Below are positions 1 to 64,000 of a stretch of 64,000 bases of DNA, piece after piece. The translations under genes were made by a program, and so were the position numbers. Each line of letters begins with the position of its first letter. The stretch's first letter is position 1. This DNA comes from an uncultured Nitrospira sp. Lineage in GTDB: Bacteria; Nitrospirota; Nitrospiria; Nitrospirales; Nitrospiraceae. A model generated the notes under the pieces. It did not search any database and was not told the DNA's origin. It worked only from the letters and a program-made list of their open reading frames with translations. Location of the stretch: contig CABVSR010000012.1 of the NCBI GenBank assembly GCA_902500995.1, forward strand, positions 1-64,000. Direction: 5' to 3'.

Positions 1-18
1 AGTTCGTTATTCGTGTAG
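1..18 (+). CDS. prs: C-terminal tail of probable ribose-phosphate pyrophosphokinase (partial)
   Basis: The first five codons read S-S-L-F-V and end in TAG at 16-18. An ending of this kind is common in bacterial PRPP synthetases, and prs directly precedes rplY-pth in many bacteria. Only five residues are visible, so the call rests mainly on gene order. The next gene starts 37 bases downstream behind a strong Shine-Dalgarno sequence. Confidence 0.4.
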   Translation, partial: SSLFV

Positions 19-55
19 GCCGTCCGCGTGGAGCGACAGGTCGAGGAGGAGTATC

Positions 56-823
56 ATGAAATTCGAGTTAACCGTGGAAAGCAGAGAAGGTGGGGGCAAG
101 GGCCCTGCGCGTCAACTTCGTCGGGCCGGTCGCGTTCCGGCAGTGCTCTATGGGCAGGGGGAATGTCTCCTGCTTTCCGTCAAGCCGGATGAGCTGGTGA
201 AGATTTTACGGTCCCAGGCCGGAACCACGGCGCTCATCTCCCTCACGATCAGCGGGGCGAAATCCAAGCCCAACCGCACCGCCCTGCTGCGGGACTTCCA
301 GGTGGACCCGATCGCCGGAAGCGTATTGCACGCGGATTTCTTCGAAGTCGCAATGGATAAGCCGATTCGCGTGAAGGTGCCGATCCATTTGACCGGCGGT
401 CAGCCGATCGGCCTGAAAGAAGGCGGTGTGCTCCATCAGGCCTTGCGCGAATTGCATGTCGAATGTCTGCCGTCGGTGTTGCCGGATTTCATCGCGGTCG
501 ATGCCTCGCAACTGCAGATCAATGAAGGGATCCATCTGAAAGATATTCCGAAGACGGAAGGCTTGCGCTTCCTGGATGATCCCGACCACATGGTCGTGAG
601 CGTGGCGGCCCCGATGACCGATGCCAAGCTGGAATCCTTGCTCGCTACCGGAGCGGCCGGGGCGGAAGGCGCGAAGGAACCGGAAGTGGCGGCCAAGGGA
701 AAAGCCGCGGCTGAAGGCGCGGCCGGCGCCGAAGCAGGTAAGACGGCTGATGCCAAGGCCGGGGCGGCGGCACCCAAGGCGGGAGCGGCTCCAGCCAAGA
801 AGGAACCAGAGAAGAAGAAATAG
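56..823 (+). CDS. rplY: 50S ribosomal protein L25 (general stress protein Ctc type)
   Basis: Long CTC-type L25, which binds 5S rRNA in the large ribosomal subunit. Residues 1-95 form the L25 N-domain (KGPARQLRRAGRVPAVLYG is diagnostic). Residues about 100-185 form the beta domain, with HADFFEV at the junction. From about residue 195 to 255 there is a low-complexity Ala/Lys/Glu/Gly tail, which makes the protein longer than the usual ~200 residues. The start is fixed by GAGGAGGAG five bases upstream of ATG. Its stop codon TAG shares its last base with the GTG start of pth, so the two are translationally coupled. Confidence 0.95.
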   Translation: MKFELTVESREGGGKGPARQLRRAGRVPAVLYGQGECLLLSVKPDELVKILRSQAGTTALISLTISGAKSKPNRTALLRDFQVDPIAGSVLHADFFEVAMDKPIRVKVPIHLTGGQPIGLKEGGVLHQALRELHVECLPSVLPDFIAVDASQLQINEGIHLKDIPKTEGLRFLDDPDHMVVSVAAPMTDAKLESLLATGAAGAEGAKEPEVAAKGKAAAEGAAGAEAGKTADAKAGAAAPKAGAAPAKKEPEKKK

Positions 824-1407
824 TGGCGTTGCGCCTTCTCGTTGGATTGGGCAATCCTGGAGCCGAGTACGCGGAGACGCGGCACAATATCGGCTGTTGG
901 GTGATCGAACGGGCGGCGGCGCGATGGTCGATACGTCTGACCAGGAAAGGCGCGGCCCAGCGAGGCTCGGGTCGCGCCGGTTCCAAATTGGTCGAGCTGG
1001 CTGAAACGCTCGACTGGATGAATCTTAGCGGTCCCCCCCTCAAAGGTCTCCTTCGCGAACTTGGTCTGACGCCCGAGTCCCTGGTGGTCGTGCACGATGA
1101 TCTGGACCTGGAGCCAGGTCGATTGCGGATCAGGCAGGACGGGGGCAGCGGCGGTCACAACGGTCTCAAGTCGATCATTGAAGCCCTGGGCACTCCCAAG
1201 TTTGTCCGCGTGAAGGTTGGTGTGGGGCGCCCGGCGCCGCGGCAGGACTCCGCCGACTATGTGCTGGAGCCTGTCACAGCCGAAGAGCGAGCCCTGTATG
1301 CCCCCTGCCTCGATCGGGCCGTCGATGCACTGGAGTTACTCGTCAATCGTGATGTCGCGACGGCGATGAACCAGTTCAACGTGCGGGAAAAAGCCGACGA
1401 CAAGTAA
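823..1407 (+). CDS. pth: Peptidyl-tRNA hydrolase
   Basis: Hydrolyses peptidyl-tRNA released from stalled ribosomes, recycling tRNA in the cytoplasm. The N-terminus LVGLGNPGAEYAETRHNIG contains the family signature with the catalytic His (HNIG). The DDLDLEPGRLRIRQDGGSGGHNGLKSI block is the second signature, with the catalytic Asp. At 194 residues it is the normal length. It starts with GTG inside the stop codon of rplY (1-base overlap), the standard rplY-pth arrangement. Confidence 0.97.
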   Translation: MALRLLVGLGNPGAEYAETRHNIGCWVIERAAARWSIRLTRKGAAQRGSGRAGSKLVELAETLDWMNLSGPPLKGLLRELGLTPESLVVVHDDLDLEPGRLRIRQDGGSGGHNGLKSIIEALGTPKFVRVKVGVGRPAPRQDSADYVLEPVTAEERALYAPCLDRAVDALELLVNRDVATAMNQFNVREKADDK

Positions 1408-1611
1408 TCGGTGTGAATGTCCTCCAGTTGTGTGAATCTCTCGTAGCCTTCCGGCGCTCGTTGTGCGATCTCCCTCCGGTCGCGATCTTCTTCCGGTTCC
1501 CTCCCTCAAGATGACTCCTGTGGCGAAGGCGATGTTCCGGGTACGTAAGCCGGCAGCAGTCAAGGAACTCCCTATGGTAAAGTGAATGATAGTGTCATCC
1601 CGGGAGACCTC

Positions 1612-2817
1612 ATGACGACTCCACTTCAATCGCCTCTCTCGCTTCCAGCGTTTGACCTGTCTGCTGAGCGCGGCTTTCTTCCTGCGACCGATCCGCTGGA
1701 CCGGCTTCCGGATGAGCCGATCATGAATCAGATCGCCACGCAGCTGCCGAAGTTGCTCACCGCCCGGCAATTCCGCCGGTGTATTCAGGACCGGCCGGAT
1801 ATTATGGGCGCGGTGGCCGACGATTGGGGACTGGATATATTCCGTTCCGCCATGCGCACCTTGTCCTTTGCCGGGCACGCGTATGTCTGGGAGGATCCTG
1901 ATCACCCTGCCACCACGTTGCCCGCCGGCATCGCGCTGCCTTGGCACCAGATTGCGCAACAGTTGGGGCGCCCTCCGGTCCTTTCTTACGCCTCCTATGC
2001 GCTGCACAACTGGCGCCGGCTCGATCCGCAGAAGCCGATTGCACTGGGCAATATCCTACTGCTGCAGAACTTCCTCGGCGGGCTCGATGAAGAATGGTTT
2101 GTCCTGATCCATGTCGATATCGAAGCGAAGGCGGGGCCGGGGTTGCAAGGGTTGGTGGACGCACAGAATGCCGCGCTGGAGGATGAGCCGGAGACCGTGC
2201 TGGCCGGGTTGCAGGCGCTCGCAGCCGCCCAAGAGGCCATGCGCGAAACGCTCCTTCGTATGCCGGAACGATGCGATCCGTACATCTATTACAACCGGGT
2301 ACGGCCCTACATCCACGGATGGAAAAATAGTCCGGCTTTGCCACAGGGACTCATCTATGAAGGGATTGCGGACTACGCCGGACGGCCGCAACAATTCCGC
2401 GGAGAAACCGGCTCGCAAAGTTCAATTGTGCCGTCTTTGGATGCAGGCCTCGGCGTGCTCCATGCCGACGATCCGCTGACGCAATATCTGGTCGAGATGC
2501 GCGACTATATGCCGCCGCGCCACCGGGCCTTTCTGTCCGCCCTGGAGGCGCGTGTCGATGCTCAACAGCGCCCGCTGCTCTATGGATATGTCCGGGATCG
2601 ACAGGCGACGAATCAGCGATTATGGAAGGCGTTCTGCGCCTGCGTGGACTTGCTGGCCCAATTCCGGGACATCCATGTCGGGTACGCCGAGCGCTACATT
2701 TTCCGCCAACATCAGTCGCATGCGAGTAATCCCACCGCGGTAGGCACAGGGGGGACGCCGTTCATGCCGTATCTCACCAAACACCTCGAGGAAACCAAGC
2801 GCCTTGTGCAGGGCTGA
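1612..2817 (+). CDS. Indoleamine 2,3-dioxygenase-like heme protein
   Basis: Belongs to the IDO superfamily, heme enzymes that open the indole ring of L-tryptophan to N-formylkynurenine. Visible hallmarks are VRPYIHGW, PQGLIYEG, the RGETGSQSS block, YLVEMRDYMPPRHR, FRDIHVGYAERYI (the His is the expected proximal heme ligand) and C-terminal GTGGTPFM. At about 401 residues it matches IDO1 length. The ATG at 1612 has GGGAGA six bases upstream; a GTG at 1582 is possible but has no ribosome-binding site. It stands alone, with no kynureninase or kynurenine formamidase gene beside it, so tryptophan catabolism is not shown by context. The substrate could be another indole. Confidence 0.85.
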   Translation: MTTPLQSPLSLPAFDLSAERGFLPATDPLDRLPDEPIMNQIATQLPKLLTARQFRRCIQDRPDIMGAVADDWGLDIFRSAMRTLSFAGHAYVWEDPDHPATTLPAGIALPWHQIAQQLGRPPVLSYASYALHNWRRLDPQKPIALGNILLLQNFLGGLDEEWFVLIHVDIEAKAGPGLQGLVDAQNAALEDEPETVLAGLQALAAAQEAMRETLLRMPERCDPYIYYNRVRPYIHGWKNSPALPQGLIYEGIADYAGRPQQFRGETGSQSSIVPSLDAGLGVLHADDPLTQYLVEMRDYMPPRHRAFLSALEARVDAQQRPLLYGYVRDRQATNQRLWKAFCACVDLLAQFRDIHVGYAERYIFRQHQSHASNPTAVGTGGTPFMPYLTKHLEETKRLVQG

Positions 2818-2904
2818 CGGCGCAAGTGCAGTGCCCTCTCCGTTTCCCCCTGGAATAATGGCACCAGACTCCGTACACTGCCGCCGTCTCGATGTGAATC
2901 ACGT

Positions 2905-3117
2905 ATGCGTAAACCAGGCGAACCCATCTATTTACGGATACATCTTCTCGCCCTGGCGTTGGTACTTATCGCCACGGTGGCCTTGCCTCGGGTCGCCGAG
3001 TTCTTTCTCGGCCCTTTGAGTTTCGGCACCCGTGCGTTGGCAGGAATAGGGATTGCCGTGGCCGGCGGGTTTGTGCTGTACCGGATGTATAATCCCTCAG
3101 CCCGGAACGAGCCCTAG
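2905..3117 (+). CDS. Small two-helix membrane protein, unknown function
   Basis: Seventy residues with two hydrophobic helices, about residues 11-31 (IHLLALALVLIATVALPRVAEF) and 42-61 (ALAGIGIAVAGGFVLYRMY), joined by a short turn, with a charged C-terminus. No enzyme motif is present and I do not recognise a family. No clear Shine-Dalgarno sequence precedes the ATG. It follows the IDO-like gene by 87 bases and may share its transcript. Confidence 0.6.
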   Translation: MRKPGEPIYLRIHLLALALVLIATVALPRVAEFFLGPLSFGTRALAGIGIAVAGGFVLYRMYNPSARNEP

Positions 3118-3305
3118 TTACCGGGAGGGATGCCTTACTTGTACGAGTGTCGCTGACCCGCCTGTCTGGTTCTGTTGCCTTCATCATTTTTCTGCATTTG
3201 CCACTCACCATCTCTTATGGTCATTCGACATCGCTGAAGCAAATCGGGCAAAGTTGTCCAGTCTACGGCGCCGACCGCCTGTTATGATCATGGTAAGCCT
3301 CGCCC

Positions 3306-3959
3306 ATGGAGTATTTCGCCATGGCCTGGATGCTATTGAGTCGCAGCGGGCTCGCAGTAGTCGTATTCGTGATCGTGTTTCTCCTCACTCCTGCCGGGAC
3401 CAGGGCTGAATGGTATGCGGCGGCCCAACTCGGCGTGAACTTCGCCGATCCTATCCGGAACGTGCGCGGAAGCGGTTCCCTTGCCGGGTTGGACGCGCCT
3501 AATTTCAATCTCACAACCAGTCCGGCGTTCGGCGGCAAAGTCGGCCTCTTCCCCAATCATGGGATGCTGGGGCTGGAACTGGACGTGTCGCACAGTACGC
3601 CGCACATCAAGAATCTCGACGATGTGCCGGGCATTCATCTCGCGGTCATCAACATTGGTCCGAGCGTGGTCCTGCGCTATCCGGGTCTAACGTGGCAACC
3701 CTATATCGGGGGCGGGCCGGCCGTGCTGGTGGCTCGTCTCAGCCGATCTTCAACGACGGAGAGCGATACGCAGGTCTCGATCGGCGCCAATGTGCTGGTT
3801 GGCATCCGGGCGTTCGTGACGCCCAAGGTGGCGCTGTTTACCGAATATAAATATACGGATTCAACGTTTCGCTTCGGCGGCGCCTTCGGGCCGGTGGGTG
3901 GATTTGACGGGACCTATCGAGCCCATCAGCTGTTCATGGGCCTGTCCTATCACTTTTAA
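3306..3959 (+). CDS. Outer-membrane beta-barrel protein (opacity-porin/OmpA-barrel-like)
   Basis: A signal peptide (hydrophobic VVVFVIVFLLTPAG, cleavage near TRA-EW) is followed by about 175 residues of alternating hydrophobic/polar strands with Gly/Tyr turns, typical of an eight-stranded barrel. The chain ends in FMGLSYHF, with a terminal Phe as expected for a BAM-recognised outer-membrane protein. YIGGGPAVLVA and FTEYKYTDSTFRFGG resemble the repeating strands of OmpW/Opa-like families. Function is unknown. The lipoprotein gene starts ten bases after its stop. Confidence 0.8.
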   Translation: MEYFAMAWMLLSRSGLAVVVFVIVFLLTPAGTRAEWYAAAQLGVNFADPIRNVRGSGSLAGLDAPNFNLTTSPAFGGKVGLFPNHGMLGLELDVSHSTPHIKNLDDVPGIHLAVINIGPSVVLRYPGLTWQPYIGGGPAVLVARLSRSSTTESDTQVSIGANVLVGIRAFVTPKVALFTEYKYTDSTFRFGGAFGPVGGFDGTYRAHQLFMGLSYHF

Positions 3960-3969
3960 GAGGGGAGCC

Positions 3970-4329
3970 ATGACGCGAGTATTCGTCTGGTGCTGTATGG
4001 CGGGCATCTTATTTTTCTTGCCGGGCTGCGCCCAGTCGGTCCATCAAACGCAGCGGCTCGCTCAGAGCGATTTCCTGCTCGATCCCGGTTACGCGGGGGC
4101 GCAAAATTATTCCTACTGGCCTGGTCCTGGGTACGGATATGGGATCGGATACGGGGCCGGATATTGGGGGGCACCGTTCGGCTACTATGGCAGACCGTAC
4201 GGCCCGCTGGGATTCGGCTGGTACGGAGGGTATGGGGGCTTCGGTGCGGCGCACCCGCCGTCGAGCATGCCGGGAGCACGTCCGTCACCGCCGCCTCACG
4301 CGCCTCCGCAATTCAGGAAACGGTACTGA
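3970..4329 (+). CDS. Gly/Tyr-rich putative lipoprotein
   Basis: ATG at 3970 follows GAGGGGA. The N-terminus has a hydrophobic segment ending in the lipobox LPGC (Cys about residue 19), so it is probably lipid-anchored. The mature part is dominated by GY, GF and YGG dipeptides (about residues 48-95) and then Pro-rich sequence ending in a basic tip (FRKRY). Such low-complexity Gly/Tyr segments are often surface-exposed, but no function can be assigned. Only 10 bases separate it from the barrel gene, suggesting a shared envelope transcript. Confidence 0.72.
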   Translation: MTRVFVWCCMAGILFFLPGCAQSVHQTQRLAQSDFLLDPGYAGAQNYSYWPGPGYGYGIGYGAGYWGAPFGYYGRPYGPLGFGWYGGYGGFGAAHPPSSMPGARPSPPPHAPPQFRKRY

Positions 4330-4450
4330 GAGCGCCTCGCCAGATATTGCCAGGTCTCTTCAGTCTCCTCCGGCCTGCGAGACAACGCCCTATGCATGGA
4401 GATGGACCCGTCGCGCGCGTGGCTGAGATGCTGTCGGCGGAGCGATATGG

Positions 4451-4480
4451 TTGACAGGTTCCAAAATCCTATGATAGCTT
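4451..4480 (+). promoter_or_regulatory. Probable sigma-70 promoter of the rpsF-ssb-rpsR operon
   Basis: A perfect -35 box TTGACA (4451-4456) lies about 110 bases before rpsF. With an 18-base spacer the -10 would be TAGCTT (4475-4480). A better-looking TATGAT (4470-4475) sits only 13 bases away. The -35 is convincing; the exact -10 is not. Confidence 0.5.
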
Positions 4481-4561
4481 GCACGGCTCATGTCGGCTGG
4501 TCCGGCATGCCTACACCTCGCTCCCGTCTGCGACGGGGGCCACTGTCCAGGAGGAATCTGC

Positions 4562-4930
4562 ATGGAGCTCTACGAGTCCCTGTTCATTATTCGTCCGACT
4601 TTAAGCGACGAAGAAACGACGGCGCTGATTGAAAAAATGAAGGGCACCGTCACAAAGAACGGCGCCACCCTCATGCGGGCCGAAAATTGGGGCCGCAAGA
4701 AGCTTGCGTATGAAATCAAGCGCGAGCGTAAGGGCACGTACGTCTATTTCTATTTCCAGGGTCCCGGTACGACGATTGCCGACCTGGAGCGCGCGTATCG
4801 GCTGGAAGATTCGATCATCAAGTTCCTCACCGTGAAGCTGGAGCAGGAACCCGCTCCGCCCAGAGGCGCCCCCGTGGTAGCACCAGCCGCACCAGCAGCG
4901 CAAGGAGCTACCGTTGGCGGGGTTCAATAA
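4562..4930 (+). CDS. rpsF: 30S ribosomal protein S6
   Basis: Binds S18 and 16S rRNA in the small-subunit platform. The N-terminus MELYESLFIIRPTL and the core GRKKLAYEIKRERKGTYVYFYFQGPG are characteristic, followed by LERAYRLEDSIIKFLTVKLE. ATG at 4562 is chosen because AGGAGGA lies seven bases upstream; an in-frame start 72 bases earlier would add 24 residues foreign to the family. A Pro/Ala tail follows residue about 100. The 3' end overlaps ssb by 17 bases. Confidence 0.96.
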   Translation: MELYESLFIIRPTLSDEETTALIEKMKGTVTKNGATLMRAENWGRKKLAYEIKRERKGTYVYFYFQGPGTTIADLERAYRLEDSIIKFLTVKLEQEPAPPRGAPVVAPAAPAAQGATVGGVQ

Positions 4931-5309
4931 AGTCATTCTGGTCGGAAATCTGACCCGCAATCCGGAGCTGCGGTATACGCCCAGCGGGACGCCGGTCGCC
5001 AGCTTCGGGTTGGCGACGAGCCGGCGCTTCAAGCAGGGCGATGAGCTCAAAGAAGAAGTGTGCTTCATCGACATCGTGGTGTTCGGGAAGCAAGCGGAAC
5101 ATTGCGGCCAGTACTTGAGCAAAGGCAACGGCGTGATCATCGACGGGCGTCTTCAGCAGCGTCGGTGGGAGACGGAAGACGGCCAGAAACGTAGCAAACA
5201 CGAAGTCGTCGCCCAAGGCGTGACGTTCTTGCCCAAACGCGGCGAGGCCGGGCATGAGGGCGGCGGCTTGCATGAAGAACCACCTTCATACGAAGACGAA
5301 CAGATGTAG
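4914..5309 (+). CDS. ssb: Single-stranded DNA-binding protein
   Basis: OB-fold SSB (residues about 2-110) with the signatures FNKVILVGNLTRNPELRYTPSG, FIDIVVFGKQAE, KGNGVIIDGRLQQRRWE. It starts with TTG at 4914, inside the end of rpsF, with AAGGAG just upstream. At 131 residues it is short, with little linker. The C-terminus is SYEDEQM rather than the canonical acidic tip ending in Pro-Phe that recruits repair partners. The rpsF-ssb-rpsR order is the conserved bacterial arrangement. Confidence 0.95.
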   Translation: MAGFNKVILVGNLTRNPELRYTPSGTPVASFGLATSRRFKQGDELKEEVCFIDIVVFGKQAEHCGQYLSKGNGVIIDGRLQQRRWETEDGQKRSKHEVVAQGVTFLPKRGEAGHEGGGLHEEPPSYEDEQM

Positions 5310-5324
5310 GAGACGGAGGCGATC

Positions 5325-5582
5325 ATGGAACGAGGAGATCGTGGAAACAGCGGCGGGGGCGGCGGCCGGTTCTTTCAGCGCCGGAAGCCATGCCGGTTTT
5401 GCGTCGACAAAGCCCCGATTGATTTCAAGGACATCGGCCTATTGCGGAATTTTCTCACCGAGCGAGGACGGATCGTTCCCCGCCGTATTTCAGGCAATTG
5501 CTTGCAGCATCAACGCGTGTTGACGGTTGCCGTAAAGCGCGCCCGCCAGATTGCGTTGGTGAGCTTCGCGGAAGAGCGATAG
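5325..5582 (+). CDS. rpsR: 30S ribosomal protein S18
   Basis: Partner of S6 on the small subunit. [34 protein letters not shown] and [17 protein letters not shown] are diagnostic. A Gly-rich N-terminus (residues 8-14) is somewhat unusual. ATG at 5325 follows GGAGG. rplI, which often follows, is absent here; a DUF177 gene and rpmF come next. Confidence 0.96.
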
Positions 5583-5597
5583 GGCGGGGGATAGGTT

Positions 5598-6272
5598 TTG
5601 GTGAGTGTTCTATCACGTGGCCGCGCTGCCTGTTTCCTCTTCGATCCGGAGACGGCTCGCTTCCCTCCGACGATGCCTATGGAAATGCTCAATCCAGCGA
5701 TTGTCGATATCGGCCCGGAAGGCCTGTCCCTGCCCTGCACGGCGTCCGGGCCTCAACTGGGTTTAGAGGAGCCCGAAGACAAGTTCGACGGCCCGCTGGC
5801 GATCCAGCTTGAGCTTTCGCAGCAAGAGGGACGGATTTCGGTGGCCGGTACATTGGAGGGGACCGCGATTCGCCAATGTGTCCGTTGCCTCGCGGACTAT
5901 ACCGAACCGCTCATGGTCTCCGTCTATGCGGAATATCTTCCCCAGGCGGGCATGGCGGCCAAATCGACCTCGGCGGAGCAGGGGCGACGCAGTTCGAGAC
6001 GCGACTCGCAGCCGGTTGAACCTGAGGAAGAAGCGGACGAAGAGGATGAGTTGTACTGGTATCAAGGCGATCACCTTGATCTGGTCCCGATGTTGCGCGA
6101 GCAGGTGATTCTAGCCGCGCCGATGCAGCCGATCTGTCGCGAGTCGTGCCTGGGGCTCTGTCCCCAGTGCGGGCAGAATCTCAACGAACGCCCATGTGGC
6201 TGTCCGCCGGCGCAGCCGCCGAGTCCGTTTCGTGTGCTCCGAGGGCGCGGGGACAAAGGTGGAAACGCATAG
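5598..6272 (+). CDS. DUF177/YceD family protein (23S rRNA accumulation factor family)
   Basis: DUF177 proteins usually sit directly before rpmF, as here, and are linked to 23S rRNA accumulation/large-subunit biogenesis in several organisms. The core has the Cys motif AIRQCVRCL (about residue 98) and a second Cys group at the C-terminus (ESCLGLCPQCGQNLNERPC), which may bind zinc. An acidic stretch (EEEADEEDEL) separates them. The start is uncertain: a TTG at 5598 has a G-rich upstream region, while ATG codons at 5673 and 5679 fit the family length better. The function rests on the family and on context. Confidence 0.82.
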   Translation: MVSVLSRGRAACFLFDPETARFPPTMPMEMLNPAIVDIGPEGLSLPCTASGPQLGLEEPEDKFDGPLAIQLELSQQEGRISVAGTLEGTAIRQCVRCLADYTEPLMVSVYAEYLPQAGMAAKSTSAEQGRRSSRRDSQPVEPEEEADEEDELYWYQGDHLDLVPMLREQVILAAPMQPICRESCLGLCPQCGQNLNERPCGCPPAQPPSPFRVLRGRGDKGGNA

Positions 6273-6310
6273 TCTGTTAACCGGGCCATGTGCCCGTTGA
6301 AGGAGTCGTC

Positions 6311-6496
6311 ATGGCAAATCCAAAACACAAACATTCACGATCCCGGCGAGATATGCGCCGCACGGCTAAAACCAGGCTGGTGCCTCCAGGATTTTCCCTC
6401 TGCCCGCAGTGCCACGAATTGAAGCTGCCGCACTATACCTGTATGAACTGCGGAACCTACAAAGGCAAGGCGGTCATCGTCGTCGAGGAATCCTAG
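6311..6496 (+). CDS. rpmF: 50S ribosomal protein L32
   Basis: Sixty-one residues starting [18 protein letters not shown], with a zinc-ribbon CPQC(14)CMNC, so this is the zinc-binding (C+) form. ATG at 6311 follows GAAGGAG; an upstream in-frame start would add seven non-conserved residues. It lies between the DUF177 gene and plsX, the usual link between ribosome and lipid operons. Confidence 0.96.
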
Positions 6497-6647
6497 TCAC
6501 GTTTTATTTTTTCAACGTGATTCGGGTACAATTGCCCACCGTGATGACGATCCGACGCGATGTCATGCGTGAGGCCGTTCAGGTCCCAGCCGGCAAGGCA
6601 TCTCTACACGATTCTTCACATCTCTATCCGTGGACCGCTAACCGCAC

Positions 6648-7679
6648 ATGAAGATTGCCGTCGATGCGATGGGCGGAGACCACGGACCGGCCCCGGTCAT
6701 TGAAGGCGCGATGCAAGCCGCGCAGGAATTGGGCGTCGGTATCATTCTGGTCGGCAAGGAAGACGAGCTGACTGCCGCCTGCCGAAAACTCAACTGCAAC
6801 GATACGCGGATCACCATCCGGCACGCGCCCCAAGTGGTGGAGATGCACGAGTCGCCCGCGGCCGTAGCCCGGAAAAAGCGGGATTCCTCCATCTGGGTGG
6901 CAACGGAACTCGTCAAATCCGGAGAAGCCGATGCCGTCGTCAGCCCCGGCAATACCGGGGCGAGCATGGTGGCTTCGTTCTTCGTGTTGGGGTTGATCAA
7001 GGGGGTCGAGCGACCGGCGATTGCCACGATGTTACCGACGCTGACCGGCAGCGCGGTGATGCTCGATGTGGGAGCCAACGTCGATTGTTCCGCCCAGCAT
7101 CTTGAACAGTTCGCCTTGATGGGCAATGAATTCGCCCGACATGTCTATACCAAGCCCAATCCGCGGGTGGGCCTCTTGAGCATCGGCGAGGAAGACAGCA
7201 AAGGCAACGAAGTCACCAAGGAAGCGTTCAAGCTGTTGAAGGCAAGCCCGCTGAATTTTATCGGCAACATCGAGGGGCGCGACGTCTACAGCGGCAGTGC
7301 GGATGTGGTGGTCTGCGACGGGTTTATCGGCAACGTGGCGCTCAAGATCTCGGAAGGGGTCGCAGACGTCATCAAGAAGTTGCTGATGAAGGAACTCTCC
7401 GGTTCATGGCTCGGCCGCCTGGCCTACCCCTTGATTGCCAAGCCGTTGCTGAACTTGAAGCGGAAAATCGACTATGCGGAATTCGGCGGCGCGCCGCTGC
7501 TGGGAGTGAACGGAACCACGATGATCTGCCATGGCCGCTCGTCGGCCAAGGCGATCAAGAATGCCATCCGCCGAGCGAAGGGCCTTGCCGAAACTCGGTT
7601 GGACGAACTGATTCAGCGCGACATCGAGGAGAGCCTGCGGCGGCATCAGGATGAGCGGCTGGAGGGAAAGCAAGCGTGA
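6648..7679 (+). CDS. plsX: Phosphate acyltransferase PlsX
   Basis: Makes acyl-phosphate from acyl-ACP for the PlsY step of phospholipid synthesis; peripheral membrane enzyme. MKIAVDAMGGDHGP at the start, VSPGNTGASMVAS, VGLLSIGEEDSKGN, DVVVCDGFIGNVALK and EFGGAPLLGVNG are family blocks. At 343 residues it is of normal length. No Shine-Dalgarno sequence is obvious before the ATG. fabH begins at the last bases of this gene (4-base overlap). Confidence 0.97.
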   Translation: MKIAVDAMGGDHGPAPVIEGAMQAAQELGVGIILVGKEDELTAACRKLNCNDTRITIRHAPQVVEMHESPAAVARKKRDSSIWVATELVKSGEADAVVSPGNTGASMVASFFVLGLIKGVERPAIATMLPTLTGSAVMLDVGANVDCSAQHLEQFALMGNEFARHVYTKPNPRVGLLSIGEEDSKGNEVTKEAFKLLKASPLNFIGNIEGRDVYSGSADVVVCDGFIGNVALKISEGVADVIKKLLMKELSGSWLGRLAYPLIAKPLLNLKRKIDYAEFGGAPLLGVNGTTMICHGRSSAKAIKNAIRRAKGLAETRLDELIQRDIEESLRRHQDERLEGKQA

Positions 7680-8653
7680 GACGGGCGCGGATCACAGGAA
7701 CCGGGTCGTACGCCCCCGAACGGGTGATGACCAATGGTGATCTGGAGCAACTGGTCGCGACCTCCGATGAATGGATTCGCGAGCGCACAGGGATCCGGGA
7801 ACGGCGCATCGCGGCGCAAGGGCAGGCCTGTTCAGACTTGGGCCTGATCGCCGCGGAACGAGCGCTCAAAGCCGCCGGCCTGTCGGGTAGCGATCTGGAT
7901 TTGATTCTGCTGGCGACGTGCACGGGGGACATGCCCTTGCCGTCGACCGCCTGCCTCCTCCAACATCGTCTGGGAGCGACGCGGGCCGCGGCCTGCGACA
8001 TCGCTGCTGCGTGCTGCGGGTTTGTGTATGCGCTCGGCGTCGCCGATGCCTATGTGCGAACCGGGATGCGGCATGTCCTGGTCGTGGGGTCGGAGGTGAT
8101 GTCCACGATAACGGATTGGACGGATCGCAACACGTGCATTTTGTTCGGGGATGGTGCCGGCGCAGCGGTAGTGAGTGCCGACGAGGGTGACCGTGGAATT
8201 CTCTCCACTCATTTGCATTCGGATGGCAGCCTGTCCGATCTGATCGTGGTGCCCGGCGGTGGGACGCGGATTCCGCCTTCCGAAGCGATGGTGGGCGAAC
8301 GATCGCAGTATATCAAGATGAAAGGCAATGAAACGTTCAAGGTGGCGGTTCGGACCCTGGAGGACGTGGCGCGTGAAACACTCGCGGCGCATCAGCTATC
8401 GGTCGGTGACCTCGATCTGTATATTCCTCACCAGGCGAACCTGCGCATCATCAAAGCGGTGGCCGATCGTCTCGGTCTGCCGCTGGACAAAGTCGTCTTG
8501 AATATGGATCGGTACGGCAACACCTCCGCGGCTTCGATCCCGATCGCCTTGGACGAAGCCGTTCGAGAGGGCCGAGTGAAGGACGGACACTTGGTGATGT
8601 TCGGCGCGTTCGGCGCAGGGTTGACCTGGGCGTCGGCGCTGATGCGCTGGTGA
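7676..8653 (+). CDS. fabH: 3-oxoacyl-[acyl-carrier-protein] synthase III
   Basis: Condenses acetyl-CoA with malonyl-ACP to start fatty-acid synthesis. The catalytic Cys is in DIAAACCGFVYAL (about residue 112), the His in YIPHQANLRI (about 251) and the Asn in RYGNTSAASIPIAL (about 281). The N-terminal TSDEWIRERTGIRERRI is typical. It starts with GTG overlapping the plsX stop, so the two are coupled. Confidence 0.97.
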   Translation: MRRARITGTGSYAPERVMTNGDLEQLVATSDEWIRERTGIRERRIAAQGQACSDLGLIAAERALKAAGLSGSDLDLILLATCTGDMPLPSTACLLQHRLGATRAAACDIAAACCGFVYALGVADAYVRTGMRHVLVVGSEVMSTITDWTDRNTCILFGDGAGAAVVSADEGDRGILSTHLHSDGSLSDLIVVPGGGTRIPPSEAMVGERSQYIKMKGNETFKVAVRTLEDVARETLAAHQLSVGDLDLYIPHQANLRIIKAVADRLGLPLDKVVLNMDRYGNTSAASIPIALDEAVREGRVKDGHLVMFGAFGAGLTWASALMRW

Positions 8654-8759
8654 CGGGCGGCCGCTGAACGGCATGCGGATTTGAAGCCCGGCAGCGCCGA
8701 ACCGGTTCCGCGTTTTCCCGTTGACATTGAGCATGGTTTCTACGATACCTTACGCGGCT

Positions 8760-9713
8760 ATGACAGCTTCAGCGATTGGATTTTTGTTCCCCGGACAGGG
8801 GTCGCAATCAGTCGGGATGGGACGCGGGTTCTACGACGCGTTCCCGGCGGTGAAGGCGGTCTATGAAGAGGCCTCCTCTATACTCGGCTACGATGTGGCG
8901 CAGCTCTGCTTTGAGGGGCCGGTCGAACGACTGAACCTCACGGAACATACCCAGCCGGCCTTGCTCGTGAGTAGCGCGGCGGCGCTCAAGGCATTGGAGC
9001 CGGCCGGGCTGAGTCCCCTGGCCGTTGCCGGGCACAGTCTTGGAGAATATTCGGCGGTCTTTGCTGCGGGCGGCGTCTCATTTCGAGATGCGGTGAGCCT
9101 CGTGCAAAAGCGCGGGCGGTATATGGCCGAGGCCGTGCCGCCGGGAACGGGGCTCGTCGCCGCGTTGCTGGGTCTTTCGGCGGAGATCGTGAAAGCCGTG
9201 TGCCAAGAGGCCTCGTCGGTCGGGGTGGTCGCCGCCGCGAATTTCAACTCTCCGGGCCAAGTCGTGATTGCGGGCGAGAAGGCGGCGGTCGAACGGGCGA
9301 TCGAACTGGCCAAATCGAAGGGATGCAAGAAAGCGATCCCGCTGCCGGTGAGTGTGCCGGTTCATACACCCTTGATGCAGGGCGCAGCGGATCGGCTGGC
9401 GGCGGAATTCGGCGGCATCGCCTGGCGGGACTTGACCGTGCCATTGATCAACAATGCCGAGGCGGTGGCTCTGCAGCGATCAGAAGATATCCGGGCCTCG
9501 CTGGTCCGGCAATTACCGTCATCGGTGCGATGGGAGGAATCCGTGCACACGATGGCGACAATGGGTGTCACGACCTTTCTTGAAATCGGGCCGGGTACGG
9601 TCTTGACGGGTTTGGTGAAGCGTATTCTTCCCGGCGCGGTCACGGCCAATGTCCATGATCCGAAGTCGCTGGAAGCGGCGCTCGCTAACGTAGGCGCCAA
9701 CAGTCAGGCCTAA
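8760..9713 (+). CDS. fabD: Malonyl-CoA:ACP transacylase
   Basis: Loads malonate onto ACP. FLFPGQGSQSVGMG opens the domain, the nucleophile Ser is in VAGHSLGEYSAV, and the catalytic His lies in VPVHTPLM. I chose ATG 8760, which puts FPGQG at the usual distance from the start. In-frame alternatives at 8733 (ATG) and 8721 (TTG) would add 9 and 13 residues, and none of the three has a good Shine-Dalgarno sequence. It sits in canonical order between fabH and fabG. Confidence 0.95.
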   Translation: MTASAIGFLFPGQGSQSVGMGRGFYDAFPAVKAVYEEASSILGYDVAQLCFEGPVERLNLTEHTQPALLVSSAAALKALEPAGLSPLAVAGHSLGEYSAVFAAGGVSFRDAVSLVQKRGRYMAEAVPPGTGLVAALLGLSAEIVKAVCQEASSVGVVAAANFNSPGQVVIAGEKAAVERAIELAKSKGCKKAIPLPVSVPVHTPLMQGAADRLAAEFGGIAWRDLTVPLINNAEAVALQRSEDIRASLVRQLPSSVRWEESVHTMATMGVTTFLEIGPGTVLTGLVKRILPGAVTANVHDPKSLEAALANVGANSQA

Positions 9714-9743
9714 GCGGGCTCGAGATTGCGAGGGAATAGATCG

Positions 9744-10487
9744 ATGTCATTACAGGGAAAAGTGGCGATTGTGACCGGCGGGGCCCAGGGAATCGGGCGC
9801 GCGATTGCAGAAGGCTTGGCGGAGGATGGCGCGGATATCGCAGTGGCAGACCTCGATCCGAGTCGTTCGCAGGAGACGGTCTCGGCGATTCAGAAGCTGG
9901 GGCGACGGGCGCTCAGTGTCAAAGTCAATGTGTCCGATTGGAACGATGCCAAGGCCATGGCGGATCAGGTCATGCAGGAATGGGGTCGGATCGACATCCT
10001 GGTCAATAACGCCGGTATCACACGTGACGGGTTGCTGCTCCGGATGAAGGAAGAAGATTGGAACCTGGTCCTGCAAGTGAATCTCAACGGAACCTTCCAT
10101 TGCACGAAAGCCGTGCTCCTCCCCATGACGAAGCAACGGTTCGGCCGAATCGTCAACATCGCCTCGATTGTCGGCGCGATGGGGAACGTGGGGCAGGCGA
10201 ATTATGCGGCGTCGAAAGCCGCGGTCATCGGATTTACCAAAACGGCCGCGCGCGAATACGCGAGTCGCGCGGTGACGGTCAATGCGGTGGCGCCGGGCTT
10301 TATCGATACAGCCATGACGCAGGGGTTGTCGCCGGAGGTGAAGGACGCCTTGCAGAAGCAAATTCCGCTGGGACGGCTGGGGCTGCCTTCCGATATTGCC
10401 GCGGCGGTGCGGTTTCTGGTCTCGGATGCAGCATCGTATATCACGGGGCAGGTGTTGCACGTGAACGGTGGCATGCTCATGGTATAA
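9744..10487 (+). CDS. fabG: 3-oxoacyl-[acyl-carrier-protein] reductase
   Basis: NADPH-dependent short-chain dehydrogenase that reduces 3-oxoacyl-ACP. TGGAQGIGRAIA is the Rossmann nucleotide motif, NNAGITRDGLLLRM the NNAG motif. The catalytic Ser (ASIVGAMGNVGQ), Tyr and Lys (NYAASKAA) are present. The C-terminus YITGQVLHVNGGM is typical. ATG at 9744 is chosen for the GAGGGA seven to ten bases upstream rather than an in-frame start 18 bases earlier. Confidence 0.97.
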   Translation: MSLQGKVAIVTGGAQGIGRAIAEGLAEDGADIAVADLDPSRSQETVSAIQKLGRRALSVKVNVSDWNDAKAMADQVMQEWGRIDILVNNAGITRDGLLLRMKEEDWNLVLQVNLNGTFHCTKAVLLPMTKQRFGRIVNIASIVGAMGNVGQANYAASKAAVIGFTKTAAREYASRAVTVNAVAPGFIDTAMTQGLSPEVKDALQKQIPLGRLGLPSDIAAAVRFLVSDAASYITGQVLHVNGGMLMV

Positions 10488-10584
10488 GTGAGTCGGGCCT
10501 GCGTCTCGATCGAATCCGGTCGATGAGATGGTCCGGCGATGAATGTGACGGATGCGATAAGATAGGAAGGAGGTGGGCAAGTCC

Positions 10585-10818
10585 ATGGCAACAGTAGATG
10601 AACGGGTGAAGAAAATTATTGCCGAGCAGTTGGGGGTCGAGGAAGAAGAAGTGACGCTGGAGGCGCATTTCGTCGAAGATTTGGGCGCGGATTCGCTCGA
10701 CACGGTGGAACTGGTGATGGCTCTGGAAGAAGAGTTCGAGATCGAAATCCCCGATGAGGACGCGGAAAAAATCCTCACCGTCGGGAAAGCGCTGGATTAC
10801 ATCAAAGAGAAAGTGTAA
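10585..10818 (+). CDS. acpP: Acyl carrier protein
   Basis: Seventy-seven residues, very acidic, four-helix ACP. The phosphopantetheine Ser is in the [17 protein letters not shown] motif. ATG 10585 is preceded by AGGAAGGAGGTG, one of the strongest Shine-Dalgarno sequences in the window, matching the high demand for ACP. Between fabG and fabF in standard order. Confidence 0.98.
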
Positions 10819-10829
10819 CGGGCGGCAGA

Positions 10830-12080
10830 ATGAACGATCGATCCGTCAGACGCGTGGTGGTGACCGGCCTTGGACTGGTGACGCCTTTAGGCACCGGCGT
10901 CGACAAGACCTGGAAGGCCCTCTGCGCCGGGGAGTCCGGCGTCGGCCGAATCACACGATTCGACCCGAGCGGATACGACGCGCAGATTGCCGCAGAGGTG
11001 AAGGATTTCGACCCGGCCCAGTTCATCGAGAAAAAAGAAATCAAGAAGATGGACACCTTCATCCATTATGCGGTGGGGGCAAGCCAGCTGGCGGTGGACG
11101 ATGCCGGTTTAAAAGTCTCGCCTGAAGAGGCGACGAGGGTCGGGGTGTACATCGGGTCCGGTATCGGCGGGCTGGGATCGATCGAGCACTACCATGACGT
11201 GCTGAAAGACAAGGGGCCCGGCCGGGTCTCGCCCTTCTTCATTCCGATGACAATCATCAACCTGGCTTCCGGGCAGGTGGCGATCCGGGTGGGTGCGAAG
11301 GGGCCGAACTCCTGCGCGGTCACGGCCTGCGCGACCGGGAACCATTGCATCGGCGACGCCTATCGACTCATCCGGCGCAATGATGCGGATGTGATGATTG
11401 CCGGCGGTGCTGAAGCGGCGATTACTCCACTGGGTGTCGCCGGATTTGCTTCAGCGAAAGCCCTGTCTTTCCGGAACGACGAACCGACCAAGGCCAGCCG
11501 CCCCTTTGACAAAGACCGCGACGGATTTGTCTTAGGCGAAGGGGCAGGCGTGGTCGTGCTGGAAGAGCTGGAACATGCTCACGCACGCGGCGCGCGCATC
11601 TATGCCGAAGTCATCGGGTATGCCATGAACAGTGATGCGTACCACATCACCGCGCCGCCGGAAGAAGGCGAGGGCGCGGTCCGCTGTATGGAAATGGCGA
11701 TTGCCGATGCCGGCGTACTGAAGACCGATATCGGGTACATCAACGCCCATGGCACCTCCACCATGGCGGACGCCATCGAAACCAAGGCCATCAAACATGT
11801 GTTCGGGGAGCAGGCCTACCGGATTCCGATCAGTTCGACGAAGTCCATGACCGGCCATCTGCTGGGCGCGGCCGGAGGAATCGAAGCCGTATTCAGCATT
11901 CTCGCGGTGCACCATGGCATCTTACCTCCCACCATCAACCTCGACCATCCCGATCCCGCGTGTGATCTCGACTATGTGCCGAATAAGGCTCGTCAGGCCA
12001 AGCCTCAAGTGGCCCTTTCGAATTCGTTCGGCTTCGGCGGGGTCAACGCCTGTCTGCTGTTTCGAAGGTGTGATCAGTAG
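10830..12080 (+). CDS. fabF: 3-oxoacyl-[acyl-carrier-protein] synthase II
   Basis: Chain-elongating condensing enzyme. The active-site Cys is in [14 protein letters not shown] (about residue 165), with the two His residues in [13 protein letters not shown] and [12 protein letters not shown]. The N-terminus [17 protein letters not shown] and the C-terminus [15 protein letters not shown] are typical. Starts 11 bases after acpP and ends 26 bases before rnc. Confidence 0.97.
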
Positions 12081-12106
12081 TCCTCTCCAGCCATGAGTCA
12101 GGTGGT

Positions 12107-12811
12107 ATGACGCCGGCAATGTCAATTGAGGCGATCCAGCGCCTTCTCGGCTACCGGTTCCATCAGCCTCGTCTTCTGGATGAAGCTCTGACTCACAAGT
12201 CCTACTCCAACGAGCGGCGCACCAAAGAACGAACACAGAACGAACGCCTGGAATTTCTGGGCGATGCGGTGCTCTCGCTGGTCATGAGTGAATACCTCGC
12301 CGCTGAGTTTCCCGGAAGCAATGAAGGCGGGTTATCCAAGCTCAAAGCGCATCTCGTGAGTGAGGCGTCGCTGGCCAAAGCCGCCCGGCGGATGAAGCTC
12401 GGCCGCCTGTTGCGACTGGGAAAGGGTGAAGAACTCTCGAAAGGTCGGGAGAAGCACTCGCTGTTGGCGGACGCGCTCGAAGCGTTGATCGCAGCCGTCT
12501 ATTTAGACGGCGGACTTGAGGCGAGCCGGACCTTTACCTTGCGAGTCCTAGAGGAAGAATTGCTGGCGACCAGGGCGGAGCAGGCTCGGCCCGGCATGGA
12601 AGACTATAAAACGCAGCTCCAGGAGCTCTGCCAGAAGCGGTTCGAAAGTTTACCGCAGTATGCCACGGTGAGAGAATCGGGGCCGGATCATGAAAAGGTG
12701 TTCGAGGTCGAGCTGACCATCCAGGGAGTGATGCGAGGGATTGGTTGTGGCCATAGCAAAAAAGAAGCGGAGCAGATGGCTGCCCGTGAAGCACTGACCC
12801 AATTGGCGTAA
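12107..12811 (+). CDS. rnc: Ribonuclease III
   Basis: Double-strand-specific endoribonuclease for rRNA processing. The catalytic signature ERLEFLGDAVLSLVMSEYL is at about residues 46-64. The second acidic site is in LLADALEALIAAVYLDGG (about 125-142). A dsRNA-binding domain fills about 163-234, ending GCGHSKKEAEQMAAREALTQL. At 234 residues it is standard. The fabF-rnc order is common. Confidence 0.97.
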   Translation: MTPAMSIEAIQRLLGYRFHQPRLLDEALTHKSYSNERRTKERTQNERLEFLGDAVLSLVMSEYLAAEFPGSNEGGLSKLKAHLVSEASLAKAARRMKLGRLLRLGKGEELSKGREKHSLLADALEALIAAVYLDGGLEASRTFTLRVLEEELLATRAEQARPGMEDYKTQLQELCQKRFESLPQYATVRESGPDHEKVFEVELTIQGVMRGIGCGHSKKEAEQMAAREALTQLA

Positions 12812-12843
12812 ATGACCACGCAGTGAACCGAGAAGGAGGCAAC

Positions 12844-13497
12844 ATGACGCAGCAACGAGGGCTCAACCGGATGGGGTGCGCGGCAGTGATGAGTCTGATT
12901 CTATCCGTCGGTATGACCGGAACCTCTCTGGCGGCTGATGCTCCCCCCGGCAAGGGAGGCGAGGCCGTCAATGCAAGCAATGCGCGAGCGGTCATCAAGA
13001 CCAAGCTCGGCGACATTGAGATCAAGTTCTTGCCGGATGTCGCCCCGAAGCATGTCGAAAATTTCATGAAGCTGGCGAGATCCGGGTTTTATAACGGTAC
13101 GATTTTTCACCGAGTCATTCCTGGTTTCATGATTCAAGGGGGCGATCCTAATACCAAGGATTCGTTGAGAAAGGAAGCCTACGGTCAAGGTGGTCCGGGG
13201 CACAATGTCAAAGCGGAGTTCAGCGACCTGCCTCATAAACGCGGCGTCGTATCGATGGCCCGGGCGCAGGATCCTGATAGTGCCGGGTCTCAGTTTTTCG
13301 TGGTCGTCGAGGAGTCGCGTTTCTTAGACCGGAAATACACGATTTTTGGTGAAGTCGTGAAGGGGATCGGAGTCGCCGATAAGATCGTCGCATTACCGAG
13401 AGTCACGTGCCAGACCGGAATGCCCAATCCTCCGGATAAGGGGCCCTGCGATAATCCGATCGACCGAGTGGAGATGACGGTGACGATTATCGAATAG
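12844..13497 (+). CDS. Periplasmic cyclophilin-type peptidyl-prolyl isomerase
   Basis: Cis-trans prolyl isomerase. An N-terminal signal peptide (hydrophobic AAVMSLILSVGMTG, cleavage near SLA-AD) predicts export. The cyclophilin core has FHRVIPGFMIQGGDP, containing the catalytic Arg, then GVVSMARAQDPDSAGSQFFV and LDRKYTIFGEVVKG. ATG 12844 is set by AAGGAGG just upstream; an in-frame start 21 bases earlier lacks such a site. A loop CQTGMPNPPDKGPCDNP near the C-terminus contains two Cys that could form a periplasmic disulfide. Confidence 0.93.
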   Translation: MTQQRGLNRMGCAAVMSLILSVGMTGTSLAADAPPGKGGEAVNASNARAVIKTKLGDIEIKFLPDVAPKHVENFMKLARSGFYNGTIFHRVIPGFMIQGGDPNTKDSLRKEAYGQGGPGHNVKAEFSDLPHKRGVVSMARAQDPDSAGSQFFVVVEESRFLDRKYTIFGEVVKGIGVADKIVALPRVTCQTGMPNPPDKGPCDNPIDRVEMTVTIIE

Positions 13498-13510
13498 GCC
13501 GGCGAAGCTG

Positions 13511-13549
13511 GCGCCGGGCTGATCCTGCTGCGCGCGATCAGTCCGGCGC
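13511..13549. terminator. Hairpin between convergent genes, likely bidirectional terminator
   Basis: Arms 13511-13524 and 13536-13549 pair over 14 bases with a single G-T pair, leaving an 11-base loop. It lies exactly between the stop of the cyclophilin gene and the stop of the convergent secreted-protein gene. No U-tract follows on either strand, so the efficiency of intrinsic termination is doubtful. Confidence 0.55.
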
Positions 13550-13561
13550 GAAAGAGACGAT

Positions 13562-14137
13562 TCAGAAGGGTTGATGCTGTTGCTGGGCGCGGACCAGGGT
13601 CAGGAGGTGAGTGAGGGCTTTGGTCATGCGCTCCGCATGGGAGGCGGAGCGAAAGAGCAGGAGATCCTCAGCAAACTGGCCTTTCACCTCCGTGACGGCT
13701 CCGGTGCAGAAGCTGGTTTTCAAAATGCAGGGGCCGTTGCTGTTGCACGAGATGCGGACTCCGTACAGAACCAGGTTATTTTCGCGGGTGTCCTGCCCCT
13801 GGTACTCGAAGGTATCGATGTCTTGCAGATTGAAATGAGTGAAGCCGGTGTTCACCTCGTCGTGTCCATGATTCAACTCGATTGTGCCAAGTCTGGTCCC
13901 CGTTGGAATGACACTGTACACTTCGGTCACTTTGGTCGGCTTCACGGCTTTGGGATTCCGGCAACTTAACGTTCTCACGAAGCCGTGCGTATTGGCCATA
14001 TCGCTGATGAATTGCACGGTGTCGTCGAGTGATTGACTCAAGGCTGCGACCGGCAGGAAAACCCCATAGGCGAATACCAGAGCCAGACCGCTTTCTTTGA
14101 GCCACCCTCGCCTCGCTCCCGCATGTCTCGTCAGCAT
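13562..14137 (-). CDS. Secreted protein of unknown function
   Basis: About 191 residues. ATG at 14137 is chosen because GAGGAGAG lies six bases upstream. A signal peptide (GLALVFAYGVFLPVAALS, cleavage before QSL) precedes an alpha/beta-looking mature chain with four Cys in the central part (LSCRN, ISCNSNGPCILKTSFC). These could form disulfides in the periplasm. The C-terminal helix contains LTHLLTLVRAQQQHQ. No family recognised. Confidence 0.75.
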   Translation of the reverse strand: MLTRHAGARRGWLKESGLALVFAYGVFLPVAALSQSLDDTVQFISDMANTHGFVRTLSCRNPKAVKPTKVTEVYSVIPTGTRLGTIELNHGHDEVNTGFTHFNLQDIDTFEYQGQDTRENNLVLYGVRISCNSNGPCILKTSFCTGAVTEVKGQFAEDLLLFRSASHAERMTKALTHLLTLVRAQQQHQPF

Positions 14138-14305
14138 GGTCACTCTCCTCATAGCCGCTGGTATCATGGCGTGACGTGCCTACCGTACTGAACCGGGCGG
14201 CGCAGTGCAATCCTTACTTTTGGGAACTGGGTTGGGCGCTCGGCGCCGCATGTAGCGCTCAGGCGGCAGGTCCTTGAGGTCTGTGAACCCCCATCGAGAC
14301 GCGGA

Positions 14306-15196
14306 TCATACGACGTCTTGGGCGATTTCTGCCGGAGTAGAAGGGAAGACAGCGGAATCGATGGGCATAATCGATGAAAGGTCGATTTGTTCAGCGATGG
14401 AGCCGAACCGGAACGCATTCATGAGGGTGGATATGCGGAATTCCATCTTATCCAGATTCATATAGTGGAACATTCTGGAGAGGAACGGGCCTTCCATATG
14501 GGGTTGGTGCGGATCGAGTTCCCAAGGGTGGAAGTACATGACCAGGGGGCGGCCCTTTTGTTCAACTCTTCGCATGAGTCCGCACAAGGCGGAAAAGGGC
14601 AATGCCCGGAAATAACTTCCGCCCGCGATGGGAATGCGGACTCCTCCGAGATTGACGGTGGACGGAGGAACTTCCCAAATCGGGCCCGACGATGTCTGTT
14701 TCAGGTGGTGCCAGGGGTCTGAACCGGGAAGACCACAGTGATCGTGCCGGATAGGGACGACGCTGGAGTCGTACGTATATCCTTCTTCCGCCAGAATCGG
14801 TAGCGCCCACAGTGTTTCGCGCGTGATCGTGAAGCCTGGCGCGCGGTACCCTTGGACCGGAGACCCCGTGAGGTCTTCCAGCACCAGCTTGGCCTGTCTC
14901 ACATCGGCACGGAACAATTCCGGTGTCTGGGCCGTGACCAACTCATGCATATATCCGTGAGAGGCAATTTCATGTCCGCATGCGGCAATTTGTTTGATCA
15001 GACCAGGATGACGCTCGGCGACCCAGCCCAGAACGAAGAAGGTGGCTTTCGTTTCATACCGCGCAAGGAGATCCAGCACTTTGCAGGTGTTGGCCGTCAC
15101 TCGGCTTTCAAAGGCTCCCCAATGTCGCCTGCGAATGGGTGAGTCAAATCGTGAGACCTGGAAATGTTCTTCGATGTCGAATGTCAGGCAATGCAC
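14306..15196 (-). CDS. Polysaccharide deacetylase, PEP-CTERM/XrtA-associated type
   Basis: NodB-fold deacetylase. LTFDIEEHFQV carries the catalytic and metal-binding acidic residues, HEIASHGYMHE supplies the two zinc His, RAPGFTITRETLWAL is motif 3, and FHPWELDPHQP lies near the end. The N-terminus and the C-terminal part (DUF3473-like) match the subgroup found in exopolysaccharide loci with exosortase XrtA. It starts at GTG 15196 with AAGGAA upstream. No exosortase, glycosyltransferase or PEP-CTERM substrate lies next to it, so it is an orphan here. Confidence 0.88.
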   Translation of the reverse strand: MHCLTFDIEEHFQVSRFDSPIRRRHWGAFESRVTANTCKVLDLLARYETKATFFVLGWVAERHPGLIKQIAACGHEIASHGYMHELVTAQTPELFRADVRQAKLVLEDLTGSPVQGYRAPGFTITRETLWALPILAEEGYTYDSSVVPIRHDHCGLPGSDPWHHLKQTSSGPIWEVPPSTVNLGGVRIPIAGGSYFRALPFSALCGLMRRVEQKGRPLVMYFHPWELDPHQPHMEGPFLSRMFHYMNLDKMEFRISTLMNAFRFGSIAEQIDLSSIMPIDSAVFPSTPAEIAQDVV

Positions 15197-15497
15197 GGCG
15201 TTCCTTAGGTGTAGGGTTTTGCCTACTGGGTGAGGTGGGCTTGGATTAACATGCTGACTTGGAGTGGAGCCCCTTTCGACCCGCTCTGTATACTATGTGC
15301 GCATGATGAAGTAAAGCAAAGTTTGAGCCAATACATTTCACTAGGTATTTCAATGACATCGTTTATCTAGGCCAGATTGAGACTGAAGCGATGTATCGGA
15401 AAAATCTTACATGAAGTATCTAAAAAGATACATCATCGCCATCGCAAAGATTGGCAGAGGGGAGGCGTAGCAGGGGCAGGATCAGGGGTCGTTTTCG
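15197..15497. other. AT-rich intergenic region with a short hairpin
   Basis: About 300 bases separate the deacetylase start from the receiver-kinase stop. It holds the deacetylase promoter and a small hairpin (15412-15421 pairing with 15426-15435, one mismatch, AAAA loop), which lies downstream of the leftward kinase operon and might help end it. The hairpin is AT-rich and has no clean T-run, so I do not call it a terminator. No ORF is convincing. Confidence 0.5.
15287..15315 (-). promoter_or_regulatory. Candidate sigma-70 promoter of the deacetylase gene
   Basis: Read on the minus strand: TTTACT (15315-15310), a 17-base spacer, then TATACA (15292-15287), about 91 bases upstream of the GTG start. 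Spacing is ideal and both boxes match four of six consensus bases. Confidence 0.5.
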
Positions 15498-16736
15498 TCA
15501 GGCGGCCGGTCGTTCTTTCTCCGCTTGTTGTTGGAGAGGCACGGTAAACCGGAAAATGGAACCCGAACCAGGCTCGCTCTCCGCTCCGATGTGTCCCCCC
15601 ATCAAATCCACCAGTTGTTTACAAATGGCGAGTCCCAAACCGGTGCCTCCGTACTTCCTGGTGGTGGAACCGTCGGCTTGGACAAATGGTTGGAATAATT
15701 TGGCAAACGCGCTCGGCGCGATCCCGATGCCGTTATCGGCAACGGAAAATCGAACATAACTGATCCGAGTGGTATTCGATGACAGTTCACCATAGCTGGT
15801 GGCGGGAAACTCCAGGCGCTGTTCAGCAGGCCGTTGGTCCAGATCAACGACGAGGGAAACCGTCCCGCGATCGCTGAATTTGATGGCATTGGCCAGCAGG
15901 TTGCTGAGCACCTGCTGGAGTCGCGTGGGATCTCCGCATAAGGCGGTCGGGACATCCTCGGCAATCTGGGAGTGAAGGAGGAGTCCCTTGCGCTGCGCCC
16001 GCTCCGCAAAGAGCGCAAGCACCCGGTCGATAAACGTGGGCAGATCGAGGTCGATCAATTCGAGGGACAGTTTCCCCGATTCGATTTTGGAAAAATCGAG
16101 AATGTCATTGATGATGACCATCAAGGAATTACCTGAAGAGCGAATGGTCTGCGCGCAATCCAGCTGTTCCGGCGTCAGGTCTGTTTCCAGGAGCCAGTCC
16201 GTCATACCGAGTACCCCGTTCATCGGGGTCCGGATTTCATGGCTCATCGTGGCAAGGAATTCGGATTTGAGCCGGGCGCCCTCCATTGCCGCGTCGCGAG
16301 CCTGCGTCAACGTCGCCTGGCTGGCTCGCAGTTCTTCCAGCACTTGACTGGCTCGAACCATGTACCGGATGCGATGAGTCAGCAGCATGGCGTTCAAGGG
16401 TTTCACGATAAAATCCGTGGCACCGGCATCATAGGCCTTCGTGATCGACTCAAAATCGTCCAGGCCGGTCATGATGAGGATGGGGGTATGTTCGCCGCCC
16501 GGTAACTGCCGCAAAGCGGCACAGGTCTGAAAGCCGTCCATTTCCGGCATCATGACATCCAAGAGCACGACATCCGGCGGCGACTGTTGGAACGCCGCGC
16601 AGGCCTCGCGCCCGTTCTCAGCTTCCTCGACGACCCACCCGGCTTGCTCCAGGGCCTCGCGAGCAAACATGCGGATAATGATGTCGTCGTCCGTCACCAA
16701 CGCAGAAAGCGGTCGTCCCGATTTGAACGGGTTCAT
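15498..16736 (-). CDS. Receiver-histidine kinase hybrid (REC-HisKA-HATPase)
   Basis: Soluble 412-residue protein with an N-terminal receiver (residues about 10-125, phospho-acceptor Asp60 in LLDVMMPEMDG, conserved Lys in FIVKPLN). HisKA follows, with the phospho-His in [13 protein letters not shown] (about 180), then HATPase_c with the N-box (LLANAIKFSD), G1 (DNGIGI) and G2 ([10 protein letters not shown]). There are no membrane segments. It is the last gene of a leftward operon and its ATG overlaps the stop of the large hybrid kinase by four bases. A kinase with its own receiver can accept phosphate from an upstream HPt domain, such as the one in the preceding gene; this coupling is an inference. 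Confidence 0.93.
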   Translation of the reverse strand: MNPFKSGRPLSALVTDDDIIIRMFAREALEQAGWVVEEAENGREACAAFQQSPPDVVLLDVMMPEMDGFQTCAALRQLPGGEHTPILIMTGLDDFESITKAYDAGATDFIVKPLNAMLLTHRIRYMVRASQVLEELRASQATLTQARDAAMEGARLKSEFLATMSHEIRTPMNGVLGMTDWLLETDLTPEQLDCAQTIRSSGNSLMVIINDILDFSKIESGKLSLELIDLDLPTFIDRVLALFAERAQRKGLLLHSQIAEDVPTALCGDPTRLQQVLSNLLANAIKFSDRGTVSLVVDLDQRPAEQRLEFPATSYGELSSNTTRISYVRFSVADNGIGIAPSAFAKLFQPFVQADGSTTRKYGGTGLGLAICKQLVDLMGGHIGAESEPGSGSIFRFTVPLQQQAEKERPAA

Positions 16737-19700
16737 GGCAGTTTCTCCTTGGCAATCTCTTGTCGAAACACGGCACAGGCGGCAACATATTCAGACCGCA
16801 ACTCGGCAAAAATTCGATCGGCTTCGATCAGGTTTTTTTGACCGCCCATCGCCTCAAGCTCTTTGCAGCGGGCGGCCACCGCAAGCGCTCCGAGCTGGGC
16901 ACTGCTCGATTTGAGCCGGTGCGCCACTGTTTGGAGTCTTGTGGGATCGTTCGAGCGGATCGCCTCCTGTAAGGCCTCGACACTGTCTCGTGAATTATCG
17001 AGGTATTTGCGAAGCACCGAAGCCAAAACGTCAGGCCGATTGGGGCGCTGTAAGGCGCGGATGCCGTCGAGCGCTTTAGGATCCATGCTTGGCGCGGCTG
17101 CAGTGCCGTTCGTGGCGGACTCACTGGCAGGTCGGGCTGAATCGCCGTTCGCCTGATCGGCGGGCTTCTGTGCCGTGCCAGGCGCGGAAGTCGGAGCGGG
17201 ATTTCGGCTCAGCCATTTGTGTACGACGGCCTGCAATTGCATTTGGGTGTAGGGTTTCGTGAGATAGTCATCCATCCCGGCTGCAAGACATTGGTCCCGG
17301 TCGCCTTGCATGGCATTGGCGGTGAGGGCGATGATGGGCAGTCTTCCCTGCCCCGCCGTGGCTTCCCGGCGGCGAATTTCCCCGGTCGCCGTCAGCCCGT
17401 CCATTTCGGGCATCTGACAATCCATGAGAACCAGGTCAAAACGGCTGCGCGCGGCCAGCTCCATCGCCTGCCGGCCGTTCTCTGCCATCTCGACCTGGTA
17501 GCCGAGCAGTTCCAGCATGCCGGCGGCGACTTCGCGATTCACCGGGCTATCCTCAGCCACAAGAATTTTGGCCGCAGGGTGTCCTGCCTCACTCGCAGGC
17601 TCGCTGGCGAATGGGAGCGGTTGCGACGGGTTACAGGCAGGCTCGTGCGCAAAGTGCGACTGGGGGAGTTTCTGATACGGACTGTCGGCGGCCATTCCCG
17701 TGCCGAGCGGCTGCAACTCGAATCGCGCCGTGAACGAAAAGGTTGAGCCGCGTCCGGGTTCACTGTCTACGCTGATCGTTCCACCCATCAGGCCCACCAG
17801 TTGTTTGGCGATGGACAGCCCGAGCCCCGTCCCGCCGTATCGTCGCGTGGTCGACCCGTCGGCCTGCGCGAAGGCATCAAAGATACGCAATTTGGCCGCG
17901 GCCGGAATACCGATGCCGGTGTCGGTGACCGAGATGCGAAGCTGCGCATGGGTTGGTGTTCCCTGCACATAGTCTGCGGTGAGCGAGACGCCCCCGGTTT
18001 CAGTGAACTTCATGGCATTGCTCAACAGGTTCATGAGGATCTGGCGGAATCTGACCGGATCACCCTTCAAGTAGCGCGGCACCTGCTCGTCGATGTGCTG
18101 TGTCAGGCGAAGGTTCTTCCGGCGAGCGGCCTCGGTGAACAGCTCAAGTGATTCGTCCAACAGTTCCGACAAGTCGAATCCGACACATTCCAGTTCCAGT
18201 TTGCCCGCCTCGATCTTCGAGAAGTCGAGAATATCGTTGATGATCGCGAGCAGGGTTCTTCCCGAGCGGTGAACGGTCGACGCGAGGTGCCGTTGCCTGT
18301 CGGTCAACGTGCTGTGGAGCAGGAGTTCCGTCGTTCCCAGCACGCCGTTCATGGGCGTGCGGATTTCGTGACTCATGTTGGCAAGAAACTCGCTTTTGGC
18401 TTTGCTGGCCGCTTCCGCGGCTTCTTTGGCCGCGCGAAGTTCCTCCTCGGTCCGTTTGCGGTCGGTGGTATCGATATGGATACCGACCATGCGCGCCGCC
18501 ACACCGTACACGTCCCGGATGAGACTGCCTCTGGACAAGATCCAACGGTACGACCCGTCCCGATGTTGCAGACGATGTTCGAGTTCGAACTGGGAGCGGT
18601 CGCCGTCCAGGCAGGATTGGATGGTCGTATGGACCAGCGATTGGTCTTCCTGATGAATGCGGGATTGCCATTCTTGGAAATCGTTGAGCAGGGTCCCATC
18701 GTCATGGCCGAGCTGGCTTTTCCATTGCGGCGAGAAGTAGACCGAGCCGGTAGTGAGGTTCCAGTCCCAAATGCCGATCTGAGATCCCTGCACCGTCATC
18801 GTAAGGCGGGCTTCACTGGTGCGGAGGGCTTCTTCCGCCTGTTTGCGTTCTGAAATGTCGACGACGAAGGCCGTGAAGGTGTACGTATTTTCCAGCCTGA
18901 TGGGGGTGATGGCGAGCTCGATGGGGAATTCTGTCCCGTCTCGCCGCAGGGCGGTGATCTCGATCCGCTTGTTCAACACCGGCCCGTCACCGGACTTCAG
19001 AAATCGTTCAAGCCCTCGTTGATGGGCTTCGCGATGAGCATGTGGAATGATCGTGTCTGTCATCGTCCGGCCGATCGCCTCCTGGCGCGTCCAACCAAAG
19101 GTCTGTTCCGCCTGGGCGTTCCAGCCGATAATGCGGCCTTGCTCATCCATGCTGATCACGGAGCTGAGGGCCGTGTCGATAATGAGTCTGGTTCGTGCTT
19201 CGCTCTTGCGCAAGGCTCCCTCGGCGTTGAGCCGTTCGACCGCTTCCAGGGCCAGGGAAACCAATGAGGCGATGGCATAACTGAATTGTTGTTCCTCGAG
19301 CAGCCATGGGCGCGGCGCTCCCACATGTTCACTGCAGAGCACGCCGACGAGTTTGCCTTTGAAGCGAATCGGAGTATCGAGCATGGCTCTGATCCCCAGC
19401 GGGATCAGGTAGGCGTCAGTAAACTCGGAGGTGCGAGAGTCGGTCCGCGCATCGGACGCATCAATCACGCGCTCCGTGAGGAGCTCCCGGAAATAGGTGG
19501 GAAATTGTTTCGCCAGGAGTTCGATGCCGGAGGAATGGCCTGCGGCGGAGCTGTCATAGAGATCCTTGCACAGGATGGCGCTGTGATCGTCCCGCAGAAG
19601 CCAGATGCTGCATCGTTGCACTCCCAGAGCCGCCGCGGTGACGCGGGTAATTTCCTGCAACGCCGGTTCGAGCATGCCGCTTTGAATCAGGCTGTTGCTG

Positions 19701-20365
19701 GTCAGGCCGAACAGCGCGGCCTGATGGTTCCGCAACACACCTTCGGTATGGCGGCGAACATCCTCGGCCTGTTTGCGCTCCGAGATGTCCCGGAAGACCA
19801 GTACGGCTCCGCCGGCTTGCCCGTCGCGTTCGATCGGAGCCAGCACGCAGGAGACGGGAAACGAACGGCCGGTGATGGAGGTGAGCACGCCGTCATCGGT
19901 TCTGAACGAGTGTCCACTGGCGGTTTCGTCCAGCAGCATCTGAGTGAAGATCGGCTCCGTGAGATTCGCGCCATAGGAGAGGGAAATCAAGTCGGGCAGG
20001 CGCCGTCCTACGACGGCTGTCTCCTCCAGCCCCCACAGGCGCTGCCCTTCAGGGTTGAGCAGCACAATGTCCCAATTCCGATCCACCACGCAGAGCCCAT
20101 CGCCCATGGAACGGAGCACGGTGTGGAGTTTATCCCGTTCCTCGGTTAACTGGCTTTCGGAGGTGCGACGGAGCTGCTCATTGAGTTCCTGCATTTCGCT
20201 GGCGGAGAGGGCAATGGAGCGTTCGAGCAGTTCCCGCCCCTGATCGGATTCGGTGTAGCTGCGGCTGACCCGCTCCAGCAGGTGCTGCCAGGCTTCCAGA
20301 GAGGCCGGCGCTGCGGCGCTTTCCAGTCCCAGCCGCTTGAGTTGTCGTATGAGCAGCGGATGCAT
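16733..20365 (-). CDS. Multi-sensor hybrid histidine kinase (PAS-GAF-PAS-PAS-HisKA-HATPase-REC-HPt)
   Basis: 1210 residues, cytoplasmic. Order: coiled coil (about 25-80), PAS (80-200, closing VFRDISERKQAE), GAF (215-375), PAS (385-505, closing VVDISERKQAE), PAS with PAC (510-635), HisKA (about 655-720, [13 protein letters not shown]), HATPase_c (765-880, DTGIGIP, GGTGLGLSIAKQL), receiver (925-1045, LMDCQMPEMDG, Lys in LTKPY) and C-terminal HPt (1110-1205, His in [12 protein letters not shown]). It therefore contains a complete His-Asp-His phosphorelay and would pass phosphate to a separate receiver. The FIST gene lies four bases upstream and the receiver-kinase overlaps its end. The ligands are unknown. 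Confidence 0.95.
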   Translation of the reverse strand: MHPLLIRQLKRLGLESAAAPASLEAWQHLLERVSRSYTESDQGRELLERSIALSASEMQELNEQLRRTSESQLTEERDKLHTVLRSMGDGLCVVDRNWDIVLLNPEGQRLWGLEETAVVGRRLPDLISLSYGANLTEPIFTQMLLDETASGHSFRTDDGVLTSITGRSFPVSCVLAPIERDGQAGGAVLVFRDISERKQAEDVRRHTEGVLRNHQAALFGLTSNSLIQSGMLEPALQEITRVTAAALGVQRCSIWLLRDDHSAILCKDLYDSSAAGHSSGIELLAKQFPTYFRELLTERVIDASDARTDSRTSEFTDAYLIPLGIRAMLDTPIRFKGKLVGVLCSEHVGAPRPWLLEEQQFSYAIASLVSLALEAVERLNAEGALRKSEARTRLIIDTALSSVISMDEQGRIIGWNAQAEQTFGWTRQEAIGRTMTDTIIPHAHREAHQRGLERFLKSGDGPVLNKRIEITALRRDGTEFPIELAITPIRLENTYTFTAFVVDISERKQAEEALRTSEARLTMTVQGSQIGIWDWNLTTGSVYFSPQWKSQLGHDDGTLLNDFQEWQSRIHQEDQSLVHTTIQSCLDGDRSQFELEHRLQHRDGSYRWILSRGSLIRDVYGVAARMVGIHIDTTDRKRTEEELRAAKEAAEAASKAKSEFLANMSHEIRTPMNGVLGTTELLLHSTLTDRQRHLASTVHRSGRTLLAIINDILDFSKIEAGKLELECVGFDLSELLDESLELFTEAARRKNLRLTQHIDEQVPRYLKGDPVRFRQILMNLLSNAMKFTETGGVSLTADYVQGTPTHAQLRISVTDTGIGIPAAAKLRIFDAFAQADGSTTRRYGGTGLGLSIAKQLVGLMGGTISVDSEPGRGSTFSFTARFELQPLGTGMAADSPYQKLPQSHFAHEPACNPSQPLPFASEPASEAGHPAAKILVAEDSPVNREVAAGMLELLGYQVEMAENGRQAMELAARSRFDLVLMDCQMPEMDGLTATGEIRRREATAGQGRLPIIALTANAMQGDRDQCLAAGMDDYLTKPYTQMQLQAVVHKWLSRNPAPTSAPGTAQKPADQANGDSARPASESATNGTAAAPSMDPKALDGIRALQRPNRPDVLASVLRKYLDNSRDSVEALQEAIRSNDPTRLQTVAHRLKSSSAQLGALAVAARCKELEAMGGQKNLIEADRIFAELRSEYVAACAVFRQEIAKEKLP

Positions 20366-20369
20366 CGCG

Positions 20370-21518
20370 TTACGATTCGGTAATCGTGGTCAAGGTCATA
20401 GTTTGGTTGTGAAGATCGCAGGCGCCGCTGGCATAGGGGGAGATTTCACCGTAGGAATAAAATCCGACTTGGCGGCTTCCCTGAGGCAGAATGTCCAACG
20501 TGGCCTCAACTTCTTCTTCCGTCCGCTCCCCGAGCACCAGGCGCCGGCCGACGCAACTGATGGCGATCGTAAGGGTGGGAGAGGGATGGCCTCCACGTTC
20601 CTGGCTGTCGGTGGTGAGGGTGGCCGCTTCCGAAGCGCCTTGAATTAAGCGGTCGAAGTTGGCGCGCATCAATTGAGCGAGGACGCCTTCGGGCAGATCC
20701 CCCGCGAACGTCATGGATTGAGCGCCTTCATCGACGGCCAGGATCGTGCGAACCAGGACCTTCCCGTCCGTATTCGAGGTTCTGATCGCGAGGGGAAAGA
20801 GCAGTCCCGTCGCAGGGAGACCGGCGGCGCGATCCCCGAGATACTCTTTGTACAGTTGCAGCGCCGGGCGGCCGTCCAGTTCGTAGAGAATGTTGCCCTC
20901 GGATTTCGTCACCCGCCGCTCAGGGCCGAACTTGTCCCAGCCGCCTTTCGATCCGTGGCCCAATCGGACATGGTCGCCGTAGAAGCCGATGGCGGTCACA
21001 TATCCGCTCTGGGGCGCCCGGTCTTTGATGACCCATGTCCGCTTGAAAGCGGTTCCGTCACCGGCCAGTCCGCCGGTCACGACGACGGCGCCACCCAGGG
21101 TATCGTTCAGTCCCTTCACGAGTTCGCTGCCGTTGACGTTCAGGCCATCAGACAGGACTAACAGGCCTCGCAGTTGAGGCTGTTGCAGACTGGCGGCGAT
21201 GGCGCATCCTGCAGCATACGAATCTTTGGGCGTCCGAACCGCGGCGTGGGTAGTGAGGAGGCGTGTTTTCTCAAAGCGCACCGCGGCCACAACCAGACTA
21301 TCGTCCGATATTTCCGCACCGTGAATTTCTCCCGAGGTGGAGCAGCCCATCACATGGCTGCGAGGGCAGGCCGCCGTGACCTGGCTGATGAGGCCCGGGC
21401 GGTCGATCAAGCCTGAGGCGCCGAACAGCAACAGGAAGCTGGTCTCGGAGTCTAAGGCGGCCAGTTCAGCGGGAACTTCTGACTGGGCGGGTGTAAGACG
21501 CATGGTTGCGATCTGCAT
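20370..21518 (-). CDS. FIST N/C domain sensory protein
   Basis: 382 residues matching the two-part FIST architecture: FIST_N about 25-225 (HVMGCSTSGEIHG, VLSDGLNVNGSELVKGLND, VVTGGLAGDGTAFKRTWVI) and FIST_C about 230-365 (NILYELDGRPALQLYKEYLG, ending VGFYSYGEISP). FIST domains are predicted small-molecule (possibly amino-acid) sensors that partner with kinases or chemoreceptors. Here the gene is sandwiched, with 4-base gaps, between two histidine kinase genes, so it is probably their sensory partner. No signal peptide is visible, so it is probably cytoplasmic. Confidence 0.9.
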   Translation of the reverse strand: MQIATMRLTPAQSEVPAELAALDSETSFLLLFGASGLIDRPGLISQVTAACPRSHVMGCSTSGEIHGAEISDDSLVVAAVRFEKTRLLTTHAAVRTPKDSYAAGCAIAASLQQPQLRGLLVLSDGLNVNGSELVKGLNDTLGGAVVVTGGLAGDGTAFKRTWVIKDRAPQSGYVTAIGFYGDHVRLGHGSKGGWDKFGPERRVTKSEGNILYELDGRPALQLYKEYLGDRAAGLPATGLLFPLAIRTSNTDGKVLVRTILAVDEGAQSMTFAGDLPEGVLAQLMRANFDRLIQGASEAATLTTDSQERGGHPSPTLTIAISCVGRRLVLGERTEEEVEATLDILPQGSRQVGFYSYGEISPYASGACDLHNQTMTLTTITES

Positions 21519-21522
21519 GGGG

Positions 21523-23262
<1,740 letters not shown>

Positions 23263-23442
23263 GGAATCTCAATGAGTTGCGAGAGCGGTCCTGTTGCCGT
23301 CCAGCGGACCTGTCAGTCCTGGCAGGTCTGTATCGGCACAAAGCCGGCCTAACTGAAGGCAATAGTGGGCAAAAGGAGGAAGCGGATTGCGCCGCCGGCG
23401 GGAAGGGGCGCGGAAGTCCTGTCGCTTAGCTGCGTTGTGGGA

Positions 23443-24144
23443 TCAGTGGTGGTGATGGCGGCACTCGGGGCCATGGACATGGGCCGGTGGCGCCTGGGGC
23501 GGTGGAGTCAGTTGGCCGGGGAGCACAATTCTACCGGCTTCGTGCTGCTTGGTCAGATGTTCGGCAATCTCGGGATGGAAGGTTTTGACATAGCCGATCA
23601 TGCCGAGGAGAAACCGGCGTGATTGAAATCCCTGCCCGGAAAATACCGTCAGGATCGCCAACGCCCGATCGAGAATTTCAGGGGCCGAGCCGGCGTCGGC
23701 GATCTGTTCAGGTTGTTGTTTGACGAAGGTGTCATATTCTTTCTTCAGCCGTTCTGCAAAGACCGGCATCGGGGCGGCCGGCACATGGAGAGGGCTGAGG
23801 GTGCGGCGCAACGCCTGGATGGCGGCAAACACTTCCGCATCCTGGCCGTCCCGGCGGTCATGGAAGTAACCGAAAGTCACCACTTCGATCAGGTTGAACA
23901 ACGCGGCCGCTTTTTCGCCTCCGGCCACGCTGATCTGCCGATAGAGTTCCCGGCGAACCGGCGCGAATTGTTCGCCGAGGCGCTTTTGCTGGTAATCGCT
24001 TCCCGCATCGAGATACTGGCAGTCAGGAGGACAAGCGATCCGTGTCAGGCGATGCTCCCCGCAACATTGGCTGCAGATCAGCCCGGTGAGGGCGGGACAG
24101 GAGCGTTTCCCTTTGCGCTGGTGACAATAGACACAGTGGCTCAT
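23443..24144 (-). CDS. Cys-rich N-terminus/His-rich C-terminus protein, unknown function
   Basis: 233 residues. Residues 1-45 hold eight Cys in zinc-binding-like spacing (CVYC, SC, CSQCC, CPPDC). The middle (45-205) is predicted helical with no enzyme motif. The C-terminus is Pro-rich and ends HVHGPECRHHHH, a probable metal-chelating tail. Its ATG overlaps the stop of the NHL-like gene by four bases, so the two are co-expressed. The family is not recognised; metal handling is only a guess from composition. Confidence 0.72.
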   Translation of the reverse strand: MSHCVYCHQRKGKRSCPALTGLICSQCCGEHRLTRIACPPDCQYLDAGSDYQQKRLGEQFAPVRRELYRQISVAGGEKAAALFNLIEVVTFGYFHDRRDGQDAEVFAAIQALRRTLSPLHVPAAPMPVFAERLKKEYDTFVKQQPEQIADAGSAPEILDRALAILTVFSGQGFQSRRFLLGMIGYVKTFHPEIAEHLTKQHEAGRIVLPGQLTPPPQAPPAHVHGPECRHHHH

Positions 24145-25172
24145 TTGCGGGGCGATCCTTCCTTGTCGGACTTTTTGGGTTCAACGAATCCGTAATCTGC
24201 CAGCGTGCGTTTGGTGCGGTCGCCGGTGGCCACGGTGGGCGATTCGAGGCCGTTGACTTCAGCGGCGTTGGAATTCTGATAGGGCACGAGAATCAAGTGG
24301 TTCACACGGTCAATGCCGAGATCGGACGGCCCGGGCAAATATTCCGCGATGACCTGAAATTTATTGTTCGGCAGCATCCGCCAGATCTTGCCCTTCGTCG
24401 CGTCGGACACATAGAGGCTCCCCCAGCGGTCGAAATCGACCCCGCTGAGGTTTTGAAACCGTCCCGTAAAAAATCCATTCGAGGCCAGTTCCGTGAGCGT
24501 CCCTTCGGGAGTGACGTCAAAGATCTTGCCGGAATCATAACTGACGACGGCCAGATGCCCGGTCTTAGGGTTCACGGCCACGCCGGATGGCCCTGCCAAG
24601 TGAGGGCCTGACAGGTAGAGCGTGAGGGTCGGCGTCGCGGTGAGATCGAGCCGGTAAATCGCATTGCCCCCCTGATCGGCAAGATACAGATGGCCTTGGC
24701 CGTCGCCCGCCACGTCGACGAGTGACTGGGAGATTTTTCCGTCGGCAGGGCGGGGGAGCACGAACGACGCGAGCGGTTTGCCGCTTGTCTTATCGAAAGC
24801 GCGCAGGGTATCGACATCCGTGACATACAGGACTTCATCGACGATGGCCATGCCCTTGGGGGCGTGGAGGGTGACGTCCCCGTGGCCGCCTTCAATGAAC
24901 TTGAACGCGGTAATGCGCCCGTCGTCGCTGAGCTTCGTGATGAATCCGTTGTTATCCCGGGCGTTGCTGTCCCCGTTGATATTCGAAATGAAATAGGACC
25001 TCGATGGAGGATCGGCCAGGAAGCTGTGGGGCGATTCCAATCCGCTGACTTGTAGGGCCCAAGCCCAGGGTGAGGCGAGCACCAGCCACAAGAGAGCCGC
25101 AAGCGCCAGTCCGAGAGTGCGACGGCGCTTCCGCCGTTCGGGAATGAGAGAAAAGATGGTTGTGGAACTCAT
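24141..25172 (-). CDS. Secreted/anchored NHL-repeat beta-propeller protein
   Basis: 343 residues. A basic N-terminus and hydrophobic helix (LGLALAALLWLVLASPWAWA) act as signal peptide or anchor. The rest shows repeated propeller blades with motifs such as APKGMAIVDEVLYVTDV, GQGHLYLADQGGNAIYRLD, GPSGVAVNPKTGHLAVVSYDSGKIF and GVDFDRWGSLYVSDATKGKIWRM. These resemble NHL/SMP-30-like six-bladed propellers. Its role in the periplasm is unknown. It is cotranscribed with the Cys/His-rich gene downstream. Confidence 0.82.
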   Translation of the reverse strand: MSSTTIFSLIPERRKRRRTLGLALAALLWLVLASPWAWALQVSGLESPHSFLADPPSRSYFISNINGDSNARDNNGFITKLSDDGRITAFKFIEGGHGDVTLHAPKGMAIVDEVLYVTDVDTLRAFDKTSGKPLASFVLPRPADGKISQSLVDVAGDGQGHLYLADQGGNAIYRLDLTATPTLTLYLSGPHLAGPSGVAVNPKTGHLAVVSYDSGKIFDVTPEGTLTELASNGFFTGRFQNLSGVDFDRWGSLYVSDATKGKIWRMLPNNKFQVIAEYLPGPSDLGIDRVNHLILVPYQNSNAAEVNGLESPTVATGDRTKRTLADYGFVEPKKSDKEGSPRK

Positions 25173-25371
25173 GAACGAAGGTGCCGCACAGAAGATGGTG
25201 TTGGTGCATCGTAGCCAAGGGTCTCGGAGACTGTCAAGGAAGCAGCGGAATCAGGGGCGCGAGACAGGGCGACGAGCCGGATATGCAGGCCGCCGGAGCA
25301 TCCCGCGAAGGACCTTGTTGATTCAAGGTTGATTCGAGCCTTCGCGGCACTGTGCCGCGCCTCGCCGAGCG

Positions 25372-25401
25372 TTGACTTGATGAAAAATTGCCTGCTATGG
25401 T
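25372..25401 (+). promoter_or_regulatory. Candidate sigma-70 promoter of folD
   Basis: TTGACT (25372-25377), an 18-base spacer, and TATGGT (25396-25401), 42 bases before the folD GTG. It lies in the 270-base divergent region between the propeller gene and folD. Confidence 0.55.
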
Positions 25402-25442
25402 GCCGACACTTTTTGCTTCTCTTCAAGGCCAGGGAGGATATT

Positions 25443-26303
25443 GTGGCTGCACGGATTATTGATGGAAAGGCATTGGCACAGCAGGTCCGGGAAGGGCTGG
25501 CTGTGGAGTCGGCTGCGGTGCTCGCCAAAACAGGCACCAAACCGGGACTGGCGACCATTTTAGTGGGGGACGATCCTGCCTCGCACGTCTACGTCAAAAA
25601 TAAACAAAAGGCCTGCGAACTGGCAGGCATCTACGTTGACGATCACAAGCTGCCGGCCAGTACGACGCAGGCCGAGCTGCTGGCGTTGATCGAAAAGAAA
25701 AATGCCGACCCGAAGATTCACGGCATTTTGGTCCAGCTGCCGCTGCCCAAGCACATCGAGAGCCGTGTCGTCCTGGAAGCGGTGTCGCCGAACAAGGATG
25801 CCGACGGGTTTCACCCCTACAATTTCGGCCGGCTGGTCGAGGGCAATCCGGTCTTCGAAGCCTGTACGCCGAAGGGGGTCATCAAGATGATCGAATCGGC
25901 CGGCGTCTCCATCGAAGGCAAACGCGCCGTGGTGGTCGGGCGTAGCAATATCGTGGGCAAACCGCTGGCGTTGATGTTGCTCCAGCGCAATGCCACCGTC
26001 ACGATCTGCCACTCAAAGACGAAGGATCTTGCCGCGGTCTGCCGGGAGGCCGATATCCTGCTGGTGGCGATCGGGAAGGCGAAGTTCGTGACCGCCGATA
26101 TGGTGCGGGACGGCGCCGTCGTGATCGACGTGGGCACCAACAAGGGGCCGGACGGCAAGCTCTGCGGCGATGTCGATTATGAACCGGTGAGCCAAAAGGC
26201 CGGGTGGATCAGTCCCGTGCCGGGCGGGGTCGGGCCGATGACGATTGCGATGTTACTCGACAATACCGTTGAATCTGCTAAGAGAATGGCAGGGATGAAA
26301 TAG
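25443..26303 (+). CDS. folD: Bifunctional methylene-THF dehydrogenase/methenyl-THF cyclohydrolase
   Basis: Interconverts 5,10-methylene-, methenyl- and 10-formyl-THF using NADP. 286 residues from the GTG at 25443, which has AGGGAGGA upstream. The longer in-frame reading would add 38 foreign residues. The catalytic Lys lies in YVKNKQKACE, with the signatures GILVQLPLPKHI and PCTPKGV-like ACTPKGVIKMIE, and the NADP motif VVVGRSNIVGKPLA. The C-terminus VPGGVGPMTIAMLLDNT is typical. First of three one-carbon genes. Confidence 0.97.
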   Translation: MAARIIDGKALAQQVREGLAVESAAVLAKTGTKPGLATILVGDDPASHVYVKNKQKACELAGIYVDDHKLPASTTQAELLALIEKKNADPKIHGILVQLPLPKHIESRVVLEAVSPNKDADGFHPYNFGRLVEGNPVFEACTPKGVIKMIESAGVSIEGKRAVVVGRSNIVGKPLALMLLQRNATVTICHSKTKDLAAVCREADILLVAIGKAKFVTADMVRDGAVVIDVGTNKGPDGKLCGDVDYEPVSQKAGWISPVPGGVGPMTIAMLLDNTVESAKRMAGMK

Positions 26304-26607
26304 GGGCGACCGGGACAACCCCGTTGCTCGCAGACCGCGCACGATCAGAATGTGCTCGATCGATGCGCGCAGGCGGGATGTCCCGCCCGCCCTATTTCCG
26401 GTAAGGTGGAGAAGGGCGGGAAGAAAAGCTGGCAGACAATCAAGCATCAGGGATGAAGTAGTCGCGGTCAGGCCACCGACTCCTCCTGCTCGCGCGACGC
26501 GCGGCCTCGGAAGGCCCTCGTCGGACGCGCGCAATGAGGAATCAATGCCCCGTCCGCTCCGACAAGGGCAGGGGGCAGAACAGGTTCGAAATGGATAGGA
26601 GACTCGT
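26304..26607. repeat. Intergenic region with palindromic, possibly dispersed repeat sequence
   Basis: This ~300-base gap between folD and metF contains several inverted repeats: GGCGGGA-TG-TCCCGCC and a GGCC-TCGGAA-GGCC core at about 26503-26514 flanked by CGCGCG-rich partial arms. No ORF is convincing. The texture resembles REP-like or decayed repeat DNA rather than a promoter region, but repetition elsewhere in the genome cannot be seen from one window. Confidence 0.4.
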
Positions 26608-27498
26608 ATGAGCCGGGAGCCACGGCGACTCAAGGATGTATTGGCGCAGGGGCAGTTTGCCGTCACGGTGGAATATAACCCGCCCAAGGGCACGAACCTC
26701 ACCCATGTGGTCGAGAGCGCGAAGTCGCTGGTCGGCCGGGTCCATGGAGTCAATGTCACCGACAATACCGCGGCGATCGTGCGGGCCGGCTCACTGCCGG
26801 TCTGCCGCGTCTTGTATGAACTGGGCCATGATCCGGTCATGCAGTTGACCTGCCGGGACCGCAATCGCATCGCGATGCAGTCGGATCTCATGGGGGCGCA
26901 CATCCTCGGCATTCGCAACATCCTGTGTCTGACCGGTGACTACCCCACTGTGGGTGACCACAAGGACGCAAAGCCGGTGTATGACCTGGATTCCGTGCAA
27001 GTCATGCAGTTGGTGACCGGCTTGAATAACGGCAAGGACTATGCGGGCAACAAGTTGGATGGTCCTACCGATTTTACGATCGGCGGCGCGGTCACGCCGG
27101 AAGCCGACCCGCTTGGGCCGATGCTGGTGAAATTCGAGGTCAAGGTGCGAGCCGGCGCCGAGTTTTTCCAAACCCAGGCGATCTACCAGCCGGAGCAGTT
27201 CAAGAAATTCATGGAGGCCGTGCGCCCCTTCAAGGTGAAGGTGCTCGCGGGCATCCTCTTGTTGCGCAATGCCAAGATGGCTGAATTCATGAACGCCAAC
27301 ATCCCCGGCGTCTGCGTCCCCCAGGACATGATCGACGAAATGCGCGCCGCCGGCGATAAGCGGGCGCTGGACGCAGGCGTGGAGATCGCGGTGCGGACGA
27401 TCAAGGCGGTGCGGCCCTACTGCGACGGGGTGCACATCATGGCCATCAAATCCACGGAACGGCTGCCCGAAATTCTGACGAAAGCCGAGCTCGGCTGA
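26608..27498 (+). CDS. metF: Methylenetetrahydrofolate reductase
   Basis: Reduces 5,10-methylene-THF to 5-methyl-THF, supplying methionine synthesis. It is a 296-residue TIM-barrel flavoenzyme with VTVEYNPPKGTN near the start, LTCRDRNRIAMQSDL, ILCLTGDYP, FTIGGAVTPEADP, FFQTQAIYQPEQF and GVHIMAIKSTERLPEIL. ATG follows AGGAGA. The stop overlaps the panB ATG by one base. It lacks the fused C-terminal Cys domain found in some MTHFRs; a stand-alone copy of that domain lies at 39297-39545. Confidence 0.93.
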   Translation: MSREPRRLKDVLAQGQFAVTVEYNPPKGTNLTHVVESAKSLVGRVHGVNVTDNTAAIVRAGSLPVCRVLYELGHDPVMQLTCRDRNRIAMQSDLMGAHILGIRNILCLTGDYPTVGDHKDAKPVYDLDSVQVMQLVTGLNNGKDYAGNKLDGPTDFTIGGAVTPEADPLGPMLVKFEVKVRAGAEFFQTQAIYQPEQFKKFMEAVRPFKVKVLAGILLLRNAKMAEFMNANIPGVCVPQDMIDEMRAAGDKRALDAGVEIAVRTIKAVRPYCDGVHIMAIKSTERLPEILTKAELG

Positions 27499-28286
27499 TG
27501 ACCGTTCCGGACTTGCAGAAGTGCAAGCGCGATGGGCGCAAGATTGCGGTGGTCACGGCCTATGATGCGTTGTTCGCGCGTATCGTCGAACAGGCGGGGA
27601 TCGACGTCATTCTGGTGGGCGATTCGCTGGGCGTGGTCGTGCAAGGGAAACCCAATACGCTTTCGGTGACGATGGAGGAGATGCTGTACCACACCAGGCT
27701 CGTCGCAGGAGCCGCCCAGCGCTCCTTGGTCATCGGCGACATGCCGTTCCTTTCCTATCAAGTCAACCGTGAAGAAGCGGTTCGAAACGCAGGGCGGTTC
27801 CTTCAAGCCGGAGCCCACGCCGTGAAGCTGGAAGGGGGCGCGGCGGTGGCTGATCGAGTGGAGGCGATGGCGAACGCCGGCATTCCGGTCATCGGGCATC
27901 TCGGCATGACACCTCAATCGGTCCAGCTCTACGGCGGGTATCGGGTGCAGGGGAAAGGCAAAGACCGCGCGCAGCAAGTACTCGAGGATGCTCGCGCCTT
28001 GCAGGCCGCCGGGGCTGCCGCTCTCGTCCTGGAGGCGATTCCCGCGGGATTGGCGAAGGCAGTCACCGAGGCCATGACTATTCCGACCATCGGCATTGGA
28101 GCGGGACCACATTGCGACGGGCAAGTGCTGGTGCTCTACGACCTTCTGGGGTTGTTCGACGAGTTCGTGCCCAAGTTTGTCAAACCCTACGGGCATCTCA
28201 AGGGCGATGCCCTGCAGGCTCTCTGCCGGTACAAGGATGAGGTCGAGAAAGGCCTCTTTCCCTCCGATTCAGAAAGCTACCATTAG
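27498..28286 (+). CDS. panB: 3-methyl-2-oxobutanoate hydroxymethyltransferase
   Basis: First step of pantothenate synthesis: transfers a hydroxymethyl group from 5,10-methylene-THF to 2-oxoisovalerate. 262 residues. VVTAYDALFARIVEQAGIDVILVGDSLG binds the metal (Asp), and VKLEGG supplies Lys and Glu. GHLGMTPQSVQLYGGYRVQGK and IGIGAGPHCDGQVLVLYDLLG are family blocks. It is coupled to metF by a 1-base overlap; FolD, MetF and PanB share the methylene-THF pool. Confidence 0.96.
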   Translation: MTVPDLQKCKRDGRKIAVVTAYDALFARIVEQAGIDVILVGDSLGVVVQGKPNTLSVTMEEMLYHTRLVAGAAQRSLVIGDMPFLSYQVNREEAVRNAGRFLQAGAHAVKLEGGAAVADRVEAMANAGIPVIGHLGMTPQSVQLYGGYRVQGKGKDRAQQVLEDARALQAAGAAALVLEAIPAGLAKAVTEAMTIPTIGIGAGPHCDGQVLVLYDLLGLFDEFVPKFVKPYGHLKGDALQALCRYKDEVEKGLFPSDSESYH

Positions 28287-28316
28287 ACGGGTCGAGAAGC
28301 GCTCGGCGATCAGCAT

Positions 28317-28850
28317 TCACCGTCCGTGAGTCGCCTCTTGGGCTCCCTGCCATTCCAGCCGGATTCGGACAGCCGGCCGCTGCTCGATCAGCCAGTGCGT
28401 GAGATCTTCGGCGAACGTGGCGATGTGCATGCCCATGTAGTGAACGGGCGTTTGCCGCAGGCGGGCGAGGCCGCTCGCAACAAGTTTATGGGCCGCCGGC
28501 TCATCGCCGAGTTCGCGTTTGAGATGCGCGGCGGCGCATTGTATGAGCGCTTGGAAGAAGTTTCCTGCCGTCGTTCCGCGCCCGTAGGCATGCCAGAAGC
28601 CCTCGAATATTTCATGCGCTTCCCACCAATAGGCCGAGTTGTAGAGATCGATGCCGTATAGATAGTCTTCCGAGGTCATCCATCGTTCAGGCTCGAACGG
28701 CTGCGGCCGAGGTTCAGGTTGTTCGAACGAGTGGCCCTGTGGATGGCGGCGAGGATGCGGAGATCGGCCGGGAAGGAAACGGTACGCGGGAAAAGTCCTG
28801 TCCGTGTACCGTGGCGGATCGACGCCGGCCTGAACGTCACCTTGCTCCAT
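28317..28850 (-). CDS. DUF309 family protein
   Basis: The core (about residues 60-150) carries the DUF309 signature: YLYGIDLYNSAYWWEAHEIFEGFWHAYG, then a helix LIQCAAAHLKRE and another LVASGLARL. The first ~55 residues are Pro/Arg/His-rich and look disordered, so the true start could be internal. Its biochemical function is unknown in all organisms I know of. The gene overlaps the 3' end of apaH by 14 bases. Confidence 0.82.
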   Translation of the reverse strand: MEQGDVQAGVDPPRYTDRTFPAYRFLPGRSPHPRRHPQGHSFEQPEPRPQPFEPERWMTSEDYLYGIDLYNSAYWWEAHEIFEGFWHAYGRGTTAGNFFQALIQCAAAHLKRELGDEPAAHKLVASGLARLRQTPVHYMGMHIATFAEDLTHWLIEQRPAVRIRLEWQGAQEATHGR

Positions 28851-29655
28851 GAGTCTCCGCGCAAGGGACCTGAAACAGTTTCCGATCCTCCAGGCGTACC
28901 GCCGTCAGTTGTCTCCCGTACACGCAGCCGCTATCCAGTGCCAAGAGGTTCGGCGCGAGCTTTAACCCCATCGCCGCCCAGTGTCCGAAGACGATCGTCG
29001 CCGCTGAATTCCGCCGGCCGGGTACGTCGAACCAGGGATGAAAGCCATCGGGGGCCTGATCCGGCGGGCCTGAAAAGGACGATTCCATGACGCCTTTGTC
29101 TGAGCAGGTTCTCAACCGGGTCAGCACCTTGATGATAGTCGCCAGGCGAATCGGGCCGGTGAGATCGGGGCGCCATTGCAACGGGCCGTTGGGGTGGAGC
29201 GCGCGCAGAGTTTTCACATACTCGTCCCCCCGTATCGCCGTCTGGGCTTCCCCGGCGAGGTCCTCAGCCTGTTCCACCGACCAGCCGGGAAGAAGTCCCG
29301 CATGGACCAGCAGGTAGACACCCTCCCGATAGAGCAGCGGTTGCTGCCGTAGCCACAGCATCAGTTCGCGGGAATCCGGCGCCTCAAGCACCGGCGTGAG
29401 GGTGTCACTGGGACGAAGAGCCGTCAGCCCGGCGGCCACGGCGAGAAGGAAGAGGTCGTGGTTGCCGAGGACCGCCACGGCGGCGGAGCCGAGGTCACGA
29501 ATATATCGCAGCACCTTGAGGGAGTCGGGGCCGCGATTGACGAGATCGCCGACAAACCAGAGGCGGTCCCGCTTGGGATTGAATTGGATGGCGTTCGTCA
29601 GTTGCGTGAGGGAGGTGAAGCAGCCTTGGATGTCGCCGATTGCGTAGGTGGCCAT
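28837..29655 (-). CDS. apaH: Symmetrical bis(5'-nucleosyl)-tetraphosphatase
   Basis: Cleaves Ap4A into two ADP, limiting alarmone-like dinucleotides and Np4 RNA caps. Metallophosphatase motifs are YAIGDIQGC (start), FVGDLVNRGPDS, VLGNHDLFLLAVAAG, and later LLVHAGLLPGW and FGHWAAMGL. 272 residues, the usual length. It is followed by the overlapping DUF309 gene. Confidence 0.95.
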   Translation of the reverse strand: MATYAIGDIQGCFTSLTQLTNAIQFNPKRDRLWFVGDLVNRGPDSLKVLRYIRDLGSAAVAVLGNHDLFLLAVAAGLTALRPSDTLTPVLEAPDSRELMLWLRQQPLLYREGVYLLVHAGLLPGWSVEQAEDLAGEAQTAIRGDEYVKTLRALHPNGPLQWRPDLTGPIRLATIIKVLTRLRTCSDKGVMESSFSGPPDQAPDGFHPWFDVPGRRNSAATIVFGHWAAMGLKLAPNLLALDSGCVYGRQLTAVRLEDRKLFQVPCAETHGAR

Positions 29656-29717
29656 GGGTGGCCAAGACTAGCGCGGCCAGGCCTTCTTCGCAAGTCAGGA
29701 GGGATGCGGGAGAAGGT

Positions 29718-32690
29718 TTATGCGCCCCCGCGCTCGCGGAGCTCGCCGGTCATCGTGGCGCAGGCTGTTTGATGGGCATCCGTCAACTGAGCGAGCAGGG
29801 CGGCAGCACCGTCAAGGCGGGCGAGGCGTCCGAGCTGCTCCAATTCTTTGCAATGGGCCGCGGTAGCCAAGGCTCCCAGTTGCGCGCTGCTGGATTTTAA
29901 TCGATGGGCCGCCTTGGCGAGGGTGTCCGCATCCTGCGTTTCCACAGCGTTGCGAATCTCCTCGACGAGGTTCCGCGAATCGTTCAGATAGGCCGTCAGC
30001 ACTTTCGCCAGGATATCGGGGCGCCCCGGCCGTTGAAGCGCCACAATTGCATTCCAGGCTGTCTTGTCGATCTCGACAGAACTGGGAGGCGGTGGCTGAT
30101 CAGGCGGCGCGTCGGCGGGCCTGGCCGGAGGAGCGGCGACGGGCTCCGCCATTTCAGGAGCCGTCTGAGGTTTCAGCCATCGAGTCAGAATCTTGCGAAG
30201 TTGTGCCAGGGTAAAGGGTTTCGCCAGGTAATCGTCCATGCCGGCGGCGAGGCAGCGAGCGCGATCACCTTCCATGGCGTTGGCTGTGAGGGCGATGATG
30301 GGGACGTGAGGGTGGTCCGGTGCGGTCCGTTCCTGTTGCCGAATCGTGGCGGTGGCGGAGAAACCGTCCATCTCCGGCATCTGGCAATCCATCAGAATGA
30401 GGTCGAACCGTTCCCGTGCGGCCGCCTCGACGGCGAGCCGCCCGTTTTCGACCGCGTTCACTGAATGTCCCAGAATCTCTAACATCCCGCTGGCCACGTC
30501 GCGGTTGACCGGCGTGTCTTCGACGAGGAGCAGACGAACGTTCCGGAGGCCTGCCGTCACCGGTTCCGGGTTGACCGGATCAAGGCGGGGAGTGGGGGGC
30601 CGATGTCCTGTCCGGAGCAACCCGAGGACCGCCTGTTGCAACAAGGTTTTCCGGACCGGTTTGGTGACCCAGCCATCGACGGCCGGTACTCCGGCCGCCC
30701 CGGAGTCGTACCCGACCGACGTCAGCATCAGCAGGGGCAGAGCGGCCAACTGTGGGTCAGCCCGGATCGCATGCGCCAGTTGCATACCGTCCATGTCCGG
30801 CATCTGAAAATCCAAAATGGCCAATTCAAACGGCTGTTGCGCGGCAGCCTGTCGAAGTTGCGCGAGCGCCTCGCCGGCGGATGCAGTCAGCACGGGGATC
30901 GCTCCCCACGAGCGCAGATGATCATCCAGAATCTCACGATTGGCAGCGGTATCATCCACGACCAGAATCCGCCGTTGGAGCAGGGCATGTTTCGGCTGTT
31001 GGTCTTGGGCGGCCGGTGGTTGTCGCTCAAATACGGCGGTAAACCAAAAGGTTGAGCCTTGGCCCACGCGACTTTCCACGCCGATCTGCCCCTGCATGAG
31101 TGCGACCAGTTCCTTCACGATCGTGAGGCCGAGCCCTGTTCCCCCGAACCGCCGGGTCGTCGTGCCATCGACTTGCGAGAAGGCTTCGAAGATGCGCTGA
31201 TGGGCCTCGGCGGGAATGCCGACGCCGGAATCTTGTACCGCGAATCGGAGGGTGACGGTGGCGTCCGACTCGGTCACCAGGTCGATACGGACATTGATTT
31301 CCCCGCTTGCGGTGAACTTCAGCGCATTGCTGATGAGGTTCAGCAGCGCCTGGCGAAGCCGGATCGGGTCGCCGCGCAGGGTTCGCGGAATTGAGTTCGG
31401 CATGTGGCAGGTGAGCTCCAGCCCTTTGCGTTGGGCGGGGGTGGCAAAAAGTTCCACGGCGTTGTCGACCGTGTCCTGCAGATCGAAGTCCAGCCGCTCC
31501 AGCTGGAGTTTGCCCGCTTCAATCTTGGAGAAGTCGAGAATGTCGTTGATGATGGCCAGAAGGGCTTCGCCGGAATGTTGAATGGTCCGCCCCAAGTGGC
31601 GCTGCCGGGTGTCGAGCGCGGTCGTGAGCAAGAGCTCGGTCATGCCTAAAATGCCGTTCATCGGCGTCCGAATCTCATGGCTCATGTTGGCCAGAAATTG
31701 CGACTTGGTGCGGCTGGCTGCTTCCGCGGCCTCCTTCGCCAACAGCAGTTCCTGCGCGGTGCGTTTGAGCGGGGTGATGTCGGAGGCGACGGCGAGGTAG
31801 CCGGTGATCTTGCCGTCCGGGTCCCGTAGCGCCGTGATATTGAGCAGAACCGTTCTCCTGGTGCCGTCTTTCCGGATGTAGGTCCACTCATGCTCGTTGG
31901 GCAGATTGCGCCGGGATTTTTCGATGAAGACGTCAAACCCCGGCTCGATGGTCGTGCCGAATTGCTCAGAGAGTTGTCTGGCCCGCTCCACAATTTCCTC
32001 GGGAACGTGAAAGATGCCTGGATGCTGGCGGCCGACCAGTTCGTCGGCGCTGTAGCCCAGCAGGACTTCCGCCGCCGGATTAAACAGTTGAATGATGCCG
32101 TCGGGGCGGCAGGAAATAATGGCATTGCCGGCACTGTCCAGGATGGCCCGCTGAAACGTGGCGTACGAGCGTAGCTCGGTTTCGGCCCGGCGCTGTTCGG
32201 TAATGTCGCGGACAGTCGCCTGCAGCCCTTCGACGCCTTGGAGGGTGATGCGGGTCAATTGCACCGATGCGAGAAAGGTCGATCCTCCGACTCGTTTGTG
32301 CATCCATTCAAACAGGTGAAAGCCTTCCCGCATGGCCGACTCGATCGCCTTTGGCGCCTTGACCATCGACAATTCACCGTCCGGCTGATACTCGGGGGAC
32401 ACATCTCCTGGACCGAGGGACGTGAAGTGCGCCTCGTCGCGGGCTCCGAACAGCGCGACGGTGGCAGGATTACAGGCGATGAAATTCCACTGGGGTGGAT
32501 ACAAGATCATGATGGCGTCGCGCGACGATTCGAAGAGGCGCCGGTATTTTTCTTCGCTCTCGCGCACGCTCGATTCGTACTGCTGCGGCGCGATGGTCTG
32601 CCCGGCACCCTGGCCGACCTGGATCGGTTCGTGCGGTTCGCTCGGCCGCGCAAGGGGCAGCAGGTGTTGAAGAAGCCGGCGGAGTGTCAC
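29718..32690 (-). CDS. Hybrid histidine kinase (PAS-PAS-HisKA-HATPase-REC-REC-HPt)
   Basis: 990 residues, no membrane segment. PAS1 about 45-165 (FESSRDAIMI), PAS2 about 175-310 (closing VASDITPLKR), HisKA about 330-395 ([13 protein letters not shown]), HATPase_c 440-555 (DSGVGIP, GGTGLGLTIVKEL). Receiver 1 is at 575-690 (AILDFQMPDMDG) and receiver 2 at 715-835 (LMDCQMPEMDG). HPt is at 885-980 ([12 protein letters not shown]). It starts at GTG, 13 bases after the stop of the membrane hybrid kinase gene, so the two are probably cotranscribed. PAS2 suits a cofactor or redox signal, but the ligand is unknown. Confidence 0.94.
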   Translation of the reverse strand: MTLRRLLQHLLPLARPSEPHEPIQVGQGAGQTIAPQQYESSVRESEEKYRRLFESSRDAIMILYPPQWNFIACNPATVALFGARDEAHFTSLGPGDVSPEYQPDGELSMVKAPKAIESAMREGFHLFEWMHKRVGGSTFLASVQLTRITLQGVEGLQATVRDITEQRRAETELRSYATFQRAILDSAGNAIISCRPDGIIQLFNPAAEVLLGYSADELVGRQHPGIFHVPEEIVERARQLSEQFGTTIEPGFDVFIEKSRRNLPNEHEWTYIRKDGTRRTVLLNITALRDPDGKITGYLAVASDITPLKRTAQELLLAKEAAEAASRTKSQFLANMSHEIRTPMNGILGMTELLLTTALDTRQRHLGRTIQHSGEALLAIINDILDFSKIEAGKLQLERLDFDLQDTVDNAVELFATPAQRKGLELTCHMPNSIPRTLRGDPIRLRQALLNLISNALKFTASGEINVRIDLVTESDATVTLRFAVQDSGVGIPAEAHQRIFEAFSQVDGTTTRRFGGTGLGLTIVKELVALMQGQIGVESRVGQGSTFWFTAVFERQPPAAQDQQPKHALLQRRILVVDDTAANREILDDHLRSWGAIPVLTASAGEALAQLRQAAAQQPFELAILDFQMPDMDGMQLAHAIRADPQLAALPLLMLTSVGYDSGAAGVPAVDGWVTKPVRKTLLQQAVLGLLRTGHRPPTPRLDPVNPEPVTAGLRNVRLLLVEDTPVNRDVASGMLEILGHSVNAVENGRLAVEAAARERFDLILMDCQMPEMDGFSATATIRQQERTAPDHPHVPIIALTANAMEGDRARCLAAGMDDYLAKPFTLAQLRKILTRWLKPQTAPEMAEPVAAPPARPADAPPDQPPPPSSVEIDKTAWNAIVALQRPGRPDILAKVLTAYLNDSRNLVEEIRNAVETQDADTLAKAAHRLKSSSAQLGALATAAHCKELEQLGRLARLDGAAALLAQLTDAHQTACATMTGELRERGGA

Positions 32691-32703
32691 GATCTACGCC
32701 CCC

Positions 32704-35643
32704 TCATGCTGCGGGCCTTTCTGCTCGGTCGATTTCTTCCTGCATCAGGGCACAGACTGTGTGGTGTTCGGGACGCAAGCGTTGAAGAAGCTTCGGGATG
32801 TCACCGGTCTTACCGGTGCATCCCGCCGCTTCTATGTTTGCATACAGGCCCGCGAGGCGGTGTGCCCCGAGCTGTGCCGAGGAGGACTTCAGCGTATGCG
32901 CGACGGTCGTGATGGCCCGGACATCGCCGCTGATGACGTGTTGCTCGAGCTGAGTCAGCTGGGCCTCGGCGTGGGGAATGTAGAGGGACAGCGCCTTGAG
33001 TAAGAAGTCCGGCCGTCCCGGTCTCTGGCGTGCACGGATGGCAGCCCATGCGGTGAGGTCCAGGTGATCGGCGGTGTCTTCCGGTGGCGGGGCAACAGGG
33101 ACCGCCGCCGCTACGGGGATGTCGAGCCCCGGTTGCTGCGACGGGGGCGGAGGCGCAGTTGAGACGGCTACAGGTCTGGTGGGAAGCCACCGCTGGAGCG
33201 TGGTTTTGAGCTGATTCAACGTGAACGGCTTCGTCAGATAGTCGTCCATGCCCGCGTCGAGACACCGTTGGCGGTCCCCTTCCAGTGCATTGGCCGTGAG
33301 GGCGACAACGGTGGTGTGGCGCGGCTGCTCCCGCTGGCCCTCATGCCTGCGGATCGCTTCCGTAGCGGTCAAGCCATCCATCTCCGGCATGTGGCAATCC
33401 ATGAGGATCAGATCAAACGTACCAGTTTCGACGGCGGCTACGGCTTCCCGGCCGTTCTCCGCCACGGCGGTGGTACAGCCGAGGAGTTCCAGCATGGTGC
33501 AGGCCACCTCGCGATTGACGGGGTTGTCTTCCGCCAGCAGGACATGGCCGGTGAACGTCTCCGTCTGATCCGGTGGTTGGACCAGGGCAGGCAGCGCGTC
33601 TTCCTGAGCATTCCGGCAGAGACGTGTCAGACAGTCCTTCAGCAGCGATTGGTGGACCGGTTTCCTCAACCAGGCATTGAACAGTGCCGGAGACAGACGA
33701 GGATCTTGATCCGGTTGTCCGACGGAGCTCAAGGCCACCAGCAGCAGATCAGGAAGTCCCGCGGAGCTCCTGATGGCCCGGGCGAGATCGATGCCATCCA
33801 TCTCGGGCATGTGAATATCCAGTACGGCCAGTCTCACCGGGGGATGAGACGCCTTCTGTTCGCCGAGGAACTCTAAGGCTTCACGCGCGGAGGTTGCGGA
33901 ATGCACCGAGGCATTCCAGCTGGTCAGGTGCGCCTCGAGAATTTGTCGATTGGTAGGGTTATCGTCCACGACCAGGACGGATAGCCCCGCTAGCGAGGCC
34001 GGGGGCTGCCGATCCGTCGCCGCGCTTGTCCCTACGGCGGTCCCCAGCGCCGCGGTGAACCAAAAGGTTGATCCTTGGCCCGGAATGCTGTCGACGCCCA
34101 CCTCGCCGCCCATCAAGTGTGCCAGTTGTTTGACGATTGCCAGGCCGAGTCCGGTGCCGCCGAACTGTCTGGTGGTGGAGCCGTCTGCCTGGGAAAACGC
34201 CTGAAAGAGTCGAGCTCGGGCAGTTTCGGAGATGCCGATGCCGGTGTCACGGACAGAACATTTCAGCATCATGCTATCGGACTGTTGGCTCAGGAGCGCG
34301 AGGGAGACCGAGACCTCACCGGCCTGGGTAAATTTGATGGCATTGCCGATGAGGTTCAGCACGATCTGCCGAAGTCGTACCGGGTCTCCGATGACGGCAT
34401 CCGGAATCTCCTCCGGCACAAAGCAGGTCAGTTCCAGGTGCTTGCGATTCGCCGACTCTGCCAGGAGGTCGACGGCATCCTCGAGGGTCTGTCTCAAGCC
34501 GAATTCAATCCGCTCAAGATGCAGTTTCCCGGCTTCGATCTTGGAGAAATCCAGAATCTCATTGATGATGTCCAGGAGGCCGGTGCCCGAGCGATGAAGG
34601 GTTTCGGCGAGGGACCGCTGTTTGGGGGTCAACGCGGTCGTGAGCAGCAATTCCGCCATTCCGAGCACGCCATTCATGGGGGTGCGGATCTCGTGGCTCA
34701 TATTCGCGAGGAATTGAGATTTCGCCCGACTGGCCGTCTCGGCTGCCTCCTTGGCCTGGTGAAGTTCCGCGGTTCGCTCCCGTACGGCATTTTCCAGGGA
34801 GTGTGTGAATGATTGAAGCCGTTGTGCTTGCGTGGTGAGAAGCGCCGTCGTGGTTTCGACGAGCGACACCATCTGTTCGAGTTCCCCCTGGTAGGATGTG
34901 GTCTGGTCCGGGTCGGATAGATACGATTGCTCATGCAGGAGCTGTTGCTCATCGGCAGGGTTGTGGAGCGTTTCAAGCGTGTTCTGCAGTGTCTGAGCCG
35001 TGTCTCGAAAGAGCGCGGACATGCGGCGGATTCCCGCCTGGCCGACAAGAATCGCCAATGCCATCAGCAATGCGGAAAGCATGAGCAACCGACGGAACTC
35101 GCGTGCGACCTCCTGCTTCATGGCTGCGAGCGAGAACTCCAGTCGAACCCAGGCTGCGACAGTCTGGTCGTCCATCAGCGGCGTGGCGACCACCAGGGTC
35201 GGTGTTCCATCCGGCTGCAACTCGCGGGCGATGGTTTGGGTTCCTGTGGCGCGAGCTTGCAAGAGAGTGGAATCTGCAAGTTGGCGCCCGATCTGGTCGG
35301 GATCGGTGGCGGCGACAATCATCGTGTCGGGATCGACGACGACGATGCTGACAATGTCGGTGTCGCGGGCAAAACGCGCCAGGGCTTCTTGAATGCGGAA
35401 CAGATTGTCAAGAACGGCCGCGGCTCCCATCATGGTGAAGGTACGACTGACGGCCAGCGCCCGGGCTTGGGCGGCGTCCTCGACAGAGTGGCGGATCTCG
35501 ACCAGGCGGAAGGTCGCGAAGGTCGTCATGCCGAGCGCAATCATCACGCTCATCCCCACGCTGAGACGGAGGCGGAGACTGCCTTGCCATACGGCCCAGG
35601 GCCGGCTGAGCCAATGCCCCTTATGGTTTCCTTGCGGCAGCAT
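32704..35643 (-). CDS. Membrane hybrid histidine kinase with periplasmic sensor (REC-REC-HPt)
   Basis: 979 residues. TM1 about 26-48, a periplasmic Cache/PDC-like sensor 50-185 (contains [22 protein letters not shown]), TM2 188-208, a long coiled coil to about 320, HisKA ([13 protein letters not shown]), HATPase_c ([19 protein letters not shown]), receiver 1 (565-685, [11 protein letters not shown]), receiver 2 (705-825, [11 protein letters not shown]) and HPt (880-975, [12 protein letters not shown]). Its first 23 bases overlap the end of the cupredoxin-like gene. It is thus translationally tied to the cytochrome/copper cluster upstream and may sense a condition related to it (inference). 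Confidence 0.94.
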
Positions 35644-36412
35644 GATTCGGATAGTCGAGCGTCATGGAGGTCTGCCCTTGCGCAGAGATGGTCACCGTCT
35701 GGTGAATCGTCCCCAAGGTTTCATGCCAGATGGTCACGTGATGTTCGCCTGCGGGGAGATCGGGAATCCGGAACGCGCCCGTCTCGTCCGTGACACTGAA
35801 ATATGGGTGGGCGAAGGCGAGGACGTTCGCCTGCATGAACTTGTGCGCGTCGCATTTGACCGTGTAGATCCCCGGCTGCTTGAGAGGTTTCCCCACCGGT
35901 CGGCTCGCGGGAATCATCGCCACGTTCACGAAGGTGCGCGGCCCCATTGAGATATGCGTGTTGTGCATGACTGGGTCCTCGTTGCGGATTTCCACCTGTT
36001 GTCCGACGATGCCGACGGCAACGCGAGGAGTAAAACTGCAGCGGTTGTTCGTTAGAACGAGTGGAGGTGGCGGGGGGAGGGGTAGGGACGTTGCGTCGCC
36101 ATCGATGCTCACGACTGCGCCTTCCAGGCCCCGGGTTTTGAGATGAATGGCCACCGCGCGAATGGTGGCCTGCGCTCCGCAGAAGGCCGAGTCGCGGTTG
36201 ACTTCGAACACCTGGTCGGGAATGGCTGGGCCGGCATACATGATTCGCCCCGACAATGTGCCCGTGGGTGGTTCCGCACGCACGAGTGTGGTTTCTTGGA
36301 CAGCCAACAGTAAGGTCGCAAAGAACAGCAGGGATGTCACGGAGTAGGTCGCTCCCACGGTGGTGGCCTGTTCTGAGTGCGATTGTGGAGAGCTGGTCTG
36401 TGAGCTGGTCAT
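35621..36412 (-). CDS. Cupredoxin-like secreted protein with type-1 copper ligands
   Basis: 263 residues from ATG 36412 (GGAGGG upstream). A hydrophobic segment 24-39 acts as signal/anchor. The cupredoxin-like part has [14 protein letters not shown] (His150 or His153) and [13 protein letters not shown] (Cys187, His190, Met193). This is the Cys-x2-His-x2-Met spacing of amicyanin-type blue copper sites. It continues [30 protein letters not shown], a carboxypeptidase-regulatory-like segment as in methylamine-utilisation-type proteins. A Pro run (PLPPPPPL) splits the N-terminal part. It lies between the di-heme cytochrome gene and the membrane kinase gene, suggesting periplasmic electron transfer or a copper role. 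Confidence 0.82.
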
Positions 36413-36420
36413 GATGTGCG

Positions 36421-37194
36421 TTAGCTTCCCTCCTGGCCGGATAAGGATCGGAGGTACCACACTAATTCCCATAGCGCCTCCTCCTGCCCGGCGAATTCAT
36501 TCGCATATGCCGGCATCGGCGTGCCGTCCATCCCGGTCATGAGGGTTCGGAAAATGTCCTGCGGGGATGCCCCATTCTTAAATGACGACGGGTCTGTCAA
36601 TTTGGTGGCCCGGATGGGAAGCTCGTACGTATCGCGTAAATGCCCGGCAGTCGCTTCCGGACCGTCTCCCTCGCCGTTGTCTCCGTGGCACACCCGGCAG
36701 TCGTATTTCACATAGAGATTCCGGCCGTTCTGTATGCCGGCTTCGGTCGGACCTTGTGGGCCAGATGGGAAAGTGAGCGGCACGGGCTGTTCTTCTTTGA
36801 AGGCGGGATTCCATGATTTGAGATAGGCAATCACCTGCCATCGCTCCTGTTCGTTGAGCGAGCGGTAGGAAGGCATAACGCCGGGAATGCCGCGGGTGAT
36901 GACTTTGAAGAGGTCCTGATCCGTGGGCAGTTCGCCTGAAGCCGTGCTGCGCAGCTTGTACCCGTCCTTCACGAAATTGCGAGGGCGGGGACTGGAGTAG
37001 CGGCCGATAAACCAGCCTGCCGGCCCATCTCCTTCGCCGCCTATGCCGTGACACCAGGCGCAGGCTTGCTCGTAGATTCGTCGTCCCTCTGTGAGCGTGT
37101 CGCGGTTGAGAGGGGGCTTCACGGCTTGCGCGGTCGATGCGCAGAGCCCCATGACGATCAGTATGGCGACGTATTTCAGGCGTGTGACGTGCAT
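36421..37194 (-). CDS. Periplasmic di-heme cytochrome c
   Basis: 257 residues with a signal peptide (VAILIVMGLCASTAQA). Two class-I-type heme domains: CAWCH at residues 45-49 with a likely Met ligand in GVMPSYRSL, and CRVCH at about 163 with GTPMPAYAN near the end. Both domains have the GEGDGP loop. It could carry electrons between an outer-membrane donor and the respiratory chain. It ends eight bases before the start of the cupredoxin gene and starts 20 bases after the cytochrome-porin gene. Confidence 0.93.
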   Translation of the reverse strand: MHVTRLKYVAILIVMGLCASTAQAVKPPLNRDTLTEGRRIYEQACAWCHGIGGEGDGPAGWFIGRYSSPRPRNFVKDGYKLRSTASGELPTDQDLFKVITRGIPGVMPSYRSLNEQERWQVIAYLKSWNPAFKEEQPVPLTFPSGPQGPTEAGIQNGRNLYVKYDCRVCHGDNGEGDGPEATAGHLRDTYELPIRATKLTDPSSFKNGASPQDIFRTLMTGMDGTPMPAYANEFAGQEEALWELVWYLRSLSGQEGS

Positions 37195-37214
37195 AGGCTG
37201 TGGTCCCCGAGCGT

Positions 37215-38585
37215 CTAATAGGCGATATCGATTCCCGCGAAGAGGGCGTGTCGTAAATTACGGGCCGCCGCGTTGCCGTCTTCCGCTCGTCGCAGGTTGT
37301 GATCGGTCCGTGCAAAGATGGCGACATTGGAGCGTAGATACTGTTTGAGTTGAAACCCGGCGAAGCTTTGCGATGTGCGCTGACTGAGGTCCCCGCCCGC
37401 ATCCATGTGGTCGTAGCGCAGGGAGAGGAGCGTGCGGTTGGTCACATACGTATCCAACGCGAGCGACAACCCGCTGGCACTCGTATCGAAGCTGGTCAGT
37501 GCGGCGGTCGGCATGTGGGCGATGCGGTCAAGTGTATACATCCCGTAAAGATCAAACATTTTGTAGCGCACATGCGCGGCGATGCCGTAGCGATGCCAGT
37601 TCACGTCTGCCTGCCCGGTTCCGGTGAGGATGGTGGCATTGCTGTTGCCGAGATAGGCGAATCCGGACAGGCTTGCTGAAAAGTGTGCGGTGCGGGCGTA
37701 ATCGAACCGAACGGCTCCATAGACATCCTTGCCCCGATTGGAGTCGCCGAAGGTTTCGTTGGCTCCGTTCAGCAGCCCGATCTGGTACATGAACCAATCG
37801 CCGAAAGGGCGTCCCCGCACCTCAATCCCTGTTTCCGCGACCGCATTGTATAGCGAAGGGGCGTACGGAGAGATGACCGAGCCGGACCGGTTGTGCAGGC
37901 CGTAAAATTTTGCTGAGGCCGCAAGGGGAAATAGTCCGGCGCGTTGAACCATGTTGGTGGAGGTGTTTACGCTGTCTCCGACAAACTCCAGTTGTTGCCG
38001 GAGGGTGGAGAACGAGAATGTCGCGGAGGGATCGATTCGTCCGACGCGAATATTCACGAGATTGTTCCCGCCGAGATTGTTGAACGTCATGAATGCCCGC
38101 TCAATGCCCGTCGACGATTCTTCGAGGTTGGATTCAAGCTCGGCAAAAAACCCAATATTCTTCGTCAGTGAGCCAGCCGTGAAGAGGCTGAAGATCTCCG
38201 GGAACCCGAACTCGCTATTGTTGTGAACAGTGCCCCTGTCTGCGATCGGCGGATTCTGCTGCTTGAAATGGTGGCTGCGCAGCACGTTGCCTCGGAGTCT
38301 CACCCCGGTGTAGTTGGCAAAATCATCCAAACTGAGGTCGCCGAGGCTTTTCTTTCCTGTGATGCCGCCATCTTCTGTTCCAGGGAGCTGATAGCCATTT
38401 TCCAGGAAACGTTCCCCGAACGTATTCAGCCGCGGGGGGGCCGTATGGCAGGCGACGCAATCTAGCGTGTACTTTCTTGCGAAAGCTGGAATTGCCTGTG
38501 CGGGTTGAACGGACAGTGCAGAGATTCCGGATAACAAGGCGAGTCCTGTAATGGCCGCACGAATCGCCGCGTGCTTCGACGGCAT
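37215..38585 (-). CDS. Outer-membrane barrel fused to a mono-heme cytochrome (Cyc2-like architecture)
   Basis: 456 residues from ATG 38585, set by AGGAGG ten bases upstream. Signal peptide to about residue 31 (AQA). IPAFARKYTLDCVACHTAPPRLNTFGERF has one heme motif CVACH at 43-47, followed by the PxLNxFG segment typical of N-terminal heme domains fused to barrels. From about 100 to the end there are alternating strands (VRLRGNVLRSH, GFFAELESNLE, FSASLSGFAYLG, LSLALDTYVTNRTLLSLRYDHMD). The chain closes LFAGIDIAY with a terminal aromatic. Fe(II)-oxidising Cyc2/Cyt572 proteins share this layout; other porin-cytochromes also do, so the substrate is unproven. First gene of the leftward redox set. 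Confidence 0.82.
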   Translation of the reverse strand: MPSKHAAIRAAITGLALLSGISALSVQPAQAIPAFARKYTLDCVACHTAPPRLNTFGERFLENGYQLPGTEDGGITGKKSLGDLSLDDFANYTGVRLRGNVLRSHHFKQQNPPIADRGTVHNNSEFGFPEIFSLFTAGSLTKNIGFFAELESNLEESSTGIERAFMTFNNLGGNNLVNIRVGRIDPSATFSFSTLRQQLEFVGDSVNTSTNMVQRAGLFPLAASAKFYGLHNRSGSVISPYAPSLYNAVAETGIEVRGRPFGDWFMYQIGLLNGANETFGDSNRGKDVYGAVRFDYARTAHFSASLSGFAYLGNSNATILTGTGQADVNWHRYGIAAHVRYKMFDLYGMYTLDRIAHMPTAALTSFDTSASGLSLALDTYVTNRTLLSLRYDHMDAGGDLSQRTSQSFAGFQLKQYLRSNVAIFARTDHNLRRAEDGNAAARNLRHALFAGIDIAY

Positions 38586-38844
38586 GGTGAATTTGCCTCC
38601 TGTGCTCACCGTTGTGCCGCCACGCGACAACCCGGAAGTGCTTCAGGCCTGATGACGGTCATAAACTTCGACAGTCTGATGTCGGCGATTTCGGCGCAGG
38701 ACTTGAGGTATGCAACGACGTAGGGTGCTTGCTGAGGGAGGTAGAGAAGGCGTGAGGGAGAGAAGCAATCGGGCGGAAGATGCGAAAGTCAGAACGGGCT
38801 TCCGTGAATGAACAGCTTATCTGAATTCCTGTGGAAAGGGGGAT

Positions 38845-39294
38845 TTACTCAGGATATTTGGCTTCGATCACGCTGCGCAGCCCTCCGCGCGCAGCAAATT
38901 CTCCCGTGACCTTCGCCCAGGCCGGGCGGCAGGCTCGAACCACGTCGTGGAGAATGCGATTGACAGCATTTTCGTAAAAAATACCGATGTTTCTGTACGC
39001 GTGAACATACATTTTGAGGGCCTTGAGCTCGAGACAATGTTTCTTCGGCTTATAGTGCAGGGTGATGGTTCCAAAGTCCGGCAGATTCGTTTTAGGGCAG
39101 ATGGCCGTATATTCGGGGATGACGATCGTAATTTCGTATCCGGTGTACTGATTGGGAAACGTCTCGATATCGGGCAGCGGGGAAGAAATCCCGCTCCGCG
39201 CATGCCGCTCGTTGTAGCCGAGCCTGGTGGTTGAGGGTCTGGCTTTCCGTTTGTTGCTGGTCTGTCCTCTCACTCCATTCCCCTTCGCCTGCAT
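38845..39294 (-). CDS. queF: 7-cyano-7-deazaguanine (preQ0) reductase, short type
   Basis: NADPH-dependent reduction of preQ0 to preQ1 in queuosine synthesis. The catalytic Cys is in YTAICPKTNLPDFGTI, with the catalytic Asp in the same block. LELKALKMYVHAYRNIGIFYENAVNRI and KVTGEFAARGG are typical of the unimodular type. ATG 39294 lies two bases after the stop of the upstream mini-gene, implying translational coupling. A start at 39315 would overlap that gene. No other queuosine genes are in the window. Confidence 0.93.
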   Translation of the reverse strand: MQAKGNGVRGQTSNKRKARPSTTRLGYNERHARSGISSPLPDIETFPNQYTGYEITIVIPEYTAICPKTNLPDFGTITLHYKPKKHCLELKALKMYVHAYRNIGIFYENAVNRILHDVVRACRPAWAKVTGEFAARGGLRSVIEAKYPE

Positions 39295-39296
39295 CC

Positions 39297-39545
39297 TCAC
39301 ACTTGTTTCATCCATTCCAACTGGCCCAACTCATTGAGCTTGTTGTACAGTGTGACCCACGGGCAGGTCATGTCCGGATACACTTCGCAAAACCCGCCTT
39401 TGCGCACCCCTCCGCAAGGGCCGTGACTCATAAACTTGGGGCACTCCGCTTTGAGTGACCCATCGGGAATAGGCGGGCGCTTATGCACCCCACCGACTTG
39501 TTGATCGCCTGGATCATCTCCCGGCACAACGACTCGTATCGCCAT
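39297..39545 (-). CDS. Stand-alone MTHFR C-terminal (MetV-like) Cys domain protein
   Basis: 82 residues. The part from about residue 33 (ECPKFMSHGPCGGVRKGGFCEV, then DMTCPWVTLYNKLNELG) matches the Cys-rich domain found at the C-terminus of some methylenetetrahydrofolate reductases and as MetV in acetogens. It has four Cys in C-x8-C-x8-C-x7-C spacing, likely for zinc or Fe-S binding. The first ~30 residues are not conserved. It is coupled to queF downstream. The MTHFR partner could be the metF product at 26608-27498; this is inference. Confidence 0.75.
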   Translation of the reverse strand: MAIRVVVPGDDPGDQQVGGVHKRPPIPDGSLKAECPKFMSHGPCGGVRKGGFCEVYPDMTCPWVTLYNKLNELGQLEWMKQV

Positions 39546-40015
39546 AGACGTCTTGAAGCTAATGGTGTTAAGCGATAATGTTTACGCGCTTCTCGTATGA
39601 ACTGCAACTGAATTGAACCTTCTTTCGAGTTTCTGCTCAGCGCAAAATCTTTGCGTTGAAGCGGATTTAGGGCCAAGGGCCTAGCAAGGCGGGATCCACT
39701 AGGCCTTCTTTCGTTCAGTGTGGGCCTTCTGCAAAGTTGCAATGCCTTTGGGGACTCTATAGACTTGCCATTACCTTGGACTGATAGGTTCTTCCTATAT
39801 TTGCAGCGCCGACTTTATTGACAGATTTTTTGGGGCTTTGTTACACTCGGCGGCATCAGACAGGCAGATAGGTCGTACGTCGACATTCCTTTCCGTTCCA
39901 GGAACACAGTCCAGTACTTAGTTCGAACAACGTTGAGATAATCTGCATTGGCTTTCTCCGGCCCTAGTCGGAGGACGGAAGAAAGCCATCAGAGCATAAA
40001 AGGGAGGGAATCCTT
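39546..40015. other. 470-base intergenic region upstream of the oxidoreductase operon
   Basis: No convincing gene. A 104-codon minus-strand reading at 39428-39742 overlaps the MetV-like gene in another frame and has no recognisable domain. The region contains one good promoter (39818-39847) and a long untranslated leader of about 160 bases, which could hold regulation, but I see no riboswitch consensus in it. Confidence 0.6.
39818..39847 (+). promoter_or_regulatory. Strong sigma-70 promoter of the 2-oxoacid:ferredoxin oxidoreductase operon
   Basis: Perfect TTGACA (39818-39823), 18-base spacer with a T-rich stretch, TACACT (39842-39847; four of six consensus). It is the only good candidate before a five-gene operon and predicts a leader of about 160 bases. 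Confidence 0.65.
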
Positions 40016-40915
40016 ATGAGTCTTGATTACGTCAAGTTCTCGAGCGGCTTTGAAAAGTTCATGCCGAAAGAATACCGGGACATGGTTGAGCACGGTCCCT
40101 TCGGGAAAAAGGTCTCTGTTTCGCAGATGGGGTCGTTCAAGGAAGTCCTGGAAGAGCACCCGATGTGCGCGGGATGTGCGATGACTCTTTTCATCCGTCT
40201 TGCCATGATCGCGTTTCCAAATCCCGAAGATACCATCACAGTTGGAACCGCCGGCTGTGGGCGTTTGGCGATCTCGCAAGCGGCGATTCCGTTTGTATAC
40301 GGTAACTACGGAGACCAAAACGGGGTGGCCAGCGGGTTGTCCCGCGGTTTGCGGCTTCGATTCGGTGATAAGCCGAAAGATGTGGTCGTGATGGCAGGGG
40401 ACGGTGGTACGGCCGACATCGGATTCCAGCAAGTTCTTCACTCCTGGTTCCGCAAGGAACGATTTACCACCATTATGTTGGACAACGAAGTCTATGGGAA
40501 CACGGGCGGCCAAGAAAGCGGCATGACGAATCGTGGTGCCGTCCTGAAGATGGCTCCATTGGGGAAGAAGTTTGAAAAAATGGACATGTTGCAGATGGCG
40601 AAGGTTGCCGGCTGCGCGTACGTCGCCACAGTCGTTCCGAATAATCCCCGCCGTGTTGAGAGCGTCATCAAGAAAGCCGTGCTGATCGCTAGAGAGGTTG
40701 GATCGACCTATATCCAAGCCTATACTTCTTGCAACATTGAGTATGCCATTCCTACCGACAAGGTCATGGAAGACGCCAAAAACGTTGAAAACGATCGCTA
40801 TCAGTTCTCCGAATACATTACGGACGAAGCAAAGCAATTTCTCACGGAGCGTTATGGCTACAAGGAGTTCCTCCCGAAGCCCGCTGCTCCCGCTCCTGGT
40901 CTCCCGAAGGCCTGA
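40016..40915 (+). CDS. 2-oxoacid:ferredoxin oxidoreductase, beta subunit (TPP-binding)
   Basis: 299 residues. Binds thiamine pyrophosphate: GDGGTADIGFQQ (about 127-138) followed by LDNEVYGNTGGQ is the TPP motif. Cys residues in HPMCAGCAM and TAGCGR, plus one near the end (TSCNIEY), would hold a [4Fe-4S] cluster. It resembles the beta subunit of the five-subunit Hydrogenobacter-type enzymes. ATG follows GGGAGG. The substrate is not decidable from motifs: 2-oxoglutarate (sucCD nearby) and pyruvate (aclBA nearby) are both plausible in the rTCA cycle. Confidence 0.92.
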   Translation: MSLDYVKFSSGFEKFMPKEYRDMVEHGPFGKKVSVSQMGSFKEVLEEHPMCAGCAMTLFIRLAMIAFPNPEDTITVGTAGCGRLAISQAAIPFVYGNYGDQNGVASGLSRGLRLRFGDKPKDVVVMAGDGGTADIGFQQVLHSWFRKERFTTIMLDNEVYGNTGGQESGMTNRGAVLKMAPLGKKFEKMDMLQMAKVAGCAYVATVVPNNPRRVESVIKKAVLIAREVGSTYIQAYTSCNIEYAIPTDKVMEDAKNVENDRYQFSEYITDEAKQFLTERYGYKEFLPKPAAPAPGLPKA

Positions 40916-40938
40916 GCAACGTTTAAGGAGGATTCAGT

Positions 40939-41652
40939 ATGGCGACACGGTTCAATATTCGTATGGCAGGTGTGGGTGGCCAAGGCGTTGTGACCGGCTC
41001 GCACATTTTGAGCACAGCGGTTATCCATGCGGGCGGCGAAAGCACGATCGTGCCGTTCTATGGATCGGAAAAGCGCATGGCGCCGGTTGAAAGCTACGTC
41101 AGAGTTTCAGACGAGCCTATTTACGAAATCGGCGAAATTACGTTCCCCCACATCATTATCATTTTTCATCCCCAGGTTATTACCCACGGCAAGTCGTACA
41201 CGATGCCATTCTATTTCGGCTTGAAGGAAAATGGCATTGCGTTGATCAACAACGACGGTCCCATGAAACTGCATCGGGATCAAGCTCGTGAGCTTGAGGA
41301 ACGTCATGCAAAACTCTACTACTTCCCTGCTACGAAGCTTTCGCTCGAAGTCGCGGGAATGGATCTCGCGACGAACATGGCGTTAATGGGATGTATCGGA
41401 GCTATTACTGGACTGACGTCGGTAGAGGCATTAGAGCAGTCCGTCAAGGATCGCTTCCTCGGAAAAGGCTTTGTCGTATCTGGCGGAACTGCGGCTTTGG
41501 ATAGCGTCGTCGAACGAAAGTTTAAGAAGAAACAAGAATTGATTGAGAAAAATGTGGCCGTTATTCGAGCCGGCTGGAATTATGCTGTTGACCACGGATG
41601 GTCCGCACCATCCGTGAAACGTTCGGAAGCCGCGGAGAGCGTCACGGCCTAA
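40939..41652 (+). CDS. 2-oxoacid:ferredoxin oxidoreductase, gamma subunit
   Basis: 237 residues, a Rossmann-like domain III protein. RMAGVGGQGVVTGSHILSTAVIHAGGES and FYGSEKRMAPVESYVRVSDEPIYEIGEI are the gamma-subunit signatures. It is thought to bind CoA/close the active site. AAGGAGG precedes the ATG. Lies between beta and the ferredoxin-like subunit. Confidence 0.92.
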   Translation: MATRFNIRMAGVGGQGVVTGSHILSTAVIHAGGESTIVPFYGSEKRMAPVESYVRVSDEPIYEIGEITFPHIIIIFHPQVITHGKSYTMPFYFGLKENGIALINNDGPMKLHRDQARELEERHAKLYYFPATKLSLEVAGMDLATNMALMGCIGAITGLTSVEALEQSVKDRFLGKGFVVSGGTAALDSVVERKFKKKQELIEKNVAVIRAGWNYAVDHGWSAPSVKRSEAAESVTA

Positions 41653-41677
41653 TCGGGTTCACGGACAAGGAGTTCTC

Positions 41678-42001
41678 ATGTATCTCGTAGCCGATATCAG
41701 TGTTGAGATCTGTGCCGCAAAAAGTTGCAAACTGTGCACCCAGTATTGTCCCGAAGCCAACACTATTCTTTATAGCGATGAAATGGGCAAGGATAAGGGG
41801 TTCAAATACGGGTCAGCCTATGTGGCTGTAGACCGGTGTAAGGGTTGTGCGCAATGCGTATGGGTTTGCGACAATATGGCAAAGAACAATGCCATTAAAA
41901 TGATCATGATCGACCAGTTGCCTGTGGCGGCATTGACAGACAATATTACCTACGGGGAGAAGAGCACAACGGCGACATTAGTCAGCCCTGTAGTAGGGTA
42001 A
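41678..42001 (+). CDS. 2-oxoacid:ferredoxin oxidoreductase, ferredoxin-like delta subunit
   Basis: 107 residues with two [4Fe-4S] sets: CAAKSCKLCTQYCPEA near residues 12-27 and CKGCAQCVWVCD near 53-64. It relays electrons from reduced ferredoxin to the TPP site. AAGGAG lies upstream. The C-terminal ~30 residues are unusual for a small ferredoxin and may dock to other subunits. Confidence 0.92.
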   Translation: MYLVADISVEICAAKSCKLCTQYCPEANTILYSDEMGKDKGFKYGSAYVAVDRCKGCAQCVWVCDNMAKNNAIKMIMIDQLPVAALTDNITYGEKSTTATLVSPVVG

Positions 42002-42022
42002 TCGGACGAAAGGGGAACGGGC

Positions 42023-42787
42023 GTGGGAACGACGCAAGATACGAGAGAACGGATAATCGTGCCGGGACCGGCAGGGTTCCATCCACCGTCAGCGGCGCAG
42101 TTAGGGGTGTCGCTGCCTGACCCTGGGCAAGGACTGTACTATGGTCTCCTTGAGCCCAATGAGGACACAGTCATCGAAGAAATGGCTCGTAAAATGCTGA
42201 CGAGTCCGAACGCAACTATCTTTCCAGGACCTCTCGTCTTGTGGGCGTGGAACAACCACGCAGTTGAAAAGGCCAAGGCAGTCCTGGAGATTGCGGCACA
42301 GATACCGGATGTCATGATTATTCCCATGCCTGACTATCGCCCCAAGTATCCCAAGATCGATCCCGAAGAGGTGATCAATCCCAATCACCCCAATCTTACG
42401 ATTTGGGGCAACAAGATTGAGGCCTGCATTTTTATCGGTGTCCATTGTCATTACGCCAATCTCACACTGAAAATGATTCGCGCGGGGACGAATTGCTGCA
42501 CGATGGCCATTTGTGCCGAGCAAGGACACGAAGACGCCATGCTGACGATTCGGGATTCCGATACCCTCAAGTTGAAAAAGACCGCACAAATCTTCAAGAA
42601 AGTTCGTGAGGAGATGGGCATTAAACTTCCAGACAATGGGGAAAATGTCCGTTTCACGGGGACTCAGTCGAAGGTCCACGATGGCAAAACGCATACAAAC
42701 CCTATGACTTTTATGCCTTCTGCTGCTGGTGCGGGTAGCGCAGCCGCTTTTGGTCACTCGCCCGATCAGATGAAGCGTGAAGGCTAG
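42023..42787 (+). CDS. Accessory (epsilon) subunit of five-subunit 2-oxoacid:ferredoxin oxidoreductase
   Basis: 254 residues, GTG start. It has no classical catalytic motif. Conserved-looking blocks are PGPLVLWAWNNHAVEKAKAVLEIA, IFIGVHCHYANLTLKMIRAGTNCCTMAICAEQGHEDAMLTIRD. It corresponds by position and size to the extra subunit that distinguishes the Hydrogenobacter/Nitrospira-type enzyme from four-subunit versions. The C-terminal ~45 residues are low-complexity. Its role is unknown. Confidence 0.8.
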   Translation: MGTTQDTRERIIVPGPAGFHPPSAAQLGVSLPDPGQGLYYGLLEPNEDTVIEEMARKMLTSPNATIFPGPLVLWAWNNHAVEKAKAVLEIAAQIPDVMIIPMPDYRPKYPKIDPEEVINPNHPNLTIWGNKIEACIFIGVHCHYANLTLKMIRAGTNCCTMAICAEQGHEDAMLTIRDSDTLKLKKTAQIFKKVREEMGIKLPDNGENVRFTGTQSKVHDGKTHTNPMTFMPSAAGAGSAAAFGHSPDQMKREG

Positions 42788-42825
42788 AGTTTTAGGTTAA
42801 GGCCATACAGTCAAGAGGTGTAATG

Positions 42826-44172
42826 ATGAGCGAAGCATTGGAACCTAAGCAAAAGACAGGTCCCCAGGGCGATCCAGCTACGAGCGTTTCGCCACCCAAG
42901 GTAGAAGCGAAGAAGGACCCTCATGCCGCCGCGAAGCAACAGAAGGTTGTGACGCCCGAGTATATGTTTTTGGAAGCTCCGAGGACCAAAGAGTTTATTA
43001 CCGGTAGTGAAGCGGCCAAAGAGGCTATCCGCCGTTCAAACGTCGATCTTGCCATCGCCTACCCCATCACCCCCCAAAGCGAAACCATGCAATTGGTCGG
43101 TGTGTTGTATGGCGAAGGGTATGTCAAAGAATATTACCGTGGCGAGGAAGAGGTTGGCGTCATGGCGGCCATCGCGGGCGGATCGCGAGCTGGCGTTCGG
43201 TGTTACACCGCGACCGCCGGTCCCGGCACCTTGAGAGGACTGGAAGGAATTGCTTCCTGGCCCGGTCATCGATTGCCCGTTGTGGCTATGTTTACATGCC
43301 GTGTGGTGAACGCGCCATTGGCCATTCAGCCTGACAATATCGAAGTGTCCTATCTCCTCAATTGCGGCATGATTGTGTTCCATGCTGAAAATCAGCAGGA
43401 CATGTATGACTTTACGTTAGCTGGATTTGTCATCAGCGAAAAGAATGATGTCACTCTTCCAGTTGGCGTGTGCTGTGACGGCTTCTTTGTAACCCATGCT
43501 CGAGGTTACGTGCGCATGCAGGATCGCGACATGAAGCTTCCTCCCCGTGAGCCTTGGCGCGGAGCCGTTCCGGTTTTAGATGCAGAGAATCCTCCAGCCA
43601 GGCTTTCTCGTGATGCCCCGGTTCAAAAATCAAACTTCATGGCATACAACATCCACGCTGTTTGGCAGCAGGAGGTGTGGGCCGCGGTCGAGCGTTCTCG
43701 AAAGTACATTAATCAGTACATGGGCGGACTGCTCACTGCTGAAAATGTTGAGGATGCTGAGGCAATCATTATTGCTTCAGGGAGCGCAGCGGCTCAGTCT
43801 CGTGAAGCCGTTCGCATTTGCGCGGAGAAGGGAATTAAGATTGGCCTGATTAAGGTTCGGTCGCTTCGTCCATTCCCGACCCAGGAGCTACGTAAACTTT
43901 GTGGAAAAGCGAAGTTGATTGTGGTGCCGGAGTTTAACTATGTCGGATGGTTGGCGAAAGAAGTCGCGACAGCCATTTATGGATTCTCGAATGCGAAGAT
44001 CATCGGAGGGCCGCGAGTGTATGGTGGTCAATCGATGCCGGTGGAGTTAATTGTTGACGAAGTTGAGTCTGGTCTGACCGGAAAGAAATCTACGAACGTG
44101 GCGATTTCTCAGGTCATGGGCGCATCGGCTGCTGATCATGAAGCGATGGGCCATTTCATGCGTAGCATTTAG
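42826..44172 (+). CDS. 2-oxoacid:ferredoxin oxidoreductase, alpha subunit
   Basis: About 448 residues. After a charged Lys/Pro-rich N-terminal extension (~45 residues) comes the pyrimidine-binding domain: FITGSEAAKEAIRRSNVDLAIAYPITPQSETMQ, GEEEVGVMAAIAGGSRAGVRCYTATAGPG, then domain II (IIIASGSAAAQSREAVRICAEKGIKIGLIKVRSLRPFP). The ATG at 42826 gives the better spacing from GAGGTG than the one at 42823. Last gene of the operon in the order beta-gamma-delta-epsilon-alpha, followed by a perfect hairpin. Confidence 0.92.
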   Translation: MSEALEPKQKTGPQGDPATSVSPPKVEAKKDPHAAAKQQKVVTPEYMFLEAPRTKEFITGSEAAKEAIRRSNVDLAIAYPITPQSETMQLVGVLYGEGYVKEYYRGEEEVGVMAAIAGGSRAGVRCYTATAGPGTLRGLEGIASWPGHRLPVVAMFTCRVVNAPLAIQPDNIEVSYLLNCGMIVFHAENQQDMYDFTLAGFVISEKNDVTLPVGVCCDGFFVTHARGYVRMQDRDMKLPPREPWRGAVPVLDAENPPARLSRDAPVQKSNFMAYNIHAVWQQEVWAAVERSRKYINQYMGGLLTAENVEDAEAIIIASGSAAAQSREAVRICAEKGIKIGLIKVRSLRPFPTQELRKLCGKAKLIVVPEFNYVGWLAKEVATAIYGFSNAKIIGGPRVYGGQSMPVELIVDEVESGLTGKKSTNVAISQVMGASAADHEAMGHFMRSI

Positions 44173-44200
44173 ATTCGAGGCAGGCTATAGAGGTCAAACT

Positions 44201-44235
44201 AGAGGGCCCGTTCGGCGACGCCGAACGGGCCCTCT
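44201..44235. terminator. Perfect 16-bp hairpin between convergent genes
   Basis: Arms 44201-44216 and 44220-44235 are perfectly complementary around a 3-base loop. It lies 28 bases after the alpha-subunit stop and 22 bases before the stop of the convergent small gene. No T-run follows on the plus strand (GCATTC) and none on the minus strand, so termination would need stem strength alone or another factor. Confidence 0.65.
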
Positions 44236-44257
44236 GCATTCATGGCTCTGATTGCAG

Positions 44258-44506
44258 TTAACCCTGGAGATCTTCTTCGACCAGATCAGGATTTTCTGGC
44301 ATTCCGTGAGCCACGTATTTGGCATAGGACAAATAAATCGATGCACTATCACGCATCGCTTTGGTGCCGTTGGCCATGCGATGGAGCTTCTCGGAGCCAG
44401 GGGCTTCGGTCCTGCGAAGATGATCCACATGGTCGTGAAGGACCAGCGTAAAACGCTCCATGGCCATTTCGACCTCGCGGTAGGCTTGCAAAATAGAATC
44501 AGTCAT
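44258..44506 (-). CDS. Small acidic helical protein, unknown function
   Basis: 82 residues, start set by GAGGAG ten bases upstream. It is predicted all-helical and acidic, with His in LVLHDHVDHLRR and a second helix SASIYLSYAKYVAHGM. No family recognised. It is transcribed divergently from the Rsm22-like gene, 67 bases away, and converges on the oxidoreductase operon. Confidence 0.65.
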   Translation of the reverse strand: MTDSILQAYREVEMAMERFTLVLHDHVDHLRRTEAPGSEKLHRMANGTKAMRDSASIYLSYAKYVAHGMPENPDLVEEDLQG

Positions 44507-44573
44507 GTGAAGTACTCCTCATTGTTCAGCATACTGCAGTCGTCTTTGAAGGGTCAACCGAGAGGTCGTCAGC

Positions 44574-45773
44574 ATGTACCAGTTGTCATCCGCAGTGTTA
44601 AGTACGATTACATCGGTGGCGAAAGAGAGCATTCCTGACGGGCATCCATTGCTCTCGACCTCGCTGATAGATGGCGTGAGGAACCTTTCAGAGATGTTTA
44701 CCAAGGGAGGCAAAGGTATCGGGACCGCATACCTCGAGGATCCGCGCCTCCGGACCAGCTACCTCAGTTATTATGTGCCGGTCAATGTAAGCAAAATTCA
44801 GTTACTTTTAGAAGAGTTGCGGCCGGTACTTCGCTCCTTTCGCGAGAAAAAATTTCGAGTGCTGGATCTCGGGGGAGGACCCGGCACCGGCGTACTCGCC
44901 TTGGTTGATTGGTGTAGCTCTCGGTCTCTGCCGCCGCTCGACTCTCTCCGCATGACAGTGGTTGACTATTCGGCCAAGGCGATGGAGCTGTGTACCGACC
45001 TCTGGCAAACATATGCCAGGCAGCATCACCCGCATCCAGTTCCACCGTTGAAGACGGTTGTGTGGAATCTTGAACATTCCCTTTCATCAGTACTGAGCGC
45101 GGCAGGAAATGGCTACGACCTGATCATTGTCCAGAACCTCCTGTCGGAGTTGTTTGCCGGAAGTCCGGATCCGATTGGTCAACGAACGGAATGGGCCGAG
45201 CAATTGATGAATGCGTTGACCAAGACGGGCAGCTTGATGCTGATTGAGCCGGCATCGAGAATTGCCTCACGAGGCCTGCATCTTCTACGAAACAACCTGG
45301 TGTCCGGAAGCTCGTGTTCTGTTTACAGCCCCTGCCTCCACGATGGACCCTGCCCGGCGTTGATCAAGCCCGATGATTGGTGTCATGAAGAACGGGGCTG
45401 GGAGCCTCCTTCGTTGATCGGCCAAATAGACCAAGAGGTGGGCTTTATTAAGGATGCGCTTAAATTCTCGTATGTAATCCTCCGCAAAGACGCGCAAACC
45501 ATTGTGCCTCGAAATCCAGACTATCACCGTGTCGTGAGCGAACTGCGCAGCATGAAGGGTGAAAAAAGGGTATGGTTATGCAATGGAACGGGACGCGCCG
45601 AGATTGGGCGACAGGATAAAGAATCTTCCCTCTCAAACGCGGCGTTTGAGGAATGGCATCGCGGGGCCATTGTTCGCATTGATGAAATCGTCAGGAAAGA
45701 AAGAAAGGGGCGCCCGGCGATGATCGGCCGCATCCTTTCTTCAGGAGTGGCGGAGATAATTCGACCTGCGTGA
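44574..45773 (+). CDS. Rsm22/METTL17-like ribosomal small-subunit methyltransferase
   Basis: 399 residues. Matches the Rsm22 family: YLEDPRLRTSYLSYYVPVNVSKIQ, then the SAM-binding VLDLGGGPGTGVLAL (about residues 100-114). A Cys cluster, SPCLHDGPCPALIKPDDWCHEERGW, lies at about 250-275. In METTL17/Rsm22 this Cys set binds a [4Fe-4S] cluster and the protein aids small-subunit assembly. Whether it methylates rRNA here is unknown. GAGAGG precedes the ATG. Confidence 0.87.
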   Translation: MYQLSSAVLSTITSVAKESIPDGHPLLSTSLIDGVRNLSEMFTKGGKGIGTAYLEDPRLRTSYLSYYVPVNVSKIQLLLEELRPVLRSFREKKFRVLDLGGGPGTGVLALVDWCSSRSLPPLDSLRMTVVDYSAKAMELCTDLWQTYARQHHPHPVPPLKTVVWNLEHSLSSVLSAAGNGYDLIIVQNLLSELFAGSPDPIGQRTEWAEQLMNALTKTGSLMLIEPASRIASRGLHLLRNNLVSGSSCSVYSPCLHDGPCPALIKPDDWCHEERGWEPPSLIGQIDQEVGFIKDALKFSYVILRKDAQTIVPRNPDYHRVVSELRSMKGEKRVWLCNGTGRAEIGRQDKESSLSNAAFEEWHRGAIVRIDEIVRKERKGRPAMIGRILSSGVAEIIRPA

Positions 45774-45777
45774 AGCG

Positions 45778-45972
45778 CTAGTCAGCCTCAGGCTCCGAGG
45801 AGCCGTGTTGATGAGAAACCCGATCCTCATCAAAGAGCGCTGCCATTTCAGCCGCCATCAGGTCTTGGTCGTTTGGCACCGAAACGACCGGAATTTCCTT
45901 CCGGGGCTTACTGGACGCGTCAGGAGCAGAAGGAGCCACCTGTTTGGGTTGAGGGATATGTGGATCGCTCAT
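45778..45972 (-). CDS. Small Pro/Asp-rich hypothetical protein
   Basis: 64 residues from ATG 45972, starting MSDPHIPQPKQ. It is Pro/Ser/Ala-rich, then has an acidic helix (DQDLMAAEMAALFDED), and looks mostly disordered. No Shine-Dalgarno sequence is visible; a TATACT box nine bases upstream suggests a leaderless message. The stop lies five bases from the stop of the convergent Rsm22-like gene. An upstream start at 46017 is possible but unlikely. No homolog recognised. Confidence 0.45.
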   Translation of the reverse strand: MSDPHIPQPKQVAPSAPDASSKPRKEIPVVSVPNDQDLMAAEMAALFDEDRVSHQHGSSEPEAD

Positions 45973-45981
45973 AATAGGCTT

Positions 45982-45987
45982 AGTATA
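45982..45987 (-). promoter_or_regulatory. Candidate -10 box for a leaderless small gene
   Basis: On the minus strand TATACT is followed by AAGC and lies exactly nine bases before the ATG at 45972, with TG directly preceding. No clear -35 box. The same TATACTAAGC string at the same distance from ATG occurs at 46470. Confidence 0.4.
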
Positions 45988-46009
45988 CACGAAACTTCGA
46001 AGGGGAGGG

Positions 46010-46369
46010 CTATTCAAATGCTTCTAATGATGAACGTTCGGGGAAATGGGTCTGGCAGTCAGTGCAGGTGACGAAATAAATCGCATCTCTGACGGACATG
46101 GTAATGCGAAAGTCGAGTGATACGCCCCGGTGCTGACAGTTGGGGCACGAGATTTCTTTGAGCCGGTAGGGGATATCCGGTTGAGTCCGGATATAAAAGT
46201 CCATATCCGTATACACGGGAAAACTATATCGGCATTTCATGCACACGCCACGGCATTCTCCATCCGGTTGCAATGTTCGGAGATCGATGCGGAACGTGTT
46301 GGTTTTACAGATCGCGCACTGCACGCTGGCCAGCCGCTTTTCTACCTGATCTATTGGAAGACGGGCCAT
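46010..46369 (-). CDS. Double zinc-ribbon protein, unknown function
   Basis: 119 residues with four Cys pairs: CAIC, CMKC (first ribbon, residues about 18-45), CPNC and CTDC (second ribbon, about 75-105). The two halves have similar layout, hinting at an internal duplication. A GAGGGA site precedes the ATG. It is probably a zinc-binding protein; nucleic-acid or protein binding is possible but not shown. It lies upstream of the small Pro/Asp-rich gene and diverges from the phosphatase-like gene, which starts 115 bases away. Confidence 0.72.
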   Translation of the reverse strand: MARLPIDQVEKRLASVQCAICKTNTFRIDLRTLQPDGECRGVCMKCRYSFPVYTDMDFYIRTQPDIPYRLKEISCPNCQHRGVSLDFRITMSVRDAIYFVTCTDCQTHFPERSSLEAFE

Positions 46370-46447
46370 TTATTCCCTCAGTCACCGGCAGTATACGCAC
46401 GACCATAGAGGATCTTCAATCGCGGCGCTGGAAATCCCACGAATTCC

Positions 46448-46475
46448 TTGACCGCCTTATGCAGCACCCTATACT
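46448..46475 (+). promoter_or_regulatory. Sigma-70 promoter of the phosphatase-like gene, predicted leaderless
   Basis: TTGACC (46448-46453), 16-base spacer, TATACT (46470-46475). The ATG begins only nine bases after the -10 box and there is no Shine-Dalgarno sequence, so transcription should start within a few bases of the start codon. Confidence 0.6.
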
Positions 46476-46484
46476 AAGCTCACA

Positions 46485-46898
46485 ATGCACATGATCAATA
46501 AGAGACTGCTCGTCGGTAACGCCGATGATGCCAAGAATCCTCCTCCGCAGGTTGGTGCCATCCTCATGGTAGCAGAAGAACAGAATGTGACGGTCCCTCC
46601 CCGGGTGATCTATGCCAAGATTCCTTTGAGAGAATTCGGGGAGCCTGCGGTGTCGGCCGTGTATGACGCTGTGCAATGGATCGAAACCCACCTGCCGCAG
46701 CATCGGTTGATGGTGTGTTGCCGGGCGGGCATGGGACGATCGGTATCTGTCATCATCGCCTATTTATGCTGTGTAGAGGGGATGACCTATGCCGATGCGC
46801 TTAAGCTTGCCCTCACCAGACGTCCAGGCGGCATGCCGTTACCTCGCCTTGATGAAGTGATCGCAAGTGTCTGCAGCAGGCGCCGGGGCCGGGAGTGA
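46485..46898 (+). CDS. Dual-specificity phosphatase-like protein
   Basis: 137 residues with the DSP fold. The P-loop is CCRAGMGRSVS, giving catalytic Cys79, Arg85 and Ser86 in the C-x5-R-S pattern. The usual His before the catalytic Cys is replaced by Cys78. The general-acid loop reads IPLREFGEPAV, with Glu rather than a clear Asp, so activity may be altered. The C-terminal helices (YADALKLALTRRPGGMPL) match the family. Its substrate (phosphoprotein, RNA or lipid) is unknown. Confidence 0.83.
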   Translation: MHMINKRLLVGNADDAKNPPPQVGAILMVAEEQNVTVPPRVIYAKIPLREFGEPAVSAVYDAVQWIETHLPQHRLMVCCRAGMGRSVSVIIAYLCCVEGMTYADALKLALTRRPGGMPLPRLDEVIASVCSRRRGRE

Positions 46899-47087
46899 TC
46901 TCCCGCTTCGAATTCCGGCCCGATAACACTCGCCTAGCAGCTCTCTCACTCACCGTTAACTCATCCCTTTCTCCCTTCGTCGCCTAGCGCTGTGGCCGAG
47001 TCGCTTCGTGGGGTTGCATTTCCACTCATCTCCGTGGCGTAATTTGATGCGTTTCGTCTCCTATCGCTTTGCGCAGGAAACATCGCC

Positions 47088-47924
47088 ATGCCTGAATTGC
47101 CTGAAGCAGAAGTCGCTGCGCGTCAACTGCGCGAACGCGTCGTTGGAGCCAAGGTCAGCGATTGCTGGGTAGGGCGAGGAGACATTGTCCGAGAAGGATT
47201 GTCCACCTTGGAATGGTTCCGCCGTTCTACGATTACAGAGGTGGAGCGACGGGGTAAAAGTGTCATCATCACGTTTCGCCGCACAGATCAGACGCGATTT
47301 CTCGCCGCAGAACTAGGCATGACGGGGCTGCTGTTGTTCAGCAAGACCGTGACGAAATATCCGCAACATACGCATTTTATCCTGCACCTCGAAGGGGGAG
47401 TGGAGCCTGAGATCCGCTACTGGAATCCTCGTCGGTTCGGGCGACTCTCGTTGCTGGACCAGGCTGGACTGGATCAATACACGTCTCGTCGATTTGGGCC
47501 TGATCCGCTGCTCATGACAGAAAAACAACTCGTGGAGTTGCTGTCGTCCACACGAAGCAGGCTGAAATCGCTGTTGATGCACCAACAGACGATCGCAGGA
47601 ATCGGAAACATTTATGCCAATGAAATTCTGTTTCGTGCCCGGCTGCATCCCGATCAGGCAGCCAATCAAGTGGGCGAAAATGCCGTACGACGTCTGCATC
47701 ACATTGTGGGCGAGGTTTTACGAGAAGCGATCACGCTGGGCGGGTCCAGCGTCCGCGATTATTTTGCACCGGACGGAACGGAAGGCCAGTACAAACGCCG
47801 ACATTTGGTCTATGCCAAGTCAGGCGAGCCCTGCCCGAACCGATGTGGAGCCGTGATCAAGCGATCTGTCGGTGAGCGAAGTTCGTTTTACTGTCCCCGC
47901 TGCCAACGGATTCGAAGCACTTGA
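47088..47924 (+). CDS. mutM: Formamidopyrimidine-DNA glycosylase
   Basis: Removes oxidised purines such as 8-oxoguanine and nicks the abasic site. MPELPEAEV gives the catalytic Pro2 and Glu3, and RGKSVIITF the conserved Lys. GIGNIYANEILFRARLHP is the H2TH signature. The zinc finger at the C-terminus reads CPNRC...YCPRCQ, with three residues between the first Cys pair instead of two. 278 residues. AGGAAA lies upstream of the ATG. Confidence 0.95.
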   Translation: MPELPEAEVAARQLRERVVGAKVSDCWVGRGDIVREGLSTLEWFRRSTITEVERRGKSVIITFRRTDQTRFLAAELGMTGLLLFSKTVTKYPQHTHFILHLEGGVEPEIRYWNPRRFGRLSLLDQAGLDQYTSRRFGPDPLLMTEKQLVELLSSTRSRLKSLLMHQQTIAGIGNIYANEILFRARLHPDQAANQVGENAVRRLHHIVGEVLREAITLGGSSVRDYFAPDGTEGQYKRRHLVYAKSGEPCPNRCGAVIKRSVGERSSFYCPRCQRIRST

Positions 47925-48063
47925 GTTACCTAGCAGCTGATCGCGCGTTCGCCGCTTAGAAATTCATCAGGTCAATTTAAACTTATCAAGCATTTATGGT
48001 GATGAATCTTCAGTGCGCATTGTGGTAGGACTTCTGTGCTCGCACTGTAGGCCCTTTGGAGGA

Positions 48064-48092
48064 TTGAGCTAATCGGCGAAATTCGGTACTCT
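48064..48092 (+). promoter_or_regulatory. Candidate promoter of the acl-acn-icd operon
   Basis: TTGAGC (48064-48069), 17-base spacer, TACTCT (48087-48092), 47 bases before the aclB ATG. Both boxes are partial matches, but spacing is ideal and it is the best candidate in the 214-base gap after mutM. Confidence 0.4.
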
Positions 48093-48138
48093 GTCGCTCC
48101 GTTTCTCTGCCCTATCACACACCAAGGAGTCGTCAATC

Positions 48139-49338
48139 ATGGCGAAAGTGCTGGAAGGTCCCGGGATGGGGCTGATGAAGAAGTGGGGAATCAACGTCCC
48201 TAACTACGTGGTTGTCACGTCAGTTGATGAGCTGACCAAACTGGGGCAAGCCAACGAATGGTTGAAAAAGTCCAAGCTTGTCGCCAAAGCGCATGAAGCG
48301 TTGGGCTCGCGCTTTAAATTGGGGTTGGTCAAGGTGGATTTAGACTTCAAAGCTGCGGAAGCCGCCACCAAGGAGATGATCGGCCGGCAAGTCGGCAGCA
48401 TCACGGTGACGCAGGTCATCGTCTCTGAAATGATCCCGCATAAGGAAGAATATTATTGTGCAGTAAAATCAACCCGCGAAGGCACTGAGATCCTGGTGGC
48501 CAATTGTGGCGGGATCGAAGTGGAATCAAACTGGGAACGTGTGAAACGTTTGTGCCTCGAAATTGGGCAATCCCCTTCCCCGGAATCCCTCGAAAAACTG
48601 AGTAAAGAAGCAGGTTTCTCCGGCGCGCTGGCCAAAAAAATGGCGGAATTCGCCGGGAAAATGTTTGCCTGCTTTGACAGCGAAGACGCGCAGTACCTCG
48701 AAGTCAATCCAGTGGTTTTACGAGCCGGCGATGACGAATTGGTTGCGCTCGATGCGGTCACCCTTCTCGATGGTGATGCCAAGTTCAGGCACCCCGATTG
48801 GAACTTTGCCTTTGCTGCGGAATTCGGCCGGGCCTATTCCAAGCAAGAGCTTGAGGTCATGGCGGTTGATAGCAAGATCAAGGGCTCAGTCAAATTCATT
48901 GAAATCCCTGGGGGGGATACGGCTATGTTGCCTGCCGGCGGTGGCGCCAGCGTCTATTATTCGGATGCCGTGGTCGCTCGTGGCGGCAAGTTGGCGAACT
49001 ATGCGGAGTATTCTGGGGATCCACCCGATTGGGCGGTCGAAGTGCTCACCGAGAAGGTTTGCTCACTTCCCGGGATCAGAAACATCATCGTCGGTGGTGC
49101 CATCGCGAATTTTACCGATGTGAAAAAGACGTTTGGCGGCATTATCAATGGGTTCCGGAAAGCCAAATCAGAAGGCAAACTGAAGAATGTGAAGATATGG
49201 GTGCGTCGTGGCGGTCCGCGTGAAAAAGAAGGCCTTGATGCGATGCGTGCGTTAAAAGACGAGGGTTTTGATATCAACGTCTTCGACCGCAATACCCCGC
49301 TTACCGATATTGTCGACAAGGCACTTCAAGCAAAGTAG
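48139..49338 (+). CDS. aclB: ATP-citrate lyase, small subunit (succinyl-CoA-synthetase-beta-like)
   Basis: With AclA cleaves citrate to acetyl-CoA and oxaloacetate using ATP and CoA, the key step of the reductive TCA cycle. 399 residues, the same size as green-sulfur-bacterial AclB. ATP-grasp-like N-half (LVAKAHEALGSRFKLGLVKVDLD, YCAVKSTREGTEILVANCGGIEVES, YLEVNPVVL). C-half is CoA-ligase-like (EIPGGDTAMLPAGGGASVYYSDAVV, NIIVGGAIANFTDVKKTFGGIINGFRKA). AAGGAG precedes the ATG. aclA follows after 42 bases. Confidence 0.93.
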   Translation: MAKVLEGPGMGLMKKWGINVPNYVVVTSVDELTKLGQANEWLKKSKLVAKAHEALGSRFKLGLVKVDLDFKAAEAATKEMIGRQVGSITVTQVIVSEMIPHKEEYYCAVKSTREGTEILVANCGGIEVESNWERVKRLCLEIGQSPSPESLEKLSKEAGFSGALAKKMAEFAGKMFACFDSEDAQYLEVNPVVLRAGDDELVALDAVTLLDGDAKFRHPDWNFAFAAEFGRAYSKQELEVMAVDSKIKGSVKFIEIPGGDTAMLPAGGGASVYYSDAVVARGGKLANYAEYSGDPPDWAVEVLTEKVCSLPGIRNIIVGGAIANFTDVKKTFGGIINGFRKAKSEGKLKNVKIWVRRGGPREKEGLDAMRALKDEGFDINVFDRNTPLTDIVDKALQAK

Positions 49339-49380
49339 CCTGCCGCCTATGACCAACTGAATATAAGGGGAGATCCCGAG

Positions 49381-51201
49381 ATGAGTATTCTGGCAAACAA
49401 AGACACCCGGGTCGTGATCCAGGGTGGTCAAGCCGGTGTCAACGCCGCCCGCCGTATGGCCGAATTCTGTTATCTCATCAAGCGTCCGCTGAATGTCGAA
49501 GCATTTGTTTACCCGCCGGACGCCGGTAAGACCAATGAGATCCCGTATGGCAGCGGCCTCCTCGCTATTCCTGTCTACAAGTCTATCGCTGAAGCGACAA
49601 AGAATCATCCTACGCTCAATACCAGTCTTGTTTACATTGGCGCGGATCGGGCGATGAAGGGCGGAATGGAAGCGCTCGATGATCCGCATATCAAAGTGGT
49701 CTCGATGATCACCGAGGGTGTGCCGGAGAAGGATGCCAAGATTCTCGGCGCCCATGCCCGCAAGTTGGGCAAGGTGTTTAACGGCCCCTCTTCCATCGGC
49801 ATCATTTCAGCTGGTGCCTGTCGCCTTGGAGTAATCGGGGGCGCATTCGACAATTTGGTCCTTTCCAAGCTGTATCGGGAAGGCTCATTTGGCGTCATCA
49901 CGAAGTCCGGTGGCCTCTCGAACGAAATTATTTGGATCTGTTCACAATTTGCCGACGGTATCACAACGGCCATCGGGATTGGCGGCGACGCCTATCCTGG
50001 CACGGATTACGTGAGCTATCTGGAAATGTTCGAAAACGATCCGCAGACAAAAGCCGTTGTAATTGTCGGCGAAATGGGTGGCGATCTGGAAGAGCGTGCG
50101 GCTGAATGGTACGGAGCGAAGAAGCGGCGAGTGAAACTGATCGCCGTGGTATCCGGATTCTGTCAGGAAAGTTTGCCGAAAGGCATGAAATTCGGTCATG
50201 CCGGCGCCAAGGAGGGCATGAAAGGCGAAGGATCGGCCCGGTCGAAATCCGATGCCCTCAAGAAAGCAGGGGCATTGGTGCCTCCGACCTTCGGTGCACT
50301 GGGTCCGGCTATTAAGGAAACCTATGAGGACTTGCTGAAATCCGGTCAAGTCAAGGCGCCGGTTGAGCCGGCCGTGCTACCGCGCCTACCGAAGACGGTT
50401 GAGGAGGCAATGAAAGCCGATGAGGTCATGGTTGCCCCTCTCATTCGCACCACCATTAGTGACGACCGTGGTGACGAACCCTGCTACGACGGATATCCCG
50501 CCTCTGAACTCATCAACAAAGGCTACGAAATTCCTCACGTCATCGGCCTTCTGTGGGATAAACGATTAATCTCCAAACAGGAAGCTGAAATTATCAAGCG
50601 CATCATGATGCTCTCTGCGGATCATGGTCCTTGTGTGAGTGGGGCCTATGCGACGATCTTGGCGGCCTGTGCCGGCATCGGGTTGTCCCAGTCGGTGGCA
50701 GCGGGAATGATCATGATCGGCCCGCGTTTCGGTGGAGCGGTGACGGATGCGGGGCGATTCTTCAAGTATGCCGTCGATAACAAGATGTCAGTCGACGAAT
50801 TTTTGGCCTACATGAAGAAAAATCATGGGCCTGTGCCGGGTATTGGCCATCGTGTCAAGAGCCTGCGCAATCCTGACAAGCGGGTCAAGGAGTTGGTCGG
50901 CTACGTCAAGAGCCTCAAGGTCAAGACTCCGTGCCTGGACTTTGCACTGGAAGTGGAAAAAGTCACATCGGTGAAGAAGGACAATTTGATCTTGAATGTC
51001 GACGGGACCATGGCGGCTGTCTTAGTCGACATCGGATTCCCCATCGATAGTTTGAATGGGTTCTTCATCCTTTCGCGCACGATTGGATTGATCGGGCATT
51101 GGGTAGATCAGAAGCGCCAGGATAGCCGTTTGATTCGATTGTTTGATTATCTCGTGAACTATGCAGCGCCTAAGCGTCGGGAAGTGCCGCCGCTGAAGTA
51201 A
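49381..51201 (+). CDS. aclA: ATP-citrate lyase, large subunit
   Basis: 606 residues. The N-half is succinyl-CoA-synthetase-alpha-like, with the phospho-His expected in KFGHAGAKEGMKGEG (about residue 274) and GGLSNEIIWICSQFADGITTAIGIGGDAYPGTDY. The C-terminal ~260 residues are citrate-synthase-like (LSADHGPCVSGAYATILAACAGIGLSQSVAAG, PVPGIGHRVKSLRNPDKRV). The split aclB-aclA pair is diagnostic for rTCA autotrophs such as Chlorobi, Aquificales and Nitrospira. A GGGGAGA site precedes ATG. Confidence 0.95.
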   Translation: MSILANKDTRVVIQGGQAGVNAARRMAEFCYLIKRPLNVEAFVYPPDAGKTNEIPYGSGLLAIPVYKSIAEATKNHPTLNTSLVYIGADRAMKGGMEALDDPHIKVVSMITEGVPEKDAKILGAHARKLGKVFNGPSSIGIISAGACRLGVIGGAFDNLVLSKLYREGSFGVITKSGGLSNEIIWICSQFADGITTAIGIGGDAYPGTDYVSYLEMFENDPQTKAVVIVGEMGGDLEERAAEWYGAKKRRVKLIAVVSGFCQESLPKGMKFGHAGAKEGMKGEGSARSKSDALKKAGALVPPTFGALGPAIKETYEDLLKSGQVKAPVEPAVLPRLPKTVEEAMKADEVMVAPLIRTTISDDRGDEPCYDGYPASELINKGYEIPHVIGLLWDKRLISKQEAEIIKRIMMLSADHGPCVSGAYATILAACAGIGLSQSVAAGMIMIGPRFGGAVTDAGRFFKYAVDNKMSVDEFLAYMKKNHGPVPGIGHRVKSLRNPDKRVKELVGYVKSLKVKTPCLDFALEVEKVTSVKKDNLILNVDGTMAAVLVDIGFPIDSLNGFFILSRTIGLIGHWVDQKRQDSRLIRLFDYLVNYAAPKRREVPPLK

Positions 51202-51240
51202 CTTCGTACGTGATTCACGGATTGTGAGAGGAGCTAGCCG

Positions 51241-51291
51241 ATGCCGACTTCTTCCCAAACGATGAGTCACGCAACTCATAGATCGTATTAA
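51241..51291 (+). CDS. Putative 16-residue leader peptide upstream of aconitase
   Basis: ATG 51241 is preceded by GAGAGGAG with a 7-base spacing, better than many real genes here. The ORF codes for [16 protein letters not shown] and stops 17 bases before the aconitase ATG. Ser/Thr/His are enriched. Such a short ORF can arise by chance, and no attenuator hairpin is evident. Confidence 0.25.
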
Positions 51292-51308
51292 TAGACGGAG
51301 AACCCACT

Positions 51309-55806
<4,498 letters not shown>

Positions 55807-55831
55807 GCGGGTATGAGTTGATCTGGTGTCA

Positions 55832-55874
55832 GGCGCAAGGAGGAATCCACAACCTCCTTGCGCCGCACCTTTTT
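55832..55874 (+). terminator. Rho-independent terminator after icd
   Basis: A perfect 12-bp stem (55832-55843 with 55853-55864), 9-base loop, then GCACC and five T. It separates the aclB-aclA-acn-icd unit from frdB, whose ATG is 18 bases past the T-run. Confidence 0.85.
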
Positions 55875-55891
55875 CAAGATTCGAGAGAGCT

Positions 55892-56602
55892 ATGGCACAA
55901 GAAGACACCAATGTAATTGACCAGCCGGAAGTCGTGCGCCACAAGATGGTCACCATCGAAATTTCCGGCAAAAAGTACGAAGTGCCGGAAGGCATCACCG
56001 TGATCAAAGCCCTGTGGCACACGGGGCAGGAGGTGGTGCGAGGTGCCGGGTGTCTGGGAGGCTTCTGTGGCGCTTGTGCGACATATTACCGCACAAAGGA
56101 CGATCCGAAGGTTCGAACCTGTTTGGCCTGTCAAATGGCTGTTGAAGACGGCATGTCCTTTACCATCATGCCTCCGTTTCCAGCGCGCAAAGCGCTCTAC
56201 GACATCCGATCGCTCAAGGATCCGAAGCAGGATCTCTTCAATCTGTACCCCGAGGCGCCCCTCTGTAGAAACTGCAACGCTTGCACGGAGGCCTGTCCGC
56301 AGAAAATTGATGTGCGCGAAGGCGTCTGGAAAGCTGTATTTGGTGACTTCAAAAGCGTTTCTGAAATGTTTATGGACTGTGTCATGTGCGGGATGTGTAC
56401 ACCCGTCTGTATCGCCGACATCGCTCCAAACTTGGTGGCCCTGTATGTCAGCCGAGCTCAGGGCGCTCATTTCACCGAGAAGCCACAAGGCCTTGATACC
56501 CGTATTAAGGAAATTCAGGACGGTCGCTTCAACGACGAATGGAAGAAAGTGCTCGCCATGAGCGAACAGGAGTTAGCCGATCACTGTGCGACAGTCAAGT
56601 AA
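55892..56602 (+). CDS. frdB: Fumarate reductase/succinate dehydrogenase iron-sulfur subunit
   Basis: 236 residues from ATG 55892 (GAGAG upstream). The first Cys set, GCLGGFCGACATYYR with RTCLACQ, binds [2Fe-2S] as in plant-type ferredoxin domains. CRNCNACTEACPQ and CVMCGMCTPVCI provide two further cubane sites. It transfers electrons to FrdA. No membrane-anchor gene follows, so a soluble or ferredoxin/NADH-linked complex is suggested, as in Hydrogenobacter-type rTCA fumarate reductase. The gene starts right after the icd terminator. Confidence 0.85.
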   Translation: MAQEDTNVIDQPEVVRHKMVTIEISGKKYEVPEGITVIKALWHTGQEVVRGAGCLGGFCGACATYYRTKDDPKVRTCLACQMAVEDGMSFTIMPPFPARKALYDIRSLKDPKQDLFNLYPEAPLCRNCNACTEACPQKIDVREGVWKAVFGDFKSVSEMFMDCVMCGMCTPVCIADIAPNLVALYVSRAQGAHFTEKPQGLDTRIKEIQDGRFNDEWKKVLAMSEQELADHCATVK

Positions 56603-56670
56603 CGCGCTGTGCCGCCAGCCGGTTCTGAGCGCATGGCTCGGGTACTGTGCTCCGCGCTGAAAGTGAAACC

Positions 56671-58272
56671 ATGGAAATTCATGCACTCCAGCAGATTGTT
56701 CACCAAACCCGAGACGCTCGTCGCAAGCAGACTATTCCTAAGTTTTCCCCTGCCGACCGCGACCGATTAATTCATCAGTATCATCCGGACTATCGATCCA
56801 GCGCGTATCGTCCGATTCGATTCGGACCGAATGCCGGAGATAAAACCGTTGTTGAACTGGCCGCGTTGCTTGAAGGGGACAGCTCAATCCAGGAGCATAT
56901 CGATTTGACCCCTCAGTACACCACGGACGTGTTGGTGGTGGGCGGTGGTGGTGCCGGATGTGCTGCGGCGCTTCACGCTCATGCGACGGGTGCGAAGGTT
57001 ATCCTTGCCACAAAACTTCGTCTTGGCGACTCCAATAGCGTGATGGCTCAGGGCGGCATGCAAATCTCCGTTGCGCCCGAGGACTCTCCGGTTACCCATT
57101 TCCTTGATACGCTCAAGGGTGGGCATATGCAAAATGATCATGAGCTCCTCAAGGTCATGGTCGAAGAAGGGCCGTCCATCGCAAAATGGCTGATTGAGCT
57201 GGGAGTACTTTTTGACCGGCAAGCCGACGGTAATTTGCATGTAAAAAAAGGTGGGGGAAGCTCGAAGCCCCGTCTGCTCACATGCTCGGACTATACCGGC
57301 CTCGAGATCATGCGGGTGCTCAAGGATGAGGTGCTCAACCAGAAGATTCAGCTTCTTGAGTTCTGTGCCGCCGTCGAATTATTGAGTGACGAGAACGGCC
57401 AGTGTACCGGTGCGATTTTTAAGGATCTGGATAACCACCGCCATGTCGTGGTCGCCGCGAAGTCGGTCATTCTCGCCACCGGCGGTATCGGCCGGTTGCA
57501 TATCCAGGGATTCCCTACCAGCAATCACTACGGCGCGACGGGGGATGGTTTGTGCCTCTCGTACCGAATGGGTGCAAAACTCGACCATATCGATACCTTT
57601 CAATACCACCCCTCAGGCGCGGTTTATCCGGAGCAATTGATCGGGGCGTTGGTGACGGAAGGGATCCGGTCGGAGGGTGGTCATCTCGTGAACGCCAAGG
57701 GGGAACGGTTTGTGAACGAGCTGGATACTCGAGATGTGGTCTCGTCCTCCATCATTCGCGAATGCGAAGAAGGCCGCGGTATTCGGACCATGTCCGGCCG
57801 GGTCGGCGTGTGGTTGGATACACCCTTGCTGGACGCAGAACATGGACCAGGAACGGTGGAGAAGCATTTCCCTGCCATGATGATGCAATTTGAACGGTTC
57901 GGTATCGATATTAGTAAGGACCCTGTACTCATCTACCCCACCTTGCACTATCAGAACGGCGGGGTGAAGATCGATGCAAATTCCGAAACCAACGTGAAGA
58001 ATTTGTTTGTTGCAGGAGAAGCCTCCGGAGGGTTGCACGGCCGAAACCGGTTGATGGGCAATTCGTTGCTGGATTTAATGGTTTTCGGTAAGCGGTCAGG
58101 ATTAACGGCCGCATCGCGTGCCGGGTCCGCGTCACAGGGAAAACTCACGGTGAATCATTTGCAGCGGTTCCGGGCTGACGCGAAAAAGCACGGCAATTCC
58201 AGCGGGGTAATTTCTCCCATGATCCTTCCCGCGTATACGCGTAGAGAAGCGGAACGGACTGTTACCAACTGA
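56671..58272 (+). CDS. frdA: Fumarate reductase/succinate dehydrogenase flavoprotein subunit
   Basis: 533 residues from ATG 56671. FAD-binding VLVVGGGGAGCAAALHAHATGAKV; the SAQGG-type motif reads DSNSVMAQGGMQ, where the usual FAD-linking His is Asn (bases 57034-57036). The active-site region is DTFQYHPSGAVYPEQLIGALVTEGIRSEGGHLVN, then FVNELDTRDVVSSSI. The end LFVAGEASGGLHGRNRLMGNSLLDLMVFG is typical. About 70 extra N-terminal residues precede the flavin domain. FAD is therefore probably non-covalent. Coupled by position to frdB and sucCD. Confidence 0.9.
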   Translation: MEIHALQQIVHQTRDARRKQTIPKFSPADRDRLIHQYHPDYRSSAYRPIRFGPNAGDKTVVELAALLEGDSSIQEHIDLTPQYTTDVLVVGGGGAGCAAALHAHATGAKVILATKLRLGDSNSVMAQGGMQISVAPEDSPVTHFLDTLKGGHMQNDHELLKVMVEEGPSIAKWLIELGVLFDRQADGNLHVKKGGGSSKPRLLTCSDYTGLEIMRVLKDEVLNQKIQLLEFCAAVELLSDENGQCTGAIFKDLDNHRHVVVAAKSVILATGGIGRLHIQGFPTSNHYGATGDGLCLSYRMGAKLDHIDTFQYHPSGAVYPEQLIGALVTEGIRSEGGHLVNAKGERFVNELDTRDVVSSSIIRECEEGRGIRTMSGRVGVWLDTPLLDAEHGPGTVEKHFPAMMMQFERFGIDISKDPVLIYPTLHYQNGGVKIDANSETNVKNLFVAGEASGGLHGRNRLMGNSLLDLMVFGKRSGLTAASRAGSASQGKLTVNHLQRFRADAKKHGNSSGVISPMILPAYTRREAERTVTN

Positions 58273-58355
58273 GCGTGCGATCCGACCAACGGACACCGCC
58301 GATTGTTGTGCGCGCGAGAATACTTGTCACGACCACTAGCCATTAAGAGGATTCA

Positions 58356-59534
58356 ATGAACGTTCATGAGTTCCAGGCCAAGCAGTTGTTTGCACAGTTT
58401 GGAGTTCCAGTGCCGCGTGGAAAGGAAATTACCACGCCTGAGGGCGCGACTGCCTGGGCTCATGAACTCAATACGCCGGTCTTTGTCGTAAAAGCTCAAA
58501 TTCATGCCGGAGGACGAGGCAAGGCTGGCGGTGTGAAAATCACGAAAGACAAGGGGGCCATTGCGGGCCTCGCCAAAGAATTACTCGGAAAGACCTTGAT
58601 TACGCATCAAACCGGTCCCAAAGGTAGAACGGTCCATCGGCTACTTCTTGAAGAAGGTGCCAATATTGCCAAGGAGCTGTATTTGAGCATTTTGGTGGAT
58701 CGCGATACCGGCTGGCCTACCTTTATTGCCAGTACAGAAGGGGGTATGGAGATCGAAGAGGTTGCTGAGAAAACCCCGGAGAAGATTATCAAGGAAGCGA
58801 TCGATCCTGCTGTCGGGTTTCAGGGGCATAATGGGCGGAACGTGGCCTTCGCCTTGGGACTCCAGCATATGGAGCCGGCGGTCATCAATCCGTTCGTGCA
58901 GATGCTCGGGAATCTCTATCGCCTGTTCATGGAGAAACATGCCGCGCTCGTCGAAATCAACCCGTTAATCATTACCAAAGAGAAGACGTTGGTTGCTTTG
59001 GACGGGAAAGTGTCCTTTGACGACAATGGAATGTTTAAACACGAAGACGTTCAACAAATGCGGGACCTCAATGAAGAGGATCCGCTGGAAATCGAAGCGA
59101 CGGCCAATAATCTCAACTATGTAAAGTTAGATGGCAACATCGGGTGCATGGTGAACGGCGCGGGCCTTGCGATGGCGACAATGGATGTCATCAAGCTGGC
59201 GGGCAGCGAGCCGGCTAACTTTCTGGATGTCGGCGGGGGAGCAACCAAAGACACCGTTGCGGCAGGTTTTCGGATTCTGCTCAAGGACCCGAACGTGAAG
59301 GGCATTTTCATCAACATTTTCGGCGGCATTGTTCGCTGCGAGCGTATCGCGCATGGCGTGATTGAGGCAGCCAAGGAAGTCAAGATTGCGGTGCCCTTGG
59401 TCGTTCGCCTTCAAGGCACCAATGCTGATGAGGGCCGAAAACTGCTGGCAGATTCCGGACTCAAGCTAGAGGTTGCCAATGATCTGTGGGAAGCGGCGCA
59501 GAAAATCGTCAAGCTGACCGGTAAGGCGGCGTAA
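58356..59534 (+). CDS. sucC: Succinyl-CoA synthetase, beta subunit
   Basis: Ligates succinate and CoA with ATP; in rTCA it feeds 2-oxoglutarate synthesis. 392 residues. [36 protein letters not shown] (ATP-grasp), [28 protein letters not shown] and [23 protein letters not shown] are diagnostic. AAGAGG lies before the ATG. Precedes sucD by 11 bases. Confidence 0.97.
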
Positions 59535-59545
59535 AGGAGAAGACC

Positions 59546-60418
59546 GTGAGTATTCTCGTCAATAAGCATACGCGAGTAGTGGTGCAGGGAATCACGGGGA
59601 AGGAAGGATCTTTCCACGCGACGCAGTGCAAAGCGTACGGCACGAAGATGGTCGCCGGTGTGACACCGGGTAAGGCCGGCCAGGAAGTCGAAGGCATACC
59701 TGTCTTTAATACGGTGGCCGATGCCGTTAAAAAGACCGACTGCGATACCTCCCTGATTTTTGTGCCGCCTCCCTTCTGCGCGGACGCCATCCTGGAGGCC
59801 GCCGATGCAGGCGTAAAATTGATTATCTGCATCACCGAAGGCATTCCGGTCAATGACATGGTGAAGGTCAAGCGAGCACTGCATGGACGGGATGTCCGGT
59901 TGATCGGTCCGAACTGCCCCGGTGTGATTACGGTCGATGAGGCGAAGATCGGCATCATGCCGGGATTCATCCACAAGCGCGGTGTTGTTGGCGTCGTGTC
60001 TCGGAGCGGCACCTTGACCTATGAGGCCGTACATCAGCTGTCCACGTTAGGACTGGGGGAGACGACTTGCGTGGGAATCGGCGGCGATCCGGTCAATGGC
60101 ACCGGCTTCGTGGATGTCTTGCCACTGTTTGAGAAAGATCCTGAAACGCAGGCTGTGGTCATGATCGGGGAAATCGGAGGCGACGCTGAGGAGAAAGCGG
60201 CCGAATACATCAAGCAACATGTGAAGAAGCCTGTGATCAGTTTTATCGCTGGAATCACGGCGCCTCCGGGCCGTCGGATGGGACATGCAGGAGCGATTAT
60301 TTCAGGCGGCAAAGGAACGGCTTCGGAGAAAATGAAGGCCCTCGAATCCGCTGGCGTTCGAGTCGTGAAGAATCCTGCTGAGATCGGTCATGCTGTGCTG
60401 AAAGCACTCGGCCGCTAG
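59546..60418 (+). CDS. sucD: Succinyl-CoA synthetase, alpha subunit
   Basis: 290 residues, GTG start with AAGGAGAAG upstream. CoA-binding [33 protein letters not shown]; active His in [18 protein letters not shown]. The N-terminus [15 protein letters not shown] is very similar to that of AclA (MSILANKDTRVVIQG), as expected from their shared ancestry. A strong terminator follows. Confidence 0.97.
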
Positions 60419-60449
60419 CTGACCGCCAGGCTAGGAAACAAGCAATTCA

Positions 60450-60482
60450 GGGCGTCGGATCGATCCGACGCCCTCTTTTTTT
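60450..60482 (+). terminator. Rho-independent terminator after sucD
   Basis: An 11-bp perfect stem (60450-60460 with 60463-60473) is followed by T-C and seven T. It ends the frdB-frdA-sucC-sucD unit. Confidence 0.92.
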
Positions 60483-60692
60483 GAGGATACGTATCTTTCA
60501 GGAAATCCCAGTCGTACTCAGCTTTCTACCGTTGTGCTTGAATCTTCCCTTTTTCCCACATGCCAGACGTGGTACTGTATGTCGCCCAGTGCGAGGCGAA
60601 TGTCCCTGGAGGGCTGCCCGCCTGATGAGATACGCCTCTTCGGAACCGTAATCCTCCGGCAAGGCTCCGCCCGACTATGAAAGGACGCCACT

Positions 60693-62327
60693 ATGCTCGT
60701 GTTTCTCATACATGTGCGAGATCCTCAGTTTTACGCACTTCCGGCTAAGACACGAGCGAAGAACGGCCGCATTCGAGTGATGGGCTTTCCGCCCATCGGC
60801 ATCATGTCTCTTTCGGCTGTCCTGAAGCGGGCCGGTCACGAATGTGTCATGTTCGATCAGGCGCATCCGGAGACGCCGAACGAACGGATCATTGAAGAAA
60901 TCAAACGCCGCAAGCCGGCGCTTGTTGGAATGAGCTTTCTCAGCACAACGAGCTATCCCTATGCGAAGATTCTTGCCCGTCAGATTCGTGTGGCCGATGC
61001 GTCGGTGAAGTTGGCCTTCGGCGGCGTGTTTGCGAGCCTCAACGCCGGACTCGTCAAATTGCAATGTCCGGAGGTCGATTTTGTCTGCCGCGGCGATGGC
61101 GAACAATTGCTGCTGGATTTGCTCGATCATATCGAAGATCCGCAGGATGTCGGTGGAGTGACGTGGGCGAAGGATGGGAAGGTGATCAATAATCCCAACC
61201 GAACCATGGAGCGGCACTTAGATCAATGGCCATTTCCAGATCGCGAAAGTTTGGAGTTGGACTTCGTCGAGTCTATGCCGTTGGACGTGCCGGCGGTACT
61301 TTCGATGGAGCGTTTTACCACCATGCAGACTTCTCGGGGCTGCCCGTGGCCCTGCGTGTTTTGTGATATTCCCATCTTCAATGAAGGCAAATGGCGCGCT
61401 CGGAGCGCGCAACATGTCGTCGAAGAACTCAAGTATCTGGAAGCAAACGGCTATGGATCCGTTTACTTCGTGGACGACCACTTCCTGCTGCAGCCGAAGC
61501 GTATTGATGCCATTTGCACCGGCATCATCAATGCCAAACTCTCCATTCAATGGGGTATTGAAGGCCGTGTTGACTCCGTGGCCCAGCATCTGTTTCCGGC
61601 CATGGCCAAGGCCCACTGCCGCACCGTGATGTTCGGGATCGAGAGCGGGAGTCAGAAAATCCTCGATCGTCTGCAGAAGGAACAGACGTTGGCAGAAGTT
61701 GAGACCGCGGTCAGCAATGCCAAGAAGGCGGGCATTGAAATTGTGCACGGCTTTTTTACAGTGGGGAATCCTGACGAGACCGTGGAAGACATGCAAAAGA
61801 CCTTCGACTTCGCGTCAAAGCTTCCCTTGGATACGTTTGGCTTCAACCGGCTCTGCGTCTATCGGGGAACGCCCCTGTGGCAGGAATACATCAAGCGCGG
61901 CCTCGTGAGCGACGCCAAGGACTGGTACAAGTATTTTAAGTGTTCCGAGATCGATCCGACCTGTTTGCCCGGCGCGACCATCAATTCGGTGCGGCAGGAG
62001 GGGCTCAAGAAGTTGTTCATCTATAAGCTCACCCGGTACCCGATTCAGACGTTCAAGTTGCTTCGAAGATTTTTACGCTACATGCCTTTCCGTGATGTGG
62101 CCTATCTCATCATCAAGCCGTTTTTGGGACAGAAAATGGGGGCGACCAAGGCAGAAGTGCTTTCACGCGCGGTAGAACATGCGGAGATGAAAGATGCTGC
62201 CGCGCAGCTGACCCAGTTAGGTGATGAATTGTTGCACAGCGTGATGGAAGAATCGAAAGCCGAGCGTCAGCGAATTCAGCAGGAAGCCGAGGGGGCGCGA
62301 GAGTTACCGATGATTTCTGCTCGGTAG
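60693..62327 (+). CDS. B12-binding-domain radical SAM protein, function unknown
   Basis: 544 residues. N-terminal Rossmann-like cobalamin-binding-type domain (about 1-150: GIMSLSAVLKRAGHECVMFDQ, FGGVFASLN), without the DxHxxG base-off motif. Radical SAM core at about 205-420 with the Cys triad SRGCPWPCVFC (C-x3-C-x2-C), EGRVDSV, MFGIESGSQKILDRLQK, GFFTVGNPDETVEDM. The C-terminal ~120 residues are helical and Lys/Glu-rich. Relatives methylate or rearrange tetrapyrroles, hopanoids and natural products; nothing nearby identifies a substrate. AAGGA precedes the ATG. Its last 24 bases overlap the convergent DUF72 gene. Confidence 0.88.
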   Translation: MLVFLIHVRDPQFYALPAKTRAKNGRIRVMGFPPIGIMSLSAVLKRAGHECVMFDQAHPETPNERIIEEIKRRKPALVGMSFLSTTSYPYAKILARQIRVADASVKLAFGGVFASLNAGLVKLQCPEVDFVCRGDGEQLLLDLLDHIEDPQDVGGVTWAKDGKVINNPNRTMERHLDQWPFPDRESLELDFVESMPLDVPAVLSMERFTTMQTSRGCPWPCVFCDIPIFNEGKWRARSAQHVVEELKYLEANGYGSVYFVDDHFLLQPKRIDAICTGIINAKLSIQWGIEGRVDSVAQHLFPAMAKAHCRTVMFGIESGSQKILDRLQKEQTLAEVETAVSNAKKAGIEIVHGFFTVGNPDETVEDMQKTFDFASKLPLDTFGFNRLCVYRGTPLWQEYIKRGLVSDAKDWYKYFKCSEIDPTCLPGATINSVRQEGLKKLFIYKLTRYPIQTFKLLRRFLRYMPFRDVAYLIIKPFLGQKMGATKAEVLSRAVEHAEMKDAAAQLTQLGDELLHSVMEESKAERQRIQQEAEGARELPMISAR

Positions 62328-63053
62328 AGGAGCGGTCCCGGTCATTTTCAACAGCTGGTCCGCCCACACCCAGGGCGAGCCTTCGTCCTCGTGCTTGCAA
62401 TACACGTAGCAGTCCTTCCCATTCTTGCGTGCATCGATGAAGTAGTCGCCCCACCTACTCAAATCTTTGAGCACATACCGGCTGCGGCGAAGGCGGGCAT
62501 AGACAAAGTCGGCCGTGTTCCGGTATTCCGCCGGCCGATCATCCGTTTCGACAGTCGCCCAAGCCACATGAAATCGGCGCAGGAGATTCTCCACCGTGGC
62601 GTGGTTCCAGCTGTCGTGTCGGAATTCCATGGCCCAGCGATACGCGGAGGGAAGCCCCTGCAAGAATTCAGCAAGGCGGTCGTCGTTTCGTGTGAAAGTG
62701 GGAGGGAGCTGAAGAAGGATTGGTCCAAGTCTCTGTTTCTTGGCCAGTGGGGTAAGATGGTTGAGCATGGTATGCAGAAAGGCCGTTGCATCGGGATTTA
62801 ATCGCTTGATGTGTGTAATGGTACGATGTGCTTTGACGGAGAAGACAAAATGGCCCGGAGTGTCATCGATCCATTTTGCGACTGCCGATGCGGTGGGGAG
62901 TCGAAACCACACGCCGTCCAATTCGACTGTGCGGTATCGAGTTGAATAGAAGCCAAGAAACTCGGATTGTTTTAACGTCTCCGGATAAAAGCGCGCAGGG
63001 CCTTGCCATGGTTTGTACGAATAGCCTGATAAACCGATGTAAATGTCGGGCAT
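62304..63053 (-). CDS. DUF72 family protein (YecE-like)
   Basis: 249 residues from ATG 63053, the conserved start MPDIYIGLSGYSYKPW. TIM-barrel-like family of unknown biochemical function. ARFYPETLKQSEFLGFYSTRYRTVELDGVWFRLP, FVFSVKAHRTITH, WAMEFRHDSW and FIDARKNGKDCYVYCKHEDEG are family blocks. A longer reading to 63176 adds 41 non-conserved residues. It converges on and overlaps the radical SAM gene by 24 bases. Confidence 0.88.
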   Translation of the reverse strand: MPDIYIGLSGYSYKPWQGPARFYPETLKQSEFLGFYSTRYRTVELDGVWFRLPTASAVAKWIDDTPGHFVFSVKAHRTITHIKRLNPDATAFLHTMLNHLTPLAKKQRLGPILLQLPPTFTRNDDRLAEFLQGLPSAYRWAMEFRHDSWNHATVENLLRRFHVAWATVETDDRPAEYRNTADFVYARLRRSRYVLKDLSRWGDYFIDARKNGKDCYVYCKHEDEGSPWVWADQLLKMTGTAPLPSRNHR

Positions 63054-63305
63054 GGTGATCCGTCTGTGTCCGGCTTCGACAGGTTCCTTGCAAGGTTGAA
63101 ACTGACCGATTCGAAACCTGATGTCTGCAACCGCCGGGCTTGGACGATCTGCAGACGTGTGCGCTCTCGCCAGCATACCATCAATAGAGTTGCGTCTACG
63201 AAGGCCATCACCTGGTGATCAAGCTGGGGCATGCTTGATCCCACGGTGCGAGAGGGGCAGGGAAAGCTTCGGTAATCTGTGAGTCAACAATCACCCAGAA
63301 ATGAC

Positions 63306-63340
63306 AAGCGGCCGGTGCGGTAACCCGCAGCCGGCCGCTT
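63306..63340 (-). terminator. Hairpin downstream of ahcY
   Basis: Arms 63306-63320 and 63325-63340 pair over 15 bases with one bulged base around a TAAC loop. It lies 26 bases after the ahcY stop on the minus strand, followed by a weak TGTCATTT. Probably the ahcY terminator. Confidence 0.6.
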
Positions 63341-63366
63341 GATTGCACAGGAACTACGGAGTTGGG

Positions 63367-64000
<634 letters not shown>

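Follow-up and report, generated by a model that had tools for sequence, protein, structure and literature searches.

The window analysed here, a stretch of 64,000 nucleotides from an uncultured Nitrospira sp., contains a pair of genes, frdB and frdA, that raises the question of whether their products reduce fumarate, oxidize succinate or do both, and where the electrons come from. The reading that we favour, and consider probable, is that FrdBA is a soluble-type fumarate reductase with non-covalently bound FAD and a bias towards reduction, which would serve the reverse TCA cycle of a Nitrospira-type bacterium and leave oxidation to a separate succinate dehydrogenase (SDH) that carries the flavin-linking His.

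The surroundings of the two genes are the first indication of their role. On the plus strand, the small (48139..49338, Citrate_bind domain) and large (49381..51201) subunits of ATP-citrate lyase, aconitase (51309..53552) and a monomeric NADP isocitrate dehydrogenase (idh, 53578..55806) are followed by frdB (55892..56602), frdA (56671..58272), sucC (58356..59534) and sucD (59546..60418). The order aclB-aclA-acn-idh-frdB-frdA-sucC-sucD is that of a reverse TCA cluster, and this position inside the operon supports the proposal of an earlier note on this DNA that the enzyme is fit for that cycle. Succinate formed by FrdBA would pass to SucCD, which is encoded next door. On the minus strand of the window, at 16736-35640, lie genes for several large sensor histidine kinases that also contain PAS and response-regulator domains.

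The frdA gene encodes a 533-aa flavoprotein that starts with ATG at 56671, the stop codon ending at 58272; a GTG at 56647, 24 bases upstream, would give an open frame of 541 aa, but only the ATG agrees with the starts of the orthologs. In DNA and translation the flavin-site motif reads TKLRLGDSNSVMAQGG, and its Asn122 (codon AAT, 57034..57036) stands in the column of the flavin-linking His, as seen from the DNA, the alignment and the orthologs. Aligned with MAFFT, Asn122 falls opposite His45 of E. coli SdhA, His45 of E. coli FrdA (numbered with Met) and Ser45 of E. coli NadB. Since this alignment has no gap near the motif, no other His of FrdA takes the flavin-linking column. The earlier note had reported Asn in place of the FAD-linking His ahead of AQGG and had proposed alignment with canonical SdhA as a check; the substitution holds at this column, and an alternative His was not found there.

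The catalytic set is kept: H313, T329, E330, R354, H426 and R460 of FrdA align with SdhA H242, T254, E255, R286, H354 and R399, to which, as to SdhA Phe119 and NadB Glu121, we assign the catalytic roles usually assumed for them. At the column of Phe119 and Glu121 FrdA has Gly194, and thus its substrate pocket is unlike that of either enzyme. Arg346, considered as the catalytic arginine, which would then be lost in L064, L069, L071, L072 and L074, was rejected because the alignment places the invariant Arg354 opposite SdhA R286. Ahead of the FAD-binding domain lie about 80 extra N-terminal residues (56671..56910) that are specific to the family and are recognized in the alignment and the structure model. 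They include the invariant P39, D40 and G52 and are modelled with high confidence. The usual C-terminal domain is missing from the protein.

The Asn is not peculiar to this genome. The FrdA query (P0001) matched 242 of 245 sampled Nitrospirota genomes at E 1e-30, paralogs included, and a hand count placed a member of the FrdA clade in 115 of the 245 (at least 47% identity and at least 374 bits); below these members, scores in the same search fall to 236 bits and 40% identity. The flavin site was read in 53 of the 115 ortholog-bearing genomes, with loci mapped to genomes by hand, and Asn was found in 71/71 orthologous loci, a count that includes repeats of one genome and, in cases of the L016 type, paralogs, and that leaves out a second, 32%-identical protein in L072. 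These loci were gathered by whole-protein or family searches whose queries left the flavin-site motif free. Asn is also kept in every row of a 37-row cross-phylum alignment; because one of the two peptide patterns used for gathering contains Asn, its frequency outside the Nitrospirota is biased upward, and the 71/71 count is unaffected. A 64-row tree, which carries a long-branch warning (chiefly for L072_para and Ec_NadB), groups the 47 Frd rows in a single clade (100/100) and separates them from SdhA, NadB and E. coli FrdA. The whole clade therefore shares the Asn, which is not the result of a recent loss. The earlier note had spoken of a protein that lacks, or has lost, its His; this wording is misleading, since the trait, judged from these sequences, is old and family-wide.

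The consequence for the flavin was considered in the light of known enzymes. Excerpts of PMC9557727 state that succinate oxidation requires the covalent attachment of FAD, which raises its potential, and that soluble fumarate reductases and L-aspartate oxidases bind FAD non-covalently and only reduce fumarate. The reaction of soluble fumarate reductase is said to be irreversible in a part of PMC6242907, which also counts K66, N73 and S74 among the contacts of yeast Osm1 with FAD. The K66-N73-S74 spacing is the same as that of K115-N122-S123 in FrdA, and Asn at the flavin site is shared with non-covalent relatives, namely Osm1 (Asn73, by spacing) and the NadB of this genome, which reads SNSMYAQGG. 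In the portion of PMC2680327 on the 8-methylmenaquinol:fumarate reductase (MFR) of Wolinella succinogenes, the enzyme is without the His, its FAD is non-covalent and succinate is not oxidized; its A86H variant gains the covalent bond and not succinate oxidation, and so the His cannot be the sole determinant of direction. As far as these excerpts reach, they make it likely that the FAD of FrdA is non-covalent and probable that catalysis runs one way, a direction that the His alone would not decide. We propose that FAD would be held without a covalent bond because Asn122 replaces the linking His, with Asn122 and Ser123 probably hydrogen-bonding the flavin like Asn73 and Ser74 of Osm1, and that the unlinked flavin would have a lower potential, so that fumarate reduction would work and succinate oxidation would fail.

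A flavin that is nevertheless covalent, either FAD linked via another residue or FMN attached by an ApbE-type enzyme, is extremely unlikely. The family does have two specific invariant histidines, His277 and His286, which could be candidates, but every ortholog read has Asn at the classic position, and we know of no published precedent for another flavin-linking residue in an FrdA-type fold. A GATGD stretch in FrdA was considered as a site for ApbE-type FMN and set aside, the preceding SNHY appearing to misfit the ApbE motif. A search of the genome for the Sdh5/SdhE flavinylation factor gave no match. Only 2 of 14 control genomes gave one, and archaeal flavinylation can be autocatalytic according to an excerpt of PMC9557727, so this absence is weak evidence.

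With regard to family, FrdA passes PF00890 (FAD_binding_2) with 285.8 bits against a cut-off of 20.4. The Succ_DH_flav_C domain, present in all five comparison proteins (SdhA, FrdA and NadB of E. coli, and SdhA and NadB of the same genome), has no Pfam match in FrdA at E 0.001. The protein is under the curated cut-offs of all 25 NCBIfam models shown. The top-scoring curated model is that of TfrA (NF004900, 373.3 of 718 bits), and the scores for NadB (TIGR00551, 309.4 of 452.75), SdhA/FrdA (TIGR01812, 308.8 of 567.3), flavocytochrome c (TIGR01813, 222.9 of 285.45) and the MFR (SdhABE) of Wolinella and Campylobacter (220 of 1100) are likewise under their cut-offs. The AlphaFold2 model of FrdA has a mean pLDDT of 88.7. 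Among the 1000 best Foldseek chains, which were taken into the structural comparison, its top match is flavocytochrome c3 fumarate reductase (1qo8, Z 39.2, 386 aligned residues, 3.1 A), and the same set contains urocanate reductase (6t85, Z 37.5, 383 aligned, 3.1 A), E. coli FrdA (1kf6, Z 37.1, 429 aligned, 3.7 A) and yeast Osm1 (34.6, 377 aligned, 2.8 A). The protein would thus have the fold of the SdhA/FrdA/flavocytochrome c3 superfamily, with the fumarate-binding and proton-donating residues kept. FrdA belongs to a known kind of enzyme, in a family that none of the curated models examined names.

Each of the better known relatives resembles FrdA in part. Flavocytochrome c3 and Osm1, among its top structural matches, bind FAD non-covalently, but they receive electrons through haems or free flavin, whereas frdA is accompanied by a gene for an iron-sulfur subunit and its product is under the flavocytochrome c cut-off. 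E. coli SdhA and FrdA of complex II share its fold and catalytic residues; the window protein differs in its Asn for His, in having an N-terminal extension and no Succ_DH_flav_C, and in its separate clade. The Wolinella and Campylobacter MFR is also missing the flavin-linking His and, in the available part of PMC2680327, is non-covalent and reduces fumarate only; it has Ala where FrdA has Asn, is exported by Tat and is quinol-linked via SdhE.

NadB deserves separate consideration, as FrdA might be an L-aspartate oxidase or act on another unsaturated acid. NadB too lacks the flavin-linking His, with Ser in the E. coli protein and Asn in that of this genome, Gly194 replaces both SdhA Phe119 and NadB Glu121, and the profile scores of FrdA for NadB and SdhA are equal, both under cut-off. 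However, full-length FAD_binding_2 proteins number three in this genome: FrdA, an SdhA and a separate NadB, the last of which passes the NadB cut-off (555 of 453 bits). FrdA is also apart from NadB in the tree, does not keep Glu121, is without the C-terminal domain that NadB has, and has an iron-sulfur partner gene; frdA lies between idh/frdB and sucCD, and all fumarate-site residues are kept. We therefore regard a different substrate as very unlikely.

The partner, FrdB, is a 236-aa iron-sulfur protein identified by translation, Pfam, NCBIfam and motifs. DNA and motif comparison reveal CLGGFCGAC, part of a [2Fe-2S] motif (56051..56077), CRNCNACTEACP, the first [4Fe-4S] motif (56264..56299), and CVMCGMCTPVC, a full four-Cys motif (56378..56410), so that a [2Fe-2S] motif is combined with two full CxxCxxCxxxC motifs. 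In E. coli SdhB and FrdB the last motif has three Cys, the second being missing as expected of a [3Fe-4S] site; the other SdhB of the same genome has all four. All 110 of 110 FrdB frames have both 4Fe motifs, and 109 also have the 2Fe motif, the exception (L149) being a frame that starts at a contig edge. These motifs predict one [2Fe-2S] and two [4Fe-4S] clusters.

In methanogens, the thiol:fumarate reductase TfrAB is a soluble, two-subunit enzyme of Fe-S linked design, and the FAD of TfrA is presumably non-covalent. TfrA provides the top curated model for FrdA, but FrdA is far under its cut-off of 718, and FrdB scores 29.5 of 385 bits with the TfrB model (NF004898), of which positions 25-100 of 488 are weakly matched; a Pfam scan of the 236-aa FrdB found no CCG part, which TfrB has at its C-terminus.

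The earlier note had also remarked that no anchor gene accompanies frdBA. This is correct, as the neighbours are idh upstream and sucC/sucD downstream, and no match to Sdh_cyt (PF01127) was found in the genome, which is 97.6% complete. An anchor could nonetheless be encoded elsewhere, making FrdBA a membrane or quinol-linked complex: the genome has a CCG protein on contig C17, similar to SdhE, that scores 228 bits with the model for the MFR anchor SdhE (cut-off 500), and the Wolinella MFR is, in the part of the literature cited above, non-covalent yet quinol-linked. We consider such an arrangement unlikely. FrdB has no [3Fe-4S] motif, and the distribution of the CCG protein follows another enzyme. 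Among 20 genomes examined, a class-E-like SdhA was found in 11 and a different SdhA in 9; the CCG protein accompanied the former in 11/11 and the latter in 0/9, in a comparison that ignores kinship and in which genus g2 holds both states. As all 20 genomes carry FrdA, while the CCG protein tracks the His-bearing SdhA, the CCG protein is not the anchor of FrdA and was rejected as a candidate. In G135 and G081 it is encoded about 1 kb from the class-E-like sdhA. The best reading is that FrdBA is probably of the soluble type, based on the absence of a found anchor and on gene context in relatives.

The SDH genes themselves are variably arranged. In the genome of the window (G000) the His-bearing SDH is scattered over contigs C1 and C17: sdhA stands alone on one contig (L011:9436-11091), and some 10 kb separate a Fer2_3-type sdhB from the gene for the CCG subunit on another (L021:6487-7461 and L021:17597-18625). 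In other genomes of the family a different His-bearing SDH, one that includes sdhC, takes the place of the whole class-E-like SDH. For the nine genomes with the other SdhA, three loci (L213, L217 and L219) were inspected for the arrangement sdhC-sdhA-sdhB, and L213 ends before sdhB; the SdhC of L217 passes TIGR02046.

The SdhA of the Nitrospira genome bears directly on direction. The genome search for a second SdhA that the earlier note had suggested turned up this separate protein, whose score of 770 bits is over the SdhA/FrdA cut-off of 567 and whose motif, SKVHPVRSHSVAAQGG, has His at the flavin position; counting this genome, 20/20 genomes examined have the His motif in their SdhA. It could be argued that FrdBA is bidirectional and serves the oxidative TCA cycle as well, since its catalytic residues are intact and sequence alone cannot give direction. 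Against this stand the missing flavin-linking His, the presence of a separate His-bearing SdhA in all 20 genomes and the published His-less enzymes, which in the excerpts available do not oxidize succinate, and we judge bidirectional use to be quite unlikely. In the preferred reading, a reduction-biased FrdBA, the oxidative direction would be assigned to the His-bearing SDH. Both the second SdhA and the co-occurrence test strengthen the functional interpretation of the earlier note, which is plausible.

Electrons would then pass from a soluble low-potential donor via the [2Fe-2S] and two [4Fe-4S] clusters of FrdB to FrdA, and not from a membrane quinol site. The neighbours of frdA in relatives were used to look for such donors, among loci that are not all independent genomes because some records overlap. 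In 64 Nitrospirota-type loci, including one (L117) labelled Nitrospinota, frdB is within 1 kb upstream of frdA in 60, sucC (at least 50% identity) is nearby in 54 and aclA (at least 60% identity) in 41. Three of the four loci without upstream frdB start at a contig end, and the fourth (L072) has frdB downstream. A second frdB is near frdA in 10/64; two tandem, diverged copies, which may be alternative ways in for electrons, precede frdA in ten loci (L061, L062, L064, L065, L067, L114, L115, L118, L120 and L121). Flx-like NAD-binding genes occur at five Nitrospirota loci: in L065, L067 and L121 they follow frdB-frdB-frdA-sucC-sucD, and in L071 and L074 Hdr-MvhD-Flx lies ahead of frdBA.

In other phyla, at least one of HdrB, MvhD and FlxA is near in 28/39 loci and all three in 18/39, with Pfam support for proteins of L134, L160 and L132. 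In genomes of anaerobes frdBA ends a cluster hdrB-hdrC-hdrA-mvhD-FlxB/C-like-FlxA-like, the order of which varies (L125, L130, L133-L135, L137, L138, L140, L141, L146-L148, L151-L153, L155, L157 and L158). Such clusters suggest a cytosolic, NAD(P)H/Hdr-linked and perhaps bifurcating fumarate reductase. Papers that treat Hdr or Flx together with fumarate reductase include PMC5861303 and PMC9430772, seen here in excerpts, and the former refers to work on Desulfovibrio alaskensis that has fumarate reduction and Hdr-Flox in its title.

The donor marker families of relatives that were sought in the Nitrospira genome (FlpD, Fer4_22 and DHODB_Fe-S) gave no match. The donor of FrdBA is therefore not one of the relatives' modules as known, and the idea of a soluble donor is left without a named partner in this genome. 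In Hydrogenobacter thermophilus, the reverse TCA cycle uses a soluble, NADH-dependent enzyme of five subunits, FrdABCDE. A subunit list for the Aquifex fumarate reductase is among the tables of PMC10052474, a source seen in part. We tentatively raise the possibility that FrdBA belongs, as catalytic module, to an undescribed family of cytosolic fumarate reductases with exchangeable soluble donor modules. In anaerobic Bacillota and some Nitrospirota the partner would be HdrABC-MvhD-Flx (NAD(P)H, possibly electron-bifurcating), in others HdrBC without the rest, at three Nitrospirota loci only Flx, encoded next to sucCD, and in Nitrospira a different donor. The fumarate step of the reverse TCA cycle would then be one-way and insulated from the quinone pool, and oxidation would be carried out by a separate, replaceable His-bearing SDH.

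A transcriptome of N. moscoviensis, as excerpted from PMC6606698, describes NITMOv2_0695, a flavoprotein gene that stands alone, is highly expressed and is annotated as SdhA or NadB, and a complex II cluster expressed below the median. NITMOv2_0695 could be an FrdA of the present kind or a lone SdhA. Annotation confuses reduction-only with reversible enzymes, and Asn versus His at the flavin site is offered as a genomic marker for telling them apart. With a His-less FrdA beside sucCD and a His-bearing SdhA in 20/20 genomes, each direction of the reaction has a clear candidate. The identity of the fumarate reductase in the Nitrospira reverse TCA cycle and of its donor matters for how much energy these major nitrifiers spend on CO2 fixation.
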